The notes beneath the pieces were generated by a model. That model was given only the letters and a program-made list of their open reading frames with translations. It was not told where the DNA came from and searched no databases. 64,000 nucleotides of DNA from Cylicocyclus nassatus (lineage: Eukaryota > Nematoda > Chromadorea > Rhabditida > Strongylidae). Location of the stretch: NCBI GenBank assembly GCA_958299035.1, contig CATQJL010000223.1, forward strand, positions 77,269,600-77,333,599, written 5' to 3'. Below, piece by piece: positions 1 through 64,000 of this stretch (position 1 is the stretch's first letter; every line of letters starts with the position of its first letter). A program made the translations under genes and the position numbers.

Positions 1-7
1 CAAATCT

Positions 8-186
8 ACCCTTTGATTCAACTGGGTTGGCGGCTGGAAGGCGGGGCTTGGTAGCCTAATCAAGGTACATAAAGATCAGGGAGAGGCGCGCGATAGAAGT
101 GCAGACTGCGTCATCGTGGGCGCGAGCGGCCTTAATTGGGTAACAAAGCTCCGCCTTCCAGCCGCCAAGCCAGTTAAATCAAAGGT
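8..186. repeat. Palindromic MITE, family P1, copy A
   Basis: The ends are near-perfect inverted copies: the left arm begins CCCTTTGATTCAACTGG and the right arm ends with its reverse complement. The arms are about 55 bp (they include the GGCGGCTGGAAGGCGGGGC block) around a loop of about 65 bp. The same family recurs at 5724-5901, 51359-51531 and 63596-63768. No coding capacity is visible. I infer a non-autonomous DNA element mobilised in trans; its superfamily is not clear. Confidence 0.8.
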
Positions 187-435
187 TACATCATATCTCC
201 GGCAAAATTCCAGGAACACTACAGACTGGCTGGATTCAACAGATTTATTTTGACTTTGAAAGTGTACTTCAAGCATCTTATTTACACGTTCCAGTATCGG
301 GATCTGTACGTTCTCAAGGATTTTTCGTCGATCTGTCTTACACTCTTGTAACTTTGAATCACTATACTATTAAATTGACGCAAAAGTAAACTCCATTTGT
401 AAATGAATTAAGCTGTTTTTGTTTTCCTGGCAGAT

Positions 436-892
436 TTAGGGTACCATTCTATAAAACGAAGCAAGCTTCTGGGGCTCAAAATTGAGGAATTAAAATGGCC
501 CGAAAATGCAAAAATGTCACTTTTTTCTGGTTTTCACATTGAACTTGGTACATCTCGATCATAAGCGGCATAAAGGGCAATGATCAAATTTATACTTACT
601 GAGGCTTTTAATGTACAATGACATATATGAGAAGGCTGGGCAGAATTTGGCATTTTTGGGTTATCTTTTTTTTTCGCTTTTTGAGCGTGATAAAAATCCT
701 GTAAAGGTATAGTTGAGTGCTGCTATGAGTCTACTATATAATGACCAAGTTTGAGGCGAGTAGGATTTTTTTCGGAAAAATCCTAATTTCAGGTGATAAA
801 TTTTTTTCCGATTTCGGCTTTAGACTTTGCCTGGATTCGATCTTTGGTGGTCATTCCGTAAAGCTTGCTTCGCTTTATCAAAGATACCCTAA
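436..892. repeat. Inverted-repeat element with TTAGGGTA termini
   Basis: The left end TTAGGGTACCATTCTATAAA and the right end, which closes TACCCTAA, are inverted copies. Both include an AAGCAAGCTT block. The interior has no open reading frame. It is non-autonomous, probably of the mariner-like type judging from the TTAGG start. A related terminal motif occurs in the element at 11411-12378. Confidence 0.6.
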
Positions 893-1262
893 GCTTGCTA
901 GTGAAACAAAGACAGCTTGATTTACTTAGTAAAGGATTTTACCTTTGAGACAACCTAATATTTATAGTGAAGACGTAAAATACCGTCCTTGCAAAAAAAA
1001 TTTCCACTGAAATTTGGCCCTTTTGTTTTCGGAAATCTCAAATATGCAATCCAACTCGTCACCGCATGATCCCGATGAACGACTCTGAGAAACCAAATTG
1101 CTTTCCAAATTGAGCAATTTAATGGCAAAACCGGTAAAACAAGGGCGATGTTGGTTGCAAGCATTTTGACCGCTATCATGCCACCAATCTATTTGTGTCA
1201 TGGCTAAGGTGGCAGAGGTGACCTTCAGTTCTGCGGTAAATCACTGCAAGCTACGGAAAGTA

Positions 1263-2232
1263 TTGGATGGGTGCAAAAGTTCGTTCGCCAGTTTTTCAAA
1301 AAATCGTAACCTTCTTCCGACTTAATATATCTCTTAGATTTTATACCCATTTAGAAGGGAAAACCTTTCTCTTTACAGCAATACCTTTGCCATGAATTGG
1401 CATGAGAAAGTTTGAAAGTTAAAAGCAACTGAAGGAAATTAGTCAAGATTGACATTTTTTAGGCTGGATCACGAGAAATTCTTGAAGTATTTTTGTTTGA
1501 TAGAGAAAATTTTGCACATTTTAATGGTACTTTTTCCATGAATTAAAACGAAAAAGATCGAGTGTTAGAAGCAAATAAAGAGGATTACTTCAGTTTTGCA
1601 ATTTTTGAGCATGCTCAAAAAAGCCTAAAGACGTCATAGAAGGGACGGAAAAGTCATGAACATGAGTTTTGTAACCTTCTCTTTCTAGCTGAGCGGAAAT
1701 CGTGCCAATTGAGAGCAATTTTGTTTTTCGTGATTTTTTTTTTCGGATTTTCGGGCCTGCGTTTTTCACGAAAACAAAATTGCTCTCGATTGGTACGATT
1801 TTGCTCAGCTAGAAAGAGAAGGTTACAAAACTCATGCTCATGACTTCTCCGTCCTTTCTGTGACGTCTTTAGGCTTTTTTGAGCATGCTCAAAAATTGCA
1901 AAACTGAAGTAATCCTCTTTATTTGTTTCTAACTCTCGATTTTTTTCATTTTGATTCATGGAAAAGGCATCATTGTAATGTGCAAAATTTTCTCTATCAA
2001 ACAAAAATACTTCCAGAATTTTTCGTGATCCAGCCTGAAAAATGTCAATCTTGACTAATTTCCTTTAGTTGCTTTTAACTTCCAAATTTTCTCATGCCAA
2101 TTCATGGCAAAGGTACTGCTGTAAAGAGAAAGGTTTTCTCTTCTAAATGAGTATAAAATCTAAGAGACATTGAGTCGGAAGAAGGTTACGATTTTTTCAA
2201 AAACTGGCGAACGAACTTTTGCACCCACCTAA
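1263..2232. repeat. 970-bp fully palindromic mariner-like element
   Basis: Almost the whole 970 bp is one inverted repeat: each arm is about 475 bp and the two meet near 1740 in a short A/T-rich loop. The ends (TTGGATGGGTGCAAAAGTTC and its inverse ending CACCTAA) are flanked by TA on both sides, as expected for Tc1/mariner insertion. The interior is clearly homologous to the 970-bp element at 55038-56007. Open frames inside it are by-products of the palindrome and mirror each other. Confidence 0.85.
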
Positions 2233-3452
2233 TATATAGGGTATTACTTTGCTGGAGCGATTTCATGAATTCTTTGTGTAATTTGACGTAAATGGCAAGA
2301 GTTTTCGTTTTATCGTTCTGAGAAAAAGACGCAAACACTACATCACGAATGCTAGTTTCTTGTACATATTTCTGGAGAAAAATGTTTGCTAAAGTTTGGT
2401 ATAATCAATGAGATATTATCGCTGGGGGGTTACACTAAAACACTTTCTGCCTTGCTTCTTATACATAGCATCTTTAACTAAAAGAAGTTCGACTTTTGTT
2501 TTTCTAGCCCAGGAAATGAAATAAGAAGAAAAAACGTCAGACTGATGAGGAACCGCTCGTTAAAAGAAGTAAATAAATAAAAATCAGAAATTCTTATCGA
2601 TTCAATTAAGACGAAAGAAATCTGAATTGTTTGTGTTAGGATGTAGCACGTTACGTAATGTTCATGGAAGCTATAAGATGAATCAATGAGCACTTTAGAT
2701 GTGAACAAAGTAAACCACTTGATAGGCTCATTACATAATGGGAAATTAATACGACCTAATAGATCATATGAGTACTTTCTTCTCTTAATCGTCCTTGATC
2801 AGAGAGAATCAAATTTAATCATCCATTCATCAAAACTTTTCAGAACTCATGTCATTAAGATTTTTCTTCGTATTCCTTCATTTACAAAAGCTTCCTGGGA
2901 CGCTTTCTACAGCACAGTAGCTGCAATCGAAACTATTCTCCCTCCAATGGATATAATATAAAGAAGACAATTTTGTCCTAAATCTCCTTTTCCTTCCTTC
3001 AATCTATAAGACTTCCTCGTAACTCCTAAGGAAGGAGGTCCCATAGACTCTGAGTATCTTTCACGTAATATGACACTTGTAAAACTAGGTTCAAGTTGAT
3101 GAGTTTTGTAAGTTTACATTCGTATATAATTGTAAAAAGAATTGATATAGAAGATAATTCATATTTTGAGCCGTCTTGGGATACGTGTTAGATGAAATAC
3201 TTTTACTAGTATTATTAAATCTTATTGCACTTTTTTCCTCTCTCTGCAAAAATTAGGGAACTCAGGAAAATCTTGCGCACGAAAGTAAGTGAGCGGGATA
3301 TAAACCGATAGATCAGAGCAAGCTCTACAAAATGAAGCTCAAACTTTCGCGCCAGCTTTGGTTTGCGTGAAGTTTGGATCCAAATTTTATAAGGCACTAA
3401 AGATCTAAAAAAACGAAAAAAATCGTATCTCCGTTTAGAAAAGTCCTAGGAA
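2233..3452. other. Intergenic, nothing recognised
   Basis: AT-rich sequence with a short open frame on the plus strand (2686-2961) that has no recognisable domain, splice context or codon pattern. I see no gene, RNA or repeat here. Confidence 0.4.
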
Positions 3453-3460
3453 CGCTTGAT

Positions 3461-4284
3461 CAGGGCTCGGCACAGGTGGCTTCACAAGCAAGCTGGATAT
3501 CGTTTTTGGGGAAAAGCAAAGAAGACATCGTTTTTGCGGTAGAGCATAACGTTGTCTTTCGGTCTGCGGCCGGCACGCTGCCGGCATGCCGCTAGCAAAT
3601 AAACAAAAGGTTTGTTTACAGCGAAGTGAAGATGAAATGACACCAAAATCGGTGTATAGATGGGCAATGGGGAATTAGGACTAAGTATGAAAAATTATGA
3701 GAAAATTATGTGAACTAAAGGCGTGCTCAACTTTTTTCGGAGTTAGGTGGCTTTCAAGCCACCTGGATAGCCACCTGAGGTGGCTTAGGAAAGAAAAAGT
3801 CATAAATTTTTCTTCCCTCACATAATTTTTCTACTTTCTTTACATACTTTTCATCTACATCCCAAACCCTACAAACTGGTTTCTGAACCGCCTCAAACCC
3901 CCTTCTCCCCGCTTAGTTATAGCCAATTGAAAATTTTGAATGGCCGCGGAAAGGCTGCTCTAGGCGCATATTGCTGCACGATGGATACATCATGCCGCCA
4001 TTCCGGAGAATATGAATATCATCGCGTGTGTTCGATGAATCTTTTTCGTTTTTTTTCTGCTGTTGCTTTGTTCCGTTCCTTTTCATGTATTTTCTCTTCG
4101 AATATCTCGTGGCGGATGTCGTAATTTTATTGAAGTCAAAGGGGACTTTATTTTTTGCAATTTTGGGACGCCACCTCGTGCCGAGCCATGGTCTAGGGTC
4201 AAAGGGGACTTCGTAAAAATTTGCAAAAGTCAAGGGGAACTTCGTTTTTTGCATTTTCAACTAGCCACCTCGTGCCGAGCCCTG
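3461..4284. repeat. hAT-like MITE with 8-bp target duplication
   Basis: The termini CAGGGCTCGGCACAGGTGGC and its near inverse (ending GCCGAGCCCTG) delimit 824 bp. The element is flanked by the same 8 bp, CGCTTGAT, at 3453-3460 and 4285-4292. A CAGGG-type terminus plus an 8-bp duplication is characteristic of the hAT superfamily (family knowledge). The interior contains internal repeats of AAGGGGACTTCGT-type sequence and no transposase. A diverged second copy lies at 13529-14483. Confidence 0.8.
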
Positions 4285-4339
4285 CGCTTGATTTGCTCAC
4301 GCCTGAGCTCACTATACGAGACACTCGTATGCACGTTTC

Positions 4340-4860
4340 CGCGGCCATGGCGAAAATTAAGAAAACGAAATTCGGCATGTTTTTGCCAAAGCGTTCCTGA
4401 GCTTCTCTTCACATGGGCGATTCTGTAGTATGAACCCTCAGGAGTATAACCATGAATTTTCAGCTTTAGACAAGCGCTAGTTTTCGAGAAAAATTAAATT
4501 GTTTACAAAAAACCCGAAAAACGCCACATATTCGCACTTTTGACCTATTTTTGGCTGTCGTACTGTAGCCACGGAAAAATTCCACAAACTACACAGGTGA
4601 AGGTCTAGTGTGGAGAGTACATGCCTGTACAAATTGGAGATCCCTAAGACGTTTATGCACGGAGATATGATTTTTTGACATTTGAAATTTCTTATATTTT
4701 GGATTCGAACTTTAGATGGAGCAAGACTTCCGCGGAGCTTTGTAGACTACCTTGTAGTGCTTGCTTTACCCTATCAAATGATACCCCATTCGCTGTTTTT
4801 TGTGGTCATTCTGTCGCGGTAGGATGCCATGCGACATTATTTGCCGGACAACCTAATATG
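4340..4860. repeat. Relic arm of a mariner-like palindromic element
   Basis: Several stretches (around 4455-4500, and the CTTGTAGTGCTTGC region near 4750) resemble the interior of the palindromic element at 57424-58385. The segment closes at a mariner-type end, ACAACCTAATA, near 4848-4858. Only one arm is recognisable, so this is a decayed or half-deleted copy. Confidence 0.45.
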
Positions 4861-5723
4861 TCTGCGAGACTTCTTCTTCGTCTAGACATTACTTGTCCCA
4901 ATCATTTTTTGCGTCCTTTGAATCCTGACAATTCTTTAAGGAAATCAGATTTTTGCATAAAAGAATATTTGAGTATTATCGTCTTCAGCTTCGCATATCT
5001 AGTTAGCATGCGAATAAGGGTAGTGGTTCTCATAACAACAGCTGCTTCTTTGTTCTACCATCACGAGTCCCATCGTCCTGATTCTCTTTCCAAAGTCAGG
5101 ATTCTGTCAAACTGCTAAAAAATTACTTGCAACTTCTTTTATTCGCATTTTCATTTTTCATTTTCGCATATTTTCCGAGCCTCTTATGTAAAGAATATAT
5201 TTTTCAGAAATCTAGAAGTTGGACAATTGATCTCATCTTCAGAAGTCCATAAACACACAAAAAAGGTGTGAGGATCTTCAAGGTGTAAGCGTGAGTAATT
5301 TTCAGAATTCTGTGTTGTTTTGCCGGCTGTGAACTTATTTTTCCGGTCATGCATACCTTTTCCTGATATATCAAAGCATTAGAATAGAAAGAATAAATTT
5401 TCCCCGTTGTAAACTACGTACATATTGTTCATATGTGAAATTCTTCCTTTTTATTTGATTTCTTATCAAATAATTCTCAATTTTTTACATCATTCAACAG
5501 CTCGTAGTAGTCTCCTCCATTTACTCCTGAAAGTTTTGTTAGCGCACATCCTTTTTCTAGTCATCAAAACTTTATTTTACATCATTGATGTGACTTTATA
5601 TCAGCGTATACTGCTTGTTCGGCAAGAAAGTAAAAGCAATGTAAAAGTAATCCTTCGAAAGTAAGACGAGGAACAAGTAGAACGTATACGACTAAGTGAA
5701 AGACTACGACTACAGAAAGAAAT
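4861..5723. other. Intergenic, nothing recognised
   Basis: No gene, RNA or repeat could be supported. Open frames on the plus strand (4675-5118, 5425-5664) lack domains and do not continue across plausible splice sites. Confidence 0.35.
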
Positions 5724-5901
5724 AACCTTTGATTCAACTGGCTTGGCGGCTGGAAGGCGGGGCTTTGTGACCTAATTAAGGCCGCTCGCGCCCGCTACGC
5801 AGTCTGCGTCTCTCTTGCGCATGCTCTCTGGTCATTATGTAGCCTTAATTAGGTCACGAAGCTCCGCCTTCCAGCCGCCAAGCCAGTTGAATCGAAGGGT
5901 A
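5724..5901. repeat. Palindromic MITE, family P1, copy B
   Basis: Same structure as 8-186. The left arm starts AACCTTTGATTCAACTGG and the right arm ends ATCGAAGGGT. Arms and loop align along the full length with copy A, and the central GCGCCCGC...GCAGTCTGCG segment is shared. It is the best preserved of the four copies in the window. Confidence 0.85.
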
Positions 5902-8900
5902 TGCCCGATTGCCAAGAAACGAAGCAACAACTTTGGAGAACTGAAAAGAAGGAGGAAGGAAAAAAGGGCCGCCACCCAAATATGTTTAGTAGCTTTTATT
6001 GTGGTATAACTAAGGTGAAGTTCTGTGATTTTCCGGTCCAAGATTCGTGGGCGAGTCACAAATTCTTCCTACTTGTCGCTTACCGAGATCCGTATAGCTT
6101 TACTAAAGGTTCAATCACGTAGCCCCTTGCGAATAAGTCAAATTGTTCAGTTGCGGGTGTTAGCTGAATAAGCGAAAGCTGCCACATCAGCAGATAGATT
6201 GAACTTGACATCACTTCGGCCGATGGCTGAGTTTCTTAACAAATTTGGAAAATGAATGGGTGGAGTCTGACTGTAAATTGAGTAGTCTGTTATTGGTCAT
6301 TGTCACTTCTATTCCTCATTCTCAACTGGTCCCGAAGTCTGTGTAAACCACCGACAACTTTCCGAAAAACAGACCCATCAACTTTTTGGACAGTAGAAAA
6401 TGAATGGCCTAAACTTTACAGCTAGCTCCTGGCTATTTTTCGAAACTTGAGACTTCAAAAAAAAAATAGCAAATAATGAATACATAAGGCGCGATCAAGG
6501 GCTGTAATTTCTGTGCCACATTTTCAGACCGCATCATGCTGTGCTGCAAGAACATCTGTGTGATAGAATTTACAACTCTTTTTTTAGTGCACTTGTGGAT
6601 TGGCTATAGTCGGGATAACAGAAGTCACTACCACATTGCTTGAGCAGAGAAAATTTTCAGATTTTGATTGTAAGGGACTGGGCATACTTCATCATAATCT
6701 CGACGCGATTTGGCAATACTCCTTGTCCATAACTGACCGTAAGCGCCTTTCAAAGGTACAAAAGATAGGACATTTCATTAGCCCAAGTAATTTTTATACA
6801 CACTATGCATTTGTAGTTTGCCAGTGTTGGATTTGAAAGAATCTGGCAAGTTGCCAAATCGCATAGCTACTGAAATGCGTGGTGTGCCCGAGGCCAGAAA
6901 ACTTTTTTAATCTTCATAATTGTAGAAAAGAGTGGCAAATGTTGTTATGGGATGCGCAGTGCGTAGCCTCCGCCGGATGAAATTACGGTTTTGGGACCAG
7001 CTTTTGTAAAATGCTGGAATGTATTCTTATCATGTTGTTCATGCCAGATTTCAAAAGAACAAAGAAACCATGCCAATTTCTTGGATTTTATTCTGATGAA
7101 CAGTCCTTTTTCCGCATCCTATGGGTAGATGATCGTCACGGACGAATAAGCATATATTGAGCTGTCACATAGTATACAGCCACAGCTCGATCACATAACG
7201 GCGAGAATGGAGGAAGTTAGTGGTTATGGATAAACACTCGTTTTTGTTGTTTATCCCTAAATTATTTGTAAAAATTGCTGATGGTTCCAAAATTTTTACA
7301 AGTAGGATCTTTTTATCGAATGCTAGGGTTGTGACTTTATGTCAAAGTCGTCTCCAGCTAAGCGGTAAGGTCATATTCTTGAGCCAAAAATTTTCTTGGG
7401 ATGTGAAATGTAATAAAGTAAAAAATGGCATGGCAGCAAGCAAGTTTCCCTATTTTCAAGACTCCGTATTTTAATTGATGTGGAAATCAATTCGCAAATC
7501 TTAACGCAGTTATTACTGCATACACTTTTAATTTTTTTTCAATACTTTCCCCCGCCATGTTAACAAGGGGACCATGTTTAGTCGAAGTGACCTTTTTGGA
7601 TGAAATGTATACCGTATTGGAGGAAATGAAACGCTAATTTCAAATCTGACCTCCTTATCTGCGGAACGTTTATAGGCGAGAAGGTTTACTTTTATTAGAG
7701 CAGTGCAAATAGGAAAAAATTGTCGTCGTATTTTTTAGCGCTTCAATACAGCAGCGATGCTTATCACAACAACTTGTGCAATGAATATTTTCAAATAAAA
7801 AAATATGTCACGCTTGTTTGCTTCATTCAAGGGCTAAGAAGAATATATCAACTCAATTTACCCTAAACACATTTAATTTTTTGCTCGAATAAACGCTGAT
7901 TACTCCTCGTTCACAAAAAAGCAGCGTTTTATGCTCTTCAATATGGTATACATCCCGTCTAAAAAGACCACTTTGACTGAACAAGATTCCCTTGTAAACA
8001 CTACTTTTCCGAAGCGCTTATGCTCTGCAAACTTCATTTTACCAACTGCAATAGCAAGTGCATTTTTCACAGATTTTGAAAATTACACATCAAATGGCTT
8101 GAGTGCAAAATTCCTTTTGCAAAATCTAGTTACCCGTTGTATAAACATCTGATGTCAGCGAATAGCGCCCAAAAATCTGCCAATCACGAAAATACAATAG
8201 CATTGATGGTTCTACTCGTAGCATAGAGGAGTGTAGGCCCTAGAACCAGTTCTCTGTTGGTGGCATCGTTTGCTGAGATTTATGGAAAGTCGAGAATTGG
8301 TAGTTGCCGTGGAATAAATTTCTTTATTTTGACGCATACGTGCCGCAGGTTTTGCCCGTAATCCGATATTCTGCTATATACTCCTGCAACTGTTATCGAT
8401 ATTTTCCCAAATGGCTAAAGTTATCGAGGAACATGCGTTAGTCGAGGCACAGCCAATGCTGGTAAAATTTGACATTCTATTTTTCAAACATAATCTTCTT
8501 TCTTACCCTTTACATCAATCATCAATACATTATATAGTAGGTCGGTCCGAAAATTCGTGCCGTTTTTGAAATCTACCCAAAATCGTTCAGAATAAAGTTA
8601 AGTAATCGCTGTAAACAGCGTTCGATGCAGAATTTCTTCCTATTTCTATTAGTGATGTTCCGGTTCCGATTCCTTTCATATTCCCTCATTAATTACACCG
8701 ATTCTTAACCCTTGGTTTCTATCTACTCCAGCTATATTCAAAATTTTCTGATATAACTTGGAAAGCTTAGATACTGTTGGGTAGAGTGAATAAAATGCAA
8801 GACAATGCATTAAGCATGGTTAGAACTTCAAAATTTCAATCTGTTTTCTTGATGTTACCAAATTCTATATTGGGTCATCTTAATGCCACATCAGAAGCGA

Positions 8901-9330
8901 GCAATAATGTGTAATTCTATGCAGATTGTTCTTTCCTTTCTTACGAGCGTTTTTTTTCCTAATTTGTGAGAATTTTGAGGATAAAATCGTTGCAAATTTA
9001 TTCTTTAAACATCCCAAGCTGTGCTTGGAAAATTCACAATTCAATCTTCCGGCGGTAAACAATCATTTGCTCTGTATAATTAGTGCTTAATCAAAATCAA
9101 TTTTTGGAAGTTTCAAATTCGCAGTTTATTAGTGTATGAAGGTTTGTGTATTTTACGATTTCGCACAAAATGAAGAGTTTTGAAAAATTTTCCCAGGAAA
9201 TACAAAGGCTATCGAAGAAGCTAAAAATTCATTGTCTTGCATTTTGTTCGCTCTATCCTGCAGCAACCAAAGTCTTTCCAAAAGCTAAAAATAGAAATTT
9301 TAAAGAACATCCAGAACTAGCTGGCATACC
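5902..9330. other. Long stretch without a supported gene
   Basis: Mostly AT-rich sequence with scattered short open frames and no convincing exon chain. One degraded mariner-type terminus (TAGTAGGTCGGTCCGAAAAT) starts near 8537, without a matching partner end. No other structure was recognised. Confidence 0.4.
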
Positions 9331-9387
9331 CGGCTCCGCCCAGTCCTGTCTATACCATTTTCATAATCAGCATGCTCACTACCCCAA

Positions 9388-9605
9388 GTGCCAACTTTCA
9401 TCCTCGTACGTGAAACTTTGCAGGATGTCGATAAAATCGATATCAATCAACAAAGAAAAATAGCTTACGATACCCGGCCCGCCACAAACTGTATGTTTAC
9501 AGTTTGCACCGATCGGTTTAGAAACAAAAATTTCTATACGGAACATACGTACGCCACGCAGACAGTAGTACAGGCAGGCTTTACCTTTATTTAAACAAAT
9601 GATGG
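9388..9605 (-). mobile_element. Non-autonomous Helitron-like fragment
   Basis: Read on the minus strand, this matches the beginning of the Helitron at 21657-23388. Both share a block reading TATGTTCCG-ATAGAAA, then an ACCGATC block, then TTTATCGA-type sequence and an AGTTGGCA motif. Neither a TC start nor a CTRR end is seen, so it is a truncated copy. Confidence 0.55.
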
Positions 9606-10440
9606 TAAAAATCATGAGTTGGAGATCCTGACAATTATTTGAGCGACCACCGAAGATCTTGGAAAAAGAAACATCACTGCCAGAATAAGGAAGATTTTTT
9701 CTGCATCGAGTTGCTTGAATGACTCTGGGATAGATCTCAAAAGCGGCACGAACCTTTGGTAATTATAACTCCGCAAGCTTCTGAATTTATATTCAAGCCA
9801 TTCCCGATGATAGTACACCGCATTAGATGACGAGCAGATTTGCCCCATTTTGATTAGACTGATGTAAAAGTAATGAGCGTTTCTTCCGCTACAGCCGCAG
9901 TTTGAATATAGAAAATGCGTGGGGAAACCATTCGATAGAGCCGAGGGCTCTCATTACTTCTGCATAATCTAATATTATTCATGCAAGATTTTTCTTTGTT
10001 TGCAATAATTAATGATTTAGTGCTCTCAGTAAAAGATTATTCCTTGAACCGCAAATTATCGTAATCAGGACAAGCCATAAATTATTGTTGAATGACCCTT
10101 TATCACTCTTATATGATCAGCGTTTATTTCGAATCCCACTCTAACGATTAATCGGCTTCAATTATACGTTCGCATATGCTGGGAGAGTTGGCAACGGAAT
10201 CGCTACTATTTTCAATGAAAATAAGGTCTTGATATGGGAAAGAACGAAAAAAAAGAAATATAAAGCTCTCTTGCTAAGCAGATGTGATCTTCGTAATTAG
10301 CAGGTCGGATAACCCTTATAAGCAAGTTTTCCAAGATGTTCGAGTAATTTCATTTTTTCTCGTTTTACGCTCTGAAGCTGCCCGATAGATTTTGGTGAAA
10401 ATGTTCATGCTCTTAAATTGTAAGGAAACTTCGCTTATAG

Positions 10441-10670
10441 ATGTTTTCGAACACGCTCTTTACGAAAATCGTGGTCTTTGAGGACTACAGGGTCTTCTTG
10501 GAGAGATACGGTGAGGTGACTGTAAGTGCATCACAAAAGCTCGTAACTTCGCCTCCACCTCTCACGTGTCTGTCAGAGAACCTGCCTGCTTGCTTTACTA
10601 GTCAAAGTTACTAGGAGATGTGCTATCGAATGGCGCAAGACTCAGGCTCCAGTCTATAAAATGTCTATAA
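10441..10670 (+). CDS. Weak candidate: two-exon small gene, 49 residues
   Basis: Not recognised as any family. An ATG immediately follows an acceptor-like CTTATAG, as at spliced-leader sites. The first exon (10441-10521) encodes 27 codons with an ordinary composition (…VFEDYRVFLERYGEVT) and ends at a strong donor, GTAAGT. An 80-nt intron ends CTTTACTAG, and a second exon (10602-10670) continues in frame for 22 codons to TAA. An in-frame TAG directly precedes the ATG. Both exons are short, so chance is a serious alternative. It could also be the relic of a longer gene. Confidence 0.25.
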
Positions 10671-11410
10671 AATGTACTTTGCTCTATTACGTATCATAAG
10701 TTGTTCGCAGATTTATAGCAGTGAAGTGTGTTACCTTTTTGTTTGCAGCCAAATGCTCTTACTTCGTGGTAGGCGCTGTCTACTCTACCAAGGTTCATCA
10801 CTCATCTTTGTCATTGCTTGTGCCTTTTCGGCCAAGGTCCCATTCAAGTCGTTGTAATTTTGATCGCGCACTTTAAGTACGCGGAAATGCCATCAAAGTT
10901 GTCAGTGTGGGCCTTTCGTCTGGCAGTGACCGTACTTCTCCAAGCTGGCTCCAATAAATCCCAAACCTCATTCAGTTTGCGACAGGCAAACGCTAGATAT
11001 AGTCATTCAGCCGGAAGCTGAATCTATATATTCGACTATTAATACACCCTCTTCGCGTATACACGATTTTGCCAAACGCCGCGCGACGCAAGCATATGTT
11101 CTTAATTCACGTCTACAAAGACCATCGTTACCGGAGATCGTTTTCTCCAGCTATGCAGACTCGGTGAGTAGACCTTATATCGTTTCTTCTACTCTCCTGA
11201 AATCTCACTGTATTCTCCTTACTCAAGCTTTTTGACTTTTAGCAATAATCTTGTGAAAAGAAGTGCTTTTACACTATGTCATTGTACTTAATATGTTCCG
11301 TACACGTGATAGTGTGCAGACTCATAATTAGTCCTCCAATTGTATTTCCTATTCGAAAGAAGATAGAATTTTGGTTTTCCTGTGTGAGAGCAATGAAGAA
11401 GTTTGATCTA

Positions 11411-12378
11411 TTAGGGTGTCTCATAATTTTCTTTTACCGTTTTTACCCTAAACATCAGCATTTCTCGATAATTGAGGCAATACAAAGGATACGAATACAT
11501 GATCGTACTTCTATATGCATGAGACATATAATCACATGCATGGGAGGAGCACAGGACGTCTAGGGGCGGAGTTTGCCATTTTACCTCATTCATTTTTTTC
11601 TCTATTTTTAACATGGAAAAAATTCGGAAAGTGTACAACTGAATGTGCGATGTGTCAAGCATATGTTAGGATAAATGGGGAATTTTTTTTGGCTATTTTG
11701 GGGCGGAGATACGAATTTTGACACAAAAGTTCGTTTTTGACTACTATCAGAATTCTACTTAGAGGCAGTGTCCGGGCAAAAACTCGATTTTGAGATTTTG
11801 TGCTTATCTGGGCCTAATCGCCATGCTGAATCCGAAAATCCACATTGGAAAGCGCGAAAACGGCGAAAAAGGGCTTTAACGCTGGACGGAAATCAGCAAG
11901 TGGGCGGGGTCTTCCCCAATGTGGATTCACGCTCCAAGCTTCCGGAGCGATCTTCTCGACTCCAATTTCAAGTCATGCATTCGCACCTGGCCTGTGGATA
12001 TCTTAGAGTGCTAGCGGAATTGAGAAGATCGCTCCAGAAGCTGGGACCGCGAAATTCACAGTGGGGAAGACCCCGCCCACTTCTGATTTCCCTCCCACTT
12101 TAGAGCCCTTTTTCGCCGTTTTCGCGCTTTCCAATGTGGATTTTCGGATTCAGCATAGTGAATAGGCCCGGGTAAGCATAAAATCTCAAAATCGACTTTT
12201 TGCCCGGACACTGCCTTTAAAACTTCACGTGGAATACAATTTGGGCAGACTTTTGATAGCCATCTTGTAGAGCTTGCTTTGCCCTGTTGAATGCTTACTC
12301 AAGCAACGTTAGATGAACGAAAATTACAAAAATACGGCGGTTGTAGTAAAAGCGGTAGAAAATTATGAGACACCCTAA
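11411..12378. repeat. Mariner-like element interrupted by a TTAA-type element
   Basis: The termini TTAGGGTGTCTCATAATTTT and its inverse (…ATGAGACACCCTAA) are flanked by TA on both sides (11409-11410 and 12379-12380). Taking out the inner element at 11763-12216 leaves about 510 bp of outer sequence, with no transposase frame. The order of events is outer first, inner second. Confidence 0.75.
11763..12216. repeat. Palindromic TTAA-type element, intact 454-bp copy
   Basis: The ends read AGGCAGTGTCCGGGCAAAAA and the inverse closing …GACACTGCCT. The right flank is TTAA and the left flank TTAG, which suggests a TTAA target duplication with one mutation. Most of the length is palindromic, around a central region near 11975. 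This is the reference copy of the family whose other members lie at 38845-39254, 39259-39705, 47106-47511 and 54595-57314; a 3' end fragment remains at 13121-13143. Confidence 0.8.
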
Positions 12379-13528
12379 TAAATTCTGACAGTCGCTTCCT
12401 GTAGGATCACTGTCTGCTTCCTTCCGCTTTTCAGCTTCATAGCAGAAAGCTATTCTGCTTGCTTCTGCTTACATCACTAACCACAGTTCATTCATTGTAT
12501 TTGATCTACTTTATTGACTTCAAATGTAATTTCAAAGTGACTCAAGATTTTGAGTCTCCTATAGTGTTCATTTTAGGAGAAACACTATATCGACTGATAT
12601 TTTGAATTCTTACGGATTAACCGCGGACAAGTCGCCGATATGCAACTTAAATTTAGAAGACCACTTCGGCAGCTTGATCGTTGTAAATATAGTGCCCTCT
12701 TGATGAATAACTTAAGGCGCTACTATTTTGAGCCAAACAAGCGTGGTTTCCGGATTCGGAAATTGTGCTATCAGTCCCTCGAAGAATGGGCCGATTTGAC
12801 GGTGTTCGGACAAGGTTGTGTAAATTTTTACGGTTTCGAATGTATGGGAATTTCTTTGAGGGGGTGGGATCCGATCTTTGTGTGAATATGGTTGCAACTG
12901 GACACGCTTAAGCACAAGAAGTCGTATATTGTACACAAGCGAGAAATCCTCTTGGGACGAGAGATTTTGTTCTAGCGGGAAAGCCTTGCTTTTTTGCGGG
13001 TTCCAAACAGCAGGCTGGAGTGTGCATGAAGCTCTACTTTAGATCACACGGTCTCACAGCCACTCTCCGTCTCAGCGAGAGTTTTGGAAGACGCCCACCA
13101 AAGCGAGAAGTCAGACATTGAGTTGTTGCCCGGACACTGCCTTTAATTGTCGGCTCATCCACGCGGGTCATTGTAAAGTTTACTACGCTGCAGTTGCCTA
13201 TGAACATATTTGGCGCAAATTGTAAAAAAGTCTACGACACGACAAAAGGAGGGGGATGTAATACTCAATGGCAACAAGACTGCTGAAATATTGCTAAATC
13301 TTCATCAAATGTGCATGAATTCTAAGTAGAAAATTATACTACTCACAAAATGCGAAAATCTTGTTTATCATTGTATTTATTGAAGTCAAGCTGGAGTTCA
13401 CATTGAGGAGTGCTTTATTGTAATCTATTTTGGTTGAGCCATTACTGACATCACTATATTAACAAGACGCCTATATGGTGCAGAGTAAGAGTCGTCCCTG
13501 CGTTATTTCTAAGTGCTGTTAGTAACAA

Positions 13529-14483
13529 GGTTTGACACAGGTGGCTTATAAGCAGCTTGATATCGTTTTGGGATGAAAAGCAAAGGAGATATCGTTTTTG
13601 AGGCTGAAAAAATACTCAAGTTTTTTAGCCGACGTTTCGTTTTTTGAGGGTTTCTTACGTTTAGGGTTCAAAATCAAAGGGGACTTCGTTAAACTTAAAG
13701 CCGCATGCACTAACCTCCCCGCTGGGGAGGGGATCGCAGCTTAAAAGAAAGCCTTATATTTCGAAACTCCAGATACCTGGATTTCACGTTGTGTACCTAC
13801 CCGTAAGTATTCCTACTATCCTTCACTATGAACATGTTGAAGAGGAGCGAGAAGCTGTAAAAGCTGTACGAACCGCATTTTCCAGCTTTTGTATGATCCC
13901 TGATGCCCCGGCGCTTTCCTTAAGTCATTTTTCTTTCTCCGAAGTCAACAAAAACCTTTCAAAGCTGTACTGAACATCTAATACAACACTGCTAAGCATG
14001 TTGCTGATGAGAACAAATGAGTTTTTGAAAGTCGAATTTTTCGGTAAACCTCAAATTTCGACCTGTGGATCATCGAAAATTTCATGACTTCAAAACATCA
14101 TTTGTTCCTATCAGCAACATGCTTAGCACTGTCGGGTTAGATAATCTGCAGAACTTTGAAGGTTATTCGTTAACTTCGGAGAAAGAAAAATGACTTTAAA
14201 GAAAAGCGCCGGGGATCATCAGGGGTCATACAAAAGCTGGAAAATGCGGTTTGTACAGCTTCTCGCTCCTCTTCAACATGTTCATAGTGAAGGGTAGTAG
14301 GAATACTTACGGATAGGTACACAACGTGAAATCCAGGTATCTGAAGTTTTGAAATATAAAGCTTTTTTTTTGAGCTGCGATCCCCTCCCCGCGGGGTGTT
14401 AGTGCATGCGGCCCTTAGCGAAAGTCAACGGAGACTTTGTTTGTTTTTTTTGCATGGGAAGCAACCTCGTGCCGATCTCTGGT
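13529..14483. repeat. Diverged hAT-like MITE interrupted by another palindrome
   Basis: The outer ends (CAAGGTTTGACACAGGTGGC and …CAACCTCGTGCCGATCTCTG) and inner sequence such as GATATCGTTTT and AAAGGGGACTTCGT match the element at 3461-4284. The copy is split by the palindrome at 13699-14416. No clear target duplication survives. Confidence 0.6.
13699..14416. repeat. 718-bp palindromic element, family P2, copy A
   Basis: The left arm starts GCCGCATGCACTAACCTCCC and the right arm ends with the inverse, GTTAGTGCATGCGGC. The arms are about 320 bp each, with a short spacer near 14055. It lies inside the hAT-like element above, in a TTAA/CTTAG context. The interior holds no complete frame. A deleted relative lies at 17228-17645. 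Confidence 0.8.
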
Positions 14484-16234
14484 CAATATGCTGGGATCTT
14501 GAAACAAAGCTCAAACAAATCCTTAACTGAAACTCATACTTTATCAAAACGGCGCCTTTTTCTATGCTTTTTGTAAACAAGAAACCAAAGCAGCACTATC
14601 TGGGAAGGAGTGATTTGTAGACATGGCCGGAGGACAATTTTTCTAGCGTCCATGTAACTTTGTGAGTTCCTCAAAAGCCATTAGGTTTTTACTTCGTCAA
14701 GAAGAAAGCGGGTACAAAGCAGCCGCTTTTTCTTCAATCAATTTCTCTGTCAAAAATTTCTAGTGAAATCAGAACTTTTTTATTGCTCAGCTTCCAACTC
14801 CACTTTGAAGGGCGAATGACCAGAACTAGTTGAAATCAGAGACACGATTACGGTATTTACGTGGTCGCCATCCTTATGCAGTACGCGAAGGAGTCGCAAA
14901 CGCTAATTGAATTGACCATCCTATAAGCACAGTATCTCTTTCAAATACTACACTAATACGCACGATACTTTCGGTAGTCTTGTCTCTACTCAGCTATGCC
15001 GTTCTGGAGATCGCATATTATTCCAAATTTGTCTCAAGTGAGTGTTACCTTTTTATTCGATTTTTAAAGGCACACTTTCCGCGTGGGTTATAGCACTTGC
15101 GTGTCCGCCTTATATGAATTTCTCAGCTAATTATGTAGCGACCGCTATGCCGTCTAGTCGCAGCTTGCTGTCAACTCTGCCGTCCACTTAGTATAAGGAA
15201 TCCTATCTTTTAATGACCAATTTGACTGCTTCTTGATCTCCACATGCGAAGCTTTTGTTAAGAGTGATTGAGCTACATCGAGACTGCCACTTTTTTGCTT
15301 GGCTGGTGTATCTGCTATATCGACTTGCTAAGAACCTGATTTACTTGAAGTATACGTGTATTAAACCATTCGTCAGCGGAGCAACGGCTAATCCAAGTTG
15401 AACTTGTGACGCCTCAGTCCAGTATCGATAAGGTATCGATCTGGATGCGGATAGCTTTCGCATTGCTTTTTGGTCAAAGGGGCAGATGACTGATTTTCAA
15501 CCCGCAAGGTTCATGACGCTCTGTGGCAAAATTTTTCTGCATCGCGGAACAGTTTTTGATAGCGGACATCATTGAGAAAGTGATGATGACCGCTATCGGA
15601 TAAAACAAATCTTCGAATTTTTAGTAAGAATTTCATAAATACTAAAATTGTTGGAACATCAATAGGATGAAACAAGTATATTTTCTTTCCATGCAGAGTT
15701 TTGAAAGAACCTGAGAAAATGCAAAGAAGAACGAAACAATTTCTTGTTTGCTCGGCCGAAAAAAGCTGTTCATCTTTTTTATGCGCACTTGGCGTATGTG
15801 GATTATGTCATCTTCACTGCCTGTAAGTTACTCAACGGCAACTTACGGGTTTGTCTGATCCTTCGCTTTTGCACACTGACTCCATTAGTCCAACTTACGT
15901 CCTACCTTCAACTTGACAGTAGGTTGAATTCATCGGCACTTGACTGGTTGGTTTTCTGACTTTCCATCTTGACATCGTAAAGCATGGGGAGGTGGACGGC
16001 CGCAAGTTCAACTAACAAATCTCTTTTGAGGGATCAGCTTAGTTTAGCTGAATTGAGTGAAGATTTGCAGCCGTCGAAAGTCGCATGACTAAACGTCTGA
16101 CAAGTGAGTCATCCGAAAGCCAGTATATATATGAAAAAAAATTCATAACTTGCTGATATGAAACACCAGTTACTAGCTTTAACCTTATGTACCTAGCGAC
16201 CAGGCTTCAATCTATCCCAAAGCCGCAACTCTGA
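14484..16234. other. No supported gene
   Basis: One exon-like start is visible near 14996 (an ATG two bases after CTCTACTCAG, 14 codons, then GTGAGT), but no downstream exon continues it in frame. Nothing else was recognised. Confidence 0.3.
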
Positions 16235-16851
16235 CTCAGACAACTGCATCGGAAAGTTCGCGGCCTCAAAGCGTGCTACATGGCCTTAAAATTTCAGCCG
16301 TGCACGCCGCGGCCCATGTATATTTTACCGGGAACGCCGCGGCCAAAGTTAAAATTGGAAAGAGCTTATCGGGAGAGTCGCGGCCCAATCACCTCACTCG
16401 GCGTGCCGCGGGCCTTATCAAAGGCCGCAATTCTTACACGCTATAGCTTAAGGCAGAACCCGCGTGAGGTGCGCCGCAGCAATGGGGCTACCCTAAGTGT
16501 CTGTAGGGCTTCTAATCGCTTCTCGGGTTGGGTTGTGTGACAGTTGAGTTTATATGCTCACAAAACAAACTTCAGCAATCGGTTGAGTGTCATCGACGAC
16601 AGTAGATGATGTCGACAGATGAGCTAACAAGCTGCTCAATTTGTACTCAGTCGTTGTCATGAAAGACAGGCCAAAATTTTTTCACTCTTCCTAGGCCTCA
16701 CAAGCATGCTAATCGGGTCAACTATCGGGCGTTTACCGGATGCGCCGCGGTCACTTATCGGGTCCAATGTCGATTTATACCGAGCAGCTCGCGGCATGGA
16801 TGATTGGTGGCCGAGCAAGCACCCGCGAACTTCCCGATGCAATTGTCTGAG
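16235..16851. repeat. GC-rich inverted-repeat element with CGCCGCGG motifs
   Basis: The ends CTCAGACAACTGCATCGG and the inverse CCGATGCAATTGTCTGAG enclose 617 bp. Inside, GCCGCGG or CGCGGCC motifs recur irregularly (near 16308, 16334, 16376, 16405 and 16740), often within GGG-rich or ATCGGG contexts. This CpG-rich composition stands out from the surrounding AT-rich DNA. No coding frame was recognised. Confidence 0.6.
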
Positions 16852-17227
16852 GATGCGATTTCAATGTTGATAGTATAGCTACAGCATTCAACTCATGAGT
16901 TTGGATTTGGATTTTTGCGCATCCGCGCTTCGATGTTTTTACACCATCGGATTTGAATGCGAAGACCATGATTCCCACAACTCCAGGCATACCTTATGTG
17001 ATTCTCTTGTGACTCCCGCAAAAAACTTGGCACTGTATGATCACAAAGTCTACTGCCGTAAAAGGCACAACAACAATATCAGTTGGACGGGTGTATACGC
17101 GGCGCGCGGAAGCTACATCTGTAACCTGCGCCTTATGATTAACACAAGTACGTTTGCGTTCCTGAATCCTGCACCAAATGGTCAGAAGTTTAGATTGTGG
17201 GGTCATAGCAACACAATATAACACACG

Positions 17228-17645
17228 GATCGCAGCTTAAAAGAAAGCTTCACATCTTGAAGTTCCAGATATCTGATTTTACGCCGTATGACCAATCCGT
17301 AGGAATCTTTACCATCCTTCGCTATGAACATATTGACCAGGGACAAGAAGCTGTACAAGCCACATTTTCCAGCTTTTTGTATGATCCCCTAATGATCCCC
17401 GGTGGCCGACCGTCTTCTCTTCAAATTCATTTTTCTTTATTTGGAAGTAACAAAACCTTCCAAGTTGTACGATTCGTCTAAACAAACAGTGCTAAGCATG
17501 CTGCTGATAAGAACAAATGGGTGAAGAATGTTGGGAATACTTACGGATAGGTAGACGACGTAAAATCCAGATATCCGCAGCTCAATCTATGAAGCTTTTT
17601 TTAAGGTCGCGATCCCCTCCAGGGATGTTAATGCTGCGGCCCTTA
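17228..17645. repeat. Palindromic family P2, internally deleted copy
   Basis: The left portion (from GGATCGCAGCTTAAAAGAAA to about 17520) aligns with the left arm of 13699-14416, through the GTGCTAAGCATG segment. The sequence then jumps to the terminal part of the right arm (GGAATACTTACGGATAGGTA near 17535) and ends near GCTGCGGCCCTTAG. Most of the right arm is missing. Confidence 0.75.
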
Positions 17646-18747
17646 GTCTTGCTCATAAAGTTGTATCGGTAGCTCTAATGAGTCTCGTACCTACATAGGC
17701 TGTCATTATGTAAAACAATCTATATGATGAATGCATGCTAGTCGAATTATAAGCAATTTTACCCTAGATGTCAATTTAAATGCAACATTGTTGAAGCAGA
17801 GCAGACTATACAAAACAAACCTTCACATCAAAGATTTTGCAGTCGCAGCGTTTTGATTCAAGCTTAAATCAAGTCTTTATCAAATCGCGCGTCTTATGAG
17901 ATTTGATACCAAGATGTTGTAAAGTTACCGTAGTTGTTGCCACTCTTACCCCAGCTCGGTTCTGTGATATGTGCACTTGCCTCCTACTGAGTCTGTGATA
18001 CGCAATAGGGTAACGACAAAAACTGACTTCTATATGCAACATTGCCAAAAATTCAGACGTGTTATTTCTCTCTTACTCAGAGAACATCATTCAATTTTAC
18101 TTTCGATCAGACGATTTTACGATCGATCAATCGTCGTCCTTCTAACACGTAACAAATATCTCATTCGATTAATTCTGTTAGTAAACAAGTTTATTCTTCT
18201 GCGTCACCAAATACAGTGTTGAGTGCTCACTGAGGTTGGTGTAAAATTGTGGGATAGATAGTCAAATATCGCTGAAGTAACACTCTATCTAGGCGTATAC
18301 CGGCTATAAAATTTGAAAGGGAAGAATAAGACATAGGAAGAAATGTTCCTGACCTGATTCTACAGTGCATGGTCTTCTACTTTGTTGCCATGAATAGTTA
18401 TGGAAAGGGTAAAATTTTATATAATGGGGAACCACAATCGTTCAACAGCTCGAATCCAATCAGCATTCCTCAAAATCTCAAACATTCCTCCAAGTAATTT
18501 CTATACTTACGAAAAAATTCCATAGTCTGGAAAGGATGGAACAGCTTTCTTCCAGCTCTTACTACTCATAGATCATCTTTCAACCGTATGGCCATTGCGT
18601 TATCGTCCTTGAGCTTCCAGAATTCTTCATATCTCCACAGTGACTGCAACAATCTTTAAAACAATTTACCAAACAAGCGACGGAAAGAGATAAGGAGAAA
18701 ACGGAGAGGACGAGACAAAAGCAATCATGAGTACAGCCAACACACCA
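17646..18747. other. Intergenic, nothing recognised
   Basis: AT-rich; a plus-strand open frame at 17971-18222 shows no domain or splice support. Confidence 0.35.
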
Positions 18748-19764
18748 GGGCCGGTAGTAATCTACCCTACCTGGTGGCATCAAAGATGCCGGCAAGTTGG
18801 CACACATCGCGGAAAGATGCCAACTCCGCCGGCAGCTCGCGGAGTGATTGTAGGTTTTAATAATCTTATCTAACCTTAGCACGCAATCATTTCGCACATT
18901 GAATTTTGATGACGCAGACAGCCGCAAAATTGCTACCTCGCGCGGGGTCGAACCTATGTGCGTTAACTTGAAGTGCCACCACGTTAACCATTCGACCATT
19001 CGGCCAACCATTGCCGTTTGCACCAGCAGTAGGAGGAACGCGCTGGTAAATGGCTGCCTGTAAGAGGAATTGATACATTGCTTGAGAGACTTTGACCTGA
19101 AAGAACAGCTGATTGATATGAGCGAGAGAGGGGCGAAATCGGTGCAAACGAGATTTATAAGGGAATGCCGAAAAAGATGGTGTTCTTTAAGTTTCTAAAG
19201 CATTACTGGATTTTTTCTCTGTAAGAAAATCGTAGTTTCAAAAAAGAAAAACTCTTATAATGAGAAAAATGATAGTTTTTTGATAAAAAGTAGAATTTTT
19301 GATTTTTTCGCCTGACGTAAATTGTGTGATATCGCCGCAATTCGCAAACTCGCAGACGCCGTCGGCAAAGGTGCCACCACCTCGACGTGGTAGGGGCACG
19401 TCGAGATGCCGGCAGCTCCCTCTCTCAAAAGAGCACGCTATTTCCTGTGCTCTCTGACCTGCCGGCAGCTGCCATCTCGCGGATTTCGACGAGCTGCCGG
19501 CAGGTTGCCGGCAACTTACATCGCGAAGTTGCCGGCAGCTCCTTCTGCCCTTCCAGATATTTTCCTACAGGATGATTTCTAGAACCGCAGATTTGTATGG
19601 AGTTTTCTACAGAGTCTAGGCGGCATCTTTATCGAGGAAATTCTTTGGAAATAGACCTGGAACCGCCTAAAATTGGGGTTTCACTTTCTGGCCACCTCAC
19701 GGAAAAGGTGCCAGCGACCTGCCGACGAGACCTGCCGCCAGGTCGGGGGGATTACTACCGGCCC
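18748..19764. repeat. Element with GGGCCGGTAGTAATC ends and GCCGGCAG motif array
   Basis: Inverted ends GGGCCGGTAGTAATC and GATTACTACCGGCCC bound about 1 kb. Both arms contain clusters of TGCCGGCAG or TTGCCGGCA (near 18789, 18830, 19410, 19459, 19494 and 19529). These alternate with TCGCGGA/TCGCGAA-type CpG blocks, so the ends may bind a transposase at several sites (inference). The A/T-rich middle carries a tRNA-like segment. No transposase is visible. Confidence 0.65.
18935..19010 (-). other. tRNA-like (SINE-like) segment
   Basis: On the minus strand the sequence reads like a degraded tRNA-derived unit. It has an A-box-like TGGCCGAATGGTCGAATGG, then about 35 nt later a good B-box-like GGTTCGACCCC. 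The acceptor and T stems do not pair, so it is not a functional tRNA gene. A tRNA-derived SINE head is the simplest reading. Confidence 0.35.
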
Positions 19765-21516
19765 AGAGCACTGCAGAAGAAAAACGCCTCATATTTCCCT
19801 CCCGTTTTCACATCTGTAGGTGCCAATAGCTGAGCAAAACTAGAACGGGTACCGTACCGATGAATGATGTCTGCTTTTTTAAACCTCTGTGGCCAACAGG
19901 AAGTACTTATATTAGTCATACTTGTCGCTTTCTCTTTGTCCTAACATTACTCAAATTGTCCTATCATCATCTACAATTCATCAATTCAACAGGGTAAGGG
20001 TGTGGTCTCGTGTAGTCGTCAAAGCACTTCTAATCACTCTCTGGACACACTTTCAATGCTAAATACGTGCTACATTGTGGAATGTCGAGTATCTTCGAAT
20101 GTGGAATGGAAACATACCCTTTTTGCCTGCATGATAGATCCTTGTATTTTGTAATCAACAGTAAGAGTACGCTGCTGATAGGTTCTATCGCACAGCTGTG
20201 ACAAGGGCATACCAGCGCGAGACCGATGCTGGTTGATACAGCTTATATCGTTTACTCGTTGACCGTAACGACTGCTGACCGCGCGGCGACCGCTGCGCGT
20301 GCATGATGTTTTCGTAGAAGAGATAAATAGAAGGAAAATAGAGGATTCTTCTCATCTTTATAATGTAGAGAAGAAACAAAGAATTCTTCTCATCTTAAGC
20401 CACGGTCCAACTTGTCACTTTTTCGCAAGTTTAGAATGCACGCGTCGCAGTCGCCACGCGGTCGGCAGTCCGTACGGTCAACGAATGAACGATACACTTT
20501 TGAGTGGAACAGATGTATAGCTGAACAGATGTTTAGAGATGCGCGGTTTGTTGCAAATATCCGCGCAGGACCTCCCATTCCTGCTACGTAATGCCCTTTA
20601 TTTGCAAGGCGTACAATGTGAGACCATCACCCGGCATAAGGTCAGCGAGAATTTTAGGTTCGTAAAAAGCATACAAAATCTATGCCGAGCGGGTCGAAAA
20701 AGGCTAAACGAATTCAAAACTGTACATTGTATGATGCGCAAGAGGTTGCTGGCATAGATTTTGTGTGAATGGCGGAAAAATTCCAGGAAAAGAAGTAATA
20801 GAAGTGAAGAACATGGTCGCTAATCATCCGACCGACTGATCAATAGCCTAATGTCTCCGCCGAGTTGGAAACTTTTCAACCTTGCTACAATATGTTGTCG
20901 TCGGCTGAACGATGTGATGCTAATAGGCTTAAATCAACCACAATTCGTTCTCTCCTCTTTTTTGCTAAAACCAATCAGTCTAACGTTTTCTTCTTCTGTT
21001 GACATCCCTCTTGCAGTTTTCACAAGAGTCAAATGGAGCATATTTTCTTGGAGAGTCAAGTGCGGATATTGGTGAGAATAGTAGCGAGTAGAATGAGCAT
21101 CAGTCGTATGGCTCAATTGTGTTCTTGGCAGTGATTAATTGATAAATCTGCGGTGCTCACTATGAATTATGTCAGCATTTAAATATTGATTATAATTGCC
21201 TACAAAGCCCTCCTAACGACAAAATTCATGACCGCGTTGAGTTCAAAAGCTTGTAATAATATTCAATTCTTAGTTCCATCGCTTGGTTTCTCACTGCATA
21301 AATTAAGAGACTTGTAAATTAGTAAAATATGTACAATAATAACTTCAAATTTATTACTGAGCCACCAGCAACCAAAAAAATTTAATCGTAGTTATGTGGG
21401 TATAAATTTCAATCCATTCAAATAAAGCGTTTCACTTTTAAACAATATATTTTCTCAAAAAATGTTGTGAATTGGATATATGAATTTTGTCAAGAGCTAA
21501 GATCGTAGTATTTGCT
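19765..21516. other. Intergenic stretch with one inverted repeat
   Basis: Besides the inverted repeat at 20247-20493 and a small stem around 20666-20765, the only notable item is an exon-like segment at 21017-21071. It follows CTCTTGCAG, is open in one frame and ends at GTGAGA, but its phase does not fit the exon at 21529. No complete gene is supported. Confidence 0.35.
20247..20493. repeat. Short inverted-repeat element, 60-bp arms
   Basis: The left arm, through GTTGACCGTAACGACTGC and GCGCGTGCAT, is repeated inverted at the right (ATGCACGCG…ACGGTCAAC). The arms total about 60 bp with roughly 85% match, around a spacer of about 125 bp. It is a MITE-like element of unknown type. Confidence 0.6.
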
Positions 21517-21534
21517 TTATCTTTCCAGGCCTCA

Positions 21535-23705
21535 ATGGAAAGGTACGATACGGACACATTTGAGGCGTCAGATGAGGAACTCAAAGAAAAAAGCGATATC
21601 GGAGATGACAAGCTGTTATGCGGTTATGGAAGGTGAGGATCCGTAATTATGGGAAGTCTTATATATAAAGCTGAATGTCTGTTTGTGACTGTGTGTCTGT
21701 GTGTGTGTCTGTACGTATGTTCCGAATAGAAAATTATTTCTCAACCGATCCGGACCGAACTTGGCACACATACACTTCGGGGCCGGGCGGGTGTCATAGG
21801 CTACTTTTCGTTGTCGTTCGATATCGATTTTATCTATTTCTATCGATTTTTTTGCAGAGTTCACCTACGGGCTGGGAGTTGGCAAGGGGGGTAAGTGAGC
21901 ATGGGGATTCCGAATACAATGTTAGTTTTCAGGATTATCGATTACTTTTATCGATTTTATAGATTTTTTTGCAAAGTTTGAGCTACGGGGCTGGGAGTTT
22001 GCACAGGGGGGTAATCAAGCATGCTGATTACGAGTTCGATATTAGTTTGGCGCTATTCGGCTAACCGGGCCCCAAAATTTTTTTGTCGTAGAGCTTGCTC
22101 AGATTCGTGTGTAAGGGTTATCTTACATGCTGATTACAGATATCACACTTTCGTCGCAGAAAGTCTCCCCATGTGGTTACGATAGGTGTACGGTAGGAAG
22201 TCAAAATCATGAATTCGGCTGGAGAAGTTCGGTCCAGAGAACTTATTCGACATGCTGATTACGAATTTCATACTCTCTCTGCATATTGGGACCTCTTCAT
22301 AGAGTTAGGGTGGTTATATTCGGTGTGGGGTCGAAAACATAGATTTAATTTAGCGCGCTGAACATAAATATCATGTTGATTTCGCAGGATGGTGCATTTT
22401 CTTGGGTTACGGTGGGTGTAGATGGGTCGAAGTTCCAGATTTGCTCAAAACCTTACCTGTAACGGTTCACAAGTATACTGCTTATGAATATGAAACTTGC
22501 TCGCTGTCTTAACGCATTAGTGAAGTTATGGTGAGTTGCAGGATTTGAATGGACAGGGTCAATTTAGATCCCATATAATCATGAAATGGGGAAACGGTCG
22601 TTTTGCATGGCGGTCTCCAGTGCTATCCTGATAACCTGTCCCAACGTGTAACGCATGCGGCAAATCTCCCTCCCCCTGATTTGCTTAGGCAAAAGCCGCC
22701 GAAGGGTGTATCGCACGCGGCAAATGTCTCTCCCCCTATTTCTGCTTAGGCAAAAGCGCCGAAGGGTGTATCGCACACGACAAATCTCCCTCCCCCTATT
22801 TCTGCTTAGGCAAAAGCCGCCGAAGAGTGTATTGCACGCGGCAAATCTCCCTCCCCCTATTTCTGCTTAGGCAAAAGCCGCCGAAGGATGTATCGCGCGC
22901 GGCAGTGGTCCTATAAGGAAAGCATTACGGTCGTGGGAAACTTTTGTACCATACGAATTGCCTTTATCGCGGGGATTGAGCACGATATTCTTTGAACAGC
23001 ACTTTAGGTAATTCCCTGCCAATGTTTCAGGCAGGTTTATGATTTTTACCCGCTGCCACGCGATGGCTATGATATTGTCATCAGCGGCTCAAATAACCCC
23101 CATATACCGAGTTTGAGCAAGATCCGTCACAAAAACATTTTGGGCCCGGATAGCCGAATAACGCCATCAATTCTTAGAATTATCCTTACTTTTATCGATT
23201 TTATTGTTTTTTTGTGCAAAGTTTGAGCTACGGGGCTGGGGGGTTGGTGAGGAAGGTAGGTGACATACTGATTACTCACGCAGCGGAAATAGGGAATGTA
23301 GAAGTGGGCACAGGTAAAGGTGTACAGAGATAGAAATGGAACCTTTATCGTTTTTGACTGGGCCAGGCGAGCCGGGTAAGCCAGCTAGTAACAAATGTGT
23401 ACAACACCTATATTAACAGTTTCTGTGAAAGTGCAGGAAACACACATGCTACGCTATTCCGGAAGTTCTCTCCGATTTTTAGTTGTCTTGTTCTATCGGA
23501 CCTACTTTCAGAGTTTGCACTTATTACAGTATCTTGCACATCATGCAGGAGCACTAATCCTGCCTTTTTCCAGTGCTTACTGATTCTTACTGAAACAAAT
23601 TTCAGTGATAAACTTTTGAGTCTAGAAGTTCCCCAAACTAAATTGCCAAAATGTAGTCGTGCTCAGGAAAAAGTTTTCTTGAGGAGAATTTCAAAATCTT
23701 CGTAA
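21535..23705 (+). CDS. Candidate two-exon gene, about 127 residues, unknown function
   Basis: I do not recognise the product. Exon 1 is preceded by a nematode-type acceptor (ATCTTTCCAG, ending 21528), and the ATG lies six bases later, as in spliced-leader trans-spliced messages. It runs 21535-21632 and ends GGAAG before GTGAGG. The intron is 21633-23419 and ends TATTAACAG. The second exon (23420-23705) continues in frame to TAA. The N terminus is strongly acidic (near residues 4-27: DTDTFEASDEELKEKSDIGDD region); the second exon is cysteine-bearing with a basic end (FLRRISKSS). Without the 1,732-bp Helitron lying in it, the intron would be 55 nt, the usual size in this window, and this is the main support. 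Further introns inside exon 2 are possible. Confidence 0.45.
21657..23388 (+). mobile_element. Non-autonomous Helitron, 1.7 kb
   Basis: It begins TCTTATATATAAAGCTGAAT followed by a (TGTC)n-like tract. It ends with a GC-rich hairpin region (GGGCCAGGCGAGCCGGG) and CCAGCTAG followed by T. A TC start, a 3' hairpin, a CTAG end before T and no target duplication is the Helitron pattern. No Rep/helicase frame is present. The interior holds repeated AGTTGGCA…GATTAC blocks and a 61-bp minisatellite. It lies in the intron of the candidate gene at 21535-23705. Confidence 0.75.
22652..22903 (+). repeat. Minisatellite, about four 60-61 bp units
   Basis: Units start near 22652, 22712, 22772 and 22833, and a fifth start is cut at 22894. 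Each contains CGCACGCGGCAAATCTCCCT and CTGCTTAGGCAAAAGCCGCC. Units differ at a few positions and by one-base gaps. There is no spacer/repeat contrast, so it is a tandem repeat. It belongs to the Helitron at 21657-23388. Confidence 0.85.
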
Positions 23706-23730
23706 AAACTGTGCGTAATTTTATTTTGAA

Positions 23731-24126
23731 CTAGTTGGCTTTCCCGATCCAGCCCGGGTCATTGGTCACCTGCACTGCAAGTCCCCCCCCCCCCCCGCCC
23801 TCCCATATGTTATGGATCACTTACCCTAGGACATCCGCTCCGAGACCGCATCCTCGTGATCCTAAGGTGAAAATGAGCTTCACCGCCCTCCTTTACCCGA
23901 CTATGGTAAAATGCTTGATTAGACATGATAAGCCCTCAATTCCTTAGAAAAGCGTTAACAAAACAATAAATCGATAGAAGGACCCAACGAATCGCTGCGA
24001 AAAGTAGCCTATCATCTGCGCAGAGGTCGAAAACATATGTGTGCAAAGTTTCAGCTGAATCGGTTGAGAGGTGCGCGTTTCTATAACGCACATACCCTCA
24101 AACTGACAATTTTTGAGTTTTATATA
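23731..24126 (-). mobile_element. Older 0.4-kb Helitron, opposite strand, split by the autonomous one
   Basis: Read on the minus strand, the 3' end is a CCCGGGCTGGATCGGG hairpin region, then CCAACTAG before T (plus 23730). The 5' end is TATATAAAACTC at 24126, and its missing first bases continue at 32247-32254, where TC preceded by A is found. The total is about 404 bp. Part of it matches the Helitron at 21657 (ATAGGCTACTTTTCG block). The larger Helitron entered the TATATA tract a few bases inside this element's 5' end. Confidence 0.7.
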
Positions 24127-24798
24127 TCCTACTATAATAACGCGCTAAGGGTGTTTACGTGTTTTTGTGTGTCTGTCTGTCTGAATGTCTGTCTGTCACG
24201 AAATTCATAGCGCGACTTCCAGCAAAGGTCTTGAGCTGAAATTTGGGTCATAGCACCTTGATACCACCTAGACCCATAATGCAAAATTTCGTGCGGATCC
24301 AATGCGTTTATCCTACAAAAACCGCACACCAAGCGGATCCACACAGCTTGGAACTTGCCGAACTGGCTCCAAATTAGATTTTTTTGCGATTTTTTGGAAT
24401 TGCTGGACACACAATTGTGCAAGCTGTCGATTTTAACCAGAAAAGCAAAGGAAAGTAGATTTTTACCGAACATATTGCAAGAAAGGTTCACTGAAGTAAC
24501 TGATCAATTTTCCAAGCTTCCACCGAAGAAACTGAGAAGATCTCTGTTCAGGGATGTAGCTCACATCGACCGTTATGATTACAGAGAATTCAAAGTCATT
24601 ACGATTTCAGTAACCGACTCAAAAAAGGAATTTTTTAAGGCTGGGGGGCTTTCTCCATCTGGATTCACCGAACTCATTGTTTAGAACTTTTGAAATGAAA
24701 AGTTTCAAGCATTTCATTACTGATGGTCATTATTGCTTGGTGTGTTTCAAAGCAGCACTCGCTGTTTAAGGAACTGATGACGCGAAAGTGCTAGGTTA

Positions 24799-24971
24799 GG
24801 GATCGTTCAGACCGCGCACAAAGGCGCACGAAGGCGCACGAAGGCGCACAAAGGCGGACGAAGGCGCGTGTGAGTGAGTGTGCGTGTCGAGATAAACGAG
24901 ACGAGACAAGACGCGCCTCCGTGCGCCTTTGTGCGCCTTCGTGCGCCTTTGTGCGCGGTCTGAACGATCCC
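24799..24971. repeat. Inverted repeat of 10-bp GGCGCACRAA units
   Basis: The left arm GGGATCGTTCAGACCGCGCA is followed by five tandem decamers of the form AAGGCGCACG. The right arm carries four inverted decamers and ends TGCGCGGTCTGAACGATCCC. The loop is about 75 bp with GTGAGTGAGTGTGCG. It lies in the leader of the autonomous Helitron, about 830 bp before the start codon. Confidence 0.8.
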
Positions 24972-25798
24972 TTCGACAGGCGTCAAGATTTCGTAAGCAC
25001 AGTGCAGGACGGATGTGGAAGCAAGCACGTGTACAGTGCTTTTAAAGAAAAAGTTTATGACTGTAACATTTCTCCTTTACGAATTCACTTGATTTTCCTC
25101 AAGTTTCAAGCGTTGCAACTGCAGGCATGTTATTCTAAAGGGAAAGTCCTTTCGTCTTGAATGAGATGATCTCATTTTGACTCGATTATTCCAAACGGTA
25201 GGTTCTTAAGGAACTTCACAGAAGAGCAAAATGCTGCGCATGCACGGTCTTACATTATATCACCACGCTGGCCGTCAGTCGCTGGCCTAATTTTGAGCAT
25301 TATTCGCTCATAGCTGTTATGAAGAAAGCTTCCATAAAATCTAACTTTTCTATTCAAAAATGCGCCTTCATACAAGCCCCGCTTAAGGATAGGCACAATT
25401 ATAAAAGCTTGATCCTACGATCAAAAGTCTTTTTAATTTTAAGATCTTTTTTGCGGAAACTGATCCTTTGCTGAGTAATGAATCTGCAGCTAAACGCTGC
25501 TTATCCGTTTACTCTGACTATTATAATCTGTCTCTCAGAAATCAAACGATATTATGATTTTTACAAGGTTGTAATCTATGTATAGAATTGATCATTTTAA
25601 AATTGTCAATGAGGAAACCCAAAAACTGTCGTTTGTAAATCCAGAGATAGAATTCTCATTATAAAGTGTTTACTTATAATGGAAGTGGAATTTTATTTTG
25701 CGCAGTATGTGATATTTTGTGATCTCAAGATGATGCTTCATCTTCATTTAAAGTCTACTGTCGAAAAAAAGCCATGATTTAGAGTAGTTGAATCAGTG

Positions 25799-28700
25799 AT
25801 GGAACCAAATCAGCAACCTGAAGTTCGCAGGCGCGGACGCCCTCGCGTCTTCGCATCGGATGCGGAGCGCCAAAGAAATCATCGGAGCATTGAAGGAGAA
25901 AGACAGCGTGCTCTGCGGCTCAGTGCAGATGCAGAACGTCATCTGCTCCAACGTCAGCACGAGGATGCAGAGCAACGCTCTATCAGACGCACTCAAGATT
26001 CGCAACGTCATCGCGAAGAGCGCGGAGTTGAAAATGCGCAACAGCGAGCTGCCCGTCTGATGGCCATGACTCAGCGTAATCAGAGGCGTCGCGATGCCGA
26101 GGATCTCCTCGAAGGTGCTGAAAGACGTCTTGCTGATGCGCAACGTCAACAGAGGCGACGTGAGGGAGAAAATGTCGAAGAGCGTGCACGCCGTCGATCT
26201 GAGGATATGCAACGGCAGCGAAGAACTCGAGCGGTTGAAAGTGAGGAAACTCGGTCTGCACGTCTTCTCCAGGACACACTACGTCATCAAAGACGTCGTC
26301 AGAATGAAAGCAATGATGAACGCGCTGAACGCCGTTTTGAAAATGCTGAGCGGCAGCAAAGGCGACGCCAAACTGAAAGCATAGAAGACCGTGCTCAGCG
26401 TCTTTTAGAGCAGAATCGGCGTCAACAGAGGTTGCTGCAGAATGAAACAGATGAGGAGGGCTTTGAACGCCGAAGAAGGAATGCAGTGCAGCAAAGACTG
26501 CGCCGTGAGCGGCAAGTTGAAGAAGAAGAAGAGGCAGAGGTGCAAGAAAATCCTGAACGTCACCCTGGACAAGACGAAATTGATGGCCAACAGGTGTTAG
26601 ATGTAACGGCTAATGGGAATCGACGGCGCCGGAATGTTGCTCGCACCCTTGGTATAGCACTCAGATTACGCACGACGACCGAAAACTATCTGGGAGAGCT
26701 CGATCATCGTTGCGTTAATTGTGGGGCACTACATTTCGGTTTTGAGGTAAAGCAGCAGCACGTTGATACATTTGGTGATTGCTGCGATTATGGACGCTTT
26801 AACCTGGACTTTTTTGACGATTTTCCTGTGCAGATAAAAGAATTATTTCTGCCAGTTGATGCAACACCAAACATGAGACAACGTCAAAACAACTTTTTCA
26901 ATAATATCAGAAACTTTAATTCCGCTCTAGCTATGGCGTCCATGGGCGCTCAAGTAGACGTGCCCAGGGGAAGGGGTCCATACTGTTTTCGGATTCATGG
27001 TCAAATTTATCATCAAATCGGCCCCCTACATCCCAACCACGAAGAGCAAAGACAGTACGGACAGATCTATATACTGGACACTGAACTGGCTGCTCAACAG
27101 CGCTTAGGGATTGCGCAGAACGCGAACTGTGACTCAGACCTAATGCTTTATCTAAGTGAATGGTTTGTGCGCAATAACATCTATGCGCAATCATTCAGAA
27201 TGATGCATGAGGTCGAGAAAGCCGAAGAAGAAGCTGCGCGACGTGAAAACAGGCGGCCGCCAGTAATCAAAATGGTGTTCGAAGACAATAGAGAAAGAGG
27301 CATCTCCCGAGGTAGATATTGTGTACCAACTTCCAATGAAGTTGCGGTTGTTTACGTTGGGGACGGCAACGATGTACCTCATGTAAGAAGGTTAGCCGTG
27401 CACTTGCGTGAGCCAGAAGGCGCCGCTTTGACGAATCTTAGCGATATTGACAAAAGATGCGATCCCCTAACTTATCCCCTCTTATTTCCGACAGGAAGGG
27501 GCGGTTGGGATCCTACCCTCATGGATAGGAGAGGAGTGCGCATCACGCAAATGAAGTACTACTCATATCTTTTGTCAATACGAGAGACTTTTAATCCGAT
27601 TCTCCACGCAAAAAAACTCTTCCAACAATTTGCAGTTGACGCATACGTGAAGATCGAACAAAATCGCCTAAACTACCATCGAACGCACCAGGTCAACCTT
27701 CGAGCTGACTCCTATAGGGGTCTACAAGATTATGTGGCTGGCGAGGAAAGTAATGGGCCTCCGGGAAGTCGTATCGTGTTGTCATCTTCACACATTGGGA
27801 GCCCCAGAGCCATGCAACAGTCTTATCAGGATGCCATGGCAATCGTCGCGCGCTTTGGAAAACCAACATACTTCCTTACCATGACATGTAATCCTCAGTG
27901 GAGAGAAATACAGGATAATTTATACGAGGGACAAGTCGCATCTGATAGGCCTGACTTATTGGCTCGAGTGTTTCACGGAAAACTGAAAGAGTTATGTGAC
28001 GACTTATTCAAAAAGAACGTTCTCGGAGAAGTGGCCGCTTACGTCTATGTAATTGAATTCCAAAAGCGAGGTCTTCCTCACTGCCATATGCTTTTGACCA
28101 TGAAAAGTGGTTGGAAAGCAGAGACAGTGGCAGATGTAGACAATGCCGTATGCGCAGAAATTCCGCGCCAAGATGAAGAACCGCAAGCATTTGCGGCTGT
28201 CACAAGTTATATGATTCATCGAAAGTGCGGTTCTGTAGACCCGCATTCACCGTGCATGCGCGATGGGAAATGCTCAAAACATTTTCCTAAGCGATTGCGT
28301 GATAGAACGTCAGTGGAGGCGGATGGCTATCCAAAATATAGAAGACGGAATCGCACCAGCATTCTGATAAACGGCATGTCCTACAGCGACGAGTGGGTCG
28401 TTCCCACAAACCTCTACCTCCTCACGAAAATGAAATGCCACATCAATCTTGAGATTTGCGGGACGATCTCGGCGGTCAAGTACCTCTACAAATATATCTA
28501 CAAAGGACCTGATCGTGCGCGTATAACAATTGAAAGTGGTGGTGATGAGGGAATCGTTGACGAAATTAAACAGCATTTAAACACACGTTATGTATGTCCG
28601 CCGCAGGCTCTTCACCGAATTTTCGGTTTTCCCATGCAGGACAGATCTCACACTGTGTTCAGATTGGCTGTTCACCTTCCAGGACACCAAGTCGTACATT

Positions 28701-30775
28701 TTATTGCTGGAGAGGAAGAACAGTACCTAAATCGCGCACAGACCATGTATACGACACTCACAGCATTTTTTGAGTTGAATGTACGATGCTCTAGAGCCTT
28801 TGATAATGGCGAACCTACGGACCTAACTGTGGATGCCCGCGAACTCTATTATCACGAAATTCCAGAACATTTTACGTTCTCTGCCCGATATGGCTGGAAG
28901 CCAAGGAGACGAGGAGGCAAGGAAATCGGTAGAATGTACACCGTATCACCGCGAGATACTGAACGTTACTGCCTCCGGATACTTCTACTCAATACAAAAG
29001 GAAAATGTTCGTTTGAGGATCTTCGCACAGTTGATGGGCAAACTTATAGAACTTTTTCGGATGCAGCAAAAGCTTCGGGCTTCCTGGACGATGACACCTA
29101 CTACAGACAGAGTATACAGGAAGTAGTTCAATTTCAAACAGCGGCTACTTTGCGAAGCTTTTTTGCATGTCTGCTCTGCTATTGCGAAGTAGCAGATGCA
29201 CAAGAACTTTGGAATGAGTTTGTGATGGCAATGAGTGACGATTATGTGAATCGAGGCCTCGACGAACAGGAATCTGCTGCGATGGCGTATTTCGATGTAG
29301 CAGATAAATTGTCACTTTTAGGGAGAGATTTGAGGCAGCTTATAAGACCTCCTGCAAACATGCGCCCTGTTATTCCAAGTGACACAATAGATTACGAACA
29401 ATACCGCAGTGAAGGAATACGTCTTTATGAAACATTGAATGCTGATCAGAAAAGGGCAGCCGACGACATTATTGCAGCCATGGAACGCAACTTTGATAGG
29501 TGCTTTTTCATTGATGGTCCGGGAGGCACAGGAAAAACTTATTTGTACACAGTGCTGTACAACATAGCTGTGGCTCAGCGCCGCCGTGTGCTCTGTGTGG
29601 CGTGGACCGGCATCGCTGCGAATCTGCTTCCGGGAGGACGAACTGCAATATCAGCGTTTAAGCTCAACATGGCGGACGGTAATCGTTCGTCATTAATGAA
29701 AAGGCAACAACGGGAAGCAATTGAGCTTTCGGCCACTGAGGTCATCATCTGGGACGAAATCTCTATGGCACCAAGATGCTCGCTCGAGGCCGTCGACAGC
29801 TTGCTTCGTGACATCATGCAAAATGATAGGCCATTTGGAGGCAAGTTGTTCATAGTCGGTGGGGACTTTCGTCAGATTTTACCGGTCATCGAGCATGGTC
29901 AGAGAGAAGACGTCGTCGAAGCATGTGTCACGAGATCCCCGCTCTGGACCCTCTTCAAGGTACACCGGCTTCAGATAAACGTGCGCGCTCGGGAAGCAGG
30001 GGGCGATTGGCACAAGTTCCTTTTAGAAATCGGAGACGGATCGAGCGGCGAAGATGGACGCGTTACTTTGAATGAAGATATTATTTGTACTACCGACAAT
30101 ATCGTGACGGCTATTTTTGGCGAAGTCATTGATACAAATGAGACTCTTTATGAACGGGCCATCTTGGCTCCAAAAAATGTTAATGTTAAACAACTGAATG
30201 ATGACGCGATGCAACGTCTACATGTAGATAATGAATGCGACGAGAAAGTTTATAGAAGCATAGACGATGCTATCCTTCATGAAGGGGATTCCGAACTCTA
30301 CCCGGTTGAGTATCTTAACTCCCTGGAACCATCAGGAATGCCTCCTCATAAGCTGAGACTGAAAAAGGGAGCCATAGTTATGCTTTTGAGAAACCTCGAT
30401 GTAACTAACGGCCTTTGCAATGGCACACGACTGAGGATTGAAACCCTAGGGCGTTTTGTCTTAGGTTGCCGTTTTATCTGTGGGGAACGAAGAGACCAGC
30501 CAGCCGTTATTCCGAGGATCGATAACTATTGCGAAAAACTACTACCATTCCGACTGAGAAGACGTCAATTCCCCGTTAAAGTCGCGTTTGCAATGACGAT
30601 TAATAAGTCTCAGGGGCAGACATTTGCAAAAGTTGGTGTTTATCTCCCTGAAGATGTATTTAGTCACGGGCAGCTGTATGTTGCCTTCTCCCGAGTGCGA
30701 ACACCGGCCGGCCTGAAAGTGAGTACACCAACAAGAACAGTTCGAAACATTGTTTTTGAGGAGGTTTTGCTCTAA
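25799..30775 (+). CDS. Helitron Rep/helicase protein (RepHel), 1,658 residues
   Basis: This is the single-strand nickase and helicase that drives rolling-circle-like Helitron transposition in the nucleus. An in-frame TGA 24 nt upstream leaves ATG 25799 as first start. Residues 10-17 form an AT-hook-like RRRGRPRV. Residues 22-228 are nine arginine/glutamate-rich repeats of exactly 23 residues. A Cys/His cluster ([12 protein letters not shown]) follows near 300. The Rep domain shows LTMTCNPQW near 692, the two-His motif GLPHCHMLL near 758 and the tyrosine pair in YLYKYIYKG near 895. The C-terminal Pif1-type helicase has Walker A GPGGTGKT near 1239, Walker B IIWDEIS near 1315, [10 protein letters not shown] near 1350 and NKSQGQTF near 1601. 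All catalytic motifs are intact and no introns are needed. Confidence in the function is high; the role of the repeats is inferred. Confidence 0.95.
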
Positions 30776-32257
30776 TCCGTTTTACTTGCACCAACTTTAA
30801 CTACTACTACTCGGACTATTACTTGGTTTTCAAGAAAATGAGAGAAAGATCAGAATTATGCAGCTTCTTGATAGCAACGTAATTAAATGAAATGACTCAT
30901 GCCAAAGAAGTAAGAAAAAAGAGTCATATAGTAAGAGAGCATAAAATAGTTAAATCAAGTTTCCATAAGTACTTCTTCCTTCCATCCATCTGTCTGAGTC
31001 AATGCTGAGATTAGTCAGAAGAGCAAATCAAACTTACTTGGTGAACAAACCTGATAGAAACCAGATGATTCGTATTTCTGCAATGATATTAGGACAAGTA
31101 AGATAGCGGTATCGAATTTAACTTGACAGCAGCTTTTTTTGATTTGCTTTAGATGGCAGAAATGCACAGAACATTGCTTCTTTAGTAAGAATCAATTATG
31201 GCGAGTCAAATTTCGAGAACACTAGCAAGTTTTTTCCATGACTGTTCTAAGGTTTTAAACGCGATGTACGTAGATAATCTTCAAGATTGCTAAGACAAGC
31301 AGCACTGTTTTCGTTTACTTCAGCAATCACCTCCGTCATTATACAAGAGTAAATTGTGCCATGTAAAGTGAGCACACGAAAGCCTATGAGCTGTGCTGAA
31401 TCACGGAATTCTCATACACGAGGTGCATGTTTTTTATTTGATAGAAGACTAAATTTGCATAAACATGTTTACAGGAATTCCTTATATCATGTACAACTGC
31501 TAGCAGCGTTTGCTTACTGTCAACATGTAGCAAGTATAGATATTACGATTTCGCTTGAGAAGGATGCTGAAAACATTTTCACCGTGTGCTCAAATGATAA
31601 GGAAGCCTGCGATGTTTTTCAAAATTGCCATACTTAGGACATGAGCAGCAATTATCGTTACCAAAAATGTTTACGTCAAAGAGTGAAAATGAATGGGGGC
31701 CTTGAATCCGATATTTTTTGCAAAATTTGCTTTCACATCAATCTGGAATAGTTCGTCATTTGCATCTAGATAATAGATATTATGGACGTATCATTATTTC
31801 TCATTGTCTTCGCGTCAAAAGCTTTGCTCATATTTTTACGATGCATAAGGCAGATTTTTCCGTGATTTCGTGCTCACCTCATTGTTGTCAATGATGAAAT
31901 TTATCGCAGTAAATTTTTGATAATGGATTATTCAACAAGAATGTCTCTCATATAGAGTGATTCAGTCCGAATCATCAGCAAAGTTAGTCAAACATAGTCA
32001 AAGAAAAGTAGCTGAAACTCAAAAGGAGTGATTTCTACAAATGCTTAGCTGCATAATTCTCTCTTTCCGCAAATAATCGTACCTTTTACTTTTTGTTGAT
32101 AATATAATCAAAGCAGATTGATATGGAGCGTCTCAGTTCTAAGAGGTATGCCTCTGCCATTCATGATGGGATTCGTCAGAACTTAATTTCAGTGCACGTT
32201 TGAAGCCACAGTCTGAGAGTCCGGCGAAGCCGGACGATCGGACTGGTATATAGATAA

Positions 32258-32510
32258 GGGTGCAATAGGCCAACAGGCTTATCAATTGCAGTGTTGGGTG
32301 CACCATCTTCGCTCCGCGCAACTTTGCATCTCTTCCGCGAATAGGCCCTCCAAACATTTACAATCGATTTAGGCTCCGCCTTTCCCACTCTTGCGATGGG
32401 AAAGTGATTACAGAGCATGGCGAAAAAGGCGCAGAGTCCAAGCGAGGCGACCGCACCGGAGCGGAGAGCTGGTGCACCCGACACTGCAATTGATAGGGGC
32501 ACTGTACGCA
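32258..32510. repeat. Palindromic element next to the Helitron end
   Basis: The arms ATCAATTGCAGTGTTGGGTG and CACCCGACACTGCAATTGAT (32281-32300 and 32474-32493) extend outwards with mismatches. The spacer is rich in GGCGGAG/GCTCCGC-type sequence. MITE-like; family not recognised. Confidence 0.6.
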
Positions 32511-34012
32511 CGCTTTCTCTCCTGCATAGAAATTGTCTCACTTTTCAAATTAGTGAGAGTTTGAAGACATAGTTATTTTATGAACGACAGTATCTACGTA
32601 TAATATCTAATATCATTTGTTGGGGTGAAGCGGGCAAACAGGAGCCAACAGCCATTCGCTTTCCGATCGCAGCAAGAAAAAAATCAAAGTTGGAGAGTCA
32701 GCATACTTGTGCTTGCGGAAGAGGGCTCAAACAAAGGCTCCTTTTAATTGCTCGGAAAAATTTCTATACAGCAAAGATAACAACCTGAATTTTTTAAAAC
32801 CGTAAAATATTTCTCTGAGTTATAGGCTACTTCATGATGGCAGCCATGTGTACGCCTATCCTTATCTGGGAACATTAGTTTGTCAAAAGATGGCAAAAAA
32901 ATAAAAAATAAAAAAACCACTGCAGAATTCTCATTTTCTGTTTCTCTTACTTGCCTTTTTCACGTGGCATAGTACTTCTATGATAGGCCTAAACTCGCTT
33001 AACACGTTGATGAGGGTGGAGGACTATATGTCGCCGAATTTGGAAGAGTCCCGCGCGGATTCTCTGCAGGAACGCATGTCCGCGCATGTATAAGGGTGCG
33101 TATTTCGCAAATGACCGCAGGGACCGCCCTTTTTCGGCGACATATAGTCCTCTACCCCGTTAATGACAGTGTCATCAATGGTGTGCGGCAGTTAGTCTGC
33201 CCTGTGGACGACGTCGCGCACTGCGCGGCACCCTAAGTTTCAATTTTTATGTGCCCAATCGCTCTTATTTGTGTCCTTATAACCAACATAGTAGAAGTTT
33301 TTCATGTTGGCCCCTCCCCTCTTTTGGCAAACTCCGCCCACTCCAATTGCCTTCTGCAAGGGAAATTTTTGTGCAGAAAACACAAAGGAGAGTCGCAAAT
33401 GACTCCTGGAGCCTCAGGCAGCTCTAATCTTGGCTCCGACAGGAAGGCTCCGCCCCCTCGCTGGCAAGCTCCGCCCACTTTTCAAAAATGCCGGAATTTG
33501 CACGAATTCGTAGATTTCACAAAATTTCCAGCATTTTTTGAGGAGCTTTCCACCAAAGGCTCGGAGGTGCCCTACCCTCTTGTATATTCATATTTCACGC
33601 ATAGATGGATGCATATATACGAACAGTCAGGGCGTAAAAATGGACGGAAACATCTTGTCCACAGGGACAGACTTGAAAGAAATGTCTCGTCGTCAATGTG
33701 TTAATCCAGCAAAATTCAATTTGTTCGAAAATGTTAATTGGAAGAAGTTAGAACAATTAGAAATTCGCGAATTGGACCGAACTTTCGGAACAACACGTGC
33801 TAACGTGTTTCTTCCTTCGAGCTATGTACAATGACACGCGACGTGACGCAGCGTGCATTGCCTGCGTTGAAGAACGACAACGTTAATTAATATTTGACAG
33901 TATGAATGAAATCCATGCAAATTTTTGATTTCAAAATTTGTCCTGTTCACAAAAAGTAGGAAAAGCTACCCCTTGGTTTTCTTTCTCGTTAACCTTGAGC
34001 GGTTGATTTCAG
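32511..34012. other. Region upstream of the transporter
   Basis: Contains the short MITE at 33014-33158 and several copies of AAGCTCCGCCCA-type sequence (33340-33480; another near 34605). The transporter's first coding exon should lie here or farther upstream, but I could not identify it: no ATG-bearing frame ends in the required phase at a convincing donor. Confidence 0.4.
33014..33158. repeat. 145-bp MITE with probable 8-bp target duplication
   Basis: The inverted ends GGGTGGAGGACTATATGTCG and CGACATATAGTCCTCTACCC meet around a GC-rich loop. The flanks GTTGATGA (left) and GTTAATGA (right) match at 7 of 8 positions. A related, more diverged pair of ends lies at 51001-51267. Confidence 0.65.
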
Positions 34013-37000
34013 CTGCACACCCGCATGGTTGCAACGGTTTCACAATGCAAAATGTCTACTCTTGATGCTTGGCATATGTGCCTTTATCCAGGTCAGATTA
34101 CGACCAAAAAGGCATGTGATGACTCATGATAAAGGTGTTCTTATTTGCAGAGTTTTGTGGTAAATGCAATATTTCCGGTTGGTCTATCCACATTGGAAAG
34201 AAGATTCAAAATGACAAGGTGAGACCATTTGATAGGCAAACTGGTGCATTATGTCACTGTCAAAAGTACGGAGTACTGAAAATTTATGACTTCGTGAAAA
34301 AAAAACCAGAAAATAATTGATTGACCTTAGATTCCTGATTATCCTAATTTCAGCACCCACACAGGAATTATATCAAGCTGGTATGATTTTGCAGTGCTTC
34401 TTGTCGTATTTCCATGCTGTCATTGGGGAAATAGCGGTAAGTTTTGTCACTTAGCCACAGATTCTTAACATTTTCCAAACATCCACAGATTCTAAATAGT
34501 TTCCGAACATTTCCAAACTGATGAGAAATAGAATTTTCGAGAAAAGTGCCTTAAATTTTTGTAAGTTATGTCCACGGTCCATCTCAAAATCGCACCCCTA
34601 GTGGCAAGCTCCGCCCACCGTTTTGAAATTTCCCAGAGGCTCCGTAGGGCAAGGAGTTTTCATAAGGCTCTATACTCGCAATGAAACCCTAATAACTGTG
34701 AAAATTCAGCGCTCCAAGAAGTGATTGATTTGTGTTTGCAGATTTGGGCAATACAACTCTTTCCAGAACCTATCAATTCTTTTCAGGACACAAAGGACGA
34801 TGGATAGGTTGGGGTGGAATTATCATGGCACTTGGTTCGCTAATATGCGTTATACCTCATTGGATTATTAGTCCGTATCAGCCTGAACATTCAGAAATGA
34901 ACACAACGGATTTTGGACAATGCACTCTTAGGTAATCTAAATTCTTACGTCGGGTTTTTATGGATTGCTGAAATTCCAAAGCGAAAAAATGTGGGAGAAA
35001 ATTTCGCCAAACTTATGGAAAAAAATTTCAGTTGAATAGCCATTCAAATGCTTAAATTTTTTTCAGAGACCTTGAGATCAAAACCTGTGAAAAACAACCG
35101 ATCTCATCCTACCTCAATCCCTATTTCCTTTTATTCTTACTTGGTCAAACTCTTCATGGAGTTGGATCAACGCCGCTGTTCTCGATAGGAACCACGTACA
35201 TTGACGAAAATGTCTCACAAAAGGCCTCTCCCGTCTATTTAGGTAAGCTAAGAGTCCGTTCCTTTCATCAAAATTACCGTAATCTGGATTACTATAGCTG
35301 TGCATGCTGTTCTGACGTCTTTCGGACCCGTTATTGGAGTTTTCGCTGGTGGAGCCCTATTAAATATCTATGATGATTTTGACAGAGTAGATCAGTGAGT
35401 ATACTGTACCTTCCTAAAGTAAGCCTATAAAACACAAAAAATTATTCAAGTCCCCCAATTGCCCGAAACGACCCACGTTGGATTGGCGCATGGTGGATCG
35501 GCTTCTTGATAGCGTCCATATCCGCTCTAATTATTGCGTTTCCTATCCTGGGTTTTGCTCGAGAACTGCCAGAAGCTAGACATCACAGAGCCAAGGACGT
35601 CAATCAGGTGTCTAGAAATTTTCCCAAAGATGGAAATTTCCGTTTTTGAACGATTAATCTCAGGTTCACGCCGCTAATGCTGCCGATGCCAACGAAAAAG
35701 CTCCAAAGGATGCGAAGAAACTACCGGCTGTCGTTATGGTTATTAAAATTGACAACACAAATTTTGAGAAAAATTTATATATTCCAGAAAATTCTTCGGA
35801 ATCCAACGTTCATCGTCTGCATCATCATAGGCATATTCGAATCAATCATCATCAACGGATTCGCAGCATTCATGCCAAAGATTTTGGAAACGCTGCTTAG
35901 CACAACGCCAATCTTTGCTTCGTATCTATCATGTAAGTGCATCTCCCGAAAAATTATTTGAGTGCTAAAATTCTTGAAAATTGAATTCAACAAGGCTGTA
36001 TAAAGTTCAGGAAAGTTCGAGGAAACCTAAAGTTCCTGATTCAAGTATTAGGTTGGCACATAAGTTTTGCAACTTTTCCCGTAACTTTTTTCCTATTTCG
36101 TGTAGCAATCTCATTTTCTGGCATCATGTAGATCGTGATGTAAGCTGCAAGTCTGCGCAAACCGTTTGATTTCTGATAACGTAGTACAAAAAATCTAAGC
36201 ATTTTTTGAAAACTGCTGAAAATTGAGGTTTCACGATTTTTTGGCAAACATGAAGCCCTACCAAACCTGATTCAAACATATGAAAAAGCAATTATAGGCA
36301 GCATGTAGCTGGAAGTTGGCACATTGGAATCAGTGAAAAAGAAATGAAATTTAAAAAAATTAAGGTGGGGCGCCTTTGAGAAGTTGAACAAGTCAAATGC
36401 GTCAAGTTTTGAAGGCAATTTGTCAATGATAAGCTGCGAAAAGTCAGAATTCGCTATAACTTTGCACTATAGGGTAATTCTATGCGGTAAACACGAATAT
36501 CATATTCATTTGTCGTTAAAATGAGATTCATCTTTTGATCTCACGAACGAGGCCTTTTCATGCGAAACGGATCTCATTTTTGCGATCAGCATGTCAAATA
36601 AGCCCTATAGGCCAAGTTTCAGCAAAATCTGATGCATTCTAAAATTTTTCCATAGTACCGTAAACCTACCGTAATCCTCACATACGATGGTAAAATTCGG
36701 CAAAAATGTGTGCATTAGAAGGTTACATCATATTCCTTATATTGCCAAAAAATGAATGCGCTACGTTCAAAAAGACAAAAGTTATATAAAAAGTTGCATT
36801 ACTTATGTGCCAACCTAATAAAACGGTTCGAGAAATTCTCCCAGGGTAGCAGGGAGGGGGGACAGAAATTTCTGGTTAAAAGAGCATTATGTTAAAACAC
36901 TCTTCGAAAATTTCCGTTAATTTCATCGCAGCCTAATTCTCCGAAAAGGTTCTCTAATACCGAAGCTAGGCTCTCAGAAAAATTTTGCTTACGAAGTTAG

Positions 37001-40000
37001 CTTGAATTCTTGAAAAGTTTAAAAAAAATATTTTGAGCGTTCCTAAGTAGAAACAAGTTAATTGCACATTTTGAAAACTAGTGTAGGGCACTTCTGGAGA
37101 TTTGGCAGCATATTTTCGGGAAGGGAAGGGGTCACCATCAACAAGCATCTTACTGACAAATCAAGTAAAGTGGTTTGGTAAGAATTATTCGGACATGATC
37201 CATGAATGAGTAAAAGAATGAGTTATCGTTTGCTTGATTAACTGATTGATTGATTATTTATTAAGCGATTGATTGATTAAATGATGAATCAAAATGAATG
37301 ACAAATGAATAAATCAATGACTGATGGATCAACAATTCCGGAATAGATTTTTCGTGCTTTGAGAATTGACCTTCATCCATATAGTAAAAAGAATGGTCAG
37401 CGGATGTGAGCTTATGTAAAGAATAAGGAACTCTAATTATATACATAATTTCAATTGAGAATGGCTATTGATTTTTGTAGAACTTCAAAGGTCTGTTAGT
37501 ATGGGTTCAGGCATACCTTTTTCGGGACTTACTACGAAATTTTGTTTGTGTGCGTTTTATGTTTCAATAAAGTAAAAATACGCATAACTGTTAAACTTTA
37601 ATTTCACTCATATTCAAACCCTGTTCTTTTCGAACACTTCAAAAATTTTACTTTTTTTGATTTTACCTAATAATTTTCATGAATTTAGCTGTGGTAATAT
37701 TTGCTGCTGCAGCTGGTGTAATGATTGGAGGAATGGTGATTCGAAAGTTGCGATTACAAGTATGTTTTTGAAAAAAATTTATGCTTCAGAAAAATAAAAA
37801 TTTTTTCAAGGTCGGGGGTATGTTGAAGATGATTATTTGCTGCCATGTGGTGGCGCTTCTTTTCACTACTGGCTTATTGTTACATTGTCCACAGAGAAGT
37901 TTTGTTGGCATCAATACTGATTATAATGATCTGTAAGTTGTAGCGTCTGTAAAAAATTTTGAAATTTATAAATATATATATATATATATAGAGCTATCCA
38001 TGTAAGCGACCACGACATCAAGGCGGAATGTAACGAACAGTGCAATTGTAAGGTAAATTTTTAGACACATTAAAATATCCAAATCTGATTTATACTATAA
38101 AGATGAGAAGAAAAAATGAAAAAACACTTTCTTGTTACAGGAAGAATTCAATCCAGTTTGCGAGGCTGACACTGGTAGAATGTACTTTTCCCCTTGCTTT
38201 GCGGGCTGTACTCAAAAACATGATTCACATGGAGTAAGTTGTTCGCATCAAGTATTGGCTCTTAAACTATGTATTAAATCAAAAATAGTCCAGGGTTGAT
38301 GTTTATTGATCTTCCAATATGTGAATGTGTGCTTTCGTATCGTTATGGACTCATCACCCGATCGAGAGCCAGTTGCGAAAAAATGCCCGATCGGGGGATG
38401 GGCGCCCGTTTGCAGTAAAGCATCCAATCCGAGATAGGAAGATTGGTAAATACTGCCACAAATCTGCCAAAAATTTTGAAAAAAAAAAACAAATCATGCT
38501 TAGTTTCAAATTTCATGACTGATTGGCTCATAAATAAGGTTAACAATTCCAGAAGAATATTTGGTCGGATTGCAGCTGCTTGAAGGAAAACTTTACGAAT
38601 CATCCAGAAGTGCAACACTCAGAATCTCTCCAACAAGGGTACTTCTTCGTATTTTTTAGCTCATAACCTAAATTTCAGTCAACGACTGGTTTAGTTATTG
38701 CAACATCGACTGCGGCTACAACACCTACATCTTGATGGTCACCCTGTTCATTACTGTAGTTGCAAGCTTTGCATCCGGGATTCCAACCCAGCAAGTAAGC
38801 ATAAGCGAAAGCGGATTTACTTAATATGTTTCTCCTTCCCTTCAAGGCAGTGGCTCAGCAAAAGCGAACATATCGAAATTTCGATATGGAAGGTTGCTTG
38901 CACCCCAAACATAAGACCTGAGCAGATCCGAGCGCATGGCTGCCCCTGCCTAGAAAACTGCCTTTAAACCCGTACGCGCAAGCCATTCTTACACGCGCTC
39001 GGAGGAGCTTGCGATTTCCCTTTTACCGTCAGAGGAGGCATAACGAAATGTTATAACAGTGGGGGTCTCGCAACAACTCTGCGTCTCTAACCATGGCCGG
39101 AATCATTCGACTCGTCCAGATTCAAAATAAGGAATCTTAAAAAGTCCAGGTTCTCGCCATTTTTGCGCTCTTCAAGGTGGATTTTCGGATTCTGCTCGAA
39201 TTACCCTAGGTAAGCGAAAAAACTTTAGGTCGAGGATTTGCCGAACCACTGCCTTTAAAGGCAGTACCTCGGCAGAATGAGACCCGTGACAAAACAAGGT
39301 CACAGGGTAGGAGCCCCCATATGAAACTTATCGGCCAAAGTCCGATCTTTCTCTGCCACTTCTAACCCCCGAAATTTTAACGCGGAAGCAGCGCTCATCT
39401 CCTGTCCTCTCCGAACCCGCCCACCCCATGGACGAGTGAACGCGAAGCCCGTCATGGCAAAGACGCAGAGTCGTTGCGGGACCTCATGCTTATAGCATTG
39501 CGGCTGGCGCTCTGACCGCGGAAGTCGCTCGTCCATGAAGTGGGCGGGTTCGGAAAGGACAGGAGATGAGCGCTGCTTTCGCTTTGAAATTTCGGGGGTT
39601 AGAAGTGGCAGAGAAAGATCGGACTTTGGCCGATAGGTTCCATATGGGGGCTCCTACCCTGTGACCTTGTTTTGTCACGGGTCTCATTCTGCCGATGTAC
39701 TGCCTTTAACTAAGCCACTACCAGGCCTATATGTTTTATTCGTAGCCAACAAGTCTATTATGAACTCTCGCCCAGTGCCGTAGTGAAAGAGACGCGCAGA
39801 TTGGTGCAGACTGAAGGAGTACGGTATTGGGAGAGAGTTTGGAGTTGAGTTTCTCGGCGATGATTGAATTAGATTGGGCAACGACTCAGTCCATGCTTTT
39901 CAAATTGCAGTTCAAAAAAATATATCGTTTAAAATTGGGAAGTTTTAAGTGTCAAGTGATTTTTAATTCCAGATCATGCTTCGTGTTGTTCCATTTGATC

Positions 40001-40567
40001 AGAGAACATTAGCATTAGGAATCAACTGGACATTTCTAAGGCTGCTAGGTGAGCAGAACCTCAACTTCGTCTATCCATCCATTCATTCATTAATCATTCA
40101 TTCATTAACATTCATTCATTTCATTCATTCATTTCACTTTATTTATTTATTTATTTATTTATTCATCGTATCCAGTCATTTATGCTCATCCGAATTTTCA
40201 GGTTTTATTCCTGGAGGTATTCTTTTTGGAATGATGATCGATATTGCTTGTATGGATTGGGAACAATCGTGTGGACGTCAACAAACTTGTCGTGTCTACG
40301 ATCCTTTAAAATTAAGTTGGACCATCACTGCAGTAGGTAAGCGATTGTGAAAAAACCTTCTTGATTTTAAAAAGGAAAGTTACAGCTATTGTCTGCAAAC
40401 TCCTCTCTATACTTACTACTATACTTGGCTATATGACATATCGGCCAACTGATCTCGATATGGGGATGTCCGTTCAATCACAAGACTCACATGGTGCTCT
40501 TCATCTGGTTGTCAACGATGACAGGCCACCTGAAGAATTTGGGCCAAAAAACAAAGTAGTATCCTAG
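34013..40567 (+). CDS. Organic anion transporter, OATP/SLCO family (first exon not found)
   Basis: Twelve-span plasma-membrane carrier of amphipathic organic anions (family knowledge). I joined 18 exons with consistent phases: 34013-34091, 34151-34218, 34354-34436, 34787-34931, 35067-35242, 35298-35394, 35451-35607, 35664-35738, 35788-35932, 37689-37759, 37811-37932, 37992-38052, 38141-38233, 38553-38638, 38695-38794, 39973-40048, 40202-40336 and 40380-40567 (TAG). They give 651 residues against 640-730 usual. TM1 region: FVVNAIFPVGLSTLERRF. The superfamily signature DPRWIGAWWIGFL lies in exon 7. The extracellular Kazal-like loop (about residues 415-490) has CNCKEEFNPVC, YFSPCFAGC and CSCLKEN. 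GYCNIDC follows. The C-terminal part has RTLALGINW. The exon at 38695 uses the acceptor GGTTTAG. Donors are mostly GTAAG/GTGAG. Transposons sit in two introns. The substrate is unknown; no breaks are seen, so the gene is probably functional. Confidence 0.9.
36048..36818. repeat. Palindromic mariner-like element in a transporter intron
   Basis: The ends TTAGGTTGGCACATAAGT and the inverse ACTTATGTGCCAACCTAA are flanked by TA (36046-36047 and 36819-36820). Arms are diverged but alignable for about 150 bp (GTAGC, TTTTCTGGCA and GATGTAA blocks). There is no transposase frame. It enlarges the intron 35933-37688. Confidence 0.8.
37170..37340. repeat. ATGAATGA/TTGATTGA-type low-complexity tract
   Basis: Degenerate tetranucleotide repeats (GATTGATTGATTATTTATT, then AATGAATGACAAATGAATAA) within the large transporter intron. 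No other structure was seen. Confidence 0.6.
38845..39254. repeat. TTAA-type element, diverged, in a transporter intron
   Basis: The ends AGGCAGTGGCTCAGCAAA and …TTTGCCGAACCACTGCCT (last base allowing one difference) belong to the family of 11763-12216. The right flank is TTAA and the left is TTCA. The right part shares the GGTGGATTTTCGGATTCTGC segment with the other copies. Confidence 0.65.
39259..39705. repeat. TTAA-type palindromic element, 447 bp
   Basis: The ends AGGCAGTACCTCGGCAGAAT and …ATTCTGCCGATGTACTGCCT are flanked by TTAA on both sides (39255-39258 and 39706-39709). The arms are nearly perfect for over 200 bp (for example CATATGGGGGCTCCTACCCT). It abuts the preceding element, and the two share one TTAA. 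Confidence 0.85.
40081..40172 (+). repeat. ATTC/TTTA microsatellite
   Basis: Interrupted (ATTC)n passing into (TTTA)n in the transporter's penultimate intron. Confidence 0.85.
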
Positions 40568-41847
40568 TAGTTCCACTCAACTTTTCTGTATCTGAGCTAT
40601 ACCCAGATTCAAATTTTGAACTTCTCAGAGAATTCTACAGTTGCATACGTGTATTTCAGTGTTATATTGTTTGAATGTCGTCCCTCGAAAATACTTAGCC
40701 ATATGTGACTAAATGTCCAGGTCGGTCCTTGAGGTGCATTAGAGCTATACACTTTATTTTTCTCTTTTTTTTCTGAATGTACTTCAGGTGTTTTCATGTG
40801 TCGCTTTACTTCCAACAGTTTCGTTCTTGTCTCTTTTTCCATCCTAGCGTTGTCACTTGATTAATCTCAGTTTTTTTTTTGAGACTTGCTTGCCTTGGAA
40901 CGTTGCATATCCATCTACTTTCCTTGATGTATGTTGTGAATGCACTTACAATGACAAATGTATATAGAACCAAATAGGCGTTTTTCTTCTCTCAAGAAAT
41001 TCCCAAGTATGTGTTTTCATTGCGGAAAAAATAAGAGGCTACCATCGATGACGTCATTGTTCATCATATTGACAGTGAAATCTATTTTGTGGCGAATTAT
41101 TGGATGAAGAACCCCTGATTAGCTTAATGAGAAGCACATAGTGTCGATCTATCAACAACGGTAACCCTTTCTACAGAAGAATCGCTGCCAGAAATCGCTG
41201 TTCGCTCCATCATACAAGCGTCCAGACGTTCCTTTTTCGCCAGTGTATGCGCTCGTACCACGTTTTAAACGCTCACAAGCACGACGGTATGGTCACATAC
41301 GTGATGTTTCTCTTTATTGTGCGAGTTTTGCGAAACTTTCTGTCGTTCTTGGGTGTTTTTTCAATGAAATGATAGTTGTACATTTCAGTTTGCTCTACTA
41401 AGGATTTCGAAATTACATAGATGCAGTCAAGGAAAAGACTGCTCTTGTAAAGAAGCGATAGGCCAAAAACAGCTAGATGTGGGAACGAGGTTGATGCTTA
41501 CCCGACGTAAATGATGGCTCTACCGGCTCAAAGCGATGCTGTCAAGACCCATCCATAATTCCCTTAATCCAAAGAGTAGCAGATCACTTATTTCAAAGGA
41601 CTAACGTAGGCGGGTATAATTGTGTAGGACCAATCCAATTTTGAATACAATAAACAAAAGACAAAAGAAAATGTCGAAGGTGCTGAGCATTGTAAGGAGT
41701 CAGGTATGGTGTTTTATACATCACAGCCTTTGCTTTTGCCTCTCCCAAAAGCATTTTCCAGCTTAAGTGCTTCCAGGGCTTGCGCGGAACGTATAGGTGG
41801 GAGAGGACGGAGTTCTAGGGAGAAGGGTTATTTATGATGTACATATA
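40568..41847. other. 3' flank of the transporter, nothing recognised
   Basis: Presumably includes the 3' untranslated region. I could not single out its polyadenylation signal; an AATAAA at about 41649 is far from the stop. No gene or repeat was recognised. Confidence 0.35.
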
Positions 41848-42799
41848 CAGGGTGCGGAAAAAGTACTGTCCCTCAAAATAAAGGCGAAGAAATCGGCGTA
41901 TTTTTTAGTGTTTTCTGGCAAATTTGATACAAATCTTAAGATATGGGTGTATTCTAGCATTTTACAAAAATTGGCTCAAAAATTCTGCAATATCACCCAG
42001 CGGCAGATCCCTTTTTGAGCACATCCCCTTCGAGATCTTGCATTCCCTTTTACAAATGTGAAAGGAGTGTGAAGTTTTTTGGAAATTTCTTTTGTTTCCA
42101 CCGCGGATATGAGAAATCTCCCGTTTGCTTGAAGAATGTTATAGTGTCTTCGAAATATGCTGGAAGTAGCCAGACCGCAGCTACAGTAGGAGAAAAGTCG
42201 GGAAATTTTTAAACGAAATAGCGTCTGCGGCGCAACAGGGTGCGATCAGAAAACGCGGCACAGAAACTGAGTACAAACGTTTATTGACTCAAAATTATGA
42301 TGTAGCAAAGCCCGATGCTTTTTCATTATTCTTCTTGCTTTTTGTTTAAATCTGAAATTTCAAACCATAGTTCGAATTCAATTCCTTGAGCAAAAACAGA
42401 TCCGAGTAGCCTCTTTCCGTGAATTTTTCGAATTTCCTTAAGATACAATTTTCCTTGTTTAGCCAAAATTTCAAGTCACTGACCCATAATGAGTACAGAA
42501 TTTCGGAGAGGAGATTATGCTTTACCCACTACCTCAATTTAAAACTGATATCACTCTTGGTGGTATAGTTACGGTCCAAAATTGCACCCAAACGCTGCGG
42601 CGCATTGTCGATGATGCTGCTCGCTGTTATCGCTTGTTTGAATGAACAGAAGGAAATCGTTTCAAGCCAAACTCATCTCATTGTCAGTCGAATCTACAGT
42701 GCCTCGCCTACATGTCAGAATCAGAAAACTATAAAGTTTCTCCATCTCTGAGATTTTCTAAGGGCCAAGCTGAGGGACGGTAATTTTTCCGCACCCTAT
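41848..42799. repeat. Tc1-like non-autonomous element
   Basis: The ends CAGGGTGCGGAAAAAGTACT and the inverse closing TTTTTCCGCACCCT lie in TA contexts. The GTCCCTCA/TGAGGGAC block is also inverted. The 950-bp interior lacks a recognisable transposase frame. Confidence 0.65.
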
Positions 42800-43690
42800 A
42801 AATACTGTTGTAAATATTATTTCATCTTTCTGCTCACGAAAACGGTGTACAGCATGCCAAGGAACCACCACTACTTATTGACGTGTGGGGAGATATGTGT
42901 GTTAGGAAGGTTTTCCCCACTTTCGACTGAAGACGTTTCAAAAATAACGAAAAAAGCGAGTAGTACAGCACGTCTCGACTGTAATCGCATGTTCAAGCTG
43001 AAAGTTCACTTCACTCCGGCTGAAAGTTCACTTGCACCTTCTTCGTCCTTCCCCTTGAAAACTCTAAGAAATTCAGAAGTTCCGTATTTGTATGAGAGAA
43101 GATGAACGGCTATCCATTAGCATCATTTTCGCCTTCCCGGAATGAGTTACTTTGAATAAGACTGCAGTTTTTCAACGGCACTCCAACCTCCATTTTTTCC
43201 TTGTTTCTCTGGAAAAGAACCCCTCATTCTTCTTTTTTTTCTTTTCAGATTTTGTGGAATTTCATTAGTAGAGCGAAGGCAGTTCGGAATTTAAACCTCT
43301 CAAATAATGCAAGTTGGAAAGTGGCCAAAAGTATATTTAGCAATCTGAAAAAAATCAAAAAAACATATTTATTATGGTTGACATGTACATGTCCAAAATC
43401 CACAATTCCACATGATTGAAACTACTGAGGATAAAAAATGAGAACGTTTTGGAAGATTTTTTTGTTAAGTGTAACAAAATTTCACCTGATATTTTCGGAT
43501 CGTCAAAAGGAAAAAACAAACTATTTTATTGTTGTTAAACTTTAGTATCTGGTTAGCTTGCGGCGCCATCGGCCATAACTAAAATCGTATGAGTGCGCTA
43601 ATCGCTGAGTGCCTTCATCACCGTATCACAGCGAAGGGATCAAGCAGTAGACCAGCAAAGAGTGCCATGTTTCATATTTTTACTCCAGTC
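42800..43690. other. Intergenic, nothing recognised
   Basis: Two short plus-strand open frames (42845-43105, 43201-43419) lack domains or splice support. Confidence 0.35.
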
Positions 43691-43699
43691 GAGAGATGT

Positions 43700-44490
43700 G
43701 ACTGTTTAACGGTCGACTGTGGGTGTTTGTTGGCATACCTTTGCTCTGAAAATATCTGTAATCACTGTCAGTCTTCTATGCATTTCCCAGATCATATGTG
43801 CCACTCGGTGGACCCCTTCTTTCAAGCTTGCCCAGGATTGCTCTGGGTTTTCCTGCAGGCTTAAGAGGGTTGTTATTAGTGCTTGTTTCGCGGTGTCGTT
43901 GGTTTTCAATCTCCACCATTTAAAGCGTGTCCTAGTTTCTGTGGTTCTCCTGATGTGGCTGTCCATTGCTTTTTTGATGTTGAGAAGCAGTAGTCTGGGT
44001 TGAGGTATGCAGTTCTCACCGGGGATGACTTTGCAGTTCTTTACTTTTCGGAGGTCACGCTGTTGGATCTCAAAAGTTTATCTCTCAGCAGAAATGTCCT
44101 ATCCAGTGGAACTGAACTGGTGTGGTCATCGAGTTCCTGCCAGAACTCGTCATTTTGCTACCCCTCACCCGACTTGTTGTACATAAGCGGTGATTTCCAG
44201 CATCTCACTTTATCCTCATTAGACGATCGCTCATGCGCTCAACGTCAACAATATTGCTCTTCAGTCTCCGAGACCGCTATACCAACTCCGTTTCTGGTGC
44301 AGGTGGCACTGTGGTAGAGGAGCTTCTATCCATCTCAGTGACATTGCTCTGCACCACTTCGTTTTTTGTATGCAGGCTACATCGACTTGCCGCTTCTTCA
44401 GAAGTCTGCTAGCTCGGGAACGAGAGGTGAGGGTGCCCATATTGACACGTTGACGACCGTGTGCATCCGCGCGTATGCACTCCCTGACCA
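43700..44490 (-). pseudogene. RTE-type retrotransposon, endonuclease part, decayed
   Basis: On the minus strand, 44491 downward encodes a typical start of an RTE endonuclease domain (MGTLTSRSR…, then RQVDVACIQKTKW, where IQETKW is the usual catalytic-Glu motif; here Lys replaces Glu). Further down, interrupted by stops, come DEFWQELDD and, at 43966-43706, FKWWRLKTND and EGVHRVAHMIWE, which resemble the linker before reverse transcriptase. No intact frame remains. The downstream half of an RTE element lies in opposite orientation at 44940-46600. Confidence 0.65.
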
Positions 44491-44588
44491 CCTTTTAGCA
44501 CATTCGTTTTTCAATTTATCATGTGTAAACGAGAAGTTCCTAGGTAACTTCTATGCAGTAATAACACTGGTGGCCTGGTTGTCATATA

Positions 44589-44690
44589 TTAGGTTGGTAA
44601 GAAAATTCTTGGACATTTTTGACTCAACTTTTTTGACAAGTAACAAAACATATAAGAGTTTGGTGGGTCAAATGTGGTATCCGTAGGTCG
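44589..44690 (+). repeat. Single mariner-type terminus
   Basis: TTAGGTTGGTAAGAAAATTC preceded by TA is a mariner left end. No matching right end was found, so the copy is truncated. It lies between the two RTE fragments. Confidence 0.45.
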
Positions 44691-44939
44691 AAAGCAGCTC
44701 TATCCGATAAGCCCAGATAATCAGTTTATCATCTTTAGCCGTCCCCGTTCATCTTGCTGAAACGATAACTCTCGCCCACTGTTCTCATTCGTCGGGCTCA
44801 AATGCGCGTCGCTTCCAGGGGACGCCTTAGTTTTACTCGAAATAAATTATGAGACATGTCTGTACTTGTGATGCGACGTAGTATTTCTTAGCCGGCTTGT
44901 CGCATGCCCTTCCAAAAGGGTAGCCCCGACGCTGAAATT

Positions 44940-46600
44940 GTAATTTTGGCCGCAGAAATTAGGCCCAGGGTAGATGATCCTGCGACCTTCAGCAAAGCCA
45001 GGAAAAGAAGGAACGTTCGAAAAACGTGGCGGTAGAATGACGAAGTGCAAAAGGTCATAGAAAGAGATGCGTACAAGTTATGGCATAAGACGAAATTGGA
45101 TGATGAACGCCAAATTTAGCAACAAGCCAGAAGCGCTGCGAAAGCTCTTGCAAAGAAGGCAAAACAGGTGTACATAAAAGAGCTCCACGGTCAACTAGAA
45201 TTCCGCGCGGGAGAACTTGAGATATACCGGACAGCGAGAAGAAGAGCGGAGTTCAAAAAAATGTGGAGCACTTTCTCAATATCAAAGACAAACTTTATGG
45301 GACTCTAAGAACACCGGCGGACATCACTGAAAGACGTAGAACCTACTTTAGAGGCTGCCACAGGCCGCAGCGTTAACTCCATCCCAAGAGCTGACCCTGT
45401 AAACGATCAGTACTACTACGATGTATGGCTATAACGAAAAAAAGAATGGCAAAGCGAGTGGATCAGATGACATAAAAGTGAGTTCTGGAAAGTGTGTGGA
45501 CAATCCGGGCTTCCTGGCTATTAGGCCTTCTCAATCAGATTATAAGAAGCAAGTGTCAGCCTCGTGATTGGTATACCAGCACAATGGTTGCGATTTGGAA
45601 GAGCAAAGGGGACGTCGCAGACTGCGCATCTCACCGGCCAATCAGCTGATGAGCCACATTCTAAAGATCTTTAAGCGATTAATCGAAACGTGCCTTAGAA
45701 ATATCATACAGTTATCGTCAAATCAATGTGGATTTATGAAAGGAGTAGGTAGAACCGACGCAATCCACTCGATAGTGACGGGGAAATACAGAGAGAAGCA
45801 GAAAAATTGCATGCAGCCTTCCTGGACCTGGAGAAAGCCTTCGATAAGGTACCCCATGAAGTTATATGGTGGGCCTTACGGAAACACAGGAGAGGAACAG
45901 TGGATAAAGTTGATCTACCACAACCATTCAAGCCACGTGCAAACAGCTGCAGGGCAATCGAAAGAATTCCAAATTAAGGTAGGAGTACACCAAAATTCAG
46001 TTCTCTTTCCTTTGCTCTTCAGCACTGTGATGAACGCCATGATGGAATCACTTAGACGTGAGCTTCCTTGGAGACTTCTTTACGCAGATGATGTTGTCTT
46101 GTAGCAAGTACCAGAAAGGAGTTGCAAGATGAGGTAGAAAATTGGGAAAACAGGCTAGAGTTATATGGCTTGAAACATCGTGCCTTTATCTGTCCAGAGC
46201 ACTGTATGGCAATGAGTGCTGGCCATTTAAGAACAAGGAGCGCAAGCTTAGTATCATGAGAACAATGATGCCTCCGAGGACCTTAGAAGAGTCACACTAA
46301 AAGATCACATCTACAGTGATACTATACGAGCTCGAATGAAAGTAGCTCCAATTGCCCAAAAAGTGCATGAAAGAATGCTACGATGGTATGCGGATGTGCG
46401 CGCAGAGGGGAATAAAATCACATTGCGAACTTAGCCCCGGCAGTGGAGGCACTAGGCAAATAACTCAGAGGCAGGCCCAAAACGAGGTGAAAGAATTTAG
46501 GCCGCTTTGCAAGAAATTGGAATAGACGAAGACCTCGCCTCAGATTGGAAAACGTGGAGATGTCTGACAAGAAAAGCAGACCCTGCGTAAGCGGAACACT
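44940..46600 (+). pseudogene. RTE-type retrotransposon, reverse-transcriptase part, decayed
   Basis: Several frames in succession match RTE-clade non-LTR retrotransposons. They are: a linker (near 45060-45200: YKLWHKTKLDDE, ARSAAKALAKKAK); reverse transcriptase (45600-46104: HILKIFKRLIETCLRNIIQL, NQCGFMKGVGRTDAIHSI, HVQTAAGQSKEFQIKVGVHQ and the catalytic LLYADDVV); and a C-terminal region (to about 46600, ADPA near the end). Stops and frameshifts are frequent. The open frame stops directly after YADDVVL. Not functional. Confidence 0.8.
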
Positions 46601-47105
46601 TGCGAGGTAAAAAAATTGTCGCAGGTGTTTTTCAAAGGTGTTTAGAAATTCAAGTGGAGATAATCGATTCCTCTGAGAATATGGAATCTTCTGTATCCAT
46701 TACGGATCATAACCAAACATTTGACTTAGGAGGGGAAGGTGGGGGAGGGGAGAGGTTGGAGAGTATGGAGATCAAAGTTTTCCTTACGTCGCAAATCACT
46801 TTAGCGCCTGTATAGGTCGTTTGTAAAACTTTGACGACGGATTTGACTGCTGTCTTTGCGCCCGCAGGAGCAGAAGACACTTGTAGAAAACGGCGTCGTC
46901 ACCTCCAAGCTTAGTCTGTTTCATTTTCAAATACTGTCATATGTAAGCAGAAAACATTCAAGTAGAGAATAAAACCTAGAAAATGCGGTGAGGTGCGTGC
47001 GTGTCGCGCGCGGCCGCGCTATCGCCACGATTTTTCGGATGCCCTATACTTCGACAAGCTACCGCTCATGCCTCGACAAGCAAGCGGTTAGTAACGAGTA
47101 CTTAA
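46601..47105. other. Intergenic, nothing recognised
   Basis: AT-rich with one GGGGAGGG purine tract near 46735; no gene supported. Confidence 0.35.
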
Positions 47106-47511
47106 AGGCAGTGGCTCGGCAAATCTCAACCTAGTCATATTTGTGCTTACCTGGGGTTTTTCAATATGCTGATCCCGAAAATCCACTTTTGAAAGCTTGA
47201 AAACGGCGAAAATGAACGTTTTTTGAGGCCCTTCCCTTTGAAGTTGGACGAGTGGAGCAAGGCTGATGACGCTAAATCGTAGCGGGACCCAATGGTTATA
47301 GCGTTGCAGCGGGCAGCCTCCAATGGTGAGAAGGAAATTGCCAACTCGTCCAGATGCGTGTAAGATTGGCCTGCGCGTGTAAGTTTAAGAGCGATTTTCT
47401 CGGCAGGGAAAGCATGCTGTGCAACCGGAATTGCACTGTTTTCATACTTGGGCAATAAGGAACCTACCGCGTTAAAATTCCGTGTTGTTGGACTTTGCCG
47501 ATCCACTGCCT
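47106..47511. repeat. TTAA-type element, 406 bp
   Basis: The ends AGGCAGTGGCTCGGCAAA and …TTTGCCGATCCACTGCCT are flanked by exact TTAA on both sides (47102-47105 and 47512-47515). The inner GAAAATCCACTTTTGAAAGC segment is shared with the other family members. The arms are partly palindromic. Confidence 0.8.
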
Positions 47512-48455
47512 TTAAGGCGGCGAGGCTATGAGTGCTCGATAGCTCCGTCTAGTAGTGGTATGGTATAGTAGTGGGTGCCTAACGCTGAACTGCAAAGGTA
47601 CGAGTCCCGAAGCATTTGAAGTGGCGCAAATGTCGGCCAGACCACTTTCGGCGACGGCCGAGCGTGGGGTCAGGCGCGCACTGGGAAAGGAAGGTTGTGA
47701 TCAAAAACCGGACTGTCCAAAAATGAGAATATGCTCGCTTGAGCAAAATAAATGCTGGAGCGGTAAGAGTCATACCTTCGTCGAAATCATAAGTTGAATG
47801 ATTATTGCAAGGAGCAAACACGTTTGCGAACGGCATACCTATTCAACTCCACTGCCAAAGTTTAGGATATTCCAGAACAATTCCTTAAGAACCACTTGCA
47901 TGAGCTACCAAAGAACGTGCAAAGTGGGCGTGACTACTTTCGCTATCAGCATTAAGGCTTGGTTCACACTACTCAGAAAGATTTGCAAATGCACCACAGT
48001 TCTCAAACTGTGCCGGAACTATGCTGCATGCCCGTGCAGGCGCCCACAAGCGATTTTGAGCGGCAGGGGTTAAAATTTTTGACCGCTTTAGTAATTTTTT
48101 TAGTACTCATTTCAATCCTTTACCCTGCTTTCCCCTCTGAAAAAAAGAACCTCGATCTCAAAGCGGGTACAGAACGAGTGCAGATCCCTTTCCATGTATC
48201 CGGGTGAACGTCTTCTGGTCTTCAAACGCTCTTCCATTCTCTTTTCGTATTTCTGGTCAGACCTAATTCATGTGTCCCAGAAAGCTGTCTGTGCCCCTCT
48301 CGATACAGATATGGAACTACGCAGCGGTTTCCTGGAAAAGTAGGTTTTAACAAAGCAGTAGAGAACAGAGGAGCGCACAAAGACACTTTTTTCCGGATAC
48401 ATGGAAGCAGAACTACGCTCATCCTTTTTTAAGACAAAAAGTCATCCATTATATA
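47512..48455. other. Intergenic with a tRNA-like segment
   Basis: At about 47540-47620, a sequence resembling a tRNA-derived SINE head is visible: an A-box-like TAGTAGTGGTATGGTATAGT, then a B-box-like GGTACGAGTCCC. It does not fold as a complete tRNA. Nothing else was recognised. Confidence 0.3.
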
Positions 48456-50006
48456 CAGTGCTGGTCAAAACTATAGATCCACTCTGAAAACTGCTGTAAC
48501 TCATCTGCTTCTCAACGAATTGATCTGAAATTTTGTGTGTTCAACAGGCGGTAGTCCATCAGTAGTTCCATCAGTAGCGGGTCCCGCTTTGGTTTGATTG
48601 CTCAGGAAAAAATCAAATCAAAATCAAATCGAAAAAAGCAGGCTCGAAGGTTGGCCAAAACTATAGATCCACCTAAGATTTATGTCCACTAAAGTAATTC
48701 TCAGCTTCCAAAGTCTTTTGTGCATATACGTAGTTGAAAGTCAAGGCAGTGGCTTTAGACCAGCTGTGTCATACCTTTATAAGAAACGCTTATCTGCTTT
48801 TTTTCACTCAAAAGTACTTTCATGCGTATTTTGTTCCTGAGAATGTGTTTTTACAGGGGATTCCGCACTTTTTTGACTGGTTTGAAAGCGAAAGGGCTCC
48901 ATTTATCTTATAGATGCTTAGCAGTGTGCGCAGTAGAAAAAAAATTTGTGTTTTCGTACCCAAAACGCACCCGGCATAGACCTAACCGCAGGCCTGCGTT
49001 CAAATTTATGCCTTCAAACTCTTTCTGCAATGCTGTCACGAGCGTGAACTGAAGTAATGACATTGTTAGTATGTATGAGAGTCCGTGTGCAGTAATTGCA
49101 GATTTCTGCAGATCCTGGTATGCAGGCTAATTGAGGACTTCATCCTGCAAAAAGTGATTTGCAACAAGCCCTGAAGTTATTTGTGGTTCTGATTATAATG
49201 CTTACGTGAGTCACAAGGCGACACACGATACAGGGTGTATTCACTAGATAGCAGCTAGATAGTGGCCAAAAACAAGGAAGGTACCACTTGGTAGGTACTT
49301 TGAAAATGCCGAACACACCGCGGACTCATGCTTAAAAAAAGGATTGAAATGCGACTTCGCAAACAATCGTGACTATAGTTTACAAACTTCTTTTTATGTA
49401 AATAATGCTAAATAATGCTTCTACGTTATTTTGAGCTTACAGAAATAGCACGCACCAATTTTGAAGGCAAAAATTCGAGCGTGCTTGCTGTTAGGCTTAT
49501 GCCAGGTGCGCCTGGGTACGAAAACTCGAATTTTTTTCTGCTGCTCACACTGCTAAGCATCTATAAGATAAATGGAGCCCATCACTTTCAAACCAGTCAA
49601 AAAAGTGCGGAATCCTCTATAAAAACACATACTCGGGAACAAAACAAGCATGAAAGTACTTTTGAGTGAAAAAAAGCAGATAAGCGTTTCTTATAAAGGT
49701 ATGACACAGCTGGTCTAAAGCCACTGCTTTGACTTTCAACTACGTATATGCACAAAAGACTTTGGAAGCTGAGAATTACTTTAGTGGACAAAAATCTTAG
49801 GTGGATCTATAGTTTTGGCCAACCTTCGAGCCTGCTTTTTTCGAAATTTTTGATTTTTTCCTGAACAATCAAACCAAAGCGGGACCCGCTACGATCGATG
49901 ATGGAAGCCCTTGAACACACAGCTGTACCAAATTTCAGATCAATTCGTTGAGAAGCAGATGAGTTGCGGCAGTTTTCAGAGTGGATCTATAGTTTTGGCC
50001 AGCACT
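48456..50006. repeat. Tc1-like palindromic element, 1.55 kb
   Basis: The ends CAGTGCTGGTCAAAACTATA and the inverse (TATAGTTTTGGCCAGCACT) lie in TA contexts. Each arm carries a second copy of the CTATAGATCCAC motif about 190 bp inside (near 48662 and 49802), so the transposase-binding sequence is doubled. The arms are alignable for about 480 bp, and the centre (48940-49530) is unrelated single-copy sequence. The right arm recurs at 61771-62243 as part of the duplication. Confidence 0.8.
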
Positions 50007-50483
50007 ATATATTTATGACAAGGTAACAACTTTTGTTGATCTCGCTAGAATTTCACTTCGTATCGTTTCGTATCGTCACAGCACATAACGAACAGTGGTT
50101 CAGAAGTGCTCTCAAAATTCCACCGACTGACCGCTTTTTTTCACTTTGACTGCTTTCACTCCATAGACCACCACAAAGTCGAAACAAGTCAAAGTAAGCT
50201 CATACATCATATAAAACAGGGGTTTGTGCTAAAAGGCGAGAGAGCACTTAGCTTTTTCAGGATAGATTTTTTGGGGATATAACCACCTCTCAAAAGGTAG
50301 GCAATCTGAGCTTTTCTAGCCTTGTGTCCGACGCTTTTTTCTCAGGAACCGAAGATCGTTCCATGATTGTGACTAGTGAGCGCAAAACATGTTCTTACTA
50401 CTCTACAATTTGGTCCCAAACCTTCCATTCCTGATTGAGTAATGGGTTCCGAAAGAAACCTGAAAATTCAACGTTTTTGCTGT

Positions 50484-50700
50484 CATACCGTACTTGATCC
50501 ACTTGGTCCATCTGATCCGCTTGATCCGCTTGATGCGCTTCGTGCAACACGCGCGCATACAGCAATTTGTTATCTGGTGCCGCGTAGGTAAAAAGGAACT
50601 TTGTATGGTTACGCAAATTCGCCTACGCGACGCCAGATGACAAATTAGTGACGCGCATTTTGCACGAAGCGAATCAAGTGGATTAAGAAGATTAAGTATG
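50484..50700. repeat. Inverted repeat with TGATCCGCT tandem units
   Basis: The left arm carries TTGATCCACTTGGTCC and TGATCCGCT repeats, then GCGCTTCGTGCAA. The right arm is the inverse with fewer units (TTGCACGAAGCGAATCAAGT). The spacer includes CCTACGCGACGCCAGATGAC and its inverse. The minus-strand frame reading DQADQMDQVDQV is a by-product of these repeats. Repeated at 62721-62937. Confidence 0.6.
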
Positions 50701-50929
50701 GTGGCGGGTGCCTAAGACTCAATCATGAGCGCCCTCTGTAGAGATGTATTGCTCATGACGCATGGATTCTGGAAAACAGTTGCATACGATCTATGCAGGT
50801 AGTTGTGAAAGCAATCACCCATGATTAATTAGAGCTTTATGGAGCGCTTAAAAAGATTGAATGAAAGGGCAGCGAATTCTGCGAGCATCACCGAAATCAA
50901 AGCAAATCATATTTTTCGCCGCTGACAAA

Positions 50930-52120
50930 TTATAAATAAATCTGTCTGTATGTTTGCGAAAGAAAATTTCAAAATCGATTCAAACCGAACTCCATACGGC
51001 AGGGTAGGGCTGATGTCGCCGATAGGTCCACCCAGAGCGCGGCAAGAGTCCTGTTCTAGGCTTAAAGACCTAACCTAATTTTTTCGGACCCACAAAAACA
51101 ATAAACTTCTTCTTTGCTTTTTCGCCTCAAAATAAAGTCTAACCTACTTCCAAACGATCTGTGCCGAGCCCTGGCTTCACACAGCGCAGACACCGGCACA
51201 TATCTGTATTGTCTGCAGATGCCCGCGGGGGACCACTTTCTTTTGGCGACGTACAGTCTTCTACCCCGCACAATAGCGGGACGAAGCGGTTGTCAGGACC
51301 TGCTTTTCAACATTGATCAGTATCGATTCTTTGGTTCTTTTGCAAACTTTGAGCTAGCCTTTGATGCAAATGGTTTGGGGACTGGAAGGCGAGGCTTTTG
51401 ACCTATAGGCTCCCTCGCGCCTGCAACGCAGTCTGCCTCTCTCCCGCGCACTTCTTCTCTGATCATTACCTAGCCTTAATTAGGTCACGAAGCTCCGCTT
51501 TCCAGCCGCCAAGCCAATTGAATCAAAGGGTATGTGGTTGAAAGTTGGCACAAGAGGGCGGGTGAGCACCTAATACGAATAAGATATTGATTTCTAAATT
51601 TAGCGATTATCCTCATGTTTTATCGATTTTTTTGACTTGGGCTAGGCGCTGCGAGTTGGCACGGGATGCTAAGTGAGAAGAATGACGACAAAAGCAATCT
51701 TTCTTTTAGTGTTACCAATAGCCGTTTCAATCTTTTTCAAAGTGTGTGCTACAGGGCTGGGAATGGCACGGAAAGAGAATGGTGAGGGTAGTTGGTTATG
51801 CTGTGCTGCTAAGGGTAATGCTTATTAAGAATACTGCTAGTCTTTAGAATCATCATTTGCCTTTATGGATGTTTCTTCAAAAACTTTAAACGAGGGGAGG
51901 GGAGTTAGTACAGGGATGTAAGCGAAGACGCAGCAAATACGGGGAGATGGTATACAATGGAAAGTTTCTGGCCTAAAGTACTTCGTACTATTCGTGTACT
52001 GTCTTTAATGCGCAAATAAGGATTGATTCTGTTGGCGCTATAGGCTAATTCAAAGATTGAGTCATGCATGTAGTCAAGAAAGCGCAAACGGTACATTAAA
52101 GCAGAAGTAATTCTTTACCT
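50930..52120 (+). mobile_element. Helitron-like non-autonomous remnant carrying other elements
   Basis: Starts around ATAAATAAATCTGTCTGTAT and contains AAATCGATTCAAACCGAACT, then several GAGTTGGCACGGG and TTTATCGATTTTT blocks. These match the interior of the Helitron at 21657-23388. It is interrupted by the inverted-repeat pair at 51001-51267 and the P1 MITE. The 3' end was not identified. Confidence 0.45.
51359..51531. repeat. Palindromic MITE, family P1, copy C
   Basis: The right arm (CTTAATTAGGTCACGAAGCTCC through AATTGAATCAAAGGGTA, split here) is well preserved and the left arm is degraded. It is inserted in the Helitron-like sequence. An identical copy D is at 63596-63768 within the duplicated block. 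Confidence 0.75.
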
Positions 52121-52200
52121 ACGCTAGTGCTAATGTCCTTCAAGTAGATCTGAAATTTTACATTCGCAAAAGATCCAACTAAAAACATCAAAATAAGTAC

Positions 52201-52795
52201 ATGATCAGTTGCGCTTATGGTTATGTGAAGGTTCGGCAGTTTGCCAAGAGGGAAGAGGACGAGAATTTAGATATATTTCGGCGAGTGCTGGGCATGTTCA
52301 AGCTTGCAAAATAAGTGGCATCGTCATTCCATGGTTGCTAACTGCATTCTGGTTCAGTTTGGCGAGTCGTTGTAAAAATGTTGCACCCGAGATTGTCGTA
52401 GATGAGCTTGACCTAGAAGACTCCAAAGATGTGTCTTCTGAGTCCGAAGAAGAGCACGAAATTGCAGACGTGCAGGAGGAGCAGATGCTCGGGCCTTCTT
52501 CACGCCCTGGTGCGTTACGCATTAACTTTCAGGAAAGAAGTCTAGGACTATTTAACATAATATTTAACTCCTCTCAAATTTGCGCGGGTAACTAAGCATG
52601 TTATAGATGCAGTACGACAAAGATCGAAATCAACATCAGACGCTGAGCAATCGCCGAGGAAACGTTCCAAAACGAACAGCCTCAAGAAGAATCAGATGAA
52701 AAGAAGAGCAAAACACTAATGAAAAAATCTGAAAGAAAACCACAGATTGTCACATACAGCTCCGACTCCGATGAGATTGAACTTTAACTTGTTTT
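52201..52795 (+). CDS. Weak candidate: fragment of an acidic/basic nuclear-type protein
   Basis: Not a recognised family. A 37-codon frame (52201-52314, …VRQFAKREEDENLDIFRRV…) is followed by an acidic frame (52382-52516: DELDLEDSKD, SESEEEHE). A donor-like GTGCGT and an acceptor-like TAGATGCAG allow joining in frame to a basic stretch (RQRSKSTSDAEQ, PRKRSKT). Another frame ends YSSDSDEIEL at 52787. Several frames are open at once, so I cannot choose one; the locus may be a decayed gene or low-complexity chance. Confidence 0.2.
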
Positions 52796-54338
52796 ATAAG
52801 TTATGTGTTTGTATATATTGTATATGTGCTAATTTGTTTTATTAGCTATGTGATTGTGTATGCTGTGTATGCAAAAACCTAAATACCTTGTCAGGAGTTG
52901 ACATGCTTTATGAGGGCCCTTCTCGTCCTCCTGACATTCCCCTTTCCAAGACTTTCTAAAAAAAATTTCCAAAAATTTTTCAGAACGACTATTAATCCGC
53001 GATCATTCAAAAACCCACAATCTACTATTTCTCAAACCTTAGATACACCAACTAAGGCGATGGCATCTCTTAGACCCTTTTGCTTTCTTGTCTTATCTTC
53101 CCGACACCCACATATTTTTCTAAACTTTTAGATTACCTTACTTTTTTTTGAACATTCGGAACATACGAATTTTGAACATTATTTAAAAGCTTTAAGTATT
53201 TCAACTAAGGCCCTAGCATGTTCTCGTCTCTTTTGCCTTGTTCTCCCCAAAATTTGCTGATTTCTTCCGATTACGGGAAAAAATCGAAATTTTGGAAAAA
53301 ATTGGAAAAATTTTCGAAACACTTACATGCATAGGTATGTTCCTGCGTGCCATAGCCCGCGATGCGTGCCATTGCACGCGCGAGCGTGCATTTGCACCAG
53401 TCGGGTAAGCCGTGCATGCCATTACACGCACTGCGGGACACTGCACGCTTTGAGTGCAATAGGGCGCACCTTGAATCTTTGCACTTGAGCTAAAAAGCCA
53501 AAAGTTTCTGTATGCATGCTAGCTCGTAATCGTAATCTTTTCCCCAATTTTGGACTCTGGATAGGTGTGAATCAAGCTTCGATTTTTTGTTTTGAAAAAA
53601 AATGAAACTCGACATTAAAAATTCAAAAAACCTGTTCAGACGCAGTATGATAAAATTCAAAAAATTGTGGGTTGTTTTCTTGAGCTATCTATCTGATGCG
53701 AAGTTTTGGTGAATTGTGGGTGATTTTTAGAAAACAGAATTCTCAGAAATTGGCAAAAAGTCGATTTTCCAGATAACGGGTTACGGTAAAGCTGGAGGTC
53801 TGCAATTTTGCACACAGTGCTGGTCCGTGCCTGACTACGGCATAATTTTTTTAAGAATTTGAGGATCACTTTGGAGCGAGTTATGAAAAACCTGGTTCAA
53901 GACCAGGCCATAACTCGAGAGTGGGCGGGACTATGACCAAAAAATCCTCCAGGTCAAACTGTTCCGGGAGGAACTTGGGCCGAAAGACAGTTGATGGGGG
54001 CCCGTACGGCGGGCTGAAGTTTCCTGGGTGAGCCTATTCAATTTTCCTGCGGGTTTCCTCCAGTAAATAAAAGTCTGTGCAATATATCATATCGGTGTGC
54101 AATATACACAGCTATAACGGTGATTTTTCGCTGGTCAACGCGAATGCATAGAATGTAAAAATCATTCATTACCGCGTAAGTTCGAAATTGAAAAGTAAGT
54201 GTAATAATGTAATAAACTTGTAAGCTGTTGAACAGCTTGAAGTTCTGAAAGTTAAGAGATGAATAGCTTGAGAAGTTCGTTGCGAAAGTATCGCGAATGT
54301 AGAAATAGGAACGGATGTCAGTCTATGAGAACATAACA
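52796..54338. other. Intergenic, small hairpins only
   Basis: Contains a GC-rich TGC/GCA cluster at 53338-53450 and a cruciform-like hairpin at 53877-53917 (CGAGTTATG…CCTGGT and its inverse). No gene supported. Confidence 0.4.
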
Positions 54339-54344
54339 TTTATT
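54339..54344 (-). promoter_or_regulatory. Polyadenylation signal AATAAA
   Basis: On the minus strand, AATAAA lies about 15 nt after the stop codon of the microexon gene, a normal spacing for compact nematode 3' ends. Confidence 0.7.
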
Positions 54345-54359
54345 TACAATATTCTGCAT

Positions 54360-57300
54360 TCAGAAGTAGTAAGAGACACCCTCGCAGTCGTTCTTACAGT
54401 TCCAGAGATCCACGCCGTGCTTCGACAAATCCGCGTCACATTGTTGGGCGCACTGTAAAGTTAAAGGTTTTCAATTTAAGTTTGAATAATATAAATAAGA
54501 AGCCTACCGTGAGAGTATTCGGTTCTTTAACTACAGGACCAAGACCTCCAGAATTAGGGACTATTGATTTCTGAAAAGCAAATAAGCAACTTGAAGGGTG
54601 TCCGGACAAAAACTCGATTTTGCGGTTTTATGCTTACCCGGGCCTATTCGCTATGCTGAACCCGAAAATTCACATGGGAGAGCGCAAACGAAGAAAAAGG
54701 GCTCTAACACTGGAGGGAAACACAGGTGCGATAATGTGGGAATTTTCTCACCCCCTCTTCACCCCTGAGCTGGGACCAAGGTGACCCCCTTCATCAAAAG
54801 CCGAGAAAAAAATCAACAATGAGGTAAGGTTAAGCAAAGGAGATATTTGTACGTGAATTGTTCATGAATATAGAAGGAGGAGTCTGTTGAAAAAAGTGCC
54901 TGGTGAAGGGTGTGCCTAATGATTTCTGAGAATTTTCGAGTTTTTAAAATAAAAAATCCGTAACTACTGCAGATGAATAGCTGGTGCAAGGAAATAGTGA
55001 CCATCGGAACCGTCTCGCCCTCCGCTTTCAAAAAATATTAGGTTGGTCCGAAAGTTCTTGCGCATCATTTTCAAAAAATCATAACTTCCTTGACACTCGA
55101 TGGATTTCGTTGGGATTACATGTATTCGAAAGAAGAATCCATTCTCTTTACAGCAGTACCTCCGGCATGAATTACTCTGGAAAACTTCAAGAGTTAGAAG
55201 CAGTTGAATAAAATCAGTCAAGATTGGCATTTTTCGAGCTGGGTCACGAAAAATTCTGAAAGTATTTTTATTGGATAGAGAAAATTATTCTCATTACAAT
55301 GGTACCTTTTTCATGAATTAAAACGAAAAAGATCGAGAGTTAGGAGCAAATAAACAGAATTTCTTCAGTTTTGCAATTTTTGAGCATGCTTAAAAAAACC
55401 TAAAAACGTCACAGAAAAGGTGGGAAAGTCATGAACATGGGTTTTATGACCTTCTCTTTTTAGATGAATGAAAATCGTGCTAATCGAGAGCAATTTTGAT
55501 TTTCGTGAAAAACGCAGGCACGAAAATCCGAAAAAATCACGAAAAACCAAATTGCTCCCGATTGGCACGATTTTCGCTCATCTAGAAAGAGAATGTCACA
55601 AAACCCATATTCATGACTTTCCCGCCTTTTCTGTGACGTTTTTAGGCTTTTTTAAGCATGCTCAAAAATTGCAAAACTGAAGAAATTCTGTTTATTTGCT
55701 CCTAACTCTCGATCTTTTTCGTTTTAATTCATGAAAAAGGCACCATTGTAATGAGCATAATTTTCTCTATCAAATAAAAATACTTTCAGAATTTTTCGTG
55801 ACCCAGCTCGAAAAATGCCAATCTTGACTGATTTTATTCAACTGCTTCTAACTCTTGAAGTTTTCCAGAGTAATTCATGCCGGAGGTACTGCTGTAAAGA
55901 GAATGGATTCCTCTTTCGAATACATGTAATCCCAACGAAATCCATCGAGTGTCAAGGAAGTTATGATTTTTTGAAAATGATGCGCAAGAACTTTCGGACC
56001 AACCTAATATATAGCATGTCTGAGATCCATTCAAAAAAGTACGTGGGTGAAGGGTGTGCTTGGTGATTTTTGAACATATTCGCGTTTTTATCATAAAAAA
56101 ATTCATAACTTTTGTAGATGAACATCTTGTACGCCGAGATGGTCACCATTGGAACCCTCTTGTCCTCCGCTTTCAGAAAATATATACTTTACCTGAGGTC
56201 CCTCAAAAAAAGTGCCGGGTGAAGGGTGGGTGAGACTTTTATAATGGGAGTGCTCAAGTACAGGCTTTTTTACCATTGTAAAAATGCGTCTACTTGAGCA
56301 CTCTCATTATAAAAGTCTCACCCACCCTTCACCCGCCACTTTTTCTGATGGACCCCAGGTAGAGTACATATTTTCTGAAAGCAGAAAACGAGGCGGTTTC
56401 AATGGCAGCCATACCGGTGTAAATTATGTTCACCTTCAGAAGTTACGGATTTTTCTATCCTAGAAACTCGAAAATATCCAGAAATCACTACCCACACTCT
56501 TCACCAGGCACATTTTCGACAGACTCCAGGCAAACTATATATTCTCTAAAGCGGAAGACAAGGTGGTTTCAAAAACATTTACCTTGCTGACGTTGCTGTT
56601 CTCTACAGAAATTACGAATTACTTCTTTGAAAAAAAATTCGTAAATGCTTAAAAATTGTCTAACTCTTTCCGAAACAAATGTTCTCCATGCATATCTTCT
56701 TTGGTAATTCCAAAAACAGGCAGGGCGATGTAAAAAAGGGAAAAAGGAAGGTAAAAAAAATACAAGGTGCTGGTCAGAAATATAAATGTGTGCTAATCCA
56801 GCAGCGTATCGGTTCACATTTCAGAAAAAAGACAAACAGTGATGGTAAGGAATTGGAGATTATGAACTCTGACTAGGAAAAATGATGGCTCCTCCCCGCC
56901 GTCGTTTTATGATTTCTCTACCAAGTAAAACTGTGACCCCCTTCACCCTAGAGGAGTCATTCTCGCCTTATCGCACCTGTGGAGGGAAATCAGCAAGTGG
57001 GCGGGGTCTCCCCCACTGTGAATTCGTGCTTCCAGCTTCCAGAGCAATCTTCTCGAATCCGTTAGCCGCCCTGACATCATTACCGATCAAGTGCAAATGA
57101 ATGACTTGAAACCGGAATCAAAAAGATCGTCTTCGAAGCTGGAAGCGTGAATTCATCGTGGGGAAGACCCCGCTCACTTGCTGATTTCCCTCCAGTATTA
57201 GAGCCCTTTTTCGTCGTTTTAACGCTTTCCAATGTGGATTTTCGGGTTCAGCATAGCGAATAGACCCGGGTAAGCACAAAATCTCAAAATCGAGTTTTTG

Positions 57301-59910
57301 CCCGGACACTGCCTTTAAGACGAATTAGGCTGGAAGGATCTGACCGAAGATGGAAGCACAATTGATCCAAAGTATGAGACGCTAGAACTCTTGAAAGAGT
57401 CACATATTGAGGGTATACATTTATTAGATTGATGTGCATAATTCCCGCACCAAAATAGGTACAGACCGCAATAATCCGCAATAATCCTATATCCCAAATA
57501 GGATTCGACATATCTATAGATAGAGCAAACCTAGGTTCTACAAAATAGCCCTTGAAATTTTGCAGCAGGTTTGTCCAAGCGAAGAATGAAGCTAAAAGCG
57601 GAAAAGATTCAAGCTCCCCAAAAATCCAAGAACAAATTGGAATTTCGTTCAGAAAAAGGCTTCAAAATTTCTAACCTGCTCATCCATTGTCATTTCGTAT
57701 AAGACATTTCTCTATGCAGTTGCTGTATTTTTTCTCAGCTAGAAATTGAGGAAACGAAGTTTTTCACGTTTTTTCCAAAAGAATGCTGAGATGTTTTAGC
57801 ACTGGCAGTTGTGCACTACAGGACCTTAGAAACATGAGTGTGAATTTTCAGCTTTTTACAGCAGCTGGTTTACGAGAAATATCAAATTTTTATCAACTAG
57901 GCAAGAAAAATTCGGGTAAGGAGAGCTAGATTCGTCATTTCTTGTGAACTAGCTGTTTGAGAAAGCTGAAAATGTAAAGTTTTACTGCTAACGGCATGTG
58001 CTATACAACTGTTATGCTAGAACAACTTAGCACTAATTTTGCAAAGACATGGAAAACTTCGTTTCCTCAATTTCTAGCTGAGAGAAAAATACAGCAACTG
58101 CATAGAGAAATGTCTTATGCGAAATGACAGTGGATAAGCAGGTTAGAAATTTTGAAGCCTCTTTCTGAATGGCAATTTTCTCATGGTTTTTTGGGGCGCA
58201 TGGATCTTTTTCGTTTTTGGCTTCAATCTTCGTTTAGGTCAAAGCTGCTGCAAAACTTCAAGCACTATCTTGTAGAGCTACGTTTGCTCTATCTAATAAA
58301 TATCGAATCCCATTTGAGATATAGGAATATTCCGAATTATTGCGGTTCGTACCTATTTTGGTGCAGGAATTATGCATCAACCTAATACATGTTCTCCACA
58401 AGCCCAACTGATTCTGTAAAACTAACCGAAGATGAGGATGATCTGCCGCTGTTAGAGGAGAATTTGGAACTCTGCAACAAATCAACAATTTTCAAAGTAA
58501 GATTGCTGAATGTGAAAAGGAACTAACCAAGTTTGAATTTGAACTGTATTCAGTTTTAGGAAAGGAGCTAGAACTCTACAAACCAGTAACTTAATCAAGT
58601 TCGTTGACTCTTTTAAAAAACTAACCGAAGATGACGATATGCTATTTCCATAATTTCCAAGTTTAGAAGAGTAGCTTGACTGTAATATATCATATGACCA
58701 AGAGTAAGCTAAAAAGATTAGAAAGAACCAACTGGATTCTGTAAATTGTTGGCTTGTTTAGCAGCTTCAGAATTCTGTAAAACAATTAAGATAGCTCTAA
58801 GAACAAATCTGATTAACTTAGAGTTCCAACCGTGGAAGAAAGTGCACCAAGACCATTTTTAGGCGAGCCAGAATAGCCAGAACTCTGTAAAAAAACCATA
58901 TTAAGATTTAGCTTGATTAACTTACAAGAAAAGAAAAGAACTAGAAAGCTAGAAAGTTGGAAGGTTAGAAAAGAACTCAATTTAGTCGAATATAAATTGC
59001 TTAATTCATACTTGTCAACAACTCCGTAAAAATCACATAACCTTATGAGCAGAATTCACAAAAAAAGAAACTGACCAGAGACGTTTTTGAGTATGAAGTG
59101 TCGGGAGTTAGAAAACGACTCTGTAGAGCAATTAGAACATCAAGAATAAGCTAGATTGATACGAAAAATGGTCTGACCTTTAATTGAGAACTAGCACCAA
59201 CATTGGAACTCTGGAAAAAAGTCTCAGTTTAGTTGAATATACTTTGCTTAATTTATATTTGTCAGCGATTGTAAAAACCACATAATCTTATAGGGCAAAA
59301 TTTACAAGAAAGAAACTGACCGGAGACAAATTTGAGTTTGGAGAGGAGATTTCAAAACGACTCTGTAGAGCAATTAGATAACATCAAGATTGAGCTAGAT
59401 TGATACGAAAAATGGTCTGACCTTTAATTGAGAACCAGAACCAACATTGGAACCCTGGAAAAAAGTCTTAGTTTAGTTGAATATAGTTTGCTTGATTTAC
59501 ATTTGTCAGCGATTGTAAAAACCACATAATCTTATAAACAAAATTTACAAGAAAGAAACTAACCGGAGACAGTTTTGAGTTTGGAGAGGAGATTTCAAAA
59601 CGACTCTGTAGAGCAATTAGACAACATCAAGATTAAGCTAGATTGATACGAAGAATGGTCTGACCTTTAATTGAGAACTAGAACCAACATTGGAACCCTG
59701 GAAAAAAGGATATTATGACATTGAATTTGCGTCGATATGCGGAGAACTGACCGGACTGTAAGAAGAGTACCTGGAAGAGACTACGGAAGAACCTCCTCCA
59801 GACACTCCTCCTAAATAACGTGACCCAGATAACCCATATGAATAAAGAGAAGCATCCACAGCAGCAAGTGCTACTACCATCAGCAGCAGATCAGACAGCC
59901 AAATGTGCAT
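54360..59910 (-). CDS. Secreted serine-rich protein encoded by phase-0 microexons, about 276 residues
   Basis: No known family recognised. Minus-strand exons: 59910-59752 (ATG), 59697-59665, 59605-59564, 59454-59422, 59362-59321, 59210-59178, 59120-59076, 58884-58831, 58774-58733, 58679-58626, 58575-58528, 58471-58427, 57389-57345, 54570-54508 and 54452-54360 (TGA). Every exon is a multiple of three and starts in phase 0. Residues 1-20 form a signal peptide (LLLMVVALAAVDA, then SLYSYG). The middle is Ser/Asn-rich (SSSSFPKTEYSSNSNL-like). Exons 2-7 are three copies of a pair encoding GSNVGSSSQLK and SRFEISSPNSKLSP. The last exon carries C-x3-C-x13-C-x3-C (CAQQC…CKNDC). An acceptor-like AATTCAG precedes the ATG. 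Except where transposons sit, introns are mostly 50-60 nt. Probably a secreted surface or matrix protein (inference). The exons at 58831 and 58733 have weaker donors. Confidence 0.75.
54721..56980. repeat. Nested inverted-repeat element with CACAGGTGCGATAA ends
   Basis: It begins CACAGGTGCGATAA and ends with the inverse TTATCGCACCTGT(G). GGAGGGAAA occurs directly before and after it, giving an 8-9 bp target duplication; the uninterrupted sequence is visible in the sister copy at 11763. The interior is built from units of about 200 bp (AAGTGCCTGGTGAAGGGTG … TCCGCTTTC): two direct, then inverted copies around a hairpin at 56200-56345. The type is hAT- or MULE-like by target-site length (inference). 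Confidence 0.75.
55038..56007. repeat. 970-bp fully palindromic mariner-like element (third nesting layer)
   Basis: The ends TTAGGTTGGTCCGAAAGTTC and the inverse are flanked by TA on both sides. The arms of about 475 bp are nearly perfect, with the centre near 55520. Same family and same length as 1263-2232. It is inserted in one of the 200-bp units of the element at 54721-56980. Confidence 0.9.
57424..58385. repeat. 962-bp palindromic mariner-like element in a microexon-gene intron
   Basis: The ends TTAGATTGATGTGCATAATT and the inverse (…AATTATGCATCAACCTAA) are flanked by TA. The arms are alignable throughout and centred near 57905. The interior differs from the 970-bp family. It lies between exons 12 and 13; without it the intron would be about 73 nt. 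Confidence 0.85.
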
Positions 59911-61770
59911 CGTTTACTGAATTGGAGATTTCATATAACATCAAATTCAAGATCATTTCACATCACTGGTTTTATGATTTTGAGCTAACAAAAAGTAGTT
60001 GTGTTATAGTTTCAATCGTAACAAGATATAATGTTGACTGTAAGCTAAGTAGCTTGTTAAGTTTTTTTGCTGCGCATACGAGTGATTGCTTTTAAGTGCT
60101 TACTGTGTACTTTATTTCTGTTAAGTGCTTTCTTCTTCATCCAAAATTGATGATATTTGATTTTCTCATTAAAGAGGGTCGCCACGTCATCTTATTGTCG
60201 AACAAACACGCAAATTTGCTTGACTTGCTTTCCAATATTTGGGCCTAATTTTTCATTTTGCAATCCACAAATGAAAATTGAGCATTGCTCAATTTCATTT
60301 GTGGATTGCAAAATGAAAAATTTGACTAAAAATTTGAAACTTTTGAGTTACTTCGAAAATTGAGCATTCTTTGGCATTTCACTAATGAAGATGTAGATAA
60401 GAGCTCTTTGACTTTCCAGAGCATACACAAAAATTGTTGAAGGGTTGTTTATTAAATGCCTTTGGAAAGTAGTTTTTAGAATCTACATGGAGCTGTTGGA
60501 TTCAAACGAGCAAATTTGGGTTTACATTGGTTCGAGAGTAATTTGTGTATACTCCGCTGTAATCACAGTAGTAAGGATCTGACTATGGAGAAGACACAGC
60601 CACTGATTTCTCATTCATATGATTTTGTGTTACCCGGTATCGGTAAAATGGCGTCTTGAATTGGGTATTCAAAAGTTCATGCTTTCTACAAGGAAAGTAG
60701 TTGAATGTGGATCTAGTAATAACCATCTTTTGTGATCACCTTGCAAAATGTATTTATCCCTCGAATGTGATGATAGAAATTATAGTTTGCGCTAGTCACA
60801 AACCACGTCGGCTGAAACCTAGCTTTGTAGATAGTGAGAGAAAGATACTTACTTTATAGGAAGTTGCTTGAATTTTAGGCAAATACTCTCTTTTTATACT
60901 CATGATTTCTCACAGGTAAACGAAAATTCACATAGTACTCATTCGCTAAACAAACAATTGTGTTTGTAGGATCAATAGCTAAATATATCTGTGTCGGCAC
61001 TTTCGAAAACATACTTTTATCTGTTTGTGCAAATTTTATGCCCACGTAAAAACACTTATCTGTTTGAGCAAATTTTCATAAACTTACACCATTATTTACA
61101 AACGCCCACGTAAGCTTGTGCCTCTCTTTGTTCAGTATGCAGGTTTTGCAATAGATTATGTGGTATGCAGAAATTGCTATACAAGAATCTTTCCTAACGC
61201 TACAATAAATGGTGAGTAGAAGCTAATTCGAATCACCCACTTCAGCATAGTTGGTGGATTGTGGTTTGTTCATTATTCTCAAAAACAACAAATAAACACG
61301 AAAACCTCAATGAAAAATACGTCAATTTAAAGGTAATAGAGTGAAGGGACAGAAGTCAAGAACAACAAGGCAATGAATATTTGCGCATCTTAGCCATCTC
61401 TATAAGCGTCTGATTGTCATCACATTTCGTTTCGTTATGGAGGTCTTATAGGCTGCTGCTGCATAAGGTCTGTCCGATTTGGATTTTTTGAGTTCAAAAT
61501 GTCATAAATAACTTTTTTCCAAGGTCTTATTTATTTGTGTTGAGCAGTTCCTTGGCTATCAGACACATATTGAGACCTGCGAAAATCCTTGTTAAGGAAG
61601 AAGCAAGAGCTCAAAAACTTCACAGCGTTTTCTTCAAATCTGTCTTTTTTGACATGCAATGCTCCCTTAGAGAATTGATAGCATCTTATACAACGATGGA
61701 TAAATAGAAAAAATTTTCGTAGATTGTTTAGCAACATGAAAGAGCCCGTAAGATCTGCGTTGCGAAGAAA
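59911..61770. other. Upstream region of the microexon gene
   Basis: Includes the perfect hairpin at 60248-60322 and otherwise unstructured AT-rich DNA, presumably with the promoter. No TATA-type element could be assigned. Short open frames here lack support. Confidence 0.4.
60248..60322. repeat. Near-perfect 38-bp hairpin without loop
   Basis: AATTTTTCATTTTGCAATCC is repeated inverted as GGATTGCAAAATGAAAAATT, meeting at AGCA|TGCT, with a single one-base gap between arms. It could be a tiny MITE or a hairpin RNA source. It lies about 340 bp upstream of the microexon gene's start. Confidence 0.75.
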
Positions 61771-64000
61771 TTTTCTGCTGCTCACACTGCTAAGCATCTA
61801 TAAGATAAATGGAGCCCATCACTTTCAAACCAGTCAAAAAAGTGCGGAATCCTCTATAAAAACACATACTCGGGAACAAAACAAGCATGAAAGTACTTTT
61901 GAGTGAAAAAAAGCAGATAAGCGTTTCTTATAAAGGTATGACACAGCTGGTCTAAAGCCACTGCTTTGACTTTCAACTACGTATATGCACAAAAGACTTT
62001 GGAAGCTGAGAATTACTTTAGTGGACAAAAATCTTAGGTGGATCTATAGTTTTGGCCAACCTTCGAGCCTGCTTTTTTCGAAATTTTTGATTTTTTCCTG
62101 AACAATCAAACCAAAGCGGGACCCGCTACGATCGATGATGGAAGCCCTTGAACACACAGCTGTACCAAATTTCAGATCAATTCGTTGAGAAGCAGATGAG
62201 TTGCGGCAGTTTTCAGAGTGGATCTATAGTTTTGGCCAGCACTATATATTTATGACAAGGTAACAACTTTTGTTGATCTCGCTAGAATTTCACTTCGTAT
62301 CGTTTCGTATCGTCACAGCACATAACGAACAGTGGTTCAGAAGTGCTCTCAAAATTCCACCGACTGACCGCTTTTTTTCACTTTGACTGCTTTCACTCCA
62401 TAGACCACCACAAAGTCGAAACAAGTCAAAGTAAGCTCATACATCATATAAAACAGGGGTTTGTGCTAAAAGGCGAGAGAGCACTTAGCTTTTTCAGGAT
62501 AGATTTTTTGGGGATATAACCACCTCTCAAAAGGTAGGCAATCTGAGCTTTTCTAGCCTTGTGTCCGACGCTTTTTTCTCAGGAACCGAAGATCGTTCCA
62601 TGATTGTGACTAGTGAGCGCAAAACATGTTCTTACTACTCTACAATTTGGTCCCAAACCTTCCATTCCTGATTGAGTAATGGGTTCCGAAAGAAACCTGA
62701 AAATTCAACGTTTTTGCTGTCATACCGTACTTGATCCACTTGGTCCATCTGATCCGCTTGATCCGCTTGATGCGCTTCGTGCAACACGCGCGCATACAGC
62801 AATTTGTTATCTGGTGCCGCGTAGGTAAAAAGGAACTTTGTATGGTTACGCAAATTCGCCTACGCGACGCCAGATGACAAATTAGTGACGCGCATTTTGC
62901 ACGAAGCGAATCAAGTGGATTAAGAAGATTAAGTATGGTGGCGGGTGCCTAAGACTCAATCATGAGCGCCCTCTGTAGAGATGTATTGCTCATGACGCAT
63001 GGATTCTGGAAAACAGTTGCATACGATCTATGCAGGTAGTTGTGAAAGCAATCACCCATGATTAATTAGAGCTTTATGGAGCGCTTAAAAAGATTGAATG
63101 AAAGGGCAGCGAATTCTGCGAGCATCACCGAAATCAAAGCAAATCATATTTTTCGCCGCTGACAAATTATAAATAAATCTGTCTGTATGTTTGCGAAAGA
63201 AAATTTCAAAATCGATTCAAACCGAACTCCATACGGCAGGGTAGGGCTGATGTCGCCGATAGGTCCACCCAGAGCGCGGCAAGAGTCCTGTTCTAGGCTT
63301 AAAGACCTAACCTAATTTTTTCGGACCCACAAAAACAATAAACTTCTTCTTTGCTTTTTCGCCTCAAAATAAAGTCTAACCTACTTCCAAACGATCTGTG
63401 CCGAGCCCTGGCTTCACACAGCGCAGACACCGGCACATATCTGTATTGTCTGCAGATGCCCGCGGGGGACCACTTTCTTTTGGCGACGTACAGTCTTCTA
63501 CCCCGCACAATAGCGGGACGAAGCGGTTGTCAGGACCTGCTTTTCAACATTGATCAGTATCGATTCTTTGGTTCTTTTGCAAACTTTGAGCTAGCCTTTG
63601 ATGCAAATGGTTTGGGGACTGGAAGGCGAGGCTTTTGACCTATAGGCTCCCTCGCGCCTGCAACGCAGTCTGCCTCTCTCCCGCGCACTTCTTCTCTGAT
63701 CATTACCTAGCCTTAATTAGGTCACGAAGCTCCGCTTTCCAGCCGCCAAGCCAATTGAATCAAAGGGTATGTGGTTGAAAGTTGGCACAAGAGGGCGGGT
63801 GAGCACCTAATACGAATAAGATATTGATTTCTAAATTTAGCGATTATCCTCATGTTTTATCGATTTTTTTGACTTGGGCTAGGCGCTGCGAGTTGGCACG
63901 GGATGCTAAGTGAGAAGAATGACGACAAAAGCAATCTTTCTTTTAGTGTTACCAATAGCCGTTTCAATCTTTTTCAAAGTGTGTGCTACAGGGCTGGGAA
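61771..64000. repeat. Duplicated block, copy 2 (cut by window end)
   Basis: Matches 49534-51763 at an offset of exactly 12,237 bp with no length difference. Left of 61771 the two flanks are unrelated. The block starts inside the right arm side of the Tc1-like palindrome, so that element is only half present here. Confidence 0.9.

Follow-up and report, generated by a model that had tools for sequence, protein, structure and literature searches.

A design of tiny exons that can be copied, lost and skipped is best known from blood flukes. Symmetric exons of 6-36 bp make up about 80% of the coding region in their micro-exon genes, or MEGs (PMC5825161), and a looser limit of 51 nt has also been applied to MEG exons (PMC4317164). 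The MEGs mostly carry a signal and are free of domains, and their short exons, being divisible by three, permit many splice forms (PMC4413821). They evolve fast and duplicate exons, in one MEG-3 case in connection with the insertion of a mobile element (PMC4350168). A review of helminth genomes assigns MEGs to schistosomes and, it seems, tapeworms, and the available part of it sees no classical antigenic variation in worms (PMC4413821). The bicycle genes of aphids also have a signal peptide, about 17 exons with small internal exons nearly all of one phase, and rapid evolution (PMC9168663). In nematodes, the HYP effectors are secreted proteins whose repeat modules vary in number and order while the frame stays intact (PMC11228951). 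Symmetric-micro-exon genes for secreted proteins are documented in flatworms and, with another phase, in aphids. A nematode family built on this logic would add a further, probably convergent case.

Here, we describe such a family in Cylicocyclus nassatus, a strongylid parasite of horses. The gene lies in a window of 64,000 nucleotides (C223:77269600-77333599), and the genome searched was the C. nassatus assembly of 514,686,895 bases in 369 contigs. The original prediction knew of no well-described nematode equivalent, which agrees with the literature: none was found among the matches listed for nematode micro-exon genes, judged mostly by title and start of the abstract. In the available text of three nematode papers, "microexon" is the name of a read-mapper option only (PMC6327390, PMC6465311, PMC4054779). 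As far as the literature searched reaches, the family is the first such case in a nematode.

The likeness to the schistosome and tapeworm MEGs comprises many short internal exons divisible by three, a (here predicted) signal peptide, no known domain, fast amino-acid change and exon duplication (PMC4413821, PMC4350168, PMC5825161). The MEG-like logic originally predicted is supported as a design, by the symmetry of the exons, the fast change of the amino-acid sequence and the lack of a known domain, but the published description of exon size does not fit. The internal exons are symmetric and no Pfam domain is present, as in MEGs, but only 3 of the 13 internal exons are no longer than 36 nt, and these contribute 12% of the coding sequence. 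If the limit is relaxed to 51 nt, 10 of the 13 are included. MEGs are flatworm genes with exons of 6-36 bp, whereas the internal exons of this nematode gene are mostly 42-63 nt and together amount to 70% of the coding sequence. The present family differs further in its constant four-cysteine tail and serine-rich chain, and its splice variants are putative. We do not class it as a MEG family, though it works like one, because the exon-size feature fails and because we infer the production of variants.

The gene shares with the bicycle genes a (here predicted) signal peptide, the many small internal exons of one phase and the rapid evolution (PMC9168663). Internal exons of bicycle genes, however, are of phase 2 and carry CYC motifs, whereas here they are of phase 0 and encode no cysteine. 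A bicycle-type gene is ruled out by phase 0 and by the confinement of the cysteines past residue 20 to the last exon. In the HYP effectors the variable domain occupies one exon, and its differences between alleles arise by genomic rearrangement (PMC11228951), whereas here each module is an exon of its own. Single-exon variation of the HYP kind is ruled out, since each 243-bp repeat unit of the gene contains two exons and their introns.

Structure of the gene and its paralogs

A chain of 15 exons on the minus strand, all multiples of three with phase-0 borders, had been predicted between a signal-peptide exon and a cysteine-bearing last exon. This chain is indeed present between 59910 and 54360 (Table 1): the lengths of 15 of 15 exons are multiples of three, the borders are AG/GT, the joints are all of phase 0, and 13 internal exons of 33-63 nt each separate the two ends. 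The predicted product has 276 aa. Two diverged paralogs keep the chain and its frame, and they have homologues of both end exons, the signal being judged by inspection. From these comparisons it is well supported that the window gene is a real gene and one of a small C. nassatus family. As to the listed exon borders, the chain as a whole stood, but the donor of exon 8 is weak and is not the donor of the family, which is lost in the window gene.

Table 1 Features of the gene and its surroundings (positions within the window)
Feature	Position	Strand	Basis and remarks
Exact tandem duplication unit, offset 12,237 bp	49534..61770		identity over 12,241 positions in a row
Putative trans-splice acceptor AG, 6 nt upstream of ATG	59917..59918	-	AG-TAAACG-ATG common to all three genes; suggests trans-splicing
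Exon 1, 159 nt	59752..59910	-	ATG, signal-peptide-like start, then Gly/Ser/Tyr-rich chain; the homologous first exons of the two paralogs have 177 and 165 nt
Exon 2, type a, 33 nt	59665..59697	-	gene models and exon tree
Exon 3, type b, 42 nt	59564..59605	-	gene models and exon tree
Exon 4, type a, 33 nt	59422..59454	-	copy 2 of the 243-bp unit; exon tree
Exon 5, type b, 42 nt	59321..59362	-	repeat alignment and exon tree
Exon 6, type a, 33 nt	59178..59210	-	copy 3 of the 243-bp unit; repeat alignment and exon tree
Exon 7, type b, 45 nt	59076..59120	-	differs by a whole codon; repeat alignment and exon tree
Decayed repeat copy 4, type-a exon lost, followed by exon 8	58885..58989	-	repeat alignment; by eye, each paralog has a similar relic at this place
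Exon 8 as listed, 54 nt	58831..58884	-	donor weak (score 0.1), family donor lost by comparison with the paralogs; possibly skipped or trimmed
Exon 9, 42 nt in all three genes	58733..58774	-	comparison with the paralogs; donor of the window gene weak (score -0.6)
Exon 10, type e, 54 nt	58626..58679	-	gene models and exon tree
Exon 11, type f, 48 nt	58528..58575	-	gene models and exon tree
Exon 12, type g, 45 nt	58427..58471	-	gene models and exon tree
Palindromic mobile element, 966 bp, intron 12	57422..58387		sits at a TA
Exon 13, 45 nt	57345..57389	-	acceptor weak; exon supported by its homologues in the two paralogs
Nested mobile elements with inverted ends, 2716 bp, intron 13	54597..57312		between two near-copies of a 7-base target
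Exon 14, 63 nt	54508..54570	-	replacement differences marginally in excess
Exon 15, 93 nt with stop	54360..54452	-	ends C-x3-C-x13-C-x3-C
AATAAA poly(A) signal, 15 nt downstream of the stop	54339..54344	-	present in both paralogs too

The family was collected by searches of the genome that score the best candidates only, and its size is a lower bound. With exons 14-15 as query seven rows were obtained, four of which are the window gene and an identical copy with two exons each. The other three lie at C316:79592860-79592961 (identity 41%, E 6.7e-4), at C223:70755154-70755252 (48%, E 9.7e-4) and at C316:79601831-79601923 (42%, E 0.024, with an in-frame stop). With exon 1, all four candidates scored were matches, namely the two identical copies and the paralogs C223b and C316a. 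The identical copy, matched in both searches, is part of the second copy of a tandem duplication; this copy lies mostly outside the window and carries a gene identical to the letter. Two matches to the start context, at C223:70764008 and 70744727, are not family members on reading of their sequence.

The paralog C223b (C223:70757251-70755151) has 17 exons with intact borders, encodes 319 aa and is devoid of a large intron. In C316a (C316:79594249-79592857), 9 exons of this kind encode 190 aa. A C316a exon overrun by a palindrome and two C223b exons without a donor were not counted. As modelled, the internal exons are symmetric in all cases (13/13 in the window gene, 15/15 in C223b and 7/7 in C316a), and none of the three gene models contains an in-frame stop before its end. 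The ATG context is also conserved in both paralogs. The remaining locus, C316b, is a truncated and decayed fragment with an in-frame stop in the last exon and, by eye, another one in the homologue of exon 13.

Nine of the 14 introns of the window gene measure 50-59 nt and three 109-191 nt; the two large ones, with 1037 and 2774 nt, are introns 12 and 13, which harbor mobile elements. Without its element, intron 12 has 73 nt, compared to 70 nt in C223b, and intron 13 is reduced to 51 nt, compared to 48 and 50 nt in the paralogs. The paralogs compared are free of these elements. Since both introns are short once the elements are removed, the locus was a compact gene before the insertions.

A purine is usual at position +3 of a splice donor, and donors with a pyrimidine there are weak. 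In the three gene models 35 of the 38 donors, the doubtful one of exon 8 included, have a pyrimidine at this position, and most are GTTAGT or GTCAG-like. Common descent of the exons accounts for part of this pattern.

A profile of the three family proteins was compared with a large protein collection and gave, with 7990 candidates scored, one match, P0001 ("unnamed protein product [Cylicocyclus nassatus]"). This protein follows C316a: 45 residues come from exon 1, which is left at an earlier donor that is still between codons, and exons 8, 9 and 10 follow with borders exactly equal to those drawn before P0001 was seen. P0001 supports these three exons and their unusual donors. In this annotation model exons 2 and 3 are bypassed, and exon 1 is connected directly to exon 8 with the frame kept. 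After exon 10 it departs to a region 4.8 kb downstream, so that 95 of its 190 residues are inside the gene. The window protein itself had no match at E <= 0.01 in the collection with 2267 candidates scored, a search of limited reach that missed P0001 too; the window copy therefore seems unannotated. For the last 51 residues of the window protein one candidate was scored and did not match. Annotation seems to be poor on such genes: a deposited protein was found for one of three distinct loci, and half of this protein lies in the gene.

Duplication and loss of frame-neutral cassettes

In a tree built from the internal exons and 40 nt of their flanks, the exons fall into types shared among the genes: a (exons 2, 4 and 6), b (exons 3, 5 and 7), exon 8, exon 9, e (exon 10), f (exon 11), g (exon 12) and exon 13. 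Support is weak for several of the deeper nodes of this tree and for some of the inner ones. In the window gene a 243-bp unit with the a-b pair (33/42 nt) occurs in three copies, and a fourth, decayed copy is also part of the repeat array. C223b has the a-b pair once. It has instead a 299-bp unit with exons e and f in two copies (identity 89%) and units of about 192-200 bp with exons f and g (48/45 nt, identity about 76%). Different exon pairs have therefore expanded in different copies of the gene.

Exons were also lost with the frame kept: the type-a exon of the fourth repeat copy, the two C223b exons without a donor, and the C316a exon overrun by the palindrome, which is probably of type g. 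Exon 8 may be on the same way. The donor kept by both paralogs is absent from the window gene and the listed donor is situated 9 nt further in, so the exon is perhaps skipped in the window gene. Skipping and trimming of exon 8 would both leave the frame unchanged.

The originally predicted frame neutrality of the internal exons is confirmed by the paralogs, in which all shifts of exon length are by whole codons and the decay of exons does not disturb the frame. As read from these gene models, cassettes have been duplicated and lost at the level of DNA, each exon being frame-neutral. Part of the agreement in phase among the exons goes back to a few ancestral exons and does not, therefore, represent 13 independent coincidences. 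Since three diverged copies with different cassette sets are present in one genome, origin, expansion and decay of exon arrays become directly testable.

Across the three genes, the exon length steps are multiples of three in 8 of 8 cases (6, 12, 3, 3, 3, 3, 6 and 12), a count that covers the eight exons with counterparts to compare in each of the three genes; exon 8 was excluded for its uncertain end in the window gene. The same is true for 2 of 7 intron length steps (exons versus introns, Fisher p 0.007), the length of intron 8 being corrected by 9 nt for the uncertain end of exon 8. The pN/pS values of the three gene pairs are 0.17/0.26, 0.28/0.36 and 0.23/0.22, the overall dN/dS is 0.6-1.0, and the divergence of the introns is similar in order to that of the exons. 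From these comparisons the frame is under constraint and the amino-acid sequence less so, with fast amino-acid change. A dN/dS of 0.6-1.0 is equally expected under relaxed constraint.

In exon 14, replacement and silent differences number 15 versus 1, 19 versus 2 and 12 versus 2 in the three pairs (Fisher p 0.046, 0.058 and 0.48, uncorrected). Exon 15 has the opposite trend, with fewer replacements in the pairs that include the window gene (p 0.096 and, for the window gene and C316a, 0.011, uncorrected), and so does exon 1 past residue 20 between the window gene and C223b (p 0.007, uncorrected). Strong positive selection throughout the gene is unsupported, since exon 14 alone is in marginal excess and exons 1 and 15 are reversed.

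The predicted product and the question of variants

The hydrophobic stretch encoded by exon 1 ends in an alanine at about residue 20 and is, by inspection, kept in both paralogs. Past residue 20, the window protein consists of 32% serine and 10% glycine; the serine content of the paralogs is 39% and 26%. Here only four cysteines are found, all in the last exon, and the middle spacing is x10 in the paralogs. All three proteins have in their tail the four cysteines and, likewise unchanged, the residues H, G, D, L, W and two Y. A Pfam search with the window protein gave no family at E <= 1, a sequence search of the PDB with exons 14-15 no relative, and Rfam no match within the window.

A single-sequence structure model of exon 15 has two helices, at a mean pLDDT of 63 and a pTM of 0.25. 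With low confidence, exon 15 may be called compatible with a helical hairpin pinned by disulphides, and no more. Alpha-hairpinins are helical hairpin peptides with C-x3-C ... C-x3-C; the four-cysteine spacing of exon 15 and the two modelled helices are like theirs, a resemblance only, with no structure matched by sequence.

Taken as a whole, the data are probably best explained by a family of frame-neutral cassettes that encodes a secreted Ser/Gly-rich chain, with skipping as a possible addition. The chain, otherwise unstructured, would be spelled by the series of small exons, the borders of which all fall between codons, and would be capped by the four-cysteine C-terminal tail, and the pre-mRNA would be trans-spliced. 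Cassettes have been duplicated in pairs (a-b tripled in the window gene, f-g and e multiplied in C223b), resized by nothing but whole codons and lost by decay of splice sites, and the protein ends have stayed in frame throughout. The cell might also skip cassettes, so that several related chains with constant signal peptide and tail could arise from one locus. The main source of variety would be the turnover of cassettes among gene copies at the level of DNA, with exon skipping as a facultative addition. From the composition we would guess at a rapidly changing surface or gland secretion, mucin-like or adhesive-like, at the interface of worm and host. Alternative splicing of the family is plausible. 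We counted against this explanation the weak donors of exons 8 and 9, the weak acceptor of exon 13, all judged by C. elegans-like splice matrices, and the chain of 4 exons obtained at an exon penalty of 6 bits (see below), as well as the early end of exon 1 in P0001 and its departure from the gene after exon 10.

Frame neutrality alone is no proof of skipping, because it also results from the duplication of one symmetric exon. All exons may well be constitutive, and their equal phase would then be the footprint of such duplication, many times repeated, in a low-complexity structural protein (adhesive, sheath or mucin-like) that has no purposeful variants. The exons do fall into a few types with shared starts, the chain contains 26-39% serine, and introns and exons diverge to the same order. 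However, the +3 pyrimidine of nearly all donors is an unusual, weak form, judged by the general preference for a purine there, and the P0001 model joins two distant exons in frame. We regard a purely constitutive gene as quite possible, although we lean somewhat against it.

The other extreme would be a full analogue of the schistosome MEGs, in which regulated or stochastic skipping at each locus gives rise to many secreted variants that diversify what the host sees. The symmetric internal exons, the signal-peptide-like exon, the lack of a Pfam domain and the high amino-acid turnover match the MEGs as described in PMC4413821 and PMC4350168. The weak donors point in the same direction. Against it stand the few internal exons of up to 36 nt and the small size of the family, with at least four loci that have the signal exon, two of them identical. 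This analogy, too, deserves serious consideration, at a likelihood a little short of even. It is tentative, and on balance rather doubtful, that a nematode lineage has independently evolved a micro-exon system in which a few loci with frame-neutral cassettes and weak +3-pyrimidine donors produce combinatorial secreted variants at the host interface, the cassettes being reshuffled by pairwise exon duplication between copies.

In chance tests of the chain, dynamic programming joined symmetric open exons flanked by plausible splice sites. Each exon cost a penalty of 4 bits, and the splice matrices had generic C. elegans-like values that may not fit this genome. The best symmetric-exon chain over about 1450 nt scores 25.7 and has 12 exons, 11 of which are listed and one, of 15 nt, is not. 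At the same penalty none of 300 dinucleotide shuffles reached this score (mean -0.4, maximum 6.2). Shuffling destroys tandem repeats, and the fairer figure is therefore that of the part without the 243-bp repeats, the score of which was reached in 6 of 1000 shuffles at penalty 4. At 6 bits only 4 exons remain in the symmetric chain; the shuffle comparison covers penalty 4 alone. Among 228 native segments (the window up to 61770 plus about 20 kb of flank, both strands, segments overlapping the gene included) the gene scores 21.3 with 11 exons, and the best segment that does not overlap it scores 8.3 with 2 exons. These tests support the chain, but the strongest evidence for it is the comparison with the two paralogs.

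It is very improbable that the chain was read by chance or that the locus is a pseudogene, in spite of the lost family donor of exon 8, the weak acceptor of exon 13 and the clear decay of C316b, since the frame is kept across two diverged paralogs with length changes by whole codons and the three gene models are free of premature in-frame stops; a chance reading is ruled out by the shuffles, the native segments and, above all, the paralogs. When the frame was ignored and the chain was built from splice sites only, 8 of the 11 listed exons were recovered at penalties 4 and 2 and one of 11 at penalty 6, and the others were fused or misplaced. The frame therefore holds information that is absent from the splice sites alone.

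Donor sites and repeats in the gene family

A pyrimidine occupies position +3 in 35 of 38 donors, a count that covers the three gene models of the family only, namely the 15-exon window gene and its two diverged paralogs. Two introns of the window gene are filled by nested palindromic elements, in which the arms of one pair are about 980 bp long and 94% identical. Sequence related to these elements also occurs in other parts of the window and within the 30 kb that follow it. In C316a, the paralog on contig C316 of the same assembly, an inverted repeat, recognised by eye, lies over the acceptor side of one exon. The exon overrun in this way is probably of type g, the internal exon class to which exon 12 of the window gene belongs.

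Tandem duplication of the gene

The segment carrying the window gene is repeated 12,237 bp further on, with 12,241 consecutive identical positions. Since this tandem duplication is exact, the gene is present twice, letter for letter. The duplication is either a very recent event or an assembly artefact.

Other repeats and mobile-element sequences

The window also encodes a Helitron-type mobile element protein in one open frame without internal stop, as well as a reverse-transcriptase fragment that scores just under the Pfam cut-off, and it contains a tandem array.

Repeats and mobile-element features
Position	Strand	Feature
22646-22904		Tandem array, 61-bp units, 4.3 copies, 89%
25778-30775	+	Helitron-type protein, 1665 aa; Helitron_like_N, PIF1, Pif1_2B domains
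45568-46104	+	Reverse-transcriptase fragment; RVT_1 29.5 bits (cut-off 29.6)
49534-61774		Tandemly duplicated segment
54597-57312		Palindromic elements, intron 13
57422-58387		Palindromic element, intron 12
C316:79593250-79593470		Inverted repeat in C316a
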